From Candidatus Heimdallarchaeota archaeon (GTDB lineage Archaea; Asgardarchaeota; Heimdallarchaeia; Heimdallarchaeales; Heimdallarchaeaceae), in assembly GCA_016839875.1 (NCBI GenBank), contig JAEOTK010000150.1:1-25027 (forward strand): a DNA stretch of 25,027 bases, read 5' to 3'. This document shows positions 1 to 25,027 of the stretch, in pieces. Positions within the stretch are counted from its first letter, which is position 1. Every line of letters starts with the position of its first letter. The position numbers and the translations under genes were made by a program. Under the pieces are notes generated by a model. It did not search any database. It was not told where the DNA came from and saw only the letters and a list, made by a program, of their open reading frames with translations.

Positions 1-26
1 CTCTCTTAATTGATAAAATCTATTCA

Positions 27-1070
27 ATGTTAATGAAGAGACTATTGAAAATGAGAGAGGTTAGTCCAGAAATCAAGATAGCTGATATGGTGACTTATCT
101 ATCTGCACATAAACCTGAATACTACACGGAAAAATTAGAAAAATTGTTAGAAGATACAATCAATACAAAAGAAGAAAAAGAATTTTACAATTTCTTAAGA
201 ACAACATCCCTAGTTGTAAAGAGTTCCCTTCTTATTGCTAGCGATGTGATTTCAGAATTCATTAATAAATTCATTTCAACAGAAGATATCTATATCTTGG
301 ATAAACTCAAACGAATAATAAATGTATTTGCTTTATCCGATCCTGATATTTTACAATTAGTTTGCTATATTTTAGTAGATATTTATAATTCAGAACTTGA
401 AAAAGAAGAACCAAACGAGAGTATAATAGATAGGTCTTTTGCTTTTCTTTCACTTTTCGATGGTGTTTCAGTTGGCACAGCATTAATATTCCATGAATCA
501 GATGAAATTCGAGAATCATTTCTAGAGAAACTCAAAAAGATTAATTTCAATGATTCGTTCAAGATTATTGTCTCAGAAATCATCGAAAAATATAAAGAAG
601 GTACTTATGAGGAACTTGTTGAAACTCTTCAAGGACGAGAACTTCCTGATATTATTGAACTAGAAATGATGAAAAGAAAATACATTAGTAGTCTATCAAA
701 GGTGGGTTCAATACCTTTAGAGCTTTTTGCTGAAAGGATAGGACAACCACTAGAAAAAACAGAGAAGATCATCTATGATATGATTCTAAAGGAAGAAATT
801 CCTGCTCGAATAGAGTTAGTAGATGGTAGGTTGTATATTGTACAAGAAGAAGATAAGGAAGAAATAACTGAAGAAATTGTTGAAGAAGTCGTTGAGAAAG
901 AAGTTGAAGAAGTCGTTGATGATGAAGATAAAATTGAGGAAGAGAAAGAAATTGAAGTAGAACCTTCTGATGAACCCAAAGAAGAATTCAGTTGTCCACA
1001 GTGTGATCGGTCGTTTTCTAGTGAAAGGGGACTAAAGATGCATATTTCCAGAAGTCACAAAAAACAATGA
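27..1070 (+). CDS. Helical/winged-helix protein with C-terminal C2H2 zinc finger
   Basis: Function unknown. The first ~210 residues are predicted to be almost entirely helical and resemble HEAT- or PCI-like repeats. Residues ~215-275 look like a winged helix of the PCI type: a helix-turn-helix rhythm followed by a short beta pair ending in DGRLYIV. Residues ~275-315 are a Glu-rich acidic linker. The C-terminus is a textbook C2H2 finger with C323, C326, H339 and H344 (C-x2-C-x12-H-x4-H). The finger and linker suggest nucleic-acid or protein binding. The reading frame stays open to the left edge of the window, so the ATG used here is only the first one visible and the protein may begin upstream. 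The zinc finger is certain as a motif; the repeat and winged-helix assignments are by eye. Confidence 0.8.
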   Translation: MLMKRLLKMREVSPEIKIADMVTYLSAHKPEYYTEKLEKLLEDTINTKEEKEFYNFLRTTSLVVKSSLLIASDVISEFINKFISTEDIYILDKLKRIINVFALSDPDILQLVCYILVDIYNSELEKEEPNESIIDRSFAFLSLFDGVSVGTALIFHESDEIRESFLEKLKKINFNDSFKIIVSEIIEKYKEGTYEELVETLQGRELPDIIELEMMKRKYISSLSKVGSIPLELFAERIGQPLEKTEKIIYDMILKEEIPARIELVDGRLYIVQEEDKEEITEEIVEEVVEKEVEEVVDDEDKIEEEKEIEVEPSDEPKEEFSCPQCDRSFSSERGLKMHISRSHKKQ

Positions 1071-1082
1071 TAATGGATAAGA

Positions 1083-1095
1083 TTTTTATCTAAAT
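1083..1095 (+). promoter_or_regulatory. TATA box for the SLOG-family gene
   Basis: TTTTTATCTAAAT is centred about 25 nt before the ATG at 1112. No Shine-Dalgarno precedes that ATG, so a leaderless transcript is likely. Confidence 0.5.
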
Positions 1096-1111
1096 TCTTG
1101 AATTTTTAATT

Positions 1112-1633
1112 ATGATTAAACCACAGATAGCTGTTATTGGATCCGGTATATTATCAGAAAATCAAAATGAATATGCTATAGCAAAGGAATTAGGAAAAGG
1201 ACTAGTTGATAATGGATATAGGATTCTTTGTGGGGGATTAGGCGGTGTAATGACTGCAGTATGTGAAGGTGCTCAAAGCTCTTCTAATTATTCAGAAGGG
1301 TCCACTATTGGGATAATTCCAACTTTAGATAAGAGTATTGCAAATCCTTATGTTGATGTTCGCATTGCAACAGGTCTTTCTATAGCTAGAAATCAGATTA
1401 TCATTGCTTCAGCAGATGCTGTTGTTTCAATAAGTGGGGGAGCTGGAACACTTTCTGAATTAGCGTTTGCATGGCAATTAAATAAACCGATTATAACTTT
1501 CAAAGGTACTGGAGGGTGGTCTAATAAACTCTCTAATCAAAAAATTGATGATAGTAGAATAGACACAATAAATTCCGTAGACACTGTTGAAGAAGTACTA
1601 AATCTGATTCCAGCAATTTTGGGAGAACAGTAA
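1112..1633 (+). CDS. TIGR00725/SLOG-family (Moco-carrier/LOG-like) nucleotide-binding protein
   Basis: A 173-aa Rossmann-type protein of the SLOG superfamily, close to the TIGR00725 group, which includes the molybdenum cofactor carrier protein and LOG/lysine-decarboxylase-like proteins. The N-terminus has the first strand and glycine turn (IAVIGSG). A second glycine-rich segment reads LCGGLGGVM at ~residues 39-48. The family signature GGAGTLSE lies near residues 109-116. The length is normal for the family. Known members bind a nucleotide or cofactor, or cleave cytokinin ribotides; the substrate cannot be read from sequence here. It stands alone, between the zinc-finger gene and the next gene, each apparently with its own promoter. 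Family assignment is firm; the specific activity is unknown. Confidence 0.85.
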   Translation: MIKPQIAVIGSGILSENQNEYAIAKELGKGLVDNGYRILCGGLGGVMTAVCEGAQSSSNYSEGSTIGIIPTLDKSIANPYVDVRIATGLSIARNQIIIASADAVVSISGGAGTLSELAFAWQLNKPIITFKGTGGWSNKLSNQKIDDSRIDTINSVDTVEEVLNLIPAILGEQ

Positions 1634-1651
1634 GTTTGAAGCTTATTAACA

Positions 1652-1663
1652 AATATTTTAAAG
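1652..1663 (+). promoter_or_regulatory. TATA box for the gene at 1685
   Basis: AATATTTTAAAG is centred ~27 nt before the ATG at 1685, with no Shine-Dalgarno in between. This fits a leaderless start. Confidence 0.45.
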
Positions 1664-1684
1664 TATTCTCTCTTATTAGTTCTT

Positions 1685-2683
1685 ATGCTTATATGTCTGT
1701 TCAAATTAGAAGATGTAGGTCCAGCACTTGTCAATATGGTGTCAGACAAAAATGTTGAATTCGATGAATCCGTCGTTGAGAAATTTAGATTTTCAGGTTC
1801 TATTACTTACTCCTTAGTCTTTCAGGGTATGGTATCAATAGAGGATTTTTCTACTGAACTTTATGGTCCTTTTCCGTTCGCATTTTCTTCTGGTTTTGTT
1901 CAATATGCCTTCTCCTTTATCGCTGAAGATAAATCTGTTAAAGATAAGAGAATGAAGAGTAGAACACTTGGTTTAGTTTTAATGCTTGTTCCTGAAATGA
2001 TGTCTAAAATAGATGATTTCCGTGAAGAGTTAGCTAAGATTTTGTTTTACAAATTTCACAAGATAAAGAAAATCTCTCAAGTGAATAAAGCATTCTTGAG
2101 TAACATCATAAAAGAATATAATGATGTTGTTACAGACTTATTAAGCACACAACAAGCTGATATGCTCTCTGATCAACTCATTAATTTTGTTCAGCAAAAA
2201 CCTTCAAAGAGGAAAAAATTAGCTGAAATAGGAATTATTTATCCTAAGGAATACATTGATTTAATTAAGAACTATTATGCATCTTTTATGTCCTCTTTAC
2301 CTTATGAAGAATCTTCTTACGGTGTTGATTCAGCAAATATAAAGACGAAAAATTATTCTTTCAATTTTAAGAAAGAGACATTAGTAGATGAAGAATTCTT
2401 AGCTCCGCAAGATGCATTAGTTTTCGTAGTTGATGTAGCAAATAAAAGTTATAAAGAGCTTTATTCAATTCTTTCGAATCTAAAAACAAAACCCAAAATC
2501 GCTTTAGTTGTATCATTACCTGAAAACATAGAAAAGGCAAGTACATCTTATGCAAAATTTTTCACAGGGTTGCAGAATCATATCGAAGGATTACCTTTCT
2601 TCTCTGCTAGTTTTACTTCAACGTATGATTTCAAATCTAAAATGCTAGAAGCAATCTTCTGGACACTCTCACCATTGAATTAG
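1685..2683 (+). CDS. Hypothetical protein, possible longin-like N-terminus and degenerate GTPase-like C-terminus
   Basis: I do not recognise this 332-aa protein. The N-terminal ~120 residues alternate beta and alpha and open with LICLFKLEDVGPALV, which loosely recalls longin/roadblock-type domains that sense 'GP' turns. The middle (~120-215) is helical and Lys-rich. The last ~95 residues contain ALVFVVDVANKSYKEL, then PKIALVVSLPE and a final helix. That rhythm resembles the strand-helix-strand after G3 in Arf/Ras-type GTPases, but it has no Walker A and no NKxD motif, so any GTPase-like fold would be non-catalytic. No signal peptide or membrane segment is seen. It is convergent with the menC-like gene, with 12 bp between the stops. 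Gene reality is well supported by frame length and promoter spacing; the domain ideas are weak. Confidence 0.75.
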   Translation: MLICLFKLEDVGPALVNMVSDKNVEFDESVVEKFRFSGSITYSLVFQGMVSIEDFSTELYGPFPFAFSSGFVQYAFSFIAEDKSVKDKRMKSRTLGLVLMLVPEMMSKIDDFREELAKILFYKFHKIKKISQVNKAFLSNIIKEYNDVVTDLLSTQQADMLSDQLINFVQQKPSKRKKLAEIGIIYPKEYIDLIKNYYASFMSSLPYEESSYGVDSANIKTKNYSFNFKKETLVDEEFLAPQDALVFVVDVANKSYKELYSILSNLKTKPKIALVVSLPENIEKASTSYAKFFTGLQNHIEGLPFFSASFTSTYDFKSKMLEAIFWTLSPLN

Positions 2684-2695
2684 ACAAACATTTGA

Positions 2696-3802
2696 TTAGA
2701 CGGAGAGTTTTTGTGATGAATGTTTTTCAATTTTTCCTGAATTTACAGAAACGCCTATCCCTGGTATATTTTTAGGAACATCAATCGTTCCATTATTATT
2801 AAGCTTGAAAATTGGATCTACGATGTATTCTGTATAATATCTTGCGCTTTCACTTATATCATTAGGTAATGAGAAAGTAGACAAACTTGCTACTGCAACA
2901 TTCTTCGCTCGTCCAATTCCTGTCTCTAACATACCACCACACCACAATGGTACTTTCAACATCTCTGCTAATTCGTGAATTTTCAGTGTTTCAGAGATTC
3001 CACCAACTCTTGCAGGTTTAACATTGATAATTCTGCATGCATCAGATTCTATTGCTACGCGAGCATCATCTACATTTTTGATAGATTCATCAAGGCAAAT
3101 TGGTGTCGAAATGTCTTTCTGAAGTTTAGCATGATCTAGAATATCATAATATTGGAGAGGTTGTTCTAACATCATCAGATTGTATTTATCTAACTCAAGA
3201 AAAATGTCTTTATCCTTATATCTATAAGCACTATTGGCATCAACCATCAGCAGTATGTCAGGAAAAACATCTCTAATCTGCTTAATTATCTCAACATCCC
3301 AACCAGGTTCGATTTTAATCTTGATTCTTTGATAATTTTGCTCTACTGCTGTTTTTATTTTCTCTAGAAGAATACCAATGTTCTTCTGAATACCTAGAGA
3401 AATTCCTGCTGGGATAGCATTCTTTGATCCGTTAATCATTTTTTTTAGAGATAGATTGTTCAATCTTCCATATAGGTCCCAGATTGCATCCTCTACGCAA
3501 GCTTTAGCCATCTGATTTCCTTTGATACTACTAACTAATTGCTGGAAATCTGAAGGATGTTCTAAATCTCCTTTTTTTGTCCAAGGAATGATATAATCAC
3601 TAATTATATGTTTACAAGACGATATTGTTTCCCCAGAGTACCAGGGACCATGCTCTGCAACACACTCTCCCCACCCTACTTTATCTTCAGATTCTAACTT
3701 AACTAGAAGAATTTCGCGCTCTTTTGTCTCACCAAAGCTTGTTCTAAATGGGTGTCTAAGAGCCATTTTCACAAAAAATAAATTTACTTTTTCGATTTTC
3801 AT
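2696..3802 (-). CDS. menC: N-succinylamino acid racemase / o-succinylbenzoate synthase (enolase superfamily)
   Basis: A 368-aa MenC-type-2 protein of the muconate-lactonizing-enzyme subgroup. All catalytic landmarks are present: the KxK pair K161/K163 in IKIKIEPG, metal ligands D188 (MVDAN), E213 (LEQP) and D238 (LDES), and the opposite-face base K262 in VKPARVGG. The length matches OSBS/NAAAR/NSAR proteins (~370 aa). The family carries out o-succinylbenzoate synthesis (menaquinone pathway), racemisation of N-acyl amino acids, or both, and sequence alone rarely separates them. No other men gene is nearby. Instead it lies 18 bp downstream of a GNAT acyltransferase on the same strand, which favours N-succinylamino acid racemase. 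The gene symbol denotes the family rather than a proven menaquinone role. Confidence 0.85.
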   Translation of the reverse strand: MKIEKVNLFFVKMALRHPFRTSFGETKEREILLVKLESEDKVGWGECVAEHGPWYSGETISSCKHIISDYIIPWTKKGDLEHPSDFQQLVSSIKGNQMAKACVEDAIWDLYGRLNNLSLKKMINGSKNAIPAGISLGIQKNIGILLEKIKTAVEQNYQRIKIKIEPGWDVEIIKQIRDVFPDILLMVDANSAYRYKDKDIFLELDKYNLMMLEQPLQYYDILDHAKLQKDISTPICLDESIKNVDDARVAIESDACRIINVKPARVGGISETLKIHELAEMLKVPLWCGGMLETGIGRAKNVAVASLSTFSLPNDISESARYYTEYIVDPIFKLNNNGTIDVPKNIPGIGVSVNSGKIEKHSSQKLSV

Positions 3803-3820
3803 TTCATCATCTATTCTGTG

Positions 3821-4663
3821 TTAACTTTTAGTTTCTTCTCTTTTCAATATATGGAAGCATTTGACAATATTAGTATCTTTCAGAACAAAGAAATCTACTG
3901 CTTTATAACCCTTCTGGAAATAATATTCGAATGCGTTTCTTGTTTCATTTCTCCACTGTATAAGTGTAGGTTTGTCATTATTAATTAAGTGAGTGAAATT
4001 TGGGGGGATTTCGATGAATATATACTTCGAATCTAGGTTGAGGTTTATTTCCTTGATTATAAGGTCGACATCTGAATCTATGTCAAACACACGATAATCC
4101 TCAATTTGAGCTAATTGAGAGAAATCCTCTGTTTTTCCTTCAATTTTCTCAAGAACATCTTTTGAATTAATATACCAATTACAATAAAAACGATCTGTAT
4201 CAATACCTTTATTCAGAAAATCTCTCATCTCCCCCCAATAATTTCTTTTATAGTTAGAGCAAGTTACTCCCAATTTATGTAGATTGAGGTAGCAATTTTT
4301 TGATTGTAAAGGGTCAAAAGTCCAGTTTATCAAATTATATCCTTTCTTTAATGCCCATTCTCTCTGAGCTAGTTTTAATTGCATCCCTATTCCTTGATTT
4401 TGGTATTGTTTTCGAACAGCATTATGATGGGAATAAATAAACAGACCATATGGTTCTTGGTTTCCAACCCAGCCCCAACAGTAACCAATTACTTCATCGT
4501 TCTTGAATGCACCAATTACTACTCCTCCACTCTTTAATGTTGCATAGATTAATCTTTTAGGAACTAATTCCCTAGCTGGCATTCCCCAAGCGTCTACTTG
4601 TATCTCTTCAAGTATATCATAGTTAGTGAAATCTAGCATCTCCTTATATTCAAAAACAGTCAT
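3821..4663 (-). CDS. GNAT-family N-acyltransferase (COG3375-like)
   Basis: A 280-aa GNAT protein. The acyl-CoA pyrophosphate loop (motif A) is visible as QNQGIG at residues 88-93, preceded by the beta-4 strand (LFIYSHHNAV) and followed by a long helix (KLAQREWALKKG). The segment from ~110, NWTFDPLQSKNCYLNLHKLG, is characteristic of the COG3375 group. The C-terminal third (~170-280) is an accessory domain. It is the first gene of a two-gene operon, with the racemase/OSBS gene starting 18 bp after its stop. In Geobacillus, an NSAR enzyme works with a GNAT D-amino-acid N-succinyltransferase and a desuccinylase to convert D- to L-amino acids. By analogy this enzyme may succinylate amino acids, which is an inference. 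The desuccinylase is not in the window. Confidence 0.8.
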   Translation of the reverse strand: MTVFEYKEMLDFTNYDILEEIQVDAWGMPARELVPKRLIYATLKSGGVVIGAFKNDEVIGYCWGWVGNQEPYGLFIYSHHNAVRKQYQNQGIGMQLKLAQREWALKKGYNLINWTFDPLQSKNCYLNLHKLGVTCSNYKRNYWGEMRDFLNKGIDTDRFYCNWYINSKDVLEKIEGKTEDFSQLAQIEDYRVFDIDSDVDLIIKEINLNLDSKYIFIEIPPNFTHLINNDKPTLIQWRNETRNAFEYYFQKGYKAVDFFVLKDTNIVKCFHILKREETKS

Positions 4664-4685
4664 TGATTTAACTGATTTTTTTTAT

Positions 4686-4693
4686 GATAAAAA
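4686..4693 (-). promoter_or_regulatory. TATA box for the GNAT-racemase operon
   Basis: On the minus strand, TTTTTATC is centred ~26 nt before the ATG at 4663. It is the same octamer as in the promoter at 1083. No Shine-Dalgarno is seen. Confidence 0.45.
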
Positions 4694-4758
4694 TTTTTGC
4701 TAATGTTGCTTTTAAGAAATTTAAAATTTCTAAAAAATGAAGAATTTCAAGGAATAAA

Positions 4759-6048
4759 CTATTCCTCAAAAATGAGAGAAAGAACTTCTGAATTTGTTAA
4801 TAATTTAAATGAAATTGCAGTGAAGGCAATTGCAAGACTTCTGGGAGTAAGTCCATCATCTTTTGTCATACCTTGAATAATATCTGTTAGATTATGAGTG
4901 ATTGCGTTCTTTGTTTCTTCCATAAATACTTCTGGATCATCTATGAATTTAGTAAATTGTTCGATCTCTATAGTGGGTAAACACATTTGTGGATATTCTT
5001 CAAAAATCTCAAACCAGATAGTAAATAGATATCTCAGATAGTGATGCGGATCATCTAAATCTTTCTTACCAAACTCGTTAACTGCTTTCCAATCCAAAAT
5101 CATTTCTATATTATTTTCGATTTGAATTTTCCAAGATTCATCGATTTCTTTTCCTAATTTTAACTTCTTTTGAATAGAATCTTTGAAAAGTTTCAGAACT
5201 TTTTCTATTCTGCCTTGAATAAATGCTGGTTGCGTAGGTGCTTCTTCTTCGTGTACACTTCTCTCTTCAGCTCTTATTTGGGCTTCAGGGATTACTTCTT
5301 CTAAGCTAGGTAATATTTGACTTAATTGAGGTAGATAAGGTTCTATTAAAGTGATGTTTATCATATCATAGAGAATATCTTCACCCTTTGAAATTGGGTA
5401 TTTTGAAATCATTTTTGTGTATAATTTGCCTGCTGATTCTACACTTTCAATTATTTCATTTTGCTCAAGAGTGAATTCCAAGAAATAAGAGAATATAGCT
5501 GCAATAAACCTCATATCAATTTCAAACTCTCCTACTTCAAAATGAAGATTTGCTTCAGATAAAGCTGGAGAGAAATTTCTTTGAATTAGCAATGTTTCAA
5601 TTACATCACTCTGAATTCCAATTTGTTTCAGTTCTGCATAATTCTGAACTATGATTTCAACTGATTTTTTAATTGATTTTAGGATATTGATAAATGAAGC
5701 AAGTAATCCAACGAATTCATCATCGGTGCAAGACATTTTCTTATCAGTAGCATTTAATAAACTTGAGATATCATCTGCAAAGAAATGAGGTTCATAGTTT
5801 TTTAGAATATCTTCTGTAATGATTATTCCATAAATAGATAAGGCCATATCTTTCTTTTGAGGAGAAAGAAATCCAATATCTGTTTTTAATTTCTGACGAA
5901 TTTCATTAAGAAATGTAGGTTGAGTTCTCACAAATTGTTTAATCTTCGAATCCAATTTGGAATACATATCCCGAAAATCACCAATTATGTCAACAACGTC
6001 CTTTGGAATATATTTTATTCTGGTACTGTCTCTTTTATCGTTACTCAT
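4759..6048 (-). CDS. Hypothetical helical protein, second gene of a coupled pair
   Basis: Not recognised. This 429-aa protein is predicted to be mostly alpha-helical with no signal peptide or membrane segment. A low-complexity acidic/proline linker around residues ~265-285 separates an N-terminal helical domain (~1-260) from a C-terminal one (~290-429). The start was chosen at 6048, beginning MSNDKRD, because GAGGTGA lies five bases before this ATG. An ATG seven codons upstream (6069) has no such site. The start overlaps the stop of the upstream gene by 8 bp (ATGAGTAA), which strongly suggests translational coupling and a joint function with that zinc-knuckle protein. The right-hand neighbourhood contains a small GTPase gene, so involvement in GTPase or membrane-related processes is possible but unproven. 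Confidence 0.8.
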   Translation of the reverse strand: MSNDKRDSTRIKYIPKDVVDIIGDFRDMYSKLDSKIKQFVRTQPTFLNEIRQKLKTDIGFLSPQKKDMALSIYGIIITEDILKNYEPHFFADDISSLLNATDKKMSCTDDEFVGLLASFINILKSIKKSVEIIVQNYAELKQIGIQSDVIETLLIQRNFSPALSEANLHFEVGEFEIDMRFIAAIFSYFLEFTLEQNEIIESVESAGKLYTKMISKYPISKGEDILYDMINITLIEPYLPQLSQILPSLEEVIPEAQIRAEERSVHEEEAPTQPAFIQGRIEKVLKLFKDSIQKKLKLGKEIDESWKIQIENNIEMILDWKAVNEFGKKDLDDPHHYLRYLFTIWFEIFEEYPQMCLPTIEIEQFTKFIDDPEVFMEETKNAITHNLTDIIQGMTKDDGLTPRSLAIAFTAISFKLLTNSEVLSLIFEE

Positions 6049-7264
6049 TTCCTTCACCTCTATAATCAATTGAATGGATGTCCTTCAAAGATGAATACTT
6101 GTCTAAGTAATTGATTTTTACAAAAGGAGTGGTTTTCCAATTCTTCAAGTCTGATTTTTCAATAGTTTTTTCCCAATCCGTTTGATTTACTAAATTTGCA
6201 TAGATTGTATTCATTATTTTATCTAATGTCTCAGAGGATATCAAGCGAGTATCGTTATATCTCGTATCTGTTATGAAACCAAAGATTAAGAGTTCATCAG
6301 ATTCTTGTTTTTTGTATCCTAGAGTAAGATCTATTATGTCACTAGTTGCTTTTACTTGGAATTTAATTCTCGAAGGAATTGTGATGAAATTTTGTAGTTT
6401 CAAAGCAGAAAATTGGCTTATCGATGCTAGTAAATCTTTAGGAATATTAGAATTTTGCAAATATTTGAATAATTGAGATGGAGATTCGATGTTATTCTCT
6501 CCTACAATCTCTACCAAATCTTCTGGATATACATAAGAGATTTCCTCTAGATTCAATTCTGGAGTGATTAAGATTAAATCTCCCCCACATTCACATTTAA
6601 CTCCTTCAGGAGTTGTATCTTTTGAATATATCTTTTGGCACTCACCTATGCATTTCATTCGATCCTTGGTTATTTGTGCTCTTACTAAGAAAGCAGAAGT
6701 TATCATTGGTGTAATTTCTCTATCTGGACCTTTACCTCTTAATCTGCTTTCTTCTAGTATCTGCCAATTGTAGAAATTAGATAATTTTTCCAAATTTCTC
6801 TTAAGCTCAATTTTCTGATTTACATCAGCAATAATTTCAGATTCCTTTTGGAACTCTGTTCTTCTGAACACTCCAGTTAATGATTGACTAAGTGACTGTA
6901 TTTCTTTTGTTGATTCCTCAAGATTTAAATCTACAAAAGGTCCTACAATGACATTCAGAAGAGTAAACTCTTTGACACTATTCCTAAGAATGTAAATTTT
7001 ATTATTAATTTCTTCCTCGATTCTTTCAACATTTACAAAAGAGTATCTAGATCCTTTAAACAGGATATGTGTTTGAGAAAACATCTTATTAACATCTAGT
7101 TTTTCCAGATCCATTTCTCTCTTAGCTTTTACGGTTTCATCTGGAACTAGTTTCTTCCCCCCGATTATGTTGATTATCTGTGTATTAAGATTCAACTCTT
7201 TTTGTGGATAGTTGACTAGAAATAGATTTAGAGTATTGTCCTTTAAATGATGTTCATTTTCCAT
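6041..7264 (-). CDS. Hypothetical protein with central zinc knuckle
   Basis: Not recognised as a known family. It has 407 residues. A four-cysteine cluster, C205-x3-C209 ... C224-x-C226, sits in a short beta-rich segment and looks like a rubredoxin/zinc-ribbon knuckle. The region before it (~115-175) is helical and contains a basic segment (RLRGKG); the C-terminal ~150 residues are mixed alpha/beta. There is no membrane segment. The ATG is preceded by AAGGAG eight bases upstream and by an AT-rich promoter-like stretch around 7322-7345, so this gene probably leads the transcript. It overlaps the next gene by 8 bp, so the two products are probably made in a fixed ratio and may form a complex. 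Zinc binding is inferred from cysteine spacing only. Confidence 0.8.
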   Translation of the reverse strand: MENEHHLKDNTLNLFLVNYPQKELNLNTQIINIIGGKKLVPDETVKAKREMDLEKLDVNKMFSQTHILFKGSRYSFVNVERIEEEINNKIYILRNSVKEFTLLNVIVGPFVDLNLEESTKEIQSLSQSLTGVFRRTEFQKESEIIADVNQKIELKRNLEKLSNFYNWQILEESRLRGKGPDREITPMITSAFLVRAQITKDRMKCIGECQKIYSKDTTPEGVKCECGGDLILITPELNLEEISYVYPEDLVEIVGENNIESPSQLFKYLQNSNIPKDLLASISQFSALKLQNFITIPSRIKFQVKATSDIIDLTLGYKKQESDELLIFGFITDTRYNDTRLISSETLDKIMNTIYANLVNQTDWEKTIEKSDLKNWKTTPFVKINYLDKYSSLKDIHSIDYRGEGNE

Positions 7265-7396
7265 CTTACAAACTCCTTATTTATCGAGTTTATATCTCTC
7301 GTTTCCTTAATTACTAATAATTGATTATATATTTAGATATATTTCAATTTTTACATAATCCTCAATAGAAATAGAAGAAAATTGTTTTATCAGGAT

Positions 7397-7912
7397 TTAT
7401 GGACTGTCCTGTTCAATTGCTATTTCAGCCATTTTCTTGAATAAAGGAAACAGATTAACATTATCCTTTGCAGAAACTTCAAAATATGTTGTATTTAATT
7501 TTTCAGCAAATTTCTCAGCTTCTTCAACAGAAACTTTTCTATCACTTTTTAAATCACTCTTATTTCCTACCAAAATAATAGGTATTTCTCCTACTCCCCT
7601 TCTTAGATTTTCTAGCCAAAAATCTAATTTTCCAAAGCTCTCTTGGCTAGTGATATCAAAAACAATGGCTGCAGCTAATGAACCTTGAAAATAAGTAGGC
7701 AAAACAGGTAAAAACCTTTCTTGAGAACCTGAATCTGCAATAATGAGTCTTATTTCTTCACCGTTGAAAATAGTGTTCCAGATAAGAAAATTGGCACCTA
7801 AGGTTGGTTGATGAACAGGGGGAAAAGAATTTTGAGCCTGCCTTAAGGCAAGAGAGGTTTTTCCTACTCCTGGATCACCACATAAAGATATCTTATAATT
7901 CCTAGGTACCAT
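7397..7912 (-). CDS. Ras/Rab-like small GTPase with altered G3 motif
   Basis: A 171-aa single-domain small GTPase. G1/Walker A is GDPGVGKTS (residues 12-20, K18). The switch I threonine is T37 in QPTLGANF. G4 is NKSD (117-120) and G5 is SAK (147-149). The G3 box reads ADSGSQERF: D60 and the catalytic-type glutamine Q64 are present, but the usual glycine of DxxG is serine (S63). There is no C-terminal cysteine motif for prenylation; the protein ends in QDSP, so membrane attachment of the usual kind is not expected. Such GTPases are abundant in Asgard genomes. It stands alone and is divergent from the small-protein/radical SAM pair. Family assignment is certain; partner and process are unknown. 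Confidence 0.93.
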   Translation of the reverse strand: MVPRNYKISLCGDPGVGKTSLALRQAQNSFPPVHQPTLGANFLIWNTIFNGEEIRLIIADSGSQERFLPVLPTYFQGSLAAAIVFDITSQESFGKLDFWLENLRRGVGEIPIILVGNKSDLKSDRKVSVEEAEKFAEKLNTTYFEVSAKDNVNLFPLFKKMAEIAIEQDSP

Positions 7913-7938
7913 GTTGTATTAACATCACGTTTTCATCT

Positions 7939-7947
7939 GTTTTAAAG
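7939..7947 (-). promoter_or_regulatory. TATA-like element for the small GTPase
   Basis: On the minus strand, CTTTAAAAC is centred ~30 nt before the ATG at 7912. No Shine-Dalgarno is present. A second AT-rich candidate, CTTATAAC, lies slightly further upstream. Confidence 0.35.
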
Positions 7948-7993
7948 GCTTGTTATAAGGTAAAAAATTAGATTCATTGTGCATGAAAAATAA

Positions 7994-8000
7994 TTTATAA
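7994..8000 (+). promoter_or_regulatory. TATA box for the small-protein/radical SAM pair
   Basis: TTTATAA is centred ~30 nt before the ATG at 8028. There is no Shine-Dalgarno, which is consistent with a leaderless first gene. Confidence 0.45.
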
Positions 8001-8027
8001 TAATCAATACAATGCTTCTTGAAAGTT

Positions 8028-8213
8028 ATGTCTAACGAAGAAGAATGTGGAGATTATTTAATTTATTTGACAGATGATAATTGGTGGGAAGTACGCAATT
8101 CTAAAACTGGTATAATTGTTGGAAAATTTCAGAAGAAAGAGGATGCGTTAGAAAAAATTGCTTTGATTCTTCAAGATGATGAAGATAGGTTAGAATCAGA
8201 ATCTGTATGCTGA
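8028..8213 (+). CDS. Small acidic protein next to radical SAM enzyme (possible substrate or partner)
   Basis: A 61-aa acidic protein that begins MSNEEECGDY and ends ESESVC. It has one Cys near each end (C7 and C61), a Trp pair (NWWEV), a strand-turn-strand around SKTGIIVGKF and a helix (KEDALEKIALIL). The layout of tryptophan strand, second strand and 'KxxDAxxKI' helix resembles small folded domains such as DUF2188 more than a classical unstructured leader-core peptide. The ATG at 8028 was chosen over an upstream TTG because of promoter spacing. The SPASM radical SAM gene starts 13 bp after its stop on the same strand, so the two are almost certainly co-transcribed. It may be the peptide substrate (RiPP precursor) or an accessory partner. 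The gene is probable; its role is open. Confidence 0.65.
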   Translation: MSNEEECGDYLIYLTDDNWWEVRNSKTGIIVGKFQKKEDALEKIALILQDDEDRLESESVC

Positions 8214-8226
8214 GAATGATGGGAAA

Positions 8227-9660
8227 ATGATGGGTGAATTATTTTTTTATAAAACAGATAATAAAAAAATGATATTAGATCCGTCATCACAGCTAATCTG
8301 GAAAGTTTGTGAAAATTTAGAGACATTAGAGAAAATCAGTGAAGGTAAATATCAAATACTAGAATTTTACAAAAGAATTCAGCAAGAAGACAAAAAGGAA
8401 GCTGAGGAAATTCATTCCTCTCTTAAAAAGCTAATTTCTTATGGTTTTTTTAAAAATAATGAATATAAAACGCAGAATATCCTCTCAAATGAGTTTAACC
8501 ACATTGTAATAAATCCAACTACAAAATGCAATCTAGACTGCTGGTATTGTTACTCAAAAGAATATAGAACGAATAGTACGGAAGAAATTAGTTTTGAAGA
8601 AATCGAAAAAACTATTTTGTACTTTGCAGAAAGAAAGAAAGAAAATCAAAGTAAAACTCCTCTATCTATTTCATCTTTCCTTCTAAGTGAAGTTACTCTC
8701 AACTTTCAAACATTCCTTGAAATTCATAATTTTGTTGAAAAAATTGAAAATAAATATGATTTTGATATATTGGTATTCCCTCCTCCAACAAATTTACAGA
8801 AAACAGATCAAGATTTCATAGAATACATTAATGATTATGGATTTTTGACAGTCTCTATTGATTATGACAATCCTAATCAAATTCAAGATGTTTTAAGAAA
8901 TATCAAAGTTTTTGACAATAATGTAGTTAAACATTGTATAATTCCATTGCATTCTGGAATGAGTAAATTAGTAGACATTTATCTTGAATTCATGAAAGTT
9001 TTTGATTATGTTTCTCTTAGACCTGTTAGAATAGGTGAAAATTCAAAACATCCATGGGGAATAGATTCTTCTAAAGCTTTGGATTTTGAACTAAGAGCAC
9101 TTTGTAATAAGCTCATTGACATGCAAGAGGATGCCTTATCAAATTTCCTTTTATCTTTAGGACCATCTGATTATTTCAATCGATATGTACAGCGTATAAT
9201 TTCTAGAAGTAAACATGTCAATCGATGTCCTGCTGGAATTAATGCTTTAGCTGTTGGACCTGATTCTAATTTCTATCCTTGCTCAGGTTTTATAGGAAGG
9301 AATAATTTCGTATTAGGGTCAATAAAAACTGGTATAAATTTAGAATCAATTTCAGAATACCATAACAAATCAAATGTAAATACTCGATGCAGAAATTGTT
9401 CAATCAGGTTCTATTGTGGAGGATTTTGCGAAGATTGGAAGCAGATGCTAGGCAATAAACATGAAATTGAATGTGATATTAATTACACTTTCTTCAAAAA
9501 TAGCTCTTTTTTTGTTTTTGAATTACTGGAAAAGAAAGACAATATCATTTTTACTTATATGAAAGAAAAAGGGATAGATTTTAGGTTATCCTATCCTTTA
9601 GATTTTGAAGATTTTGTTTCTCTTTTTTCAGCTGCTAATCTAAATCAACCATGGGAATAA
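8227..9660 (+). CDS. SPASM-domain radical SAM protein, candidate peptide maturase
   Basis: A 477-aa radical SAM enzyme. Residues ~1-85 form a PqqD/RRE-like unit (FYKTDNKKMILDPSSQLIWK followed by helices), as used by RiPP maturases to bind peptides. The radical SAM cluster motif is C101-x3-C105-x2-C108, with the usual aromatic before the last Cys. The C-terminal SPASM domain has the classic seven cysteines C334, C352, C388, C391, C397, C401 and C416, which supply two auxiliary [4Fe-4S] clusters. The length is typical of anaerobic sulfatase-maturase/PqqE/SCIFF-maturase-like proteins. It follows a 61-aa ORF by 13 bp. The start may be either of two adjacent ATGs (8227 or 8230). The last 21 bp overlap the convergent membrane-protein gene. 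Chemistry and substrate are not deducible; peptide modification is the family-based expectation. Confidence 0.88.
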   Translation: MMGELFFYKTDNKKMILDPSSQLIWKVCENLETLEKISEGKYQILEFYKRIQQEDKKEAEEIHSSLKKLISYGFFKNNEYKTQNILSNEFNHIVINPTTKCNLDCWYCYSKEYRTNSTEEISFEEIEKTILYFAERKKENQSKTPLSISSFLLSEVTLNFQTFLEIHNFVEKIENKYDFDILVFPPPTNLQKTDQDFIEYINDYGFLTVSIDYDNPNQIQDVLRNIKVFDNNVVKHCIIPLHSGMSKLVDIYLEFMKVFDYVSLRPVRIGENSKHPWGIDSSKALDFELRALCNKLIDMQEDALSNFLLSLGPSDYFNRYVQRIISRSKHVNRCPAGINALAVGPDSNFYPCSGFIGRNNFVLGSIKTGINLESISEYHNKSNVNTRCRNCSIRFYCGGFCEDWKQMLGNKHEIECDINYTFFKNSSFFVFELLEKKDNIIFTYMKEKGIDFRLSYPLDFEDFVSLFSAANLNQPWE

Positions 9661-10047
9661 TGTTGGGAAATCTGCTCCACCAAAATAGGTTATTACAAAT
9701 AAATTCATTATTACCATGAAAACCCAACTTAGTAGGAACCATAGTAATAGAGTACCAGTAGCAGCATAAACAGATCTTCTTTCTGAGATACCTCCAAGAA
9801 GTACCCATAAGCCCCAACAGATTAAGAAGAAGAGTATTCCAAATACTATTATCGCTGCACTTCCCATCACAAGAAATGTGAACCCAAAAACCCAAATCAA
9901 TGAACAGATTACCGCCATAATTAAGTTTATCCAGCTCCATTTACTTGCTTCTCGTCTAAACATTATTGCTGATAAAATTGCAGCTGAGATGTAGAAAAGA
10001 GCTATATTTACCAGTATAACTACAAGTGTATGAACATCTACAGCCAT
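9640..10047 (-). CDS. Four-helix integral membrane protein
   Basis: A 135-aa very hydrophobic protein with four predicted transmembrane helices at about residues 7-29, 37-60, 63-85 and 93-121. Short polar loops are rich in Arg/Lys on one side (RREASK; SERRS). It has no recognisable catalytic or ligand motif and no family assignment. It is convergent with the SPASM radical SAM gene and overlaps its last 21 bp. A TATA-like sequence lies ~28 nt before its ATG, and its start is divergent from the PflX-like radical SAM gene. A second frame on the same strand across this region is also open but encodes no plausible protein; the hydrophobic helix pattern supports this frame. Confidence 0.75.
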   Translation of the reverse strand: MAVDVHTLVVILVNIALFYISAAILSAIMFRREASKWSWINLIMAVICSLIWVFGFTFLVMGSAAIIVFGILFFLICWGLWVLLGGISERRSVYAATGTLLLWFLLSWVFMVIMNLFVITYFGGADFPTLFPWLI

Positions 10048-10068
10048 GAAGAATTTTTAAAGCAACGA

Positions 10069-10080
10069 ATAAATAAAAGT
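10069..10080 (-). promoter_or_regulatory. TATA box for the membrane protein
   Basis: On the minus strand, ACTTTTATTTAT is centred ~28 nt before the ATG at 10047, with no Shine-Dalgarno. The reverse of the same AT-rich block may also serve the rightward gene at 10119. Confidence 0.45.
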
Positions 10081-10118
10081 TTCCCAAGAAGCCACAACAT
10101 TAACAAATAAGAAAATCT

Positions 10119-11261
10119 ATGTTATTATTGATGAATTTTTTTGATAAAAAGGAAAGCTCTGCTAACTGTTCCATATGTAAAGGTGACAAGGAAGTAGCTT
10201 CTACATTATCTGTCTGTAATGATTGCTTAAAGAATAGATTTGAAGAAGCAAAACCGTATGTTAAAGAAGCACATAAGATTGCACGAACTAAACTTAATCT
10301 ACCAGAAACTGCTCCTTCTGTTGGTAAGAATAAATGTGATTTTTGTTATCATAATTGCAAAATCGGAAAGAATGATGTTAGTTTTTGTGGTTTGAGATAT
10401 ACCAAAAATGACAAATTCATTTCTATGACTAGTAAGAATATAGGTGTCTTAGATTATTACCTTGATCCTCTACCATGTAATTGTTGTGCAGCATGGTTTT
10501 GTCCCGCAGGAACTGGAGCTGGTTATCCTGAATATGCAGTAAAAGAAGGAAAGGAAACTGATCATCACAATTTATCCATATTTTTTTATGGATGTTCATT
10601 TAATTGCTTATTCTGCCAAAATCAAAGTCATAAAAGCGTTAAATTAGGGTCAAAAATAACTACAGAGAGACTAGTTGAAGATTATAAGCAAAATCAGAGT
10701 ATTACATGTGTTTGCTTTTTTGGTGGATCTCCGGAACCTCAGTTTAGTTTTGCTATACATACTTCAGAAAAAATACTTGAAGTTGCCAAAAAGGAGAATA
10801 GGATAACAAGAATTTGTTGGGAATGGAATGGAACTGGTAATAGAAATCTAGTTAAGAAAGCTGCAGAATTATCGTTAATCTCTGGAGGAAATATTAAATT
10901 TGATTTGAAAGCTTGGAATCCTTATATTCATGAAGCTTTGACTGGGGTTAGTAACCAAGCGGTTTTACAGAACTTTGAATATATTGGAAAAAAATTCTTT
11001 GATCAACGCCAAAACCTTCCTGTTTTGACTGCAACTACTTTGCTTGTACCAGGTTATGTTGATGAGGAAGAGGTAGAAAATATTGCAAAATTTATTGCAT
11101 CAATTAATAAAGATATACCCTATTCGCTACTTGGTTTTTATCCTCATTTTTGGTTCAGTGATATGCCTTTAACAACAAGAAAAAAAGCTGAAAGATGTTT
11201 CGACGTAGCGAAGAAATATCTTAATCATGTGAATATAGGAAATAAACATCTTCTAAGCTAG
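10119..11261 (+). CDS. PflX/PflA-like radical SAM protein with extra cysteine clusters
   Basis: A 380-aa radical SAM protein of the pyruvate-formate-lyase-activating-enzyme-like group (COG1313/COG1180, AmmeMemoRadiSam-like). The SAM cluster is C159-x3-C163-x2-C166 in a YGCSFNCLFCQNQ context. The N-terminal half is unusually cysteine-rich: C17/C20/C33/C36 look like a zinc ribbon, C73/C76/C80/C90 match the 'CxxCxxxC...FCG' segment of COG1313 proteins, and C120/C122/C123/C128 form a further group. The C-terminal TIM-barrel half carries FDLKAWNPYIHEALTG and ends with HFWFSDMPLTT, as in the family. Substrate unknown. An alternative start ATG lies at 10131, four codons in, and there is no Shine-Dalgarno. 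Its stop codon overlaps that of the convergent GIY-YIG gene in the palindrome CTAG. Confidence 0.82.
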   Translation: MLLLMNFFDKKESSANCSICKGDKEVASTLSVCNDCLKNRFEEAKPYVKEAHKIARTKLNLPETAPSVGKNKCDFCYHNCKIGKNDVSFCGLRYTKNDKFISMTSKNIGVLDYYLDPLPCNCCAAWFCPAGTGAGYPEYAVKEGKETDHHNLSIFFYGCSFNCLFCQNQSHKSVKLGSKITTERLVEDYKQNQSITCVCFFGGSPEPQFSFAIHTSEKILEVAKKENRITRICWEWNGTGNRNLVKKAAELSLISGGNIKFDLKAWNPYIHEALTGVSNQAVLQNFEYIGKKFFDQRQNLPVLTATTLLVPGYVDEEEVENIAKFIASINKDIPYSLLGFYPHFWFSDMPLTTRKKAERCFDVAKKYLNHVNIGNKHLLS

Positions 11262-11641
11262 AAATCAATTTTAAAGAAATGACTTAGACACGAGTTTTTA
11301 CAATCACTGTTTCCAAAACCGATAATTGGAATAAGTTCCTTCATTTTCTCAAATATTCCAGAGATTAAACATTCTGATTTTTCTTCAGGAAAAGCAGCAA
11401 CACCGTAAAATATGCAATTTTCAGAAAGTGTGATTTGATCTAAATGCCAGTGTTGTTTTTTATTTTTTCGTAAATGTCGATGGATTCTGGATGAAAGACC
11501 TCCTGCTCCAAATGCGCTACCTACATAGATGTAGAATCCTTTTTGAAGTGTTAGGATCTTTTCTTTTATTGTTACTTCTGTTTCGTTTGTTATCTCTAAG
11601 TAGAGAAGATAAGTTCCATTGAGATCTTGTGTGAATTCAAT
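11258..11641 (-). CDS. GIY-YIG/DUF123-type protein with apparent AUU start
   Basis: A 127-aa reading frame with no ATG, GTG or TTG near its beginning, so it is easily missed. The translation fits the DUF123 branch of the GIY-YIG superfamily: an N-terminal strand NGTYLLYLEI, then GFYIYVGSA (residues ~35-43), SSRIHRHLRKNKKQHWHLD (~50-68) and a C-terminal IIGFGNSDCKNSC with paired cysteines C114 and C118. Family members are usually 120-140 aa, so it looks full length. The proposed start is ATT at 11641 because GAGGTG lies five bases before it, the spacing seen in neighbouring operons. The TPR gene ends only 20 bp upstream on the same strand, and a stop codon in this frame precludes a longer version. 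A sequence error at the start is the alternative. Nuclease activity is not assured. Confidence 0.75.
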   Translation of the reverse strand: MEFTQDLNGTYLLYLEITNETEVTIKEKILTLQKGFYIYVGSAFGAGGLSSRIHRHLRKNKKQHWHLDQITLSENCIFYGVAAFPEEKSECLISGIFEKMKELIPIIGFGNSDCKNSCLSHFFKIDF

Positions 11642-11646
11642 AATTG

Positions 11647-11652
11647 CACCTC
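11647..11652 (-). promoter_or_regulatory. Shine-Dalgarno that decides an AUU start
   Basis: GAGGTG on the minus strand, five bases before ATT at 11641. Genes of the sulfur-relay operon use the near-identical AGGTGA at the same distance from their ATG. Confidence 0.55.
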
Positions 11653-11661
11653 GGAGAATAA

Positions 11662-12696
11662 CTATCCCTCTTCTAGTCTAGAAGCTCTTTCCCAGCTATT
11701 TAGTGCCTTTTCCATATCCCCTATATCCTCATAAATATCCCCAATCATCTGGAAGAGTTTACTGCTCTCTGGATTATATCTGAGTGATTCTTGCAGGTAA
11801 GTAAGTGCCTTTTCGTTATTTTTTGATGCCCAATATAATGATGCTAATGAAAGAGAAGCATCTTCAAAACTTGGATCACGTTTCAAACATTCTTCATAAT
11901 TAACTATTGCTTCAGCTATATTGGCGTCTGCTGAATAAATTTTAGCGAGATAATAATATCCTAATACATTATCAGGATCTATTTCCAAGACCTTTACAAA
12001 TGCATGAATAGCTTGAACAAAATCTTGCTGAGCTTCGTATGTTTTACCTAACTGAAACCATGCTGGAATACTGGAGGGTTCTGCTTTCGAAGCTCTCTTA
12101 AAATATTCCTCAGCCCTATCAAAATTATCCAGATCAAAATAAACCTCTCCGATTTGGGTTAAAATCTTGACATTCGTTGGTGCTAATTCCTCGGCTCTCA
12201 TTAAGTTATTCCAGCACTCTATATCATTCCCCATCTTTTGATAAATCGATCCGAGCAAGCTTAACACTGTGGCATCTTCTTCATATTCAAGATAATTGAT
12301 TAATGATTTTGTGGCTTTCACATACTCTCCTGTTTGATAGTATAATTCACCCAACTTATACCATATATTGAACCTTTTAGGATTTGCTTCAGTTACTTTC
12401 TTCCAAGAGATTTCAGCAACTTCGAAATTCATAAGCGCAAAATATGTGTCACCCATTAATTCAAGAGTGTCTAGATTCTCTGGAGCAAGCTCTATTGCTT
12501 TTTGTAGATAATTGAGAGCAATTTGTGGATCATCTACCATTATATATAACTCACTTAAACTGTTAAATATCTCATATTGATCTTCAAATTCAGACATCTT
12601 TGCTTCTACTATTTTAATTGCTTCTTCGATTCTGTTTTCAATAATCATGTCTTCAATGGTATGAAGCAATTCTGCAAGCTGAGGATTCGTAGACAT
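11662..12696 (-). CDS. Tetratricopeptide repeat protein
   Basis: A 344-aa protein made almost wholly of TPR units, about nine, repeating every 34 residues from ~40 to the C-terminus. Consensus positions are clear (for example NFDRAEEYFKRASKAEPSS and ALTYLQESLRYNPESSKL). It has no signal peptide or membrane helix, so it is probably a cytosolic scaffold for protein-protein contacts. Its partner cannot be named. The downstream GIY-YIG-like gene starts 20 bp after its stop, so they may be co-transcribed. Upstream it is divergent from the GAP1-like gene. The repeat family is certain; the function is not deducible. Confidence 0.9.
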   Translation of the reverse strand: MSTNPQLAELLHTIEDMIIENRIEEAIKIVEAKMSEFEDQYEIFNSLSELYIMVDDPQIALNYLQKAIELAPENLDTLELMGDTYFALMNFEVAEISWKKVTEANPKRFNIWYKLGELYYQTGEYVKATKSLINYLEYEEDATVLSLLGSIYQKMGNDIECWNNLMRAEELAPTNVKILTQIGEVYFDLDNFDRAEEYFKRASKAEPSSIPAWFQLGKTYEAQQDFVQAIHAFVKVLEIDPDNVLGYYYLAKIYSADANIAEAIVNYEECLKRDPSFEDASLSLASLYWASKNNEKALTYLQESLRYNPESSKLFQMIGDIYEDIGDMEKALNSWERASRLEEG

Positions 12697-12718
12697 TGTG
12701 AATTTATCTCCAACTAAT

Positions 12719-12731
12719 CCTTAATAATATT
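12719..12731 (-). promoter_or_regulatory. TATA-like element for the TPR gene
   Basis: On the minus strand, AAAATATTATTAA is centred ~29 nt before the ATG at 12696. Confidence 0.4.
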
Positions 12732-12769
12732 TTGCAAATAAACTAAGAGCTCCAGAGAATTAAGAAAGA

Positions 12770-12779
12770 GTTTAAATTC
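12770..12779 (+). promoter_or_regulatory. TATA box for the GAP1-like gene
   Basis: GTTTAAATTC is centred ~28 nt before the ATG at 12803, with no Shine-Dalgarno. A leaderless start is likely. Confidence 0.45.
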
Positions 12780-12802
12780 TACGAAGTTTAAAACTAATAT
12801 TG

Positions 12803-13699
12803 ATGTTCCAAGTTATTACACGTCGCGATGATAACATTGGGTATCATATTTATCTATCTGACATCCCGAAAGAATTATCGGAAGATTCAATAGTTTTCAT
12901 GCCTGAATTATCTACTAAGGAACATCATCATGTTAAATATGTGTCAAAGTATACTCATAAATCTGGCAATATTATAATTAAATTAGTAAGAAGTGACGGG
13001 CTAGATCCTTTTGGAAGACCCAAATCACTATCCCACAGTCTAATCATTCCATCTGAAGAATACAATTTTAGCTCATTAAAGTACTATTCTTCTCCTATGA
13101 TTGAGCTAAGTCTTTTTGACAGCGCAGATTCTGAACCTGGATTATTAGACTTAAATCACTTCAAGAAAACTGAAAATAAAATACTTGAGACTATTGAAAT
13201 TAAATTATTAAGAGAGATAATTGTTGGAGCTATGATAGAGTCTAGAGTTATTCTACATCCAAATTTGGAATCTAGATCTCTTGTTGGATTAGCAAGCTTG
13301 ATCGATAAAGCAATTCCATATGAAGCATCATACGATTTTTCATTGATAACCTACTCTGATAAAAGCTGCAACCAATTTCTAATTCACAATATTCTCTACT
13401 TCTTTTCCAGGGAAAAAACTACAAAAGAAGGAATTGATGTTAAGAATATGAGCTCCAAAGTTAAGGAAATTGCTAAAGATGAAAAAGAATATTTAAACAA
13501 ATATATCGAAATGATAATCAGTGAGGATTATGAAAATCTTTTACAAGAACATGCAAGGTGGGTGATAGGCATGAATTATAATGATCATAAAGAACTTCAA
13601 AAACATTTTACTCGTAGATATCAACTTGATATTCCCTTCTCGAGAAGAAATAAGTTCCATGCGCAACTTGTTAAGTCTCTATCTATTTTGAATATGTGA
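12803..13699 (+). CDS. GTPase-associated protein 1 (GAP1)-like protein
   Basis: A 298-aa protein that I tentatively place with the GAP1 (GTPase-associated protein 1) families. The N-terminal ~160 residues contain a beta-rich segment ending in a DPFGRPKSLSHSLIIP motif (residues 68-83), very like the 'D-x-FGR...sHxLvl' signature of GAP1-N domains. Residues ~125-190 (LLREIIVGAMIES ... IPYEASYDFSLITY) resemble the middle GAP1-M region. The C-terminal ~100 residues are helical and charged. Bacterial members occur in conflict or signalling systems next to GTPases and may act as effectors or adaptors. Here the nearest GTPase gene is ~5 kb away, so the partner is uncertain. The ATG at 12803 was chosen over a TTG directly before it because of promoter spacing. 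Confidence 0.6.
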   Translation: MFQVITRRDDNIGYHIYLSDIPKELSEDSIVFMPELSTKEHHHVKYVSKYTHKSGNIIIKLVRSDGLDPFGRPKSLSHSLIIPSEEYNFSSLKYYSSPMIELSLFDSADSEPGLLDLNHFKKTENKILETIEIKLLREIIVGAMIESRVILHPNLESRSLVGLASLIDKAIPYEASYDFSLITYSDKSCNQFLIHNILYFFSREKTTKEGIDVKNMSSKVKEIAKDEKEYLNKYIEMIISEDYENLLQEHARWVIGMNYNDHKELQKHFTRRYQLDIPFSRRNKFHAQLVKSLSILNM

Positions 13700-13734
13700 G
13701 AATTAATCTCATAGTTTTCTTTCCTACATTTCTT

Positions 13735-14151
13735 CTAGAGCTTAAGTTTGTTGTATTTTTGAACCACATTGAAATACATATCTTCGCATTTCTCTTCAGA
13801 TAGTTCCATAATTCCCTTCTCCATTCTATTGGCGATTCTTTTTACAAGTTCTTTTAATCTATCTCGAAATTCTACCATTGGAAGAGTAAAATATACGTAT
13901 TTGTATCCTCCTCTTTCTAAGCTTACTTTTTCTTTTTTTACTGATCCAACATCCATCAATCTTTGAATAGATCTAACAATCGAAGCTCTGTCTTTTTTGA
14001 TAATTGCAGTGATTCCTTTAACATCAACTGGTTTATTATGATTAATGCACGCTAGTACTTCTAATTCATTCTCAGAAAGTCCAAAGAGAGCTCTAACAAT
14101 ATCAAAACAGCTTATATCGTCAGAATCAAAAGAAGAAAGAGGGAATGACAT
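13735..14151 (-). CDS. HTH (TrmB/MarR-like) transcriptional regulator, last gene of the sulfur-relay operon
   Basis: A 138-aa winged helix-turn-helix protein. Residues ~25-90 show the pattern LSENELEVLACINHNKPV, then KGITAIIKKDRASIVRSIQRL (recognition helix), then a wing with RGGYKYVYFTL. The C-terminal ~45 residues are a charged helix suitable for dimerisation. It resembles the small archaeal TrmB/MarR-like regulators. It starts 11 bp after the stop of the DsrE-family gene, with GAGTGG before its ATG, so it is the last cistron of the leftward operon. The position suggests autoregulation through the repeated CGGTTGT elements in the divergent promoter region, which would let it control both operons. 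A lone Cys near the N-terminus (C15 in DISCFD) and another at ~C122 could sense redox or persulfide, but this is speculative. Confidence 0.8.
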   Translation of the reverse strand: MSFPLSSFDSDDISCFDIVRALFGLSENELEVLACINHNKPVDVKGITAIIKKDRASIVRSIQRLMDVGSVKKEKVSLERGGYKYVYFTLPMVEFRDRLKELVKRIANRMEKGIMELSEEKCEDMYFNVVQKYNKLKL

Positions 14152-14162
14152 TTTTTTCCACT

Positions 14163-14534
14163 CTAGAAAGTGTATACTACATCTGCTTCGAGGGATTCTG
14201 TTACTAAGAACATTCCTCCGACGATATCATCAACTTCCTCTATGAAATCTTCACGTTTAAGATTATACATTTCTAGAACTGGGCTACAGACGTATATTTT
14301 TGCACCTACTTCTTTAGCTTCACGTAAGGTTTCGATGTAGGGATTCTTGCCTTCCATTGGAACTAAGTTTTCAGGTTCTCCTTTTTTCAAAAGCAATCCA
14401 GCAGACATTGTATACACCATTATAACTTCTGCATCAAGCATAGCTGCTAAAGATGCAAGATGTAAAGGCGGTTCAAGTCTTTCTTTGAATTCCTTTCCAT
14501 GGGTAACCACAAAAACTATTTTCTGTTCAGGCAT
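14163..14534 (-). CDS. DsrE-family sulfur-carrier protein (short)
   Basis: A 123-aa DsrE/DsrF-like protein. The fold signature is seen in KIVFVVTHGKE (first strand), HLASLAAMLDAEVIMVYTMSA, and the active-site strand AKIYVCSPVLEMYNLKREDF with a single cysteine C83 followed by the family's helix. DsrE-like proteins pass persulfide sulfur between TusA-type carriers and enzymes. The ATG at 14534 was preferred over a GTG at 14543 because AGGTGA lies five bases before it; the upstream gene ends 9 bp away. It sits between the longer DsrE-family gene and the HTH regulator. Family assignment is good; the acceptor is unknown. Confidence 0.85.
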   Translation of the reverse strand: MPEQKIVFVVTHGKEFKERLEPPLHLASLAAMLDAEVIMVYTMSAGLLLKKGEPENLVPMEGKNPYIETLREAKEVGAKIYVCSPVLEMYNLKREDFIEEVDDIVGGMFLVTESLEADVVYTF

Positions 14535-14543
14535 CACTTTCAC

Positions 14544-15017
14544 CTAGAAGTATAGTGTAATATCCGCATCTGAAGCAAATTCTAACATTGTAGCTGCTCC
14601 ACCAACTTCACATTCATCGATCAAATCTTTTCTTTTGATTTTCATAACATCCATGGTCATTTGACAAGCAATAAGCTTGACACCAGATTCAATTGCAATG
14701 TCCATTAATTCTTGTAGTTTTGCAACATTTGCACCTTTCATCCAACTTTTCATCATTGCTGTAGCCATATCAGTCATACCAGGAATCATCCCTACTATTT
14801 GTGGTATCGGCATTGGCATAGCTGTTTGACCAACGGGAGTTACTTTGAGTTTGTTAAGTTTCTTCTTCTTTAGCATGTTTAATCCAAAGAATGTGAAGAA
14901 TATACCTACTTCATAATCCATCGCTGCTGCAGTAGTAGCTAGGATTAATGGTGGGTATGCGCCTGCTATATCTGCTTTTGAAGCTATCATAGCTATTCGT
15001 TTTTTCTTTTCGCTCAT
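14544..15017 (-). CDS. DsrE/DsrE2-like sulfur-carrier protein
   Basis: A 157-aa protein of the DsrE/DsrF/DrsH-like group, closest in layout to DsrE2. The N-terminal strand KRIAMIASKAD is followed by ILATTAAAMDYEVGIFFTFFG. A Met-rich insert (PMPIPQIVGMIPGMTDM) typical of DsrE2 comes next, then LIACQMTMDVMKIKRKDL carrying C118, the conserved cysteine. A second cysteine is C136 (DECEVGG). In sulfur-metabolising prokaryotes, DsrE2 pairs with TusA and moves sulfane sulfur. AGGTGA precedes the ATG at 15017 by five bases, so this start was chosen over the GTG at 15026. The gene follows the second TusA by 9 bp and precedes the shorter DsrE-like gene. The role in sulfur transfer is inferred from family and context. 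Confidence 0.87.
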   Translation of the reverse strand: MSEKKKRIAMIASKADIAGAYPPLILATTAAAMDYEVGIFFTFFGLNMLKKKKLNKLKVTPVGQTAMPMPIPQIVGMIPGMTDMATAMMKSWMKGANVAKLQELMDIAIESGVKLIACQMTMDVMKIKRKDLIDECEVGGAATMLEFASDADITLYF

Positions 15018-15026
15018 TTTTTTCAC

Positions 15027-15266
15027 CTATTTAATTCTCTTAATGATATAGCGGTAAATTCCGCTTTCTTCTGAGTTAGCAATAAGCTCATTTCCGGTAG
15101 ATCTTGTCCATGCTTGAAAATCTGCAACTGAACCAGGATCTGTTGAGAGAACTTCAATGTGTTCTCCTAATGAAATTTCCATAATTGCTTTTTTAGTTTT
15201 CAGAATCGGAAGAGGACAGCTTAATCCCTTAGCATCAAGAGTTTTAGCAATTTTTATATCACTCAT
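15027..15266 (-). CDS. TusA-family sulfurtransferase (second copy)
   Basis: A 79-aa TusA/SirA/YeeD-family protein. The signature is LSCPLPILKTKKAI with catalytic C17 in the CPxP motif near the start of the first helix. The rest shows the beta-alpha-beta fold ending YRYIIKRIK. The family carries a persulfide on this cysteine and hands it to DsrE-type partners or to target enzymes. The ATG at 15266 was chosen for its AGGTGA site; a GTG at 15275 is less likely. It lies 11 bp after the SQR-like gene and 9 bp before the DsrE2-like gene. It differs from the first copy mainly in the motif (CPLP against CPGP), so the two may serve different partners. Confidence 0.92.
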   Translation of the reverse strand: MSDIKIAKTLDAKGLSCPLPILKTKKAIMEISLGEHIEVLSTDPGSVADFQAWTRSTGNELIANSEESGIYRYIIKRIK

Positions 15267-15277
15267 TTTTTTCACCT

Positions 15278-16423
15278 TTATAATCGTCCTTTAATCAAAA
15301 ACATGAAATAAGCGTACTTGAACGCTTTCTTGAATAAACCAAAAAGAAATGAGGAATGTAATCCATATTTCTTTGGTGGATATTCATAACTGAAATGTAA
15401 TAACATTGACTTGTGGAAGGTTGTTATAATAAAGCAAATTGTTAATCCATTGTACCTAGCTTTTGGTTCTTTCCCTTTGAGTTGTGCTAAAAGATTCTTC
15501 ACTAATACATTTGAAGAGAAATGTGAGACAGCTCCTGATTTAGAAACTGGAAGATTAGTTGCGTCTCCAATTGCGTAGATATTGTTGTATTCTGTGTGTT
15601 TCATTGTATGACGATCAGTTGTAACCCATCCTTCTCTATCTCCAAGTCCAGAATCTTTGATAACATCATGACCTTCATGAGGAGGTACAATTATCAAACC
15701 TTCGTATTTTATCTCCTCTCCTTCTAAAGATAGAACTTTGTTGTTCTCTGTATCAACTGTTTCGAAATTAAAGAATGAAGTAAATTTGATGTTTCTTTTA
15801 GCAAAAAGTTTTTCTACTCTCTTAGCAGGTTCAGCCATTGTGAAAGCCCTTGATAATGGGTAGAGAAACTTAATTGTAGATTTGTGTCTTATTCCTCTCT
15901 TACGTAAATATTTGTCTAACAAGAATGCGAATTCAACTGGGGCTGGTGGGCATTTATATGGTACAGTTGTTGGAGTAATAACAATTGTTCCTCCATCAAA
16001 CGAATGTAGTTTTTCTTTGAGGTGGATAACTCCCTCTTTTGTGTAGAACTCACAAACATTATCTGCTGCGCAATATGCGTCAATTTGTTCATGTGCTATT
16101 CTAGCACCAGTTGCTAAGATTAAATAATCATAAGAAATAGTATCTTCATTCTCTAAAGTTACGATATTTTTTTCAGGATCTATCTTTGTTGCTGAGGATT
16201 GTATCCAATTAACCTTTCTGCTTAGTAATTTAGATATGGGTTTTAAGAGAGTCGAAATGGGTTTGTCTTGAAAAACCCAGAATAAATACTCAGGTTCGTA
16301 GATATTTTCTTCCTTAGGTTCGATTAATGTGATTTTGACTTTTTTTCTGTTTACCTTTCGCGCCAAATGATTAGTTGTAGCTAAGCCAGAAAAACCTCCA
16401 CCTATTATTACTATATTTCTCAT
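15278..16423 (-). CDS. SQR-like FAD-dependent pyridine-nucleotide-disulfide-type oxidoreductase
   Basis: A 381-aa flavoprotein of the sulfide:quinone oxidoreductase/flavocytochrome c sulfide dehydrogenase group. The N-terminal dinucleotide motif is IVIIGGGFSGLATTNHL (residues 4-20), the acidic end of beta-2 is E35, and the second FAD motif is YAIGDATNLP (283-292). Cysteines lie where SQR has its sulfide-handling residues: C118/C124, C158 in YKCPPAPVEF, and C330 in LTICF. The C-terminus is hydrophobic/amphipathic (FLFGLFKKAFKYAYFMFLIKG), as in membrane-docking SQRs. It probably oxidises sulfide or transfers polysulfide; the electron acceptor is unknown. The start at 16423 follows the TusA stop by 10 bp; an upstream in-frame start would overlap TusA. 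The operon context with TusA and DsrE genes supports a sulfur role. Confidence 0.85.
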   Translation of the reverse strand: MRNIVIIGGGFSGLATTNHLARKVNRKKVKITLIEPKEENIYEPEYLFWVFQDKPISTLLKPISKLLSRKVNWIQSSATKIDPEKNIVTLENEDTISYDYLILATGARIAHEQIDAYCAADNVCEFYTKEGVIHLKEKLHSFDGGTIVITPTTVPYKCPPAPVEFAFLLDKYLRKRGIRHKSTIKFLYPLSRAFTMAEPAKRVEKLFAKRNIKFTSFFNFETVDTENNKVLSLEGEEIKYEGLIIVPPHEGHDVIKDSGLGDREGWVTTDRHTMKHTEYNNIYAIGDATNLPVSKSGAVSHFSSNVLVKNLLAQLKGKEPKARYNGLTICFIITTFHKSMLLHFSYEYPPKKYGLHSSFLFGLFKKAFKYAYFMFLIKGRL

Positions 16424-16433
16424 TTTAGAGCCT

Positions 16434-16673
16434 TCAGTGTAGTTTTTTAACGATGTAACGATCGAAACCGTCTTCATTAATTAGTTCAGATAATTCGTGT
16501 TTTGCTTTATCAATCCAAGCAGGAACATCTACTCTTGTTCCTTCATCAGAGCTAAGTAAAGCAATAAATTCACCAACTTCTGCTTGACGAATTGCTTTGA
16601 TTAATTCCATCATTGGTCCTGGACAAAAAGCTCCTCTTGCATCAACTTCTATTGCTATCTCATAATCAGTCAT
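16434..16673 (-). CDS. TusA-family sulfurtransferase (first gene of the sulfur-relay operon)
   Basis: A 79-aa TusA-family protein with catalytic C17 in AFCPGPMMELIKAI (CPGP) and the usual alpha/beta sandwich ending FDRYIVKKLH. It has the same length as the second TusA downstream. The ATG at 16673 was chosen because AGGTGA lies directly upstream; a longer version starting at 16721 would run through the putative TATA-to-start region and has no Shine-Dalgarno. It leads the leftward operon TusA - SQR-like - TusA - DsrE2-like - DsrE-like - HTH. Its promoter faces away from the hdrC promoter and carries the inverted CGGTTGTGA repeat. Confidence 0.92.
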   Translation of the reverse strand: MTDYEIAIEVDARGAFCPGPMMELIKAIRQAEVGEFIALLSSDEGTRVDVPAWIDKAKHELSELINEDGFDRYIVKKLH

Positions 16674-16690
16674 TTTTTCACCTTGTTGTT

Positions 16691-16726
16691 CGGTTGTGAC
16701 GAGTTTTGTCTTTTGGCTCACAACCG
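16691..16726. repeat. Inverted repeat CGGTTGTGA, candidate operator of the sulfur-relay promoter
   Basis: A perfect 9-bp inverted repeat: CGGTTGTGA at 16691-16699 and TCACAACCG at 16718-16726, separated by 18 bases. On the leftward transcript one arm abuts the TATA box and the other lies just beyond the expected start site. Binding there would block transcription. A further copy of the half-site occurs at 16811-16819. Confidence 0.6.
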
Positions 16727-16735
16727 TATAAAAGA
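16727..16735 (-). promoter_or_regulatory. TATA box of the leftward sulfur-relay operon
   Basis: On the minus strand, TCTTTTATA is immediately next to the CGGTTGTGA arm. The predicted start is ~16703, giving a ~30-nt leader that contains AGGTGA. Confidence 0.55.
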
Positions 16736-16779
16736 GTTTTGGTTCGTAGAAATGAGAATTATCAATTTTTGGGAATATC

Positions 16780-16789
16780 TTTTTATATC
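16780..16789 (+). promoter_or_regulatory. TATA box of the rightward Hdr-Nuo-Mvh operon
   Basis: TTTTTATATC predicts a transcription start near 16811, where the half-site TACGGTTGT lies. The leader would be ~66 nt and include GGTGA before the hdrC ATG. Confidence 0.5.
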
Positions 16790-16810
16790 TGCACTTGCTC
16801 CAACTACTAA

Positions 16811-16819
16811 TACGGTTGT
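16811..16819. promoter_or_regulatory. Third CGGTTGT half-site, at the predicted Hdr operon start
   Basis: TACGGTTGT matches in reverse ACAACCGTA at 16720-16728. It lies at the predicted transcription start of the rightward operon, suggesting that one regulator controls both divergent operons. Confidence 0.45.
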
Positions 16820-16824
16820 CAAAA

Positions 16825-16855
16825 AGTTCGTTTCAAAACTGCAACTTAACGAACT
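16825..16855 (+). repeat. Inverted repeat AGTTCGTT/AACGAACT in the Hdr operon leader
   Basis: A perfect 8-bp inverted repeat (16825-16832 and 16848-16855) with a 15-base loop, 22 bp before the hdrC ATG. It is either a second operator or an RNA hairpin in the leader. Confidence 0.5.
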
Positions 16856-16877
16856 CTAAGTAATAACCGGTGAGAAT

Positions 16878-17570
16878 ATGATAGCAGTATGGATTAGTTT
16901 AATAGTCACTGCCATATTAGTTGCTGGCTCAATTTCCTTACGCATTATTTCCAAAGAGGGAGAGGAAGGAAGAATTATCAGACCTAACGAGAAATTATCT
17001 GATGAATTCATGGAGGATTTAGCACTAGTTCCTGGTGGCGACAAAATTAAAGAATGCATACAATGTGGCATTTGTTCTGCTTCTTGTCCTGTTTCTTTTG
17101 CAATGGATTATACTCCAAGACAGATATGGGAACTTCTAAGATCTGGACAGTTAAAAAAAGCACTCAACAGTCACACTGTATGGTTGTGCTCTTCCTGCTA
17201 CAAATGTGCTGTAAGATGTTCTACTGGCATTCCTTTTACAGATGTTATGTATGGACTCAAGCGTTTAGGTGTAGAGAAGAAAATGAATCTAAAAGGTCTT
17301 AGTGGCCCAGTCTGGGGTCGTACCTTTTTAAATAATGTTCGACGCTATGATAGAATTACTGACATCTTCGTAATGATCATGTTTATGGTAAAGAAGCAAC
17401 CTTTCAGAATACTTTCAATTCTTCCTGAATCTGTTGGTATGGTAATCAAAGGAAGAATTCCCTTTAAGAATCTTATTATGCTAATTCCTAAAACGATTAA
17501 GTCCTTTTTCACTAGAAGCGACATCAAGAAGATGATGAAATGGATAGATAAGAACGTGGAGACAGATTAA
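16878..17570 (+). CDS. hdrC: HdrC-like iron-sulfur subunit with N-terminal membrane helix
   Basis: A 230-aa HdrC-type protein. Two [4Fe-4S] motifs are complete: C60-x2-C63-x2-C66-x3-C70 and C104-x2-C107-x2-C110-x3-C114. HdrC transfers electrons from HdrA to the catalytic HdrB. Unlike typical soluble HdrC (~185-195 aa), the first ~22 residues are a hydrophobic helix (AVWISLIVTAILVAGSI), and the C-terminal ~95 residues form an extended, basic, partly hydrophobic tail. Membrane anchoring is therefore possible. The ATG at 16878 has GGTGA four bases upstream. It is the first gene of the rightward operon; hdrB starts one base after its stop. Substrate specificity is not fixed by this subunit. Confidence 0.9.
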   Translation: MIAVWISLIVTAILVAGSISLRIISKEGEEGRIIRPNEKLSDEFMEDLALVPGGDKIKECIQCGICSASCPVSFAMDYTPRQIWELLRSGQLKKALNSHTVWLCSSCYKCAVRCSTGIPFTDVMYGLKRLGVEKKMNLKGLSGPVWGRTFLNNVRRYDRITDIFVMIMFMVKKQPFRILSILPESVGMVIKGRIPFKNLIMLIPKTIKSFFTRSDIKKMMKWIDKNVETD

Positions 17571-17571
17571 A

Positions 17572-18468
17572 ATGGCTGAAGATGTAAAAGACAAAGGTTA
17601 TACTTATTTCCCTGGATGTGCTTTGGAAGGACTTCAAGAACCTTATAAAAAATCTACAGAAGCAGTAGCTAAAGAACTCGGAATAAAATTAAATGAGTTG
17701 AAGAACTGGAACTGTTGCGGGACTCCTTCGGTTATCGGTGTAGATGAAATCAAAGCTCTTGCTCTATCTGCCAGAAATCTTGCTTTAGCTGCAAAAGAAG
17801 GAGATCAAATTGTTAGCCCTTGTAACACTTGTTTTGGTACTTTGAAAAAAGTGAATAGATACATGGATTATAACAAGGAAATCTATAATGCAATAAATGG
17901 TTCTCTTAATGCAGCTGGCTTATCATATGAACCTTACACTGTTAAAGTGAGACATTTCGTGGATATCTTAGTTAATGATTATGGGATAGAAGAAATCAGA
18001 AAAAGAGTAAAAAGACCTCTTACAGGTTTCCGAGTTGTACCATTCTATGGGTGCCATTTCTCTAGACCTTTTGGTGAACATGATGATATGGAGAACCCAA
18101 GTAAAATGGACGAATTGATCAAAATTTCTGGTGCTGAATGGGTAGATTATCCCATGAAGTTTACATGTTGTGGAGCTACTCTTCCTGTAACAGATCAAGA
18201 AGTTGGTTATAGACTCATACATGAAATTCTCAGATCAGCAAAGGAAGTTAAAGCTGATTTCATTATAACTGCATGTCCATTGTGTCAAACAAACTTAGAG
18301 ATGTTCCAACGAGTAGCTGGAAATATGTATGGAGGTAAACACCATATACCAATTCTGTACGTTACTCAATTAGTAGGTTATGCTCTTGGGCTTTCAGTAA
18401 AGGAACTAATGATAGATAAAACACTAGTTAAGCCAAAAAGACTTATAGAAAAAAGTGAGGTGGTCTAA
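17572..18468 (+). CDS. hdrB: HdrB, catalytic CCG-domain subunit
   Basis: A 298-aa HdrB with two complete cysteine-rich CCG domains: C16, C48/C49, C84-x2-C87 and C161, C199/C200, C235-x2-C238. In HdrB these ligate the two non-cubane [4Fe-4S] clusters that cleave a heterodisulfide. All ten cysteines are present, so catalysis on a disulfide- or persulfide-like substrate is expected. CoM-S-S-CoB is the substrate only in methanogens, and nothing else here points to methanogenesis. It is translationally linked to hdrC (1-bp gap) and to the HdrA-NuoE gene (TAATG overlap, with GAGGTGG upstream). A sulfur substrate delivered by TusA/DsrE is an inference from the divergent operon. Confidence 0.93.
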   Translation: MAEDVKDKGYTYFPGCALEGLQEPYKKSTEAVAKELGIKLNELKNWNCCGTPSVIGVDEIKALALSARNLALAAKEGDQIVSPCNTCFGTLKKVNRYMDYNKEIYNAINGSLNAAGLSYEPYTVKVRHFVDILVNDYGIEEIRKRVKRPLTGFRVVPFYGCHFSRPFGEHDDMENPSKMDELIKISGAEWVDYPMKFTCCGATLPVTDQEVGYRLIHEILRSAKEVKADFIITACPLCQTNLEMFQRVAGNMYGGKHHIPILYVTQLVGYALGLSVKELMIDKTLVKPKRLIEKSEVV

Positions 18469-19751
18469 TGACATCTGAAGCAGATCCAAGAATTGGAGTT
18501 TTTGTTTGTAAATGTGGAAAAAATATTGCAGCAAAAGTCGCAGTCAAAGAAGTAGCAGATTTTGCAAAAACTCTAGATAATGTAGAATTCAGTCAAGTGA
18601 ATACTTTTACTTGTTCAGCAGTTGGACAAAATGCGATCAAAGATGCAGTAAAGGAACATAATCTAGATCGAGTTGTAGTAGCAAGTTGCTCTCCAACAAT
18701 GCATGAGAGTACCTTTCAAGCAGCAACTGAAGAAGCAGGATTGAACAAATATCAATTCCAAATGGCAAACATTAGAGAATTTTCCTCATGGGTTACTAAA
18801 GATCCAACTGAAGCAACTAATAAAGCTAAGAAAATAGTTACTGGTGCTGTAAAACGAGTTGCATTTCATGAACCGCTTGAAGAAGTAATTGTCCCAGTAA
18901 ATCCAAATACCTTAGTTATTGGCGGTGGAATCGCTGGAATATCAGCAGCTCTAAAAATCGCAGATGCAGGTCATAATGTTATCTTAGTTGAAAAAGAACC
19001 CTCCATCGGTGGAAGAATGGCTCAACTTGATAAAACATTTCCAACACTAGATTGTGCTGCCTGCATTTTATCCCCACGAATGGTGGATGTTGGAAAACAT
19101 CCAAACATAGAATTAATGGCTTACTCTGAAGTTGTTGCAGTTGATGGATATATTGGTAATTTTAATGCTAAAATCAAAAACAAAGCAAAATCAGTAGATG
19201 AAGAAAAATGTACTAGCTGTGGCGATTGCTGGGAAAATTGTCCTGTAAGATATACTGCTTATACTGAACCTGCAAAAATTGTTCCTGCATTGCTTTACGA
19301 TGAAAAGACATTCCTCGATAAAATCATCAACAAATACAAAGATAGACGAGGAGCTATTATGCCTATTCTTGAGGCAATAAATAGTGAGTATAGATATCTT
19401 CCTGAAGAGGGTTTGAAATATGTCGCAGTTCAAATGGATTATCCATTGAGTTCGATTTATAGAATTGCCACCTTCTATAACGCTTACAGCTTAGAACCAA
19501 GAGGAGAGCATCTGATAAGTGTCTGTATGGGAACAACCTGTCATGTTCGAGGAGCTCCAAGACTTGTTGAAAGACTAAAAAGTGAGCTTAAGATTGACAT
19601 TGGTCAAACAACTGATGATGGTAAATTTACTCTAGAAACAGTCCGATGTTTAGGTTGTTGTAGTTTAGCTCCAGTGATTACGATTGATGGTGAAGCGTTC
19701 GGTAATATGAAACCGAGTAGAATTCCAAGGGTGCTTGATAAATATGAGTGA
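18468..19751 (+). CDS. HdrA N-terminal half fused to NuoE
   Basis: A 427-aa fusion. Residues 1-~262 are the N-terminal half of HdrA: an N-terminal cysteine domain (C14, C16, C49, C74), the FAD dinucleotide motif VIGGGIAGISAA (150-161), the HdrA signature TLDCAACILSPRM with C196/C199, and the first cluster of the inserted ferredoxin domain, C248-x2-C251-x2-C254-x3-C258. HdrA then stops at CPVRY. Residues ~275-427 are a full NuoE (24-kDa, thioredoxin-like [2Fe-2S]) domain with C353-x4-C358 and C394-x3-C398. The remainder of HdrA is found on the gene at 21651. There is no frameshift. The stop overlaps the NuoF start by 8 bp. A flavin-bifurcation role is inferred from HdrA. Confidence 0.92.
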   Translation: MTSEADPRIGVFVCKCGKNIAAKVAVKEVADFAKTLDNVEFSQVNTFTCSAVGQNAIKDAVKEHNLDRVVVASCSPTMHESTFQAATEEAGLNKYQFQMANIREFSSWVTKDPTEATNKAKKIVTGAVKRVAFHEPLEEVIVPVNPNTLVIGGGIAGISAALKIADAGHNVILVEKEPSIGGRMAQLDKTFPTLDCAACILSPRMVDVGKHPNIELMAYSEVVAVDGYIGNFNAKIKNKAKSVDEEKCTSCGDCWENCPVRYTAYTEPAKIVPALLYDEKTFLDKIINKYKDRRGAIMPILEAINSEYRYLPEEGLKYVAVQMDYPLSSIYRIATFYNAYSLEPRGEHLISVCMGTTCHVRGAPRLVERLKSELKIDIGQTTDDGKFTLETVRCLGCCSLAPVITIDGEAFGNMKPSRIPRVLDKYE

Positions 19752-21651
19752 TACAATACCAACTAACATCAAAGCTCTTAGAACTAAAGGAGAAGAAACT
19801 CTCTATCCTGATAAACCAAAAATTGGTATTAGTATGGCTTCTTGTGGTTTAGCTGCAGGTGCTGAGAAGATCTATGAAATAATCGAAAAAGAACTATTGG
19901 ATTTAGAACTTGATTGGATTATTTCTAAGACTGGTTGTCCAGGATATTGTCAAAAAGAACCTTTATTATACTATCATGCCCCTGGGAAAGAGAAAATTTA
20001 CTTCGGGGATTTGACTGAAAAGAAAGCCAAAGAATTGATTAAGGAATTATCTGAAAATAAAGTGGATAGAGATTTTGCTGCATGGAAAATCATGTCAGAT
20101 GTTACTATTGATGAAAAGACATTATTCATCAGCGAAGAGACAGAAATAGCAGATGTTCCTTTGTACCAAGAATATGATTTCTTTGAGAAACAACACAAAA
20201 TTGCTCTTAGGAATTGCGGCTTTATTGATCCTCAGAGTATTGCAGAATATATTGCAAAAGGAGGATATGTAGCTTTCCAAAAAGCCTTGAAAATGAAACC
20301 TAAAGAAGTAATTGATTCAGTTAAGAAATCTGGACTTCGTGGCAGAGGTGGAGGAGGATTTCCTACAGGATTGAAATGGGAACTCTGTTCCAAAGAAACT
20401 TCAGATATCAAATATATTATTTGTAATGCAGATGAAGGAGATCCTGGTGCATATATGGATCGCAGTATTCTAGAAGGTGATCCTCACTCTATAATTGAAG
20501 GGATGCTAATTGGTGCTTATGGAATTGGAGCTAATGAAGGCTACATCTACGTAAGGGCAGAATATCCTTTAGCTATTGAACTTCTTGATATAGCAATAGA
20601 ACAAGCACGTGAAAATGGTTTTCTCGGAGATAATATCCTCAATTCTGGTTTTAATTTTGATATCAAGCTTGCACATGGTGCAGGTGCATTCGTATGTGGA
20701 GAAGAAACAGCCTTGATCGCTTCAATTGAAGGTAGGCCTGTTGAACCAAGAATTAGACCTCCATTTCCATCTGAGTCTGGTCTGTGGGAAAAACCTACAA
20801 ATATAAACAATGTTGAGACTTGGGCTAATATTCCACCTATTCTATTGAAAGGCCATGAATGGTATTCCTCGTTAGGAACAGAAACAAGTAAGGGAACCAA
20901 AGTATTTTCACTAGTAGGAAAAATCAACAATACCGGACTAGTTGAGGTTCCAATGGGAATTACACTACGAGAGATTATCTATGATGTAGGTGGAGGAATA
21001 ATTGATGATAAGAAATTCAAAGCTATTCAAACAGGTGGTCCATCAGGTGGCTGTCTTCCTGAAAGCCATATCGATTTACCAGTGGATTATGAGAGTCTCA
21101 AAGAAGCTGGTTCAATAATGGGCTCTGGAGGAATGATAGTAGTAGATGAGGACACTTGTATGGTGGATCTTGCGAAATTCTTTATCGATTTCACTAGGGA
21201 TGAATCATGTGGTAAATGTGTTTCTTGTCGTGATGGACTAGATGCTTGTCACGAAATACTAGATAAAATAACTGAAGGAAAAGCTTCTTTAGAGGATCTT
21301 ACTTATCTAGAAGAACTCAGTCAATCGATAGTAGATTTTTCAATGTGTGGATTAGGAACCACAGCTCCAAATCCTGTATTGACAACTCTTCGATACTTCA
21401 AAGATGAGTACATTGCGCATATTGAGAATAAAGAATGTCCAGCAAAGGTATGCAAAGCTTTGATCACATATGAGATAATCAAAGACAACTGTGTTGGTTG
21501 TCAAGCATGTGCAAGATTGTGTCCAGAAAATGCAATTAAAGGACAAAAAGATAAAGTTCACAAGATTAACCAAGAACTCTGTATTAAGTGTGGAGTTTGT
21601 TTTGATACGTGTCGATATGATGCGATTCTGATAAGGAGTGGTGATAAATAA
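19744..21651 (+). CDS. nuoF: NuoF/HoxF-like NADH-binding subunit with N-terminal Trx-like and C-terminal ferredoxin domains
   Basis: A 635-aa NADH-oxidising subunit. An N-terminal thioredoxin-like segment (~1-105) has C34, C65 and C69. The FMN/NAD core follows: GLRGRGGGGFPTGLKWE (198-214), NADEGDPGAYMDR (228-240) and GAGAFVCGEETALIASIEG (312-330). The N3-type [4Fe-4S] site is C489-x2-C492-x2-C495 plus C535. A C-terminal 2x[4Fe-4S] ferredoxin has C583/C586/C589/C593 and C613/C616/C619/C623. This layout matches HydB/HoxF/HndC proteins of bifurcating enzymes (~600-640 aa) rather than complex I NuoF (~430 aa). The ATG at 19744 was chosen over a TTG at 19735; it overlaps the previous stop. It provides the NAD(H) site for the complex. 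Confidence 0.95.
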   Translation: MSDTIPTNIKALRTKGEETLYPDKPKIGISMASCGLAAGAEKIYEIIEKELLDLELDWIISKTGCPGYCQKEPLLYYHAPGKEKIYFGDLTEKKAKELIKELSENKVDRDFAAWKIMSDVTIDEKTLFISEETEIADVPLYQEYDFFEKQHKIALRNCGFIDPQSIAEYIAKGGYVAFQKALKMKPKEVIDSVKKSGLRGRGGGGFPTGLKWELCSKETSDIKYIICNADEGDPGAYMDRSILEGDPHSIIEGMLIGAYGIGANEGYIYVRAEYPLAIELLDIAIEQARENGFLGDNILNSGFNFDIKLAHGAGAFVCGEETALIASIEGRPVEPRIRPPFPSESGLWEKPTNINNVETWANIPPILLKGHEWYSSLGTETSKGTKVFSLVGKINNTGLVEVPMGITLREIIYDVGGGIIDDKKFKAIQTGGPSGGCLPESHIDLPVDYESLKEAGSIMGSGGMIVVDEDTCMVDLAKFFIDFTRDESCGKCVSCRDGLDACHEILDKITEGKASLEDLTYLEELSQSIVDFSMCGLGTTAPNPVLTTLRYFKDEYIAHIENKECPAKVCKALITYEIIKDNCVGCQACARLCPENAIKGQKDKVHKINQELCIKCGVCFDTCRYDAILIRSGDK

Positions 21652-23426
21652 TGGTCAAAATAACAATAAATAACCAAGAATGCGAAATAGAAGAAGGAAA
21701 AACTATCCTTGAAGCTGCTCAAGCAATGGGTTTAGAGATACCTACTCTCTGTTATCATAAAGCTCTTAGTCCTTATGGAGCATGCAGAATCTGCACAGTA
21801 GAGATTGAACTAAATGAACGAACAATGTTTCAAACCTCATGTCAATATCTTGTAGAAGAAGGTATGAACATTCAGACAGAAAGCGAGAGAGTAGTCAATG
21901 GTCGTAAGAAGATGATTGAACTTTTACTTGCACGTGCTCCAGAAGCAGAAGATATTCTAGACCTTGCATATAAATACGGTGTAAAAGAAACAAGATTTAC
22001 CAAAAATTTTGATGATGTTTGCATCCTATGCGGTCTCTGTGTTCGAGTCTGTCATGAAAGAATGGGTTTCAAAGCTATCGAATTCATTAATAGAGGAATC
22101 GATAGAAAAGTCAGTTTACCTTTCGAAGATTTCCATGAAGTATGTAGAACCTGTGGTTCTTGTTCAACATTCTGTCCAACAGGAGCAAAAGCGGTGCAAT
22201 TGGAAAATCTCACTCATTATACTCCAAGACCAATCTTATCAGAATTTGATGAAGGTTTAGCAACTAGACCTGCAATATATACACCATTTCCACAAGCAGT
22301 ACCTAAGATTCCTGTTATAGATAGAGATAATTGCATACATTTCCAAACTGGTGAATGTAAAATATGTGAAACTGTATGTGAACCTAAAGCGATAGATTAT
22401 GAGCAAGAAGATGAAATTGTGGAGAGAGAAGTAGGAGCAATAATTGTAACAACAGGTTTTGATCCTTTCGACCCAAATCGACTTCCGCAATATGGTTACG
22501 GAAAATATCCCAATGTAATCACTTCTTTAGAATTCGAGCGAATATCCAGTGCAAGTGGACCAACAGAAGGAGAAATCATCTTCCCTGGAGTTGATAAGAT
22601 TGAAAGCGCTGCGATACTTCACTGTATCGGAAGTAGAGATGAAAATACAAACAGATACTGTTCCAGACTCTGTTGTATGAATGCTCTAAAAGCTGCAAAT
22701 CTCATAAGAGATAAATTACCGGATTCTCATGTCTATGAGTTTTATATAGATATTAGAGCCGCTGGTAAAGGATATGAAGAATATTATCAGAAAATGCTTA
22801 GAAGCGATATAAGAATCATCAGAGGTAAAGTAGCTGAAATCACTAATATTCCAGATTTACCTGAAGACGAAGGAAGATTAACAGTAGTAGCAGAGGATAC
22901 TCTTCTTGGAGCAATTCTGAGAGTGCCAGTTGATCTTGTAATTCTGATGGTTGGAATTGAACCTAAGAAAGATGCTAGAGAGTTAGCACATATACTCCAT
23001 TTACCATGTACAGAGGAAGGATTTTATAATGAAAAGCATCCAAAGCTAGCTCCAACTGAAACTGTTGTAGAAGGAATTCATATAGCTGGTGCATGTCAAT
23101 TTCCAAAAGATGTACCTGATTCTGTAGCACAAGCAGAATCTGCTGCAGCAGCAGTTCTTTCAAAGATAGTAAGAGGAGAATATATTACTGAACCGACGAA
23201 AGCTGAAATAGAGGACGATCATTGCTCAGGATGTAGAAACTGTATAGGATTATGTCCATATTTAGCTATTAGCTTTGATGAGGAAAAGAATATCGCGAAA
23301 ATAGACTCAGCTTTATGTCAAGGATGTGGAGTCTGTGTAGCCAGCTGTCCTTCAGGTGCAATTATCCATAAAGGATATACGGACAAACAGATTTTCGCTG
23401 AAATTGAAGGAGTATTGGAGAGGTGA
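21651..23426 (+). CDS. NuoG-like N-terminal module fused to HdrA C-terminal half
   Basis: A 591-aa fusion. Residues 1-~80 are a plant-type [2Fe-2S] ferredoxin (C34, C45, C48, C64), as in NuoG/HoxU. Residues 120-180 hold two [4Fe-4S] motifs (C124/C127/C130/C134 and C165/C168/C171/C175). The H-x3-C-x2-C-x5-C cluster normally found between these modules is absent. From ~residue 197 (SEFDEGLATRPAIYTPFPQ) HdrA resumes: the rest of the inserted ferredoxin domain (C228, C236, C239, C243), the second part of the FAD/thioredoxin-reductase domain (VGAIIVTTGFDPFDP; C325, C337, C341, C342; HIAGACQFPKDVPD) and the C-terminal ferredoxin (C525/C528/C531/C535 and C556/C559/C562/C566). The start codon overlaps the NuoF stop by one base. 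Confidence 0.93.
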   Translation: MVKITINNQECEIEEGKTILEAAQAMGLEIPTLCYHKALSPYGACRICTVEIELNERTMFQTSCQYLVEEGMNIQTESERVVNGRKKMIELLLARAPEAEDILDLAYKYGVKETRFTKNFDDVCILCGLCVRVCHERMGFKAIEFINRGIDRKVSLPFEDFHEVCRTCGSCSTFCPTGAKAVQLENLTHYTPRPILSEFDEGLATRPAIYTPFPQAVPKIPVIDRDNCIHFQTGECKICETVCEPKAIDYEQEDEIVEREVGAIIVTTGFDPFDPNRLPQYGYGKYPNVITSLEFERISSASGPTEGEIIFPGVDKIESAAILHCIGSRDENTNRYCSRLCCMNALKAANLIRDKLPDSHVYEFYIDIRAAGKGYEEYYQKMLRSDIRIIRGKVAEITNIPDLPEDEGRLTVVAEDTLLGAILRVPVDLVILMVGIEPKKDARELAHILHLPCTEEGFYNEKHPKLAPTETVVEGIHIAGACQFPKDVPDSVAQAESAAAAVLSKIVRGEYITEPTKAEIEDDHCSGCRNCIGLCPYLAISFDEEKNIAKIDSALCQGCGVCVASCPSGAIIHKGYTDKQIFAEIEGVLER

Positions 23427-23431
23427 AGACA

Positions 23432-23908
23432 ATGGTAGTAACAAATGAAAAATCAATTGAAAAAACAGATTGGGAACCAAAGATAGTTGGCTTCCTTTGC
23501 AAGTGGTGCTCTTATGCTGGAGCAGATTTAGCAGGTATAAGCAGAATTAATTATCCCCCCAATTCTATCTTCATCAAAGTTCCATGTACTGGTCGAGTTG
23601 ATCCAACCTTCGTTTTGAAAGCTTTTGCTGATGGAGCTGATGCAGTATTCATTTCTGGTTGTCACCCTGGAGATTGTCATTATATCGAAGGCAATTATAA
23701 AACTATGAGAAGATATGAAATCCTCAAAGAAACCTTGAAACAGCTAGGTATAGATGAAAGAAGATTCCAACTCACTTGGATTTCAGCATCTGAAGCTCAG
23801 AAATTGAAGGAATTTATCACAGATATCACGACAACGATTCGAGAATTAGGTCCTATACAATTGCCTACGTTAGCACCTTTAGAAAAGGAGGAGATTCAAG
23901 ATGCCTGA
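23432..23908 (+). CDS. mvhD: MvhD-like [2Fe-2S] electron-transfer subunit
   Basis: A 158-aa MvhD-type protein. Conserved cysteines are C23-x2-C26, C52, and C77-x4-C82 in FISGCHPGDCHYIEGN. In methanogens MvhD links the MvhAG hydrogenase to HdrA and docks on the HdrA C-terminal ferredoxin domain. Here the gene directly follows the fusion that carries that domain, consistent with the same contact. The ATG at 23432 has GAGGTGA five bases upstream; an in-frame GTG at 23423 would lie within that site. The gap to the previous stop is 5 bp, and mvhG starts 8 bp before this gene's stop. Confidence 0.93.
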   Translation: MVVTNEKSIEKTDWEPKIVGFLCKWCSYAGADLAGISRINYPPNSIFIKVPCTGRVDPTFVLKAFADGADAVFISGCHPGDCHYIEGNYKTMRRYEILKETLKQLGIDERRFQLTWISASEAQKLKEFITDITTTIRELGPIQLPTLAPLEKEEIQDA

Positions 23909-24866
23909 GAAATTGAAAATAGCTTTCTATTGGGCTGCTAGCTGTGGAGGTTGTGAAGTTACAGTGTTAGATATAGATGAGAAAATTTTGGATGTTGTAG
24001 CAGTAGCAGATATTGTTTTCTGGCCTGTTGCAATTGATATCAAATACAATGATGTAAGAGCTATGGAAGACAAAAGTATAGATGTAACTTTCTTTAATGG
24101 TTCAATTAGAACAGAGGAAAATGCAGAATTAGCTCATTTGCTGAGAGTAAAATCTAAGACTTTGGTAGCTTTTGGTTCATGTTCTTGCTTCGGAGGAGTA
24201 GTTGGTTTAGGAAACCTATCAACCAAAGAAGAGTTATTACATAGGGCATATATCACAAGTGATTCGACAGATAATCCTGAACAAATTAGACCTCAGCTTC
24301 ATTACAAGGAAGTTCATCTCCCAGATGTACTCCCATCTAATTATGCTTTAAATCAAGTTGTCGATGTTGATTACTATCTCCCTGGTTGTCCTCCTAAAGA
24401 TACTCTTGTGTGGAATGCAGTAGAAGCAATAGCTTCTGGAAAACTCCCTCCAAAAGGATCAGTTCTAGCTCCAAATCTAACAGTTTGCCATGATTGTCCA
24501 AGAGAGAAACATGATGAAAGGAAGATCAAAGAGTTTAGAAGAATCTACGAATTTCAACCAAATGAAACAGATTGTCTTTTAGAACAAGGTATTATCTGTA
24601 TGGGTCCTGCAACACGTTCTGGATGTGATGCCTCATGTATATCTGTGAACATGCCTTGTCGTGGATGTATGGGGCCAACAGATCAAGTATTTGATCAAGG
24701 TGCAAAGATGATTTCTGTTTTAGGTGGTTTAATAGATTCTGAAGATCCTGAGGAAGTGAAAGAGATTGTTAGGACAATTGTTGATCCTGTTGGAACGCTC
24801 TATTTCTTTGGAGTATCCAAATCTTTGATAAAGCAAAGTGGTGTTAAAAAGGAGGTAAAACGATGA
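23901..24866 (+). CDS. mvhG: [NiFe]-hydrogenase small subunit (MvhG-like, group 3)
   Basis: A 321-aa hydrogenase small subunit. Proximal [4Fe-4S] ligands are visible in SCGGCE (C15/C18), FGSCSCFGG (C94) and PGCPP (C163). The medial and distal clusters are served by C196/C199, C225, C233, C242, C246, C253 and C256. There is no Tat signal peptide, so the enzyme is cytoplasmic, as expected for a group 3 (F420-non-reducing, Mvh-type) hydrogenase. AGGAGGAGA precedes the ATG. The end overlaps the large-subunit start (ATGA). It feeds electrons from H2 to MvhD, or takes them in reverse. Confidence 0.95.
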   Translation: MPEKLKIAFYWAASCGGCEVTVLDIDEKILDVVAVADIVFWPVAIDIKYNDVRAMEDKSIDVTFFNGSIRTEENAELAHLLRVKSKTLVAFGSCSCFGGVVGLGNLSTKEELLHRAYITSDSTDNPEQIRPQLHYKEVHLPDVLPSNYALNQVVDVDYYLPGCPPKDTLVWNAVEAIASGKLPPKGSVLAPNLTVCHDCPREKHDERKIKEFRRIYEFQPNETDCLLEQGIICMGPATRSGCDASCISVNMPCRGCMGPTDQVFDQGAKMISVLGGLIDSEDPEEVKEIVRTIVDPVGTLYFFGVSKSLIKQSGVKKEVKR

Positions 24867-25027
24867 CAGAAAAAAATGTTAAACGCATAGTTATTGATCC
24901 AATAACAAGGTTAGAAGGTCATGCAAAGATAGATATTATTCTGACCGATTCTGGAAAAATAAAAGATGTATACTTACAAGTGCCAGAATTTCGAGGATTT
25001 GAAAGATTTTGTGAGGGCAGAAGAGTA
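24863..25027 (+). CDS. mvhA: [NiFe]-hydrogenase large subunit (MvhA-like), 5' part only
   Basis: The first 55 codons of a [NiFe]-hydrogenase large subunit, cut by the right edge of the window. The start MTEKNVKRIVIDPITRLEGH contains the family's N-terminal RxxEGH motif. The first CxxC nickel-ligand pair should follow just outside the window (the visible part reaches RGFERFCEGR). GGAGGT lies six bases before the ATG, which overlaps the mvhG stop by 4 bp. It is the catalytic H2-activating subunit. Whether all four nickel ligands are intact cannot be seen. Confidence 0.93.
   Translation, partial: MTEKNVKRIVIDPITRLEGHAKIDIILTDSGKIKDVYLQVPEFRGFERFCEGRRV

What the first reader, a model, noticed from the sequence alone, without database searches (positions are those of the whole stretch)
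18468..23426. HdrA split in two with a complete NuoE-NuoF-NuoG' module nested inside it
The gene at 18468 ends its HdrA part right after the first ferredoxin cluster (C248-C258, CPVRY) and continues as NuoE. The next gene is NuoF. The gene at 21651 begins as NuoG-N and at residue ~197 resumes HdrA (SEFDEGLATRPAIYTPFPQ) with nothing obviously lost. The NADH-dehydrogenase cassette thus sits exactly in the loop between the two cluster motifs of HdrA's inserted ferredoxin domain. I know of HdrA-NADH dehydrogenase associations (FlxABCD-HdrABC), but not of this nested split. It implies an obligate heteromer in which the HdrA fold is rebuilt from two chains.
Basis: partly seen in the sequence, partly recalled or inferred. 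Interest (0 to 1): 0.95.

Follow-up and report, generated by a model that had tools for sequence, protein, structure and literature searches.

The report
Electron-splitting enzyme rebuilt from two chains
In a likely Asgard archaeon and in members of eight bacterial phyla, the electron-splitting protein HdrA is encoded as two separate halves around a set of NADH-enzyme parts, and the halves are predicted to rejoin into one working unit that would wire hydrogen, a disulfide, NADH and ferredoxin together.

Summary
The 18468 product is HdrA residues 1-262 plus NuoE; the 21651 product is NuoG-N plus the rest of HdrA. Joined, the halves align end to end with solved HdrA (E 1e-205). It is no chimera: 120 listed homologues of each product, 50-96% identical, and both halves in 14 bacterial loci from eight named phyla. 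In 5 of 9 such genomes the split HdrA-N is the only one found. A rare natural single chain (2 of 120 listed) carries NuoG-N inside the same loop and is predicted to keep the HdrA fold. The cut puts the FAD motif on one chain and both bifurcation-marking residues on the other. NuoF has the ligands of bifurcating Bfu cores. Best reading: HdrA's low-potential port is likely hard-wired into a Bfu-type NADH/ferredoxin module. Relatives are known (Bam-Bfu; HdrA with GltD/NfnB in the same domain), but ten full-text searches gave no description of this arrangement in what I read. Assembly, activity and direction are untested.

The parts
16878..17570 (+). HdrC-like protein, two 4Fe-4S motifs
17572..18468 (+). 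HdrB-like protein with two cysteine-rich CCG domains
18468..19253 (+). HdrA N-terminal half (residues 1-262 of the 427 aa product)
18921..18938 (+). GGGIAG dinucleotide-binding motif of the HdrA FAD site, chain 1
19062..19064 (+). C199, counterpart of HdrA Cys197 (ligand to the partner HdrA's N-terminal cluster in the known dimer)
   Evidence: role from PMC9012536 passages
19209..19241 (+). Motif I of the inserted ferredoxin domain (C248, C251, C254, C258), chain 1
19317..19745 (+). NuoE/BfuC-like domain (residues 284-426)
19735..21651 (+). NuoF of bifurcating BfuB type; B2-cluster positions C475, T513, H562, C568, C573
21651..22220 (+). NuoG-N/BfuA-like domain (residues 1-190): one 2Fe-2S and two 4Fe-4S motifs
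22233..23426 (+). HdrA C-terminal half (residues 195-591 and stop of the 591 aa product)
22332..22379 (+). Motif II of the inserted ferredoxin domain (C228, C236, C239, C243), chain 2
22536..22538 (+). E296, counterpart of HdrA E356
22689..22691 (+). K347, counterpart of HdrA K409
23423..23908 (+). MvhD
23901..24866 (+). MvhG/VhuG, small subunit of a [NiFe] hydrogenase
24863..25027 (+). Start of mvhA, [NiFe] hydrogenase large subunit, cut by the window end

Best explanation
The operon encodes an HdrA cut inside its inserted ferredoxin domain, with NuoE fused to the first half and NuoG-N to the second, and the two chains are predicted to re-form one electron-bifurcating HdrA whose low-potential port would feed straight into a Bfu-type NADH/ferredoxin module. 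Shown by sequence: the halves, the fusions, the unbroken HdrA alignment, the cluster motifs, the FAD motif on chain 1, the two bifurcation-marking residues on chain 2, and the Bfu ligand positions in NuoF. Inferred: that the halves assemble and share two [4Fe-4S] clusters and the FAD. [quoted passage not shown] one branch goes to HdrBC and a disulfide, the other leaves by the inserted ferredoxin to soluble ferredoxin. Here that exit likely runs on through NuoG-N and NuoF to NAD+ and ferredoxin, or in reverse. This would put two bifurcation sites in series and link H2, a disulfide, NAD(H) and ferredoxin. Direction in the cell and the disulfide are unknown.
Against: No multimer model, no biochemistry. 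L137 has the second chain without a first half in 19 kb; L014 lacks NuoE/NuoF beside it and L017 lacks NuoF; in L006, L008, L010 and L013 about 3-4 kb separate HdrA-N from NuoE, and in L002 about 3 kb separate NuoF from NuoG-HdrAc, so the parts need not always be adjacent. r 0.725 is below the 0.89-0.97 of equal-sized intact subsets, and shared ancestry alone also gives correlation. The 591 aa product modelled alone is weak, pLDDT 65, under 50 at residues 119-222 (21 rows). The published guess for Bam-Bfu has Bfu as donor to HdrA, not as exit.
Confidence: 0.66

Rival explanations
1. The HdrA fold is rebuilt from two chains, but the NuoEFG module feeds electrons from NADH (with or without ferredoxin) to the FAD as a mid-potential donor, as proposed for Bam-Bfu and for GltD-bearing type III HdrA. 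The inserted ferredoxin then works as an entry, not an exit.
For: Published proposals for Bam-Bfu (PMC9304861 section 5) and type III HdrA (PMC12054007 passages).
Against: A mid-potential donor, MvhDG with the start of mvhA, is already in the operon, and in solved HdrA the inserted ferredoxin is the low-potential exit (PMC9012536 passages).
Confidence: 0.2
2. The halves assemble, but NuoEF is a simple, non-bifurcating NADH site that lets NADH replace soluble ferredoxin.
For: Not every NuoF homologue bifurcates (PMC9304861; PMC5861303 passages).
Against: The window NuoF keeps the B2 positions with His, and B3/B4 motifs; non-bifurcating homologues are said to lack B2-B5.
Confidence: 0.09
3. The two HdrA pieces are relics: NuoE and NuoG carry leftover HdrA domains that no longer make an HdrA.
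For: No biochemistry exists for the split form.
Against: Cluster motifs kept in 119-120 of 120 listed homologues; E296 and K347 invariant in 21 of 21 aligned rows; only HdrA-N found in 5 of 9 genomes.
Confidence: 0.04
4. Assembly chimera or frameshift.
For: Reads were not available.
Against: P0121 (96%, 8 member sequences, 3 contigs) and P0001 (93%, 7 members) carry the same fusions; same architecture in bacterial loci of eight named phyla.
Confidence: 0.01

Closest known systems
HdrABC-MvhADG of methanogens (5odc, 8rvu)
   Same: HdrA sequence end to end, HdrB, HdrC, MvhD, MvhG and start of MvhA in one operon
   Different: HdrA there is one chain and its inserted ferredoxin gives electrons to soluble ferredoxin; no NuoEFG
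Bfu family (HydABC-like; PMC9304861)
   Same: NuoF with B2 positions and B3/B4 motifs, NuoE and NuoG-N partners
   Different: No Bfu described in the sections read has BfuA and BfuC fused to halves of HdrA
Bam-Bfu, class II benzoyl-CoA reductase
   Same: HdrA module plus BfuABC in one complex, two bifurcation sites proposed
   Different: HdrA is a separate module there, with a tungsten enzyme as output (PMC9304861)
Type III HdrA / HdrA 9-11 (GltD or NfnB domain inserted; PMC12054007, PMC9012536)
   Same: An NAD(P)H module inserted in the same ferredoxin domain, between motif I and motif II
   Different: One chain; GltD, not NuoEFG; in the bacterial copies here it sits after the QAVP stretch, 23 or more residues past motif I
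FlxABCD-HdrABC
   Same: NADH-linked HdrABC
   Different: Separate Flx proteins and an uncut HdrA (recalled, and cited in papers seen); here NuoEFG domains fused to a cut HdrA

Membership tests
HdrA | Full HdrA sequence with FAD motif, both inserted-ferredoxin motifs and C-terminal ferredoxin | tested here: met
   joined halves align with 8rvu_a 10-653 and 5odc_A 3-650; motifs
HdrA | E356 and K409 (5odc numbering) that mark bifurcating HdrA | tested here: met
   map to E296 and K347 of chain 2
HdrA | Single polypeptide | tested here: not met
   two ORFs with a third between them
HdrA | FAD-based bifurcation activity | not testable with these tools
   needs enzyme assays
Bfu (BfuBC core) | BfuB domain set (51K, SLBB, NADH_4Fe-4S, Fer4) and a BfuC thioredoxin-like 2Fe-2S domain | tested here: met
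   Pfam matches of NuoF and of product 1
Bfu (BfuBC core) | B2-cluster ligands including the conserved His | tested here: met
   C475, T513, H562, C568, C573 by alignment to 7t2r_B
Bfu (BfuA type 2) | Clusters A1, A2, A4; no A3, no A5 | tested here: inconclusive
   2Fe-2S and two 4Fe-4S motifs, no HxxxCxxCxxxxxC (0 of 120); that this His motif is A3 is recalled
Type III HdrA | GltD inserted in a one-chain HdrA | tested here: not met
   NuoEFG domains and a cut HdrA instead
Bam-Bfu | HdrA as a module separate from BfuABC | tested here: not met
   HdrA halves fused to NuoE and NuoG-N
Bam-Bfu | Tungsten benzoyl-CoA reductase subunits in the operon | tested here: inconclusive
   none among the ORFs scanned, but the operon runs off the window
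FlxABCD-HdrABC | flxABCD genes beside an uncut hdrA | tested here: not met
   NuoE/F/G domains and a cut HdrA; the definition is recalled
Group 3c Mvh hydrogenase | mvhD, mvhG, mvhA together | tested here: met
   mvhD and mvhG whole, mvhA only its first 55 codons; active-site cysteines not seen

The most novel reading that the evidence does not exclude
A natural tandem bifurcation machine: a first bifurcation site whose FAD and two [4Fe-4S] clusters are built from two chains (HdrA), wired through its low-potential port into a second, unrelated bifurcation site (Bfu FMN plus B2 cluster). One soluble complex would tie four couples together: H2, a disulfide, NAD(H) and ferredoxin. The loop between the two ferredoxin motifs of HdrA is a docking slot into which evolution has put unrelated NAD modules (GltD, NuoEFG), in one chain or in two.
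Probability: 0.45. Interest if true: 0.87.

Novelty: new variant of a known kind. Interest (0 to 1): 0.74.

Why it matters
HdrA and the NuoF/Bfu type are two of the known kinds of electron-bifurcating enzyme. A conserved form that joins both through a fixed port would make two bifurcation steps in series directly testable; in the papers I read this is proposed for benzoyl-CoA reductase and for some multi-HdrA complexes. It would also show that a bifurcating flavin site can be assembled from two gene products. Several database records name the first chain as NADH-oxidoreductase subunit E, so surveys that count full-length HdrA may miss it. Where it is the only HdrA, models of hydrogen, NADH and ferredoxin balance would need changing.

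Tried and rejected
Chimera or frameshift: rejected. Asgard-only feature: rejected. Plain NuoF: rejected on ligand positions. Short HdrA-N pieces of 195-213 aa (L011, L015, L024, L030, L051, L070) as a second kind of split: rejected; the stop is an in-frame TGA at the Cys197 position, found in 7 loci (these and L135), all seven stops being TGA, so selenocysteine is likely.

Single origin of the split: not settled. In both half trees the split rows need at least 3 changes on starred branches, which may be one gain and losses. These were quick trees; long branches were flagged for P0126 and L017 (HdrA-N) and for P0009 and L017 (HdrA-C), with a warning that P0009 and the window join as long branches. 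Left out of the trees: L016 (an N run in its N-terminal part; a NuoG-like remainder before HdrA-C), loci where HdrA-N and HdrA-C are on different ORFs without NuoG-N (L030, L051, L070), and partial loci (L028, L056, L063, L077). L007 and L012 are only in the HdrA-C tree.

More Asgard genomes: not reached. No genome is held for the window, and the one genome-contig scan kept 80 loci whose titles name no Asgard. The phylum counts scored at most 4 candidates a genome and are lower bounds. Alignment A3 held a mis-chosen short row and was not used. The model of the 591 aa product alone was not searched further.

'Not in print' rests, over open-licence papers only. Of papers I saw: PMC9304861 sections 4 (part 1 of 2), 5 (whole), 6 (part 1 of 2), abstract and passages; passages only of PMC12054007, PMC9012536, PMC11237513, PMC10553843, PMC7325909, PMC5736913, PMC10327494, PMC11291895, PMC9723677, PMC6037941, PMC5861303; all others in the listings only. 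[quoted passage not shown] it could be a relative and I did not check.
Full report
WHAT IS THERE. The window holds a tight + strand operon: hdrC, hdrB, a 427 aa product, a 638 aa product, a 591 aa product, mvhD, mvhG and the start of mvhA. The closest named relatives are Asgard: P0121, 96% to the 427 aa product, 'Asgard group archaeon', and P0002, 78% to the 591 aa product, 'Candidatus Heimdallarchaeaceae archaeon'. The source is thus likely an Asgard archaeon; this is inference from neighbours.

THE SPLIT. The 427 aa product aligns from residue 6 to 261 with HdrA of known structure and is NuoE from 284. The 591 aa product is NuoG-N to about 190 and HdrA from there on. Residues 1-262 plus 195-591 give one unbroken match to 8rvu_a 10-653 (E 1.1e-205), and to the four other HdrA sequences found at E 1e-100 or better. 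In 111 of 112 intact HdrA, and in 5odc, 36 residues separate motif I from motif II; the window keeps 31 of these on chain 2 (S197-227) and has PVRYT on chain 1. The cysteines of motif I are on chain 1 (C248, C251, C254, C258), those of motif II on chain 2 (C228, C236, C239, C243). In two-cluster ferredoxin folds each cluster usually takes three ligands from one motif and one from the other (established knowledge, recalled), so both clusters would be shared. The GGGIAG motif is on chain 1 (residues 152-157). E356 and K409, described as telling bifurcating from non-bifurcating HdrA (PMC12054007 passages), map to E296 and K347 of chain 2, both invariant in the 21 rows.

THE CASSETTE. NuoF is not the short respiratory form. 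Its best solved relatives are NfnB 9n5u_B and NiFe-Bfu 7t2r_B, and the B2-cluster ligands given for NiFe-Bfu map to C475, T513, H562, C568 and C573. PMC9304861 states that non-bifurcating homologues lack clusters B2-B5 and the His, and that Thr replaces one Cys in about two-thirds of the family. NuoG-N has a 2Fe-2S motif (120 of 120 listed homologues), two 4Fe-4S motifs (119 of 120) and no HxxxCxxCxxxxxC motif (0 of 120). Its best solved match is subunit A of an electron-bifurcating tungsten aldehyde oxidoreductase, 9mqx_A.

HOW WIDESPREAD. Each protein search scored about 8000 candidates and listed 120. The 120 listed homologues of the 591 aa product are 50-93% identical: 117 of 583-619 aa, one 510 aa partial, and two of 870 and 883 aa. 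The 120 listed homologues of the 427 aa product are 421-456 aa, 51-96% identical over 94-100% of it. By eye, at least 13 pairs from the two lists share the same longest-contig length. Of the 80, 16 (L001-L015, L017) encode NuoG-N and HdrA-C in one ORF. In 14 of these 16 another ORF carries HdrA-N without HdrA-C; in L007 and L012 the contig ends before that place. None of the 16 loci has HdrA-N and HdrA-C in one ORF. The order HdrA-N, NuoE, NuoF, NuoG-HdrAc holds in 12 of the 14; L014 lacks NuoE and NuoF beside it, L017 lacks NuoF. In L006, L008, L010 and L013 about 3-4 kb of other sequence separates HdrA-N from NuoE, and in L002 about 3 kb separates NuoF from NuoG-HdrAc. HdrA-N is fused to NuoE in L002, L003 and L017 and is a separate ORF in the other 11; in 9 of these it ends 19 to 64 residues after motif I, and in L011 and L015 it holds an in-frame TGA. 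The phyla named for loci with both halves are Chloroflexota, Planctomycetota, Armatimonadota, Zixiibacteriota, Acidobacteriota, Ignavibacteriota, Calditrichota and Fidelibacterota (metagenome-bin labels). L003, a Phycisphaerae bin, has the window's order from hdrC to mvhG.

In genomes drawn evenly, 5 of 294 of the phylum of G003 (G003, G048, G108, G123, G154) and 3 of 301 of the phylum of G001 (G001, G317, G479) have a match that runs from the start of NuoG-N into HdrA-C, that of G123 being cut by its contig end; these are lower bounds, since at most 4 candidates a genome were scored. Seven regions of the six genomes not already in hand were read. HdrA-N was found in 5 of 7: L131, L136, and in L133-L135 a minimal form without the N-terminal domain, recognised by reading the translation (in L135 with a TGA). 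It was not seen in L132, whose contig starts inside what reads as the end of nuoF, nor in L137 (19 kb). In L131 the C-terminal ferredoxin part of NuoF is replaced by a GltD-like part. In L132, L133, L134 and L137 the NuoG-HdrAc chain continues into a second HdrA.

MECHANISM. [quoted passage not shown] The parts for all these ports are present here, mvhA only as its start. What is new is the last port: NuoE is fused to one strand of the inserted ferredoxin and NuoG-N to the other, and the second 4Fe-4S motif of NuoG-N (C165-C175) ends about 20 residues before HdrA resumes. The economical reading is that the low-potential exit likely passes electrons to the NuoG-N clusters, then NuoF, then NAD+ and ferredoxin, reversibly. 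Every step after the sequence facts is inferred. The rival, Bfu as donor to HdrA, is the published proposal for Bam-Bfu. The disulfide is unknown; the TusA/DsrE genes next door on the other strand are a lead only.

WHAT IS KNOWN. HdrA with a GltD or NfnB domain in the same ferredoxin domain is described as type III and as HdrA 9-11 (PMC12054007, PMC9012536 passages), so the slot is a known insertion point. Bfu with an HdrA module is described as Bam-Bfu. HdrA fusions in Asgard archaea are described as HdrA-HdrA and with MvhD (PMC11237513 passages). Ten full-text searches gave no description of HdrA split around NuoEFG in what I read. A 2021 review of HdrA modules was not held.

VERDICT.

Noticed in passing
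L011, L015, L135 (split HdrA); L024, L030, L051, L070 (HdrA without NuoG): In-frame TGA at the Cys197-equivalent position of HdrA (TFPT[LN]DCxx-TGA-IL) in 7 loci, likely selenocysteine; 9sfi_A prints X at the same place. HdrA selenoproteins are mentioned for Asgard archaea (PMC11291895, PMC9723677 passages).
   Followed up: partly
window 13735-16721, - strand: Divergent cluster beside hdrC: two TusA, DsrE, DsrE2, a sulfide-dehydrogenase-like FAD protein and a TrmB-type regulator. It might point to a sulfur carrier as the disulfide substrate.
   Followed up: no
L131: Split-HdrA operon in which NuoF is fused to a GltD-like part in place of its C-terminal ferredoxin (1071 aa).
   Followed up: partly
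L132, L133, L134, L137: NuoG-N and HdrA-C continue in one ORF into a second HdrA (1079-1504 aa ORFs), a tandem-HdrA form of the nested split; L133-L135 have a minimal HdrA-N before NuoE.
   Followed up: partly
P0324, P0331, P0339, P0343, P0348, P0352: One-chain HdrA of about 1114 aa with GltD in the inserted ferredoxin (two read in full), among relatives of bacterial HdrA; ORFs of 1120-1180 aa with an HdrA-C match recur in the genomes.
   Followed up: partly
window 7397-7912 (-) and 27-1070 (+): A Ras-family small GTPase and a protein with a PCI domain and a weak C2H2 zinc-finger match, in keeping with an Asgard source.
   Followed up: no
window 4759-6069 (-), 6041-7264 (-), 12800-13699 (+): Three ORFs of 299-436 aa without a Pfam match above cut-off.
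   Followed up: no
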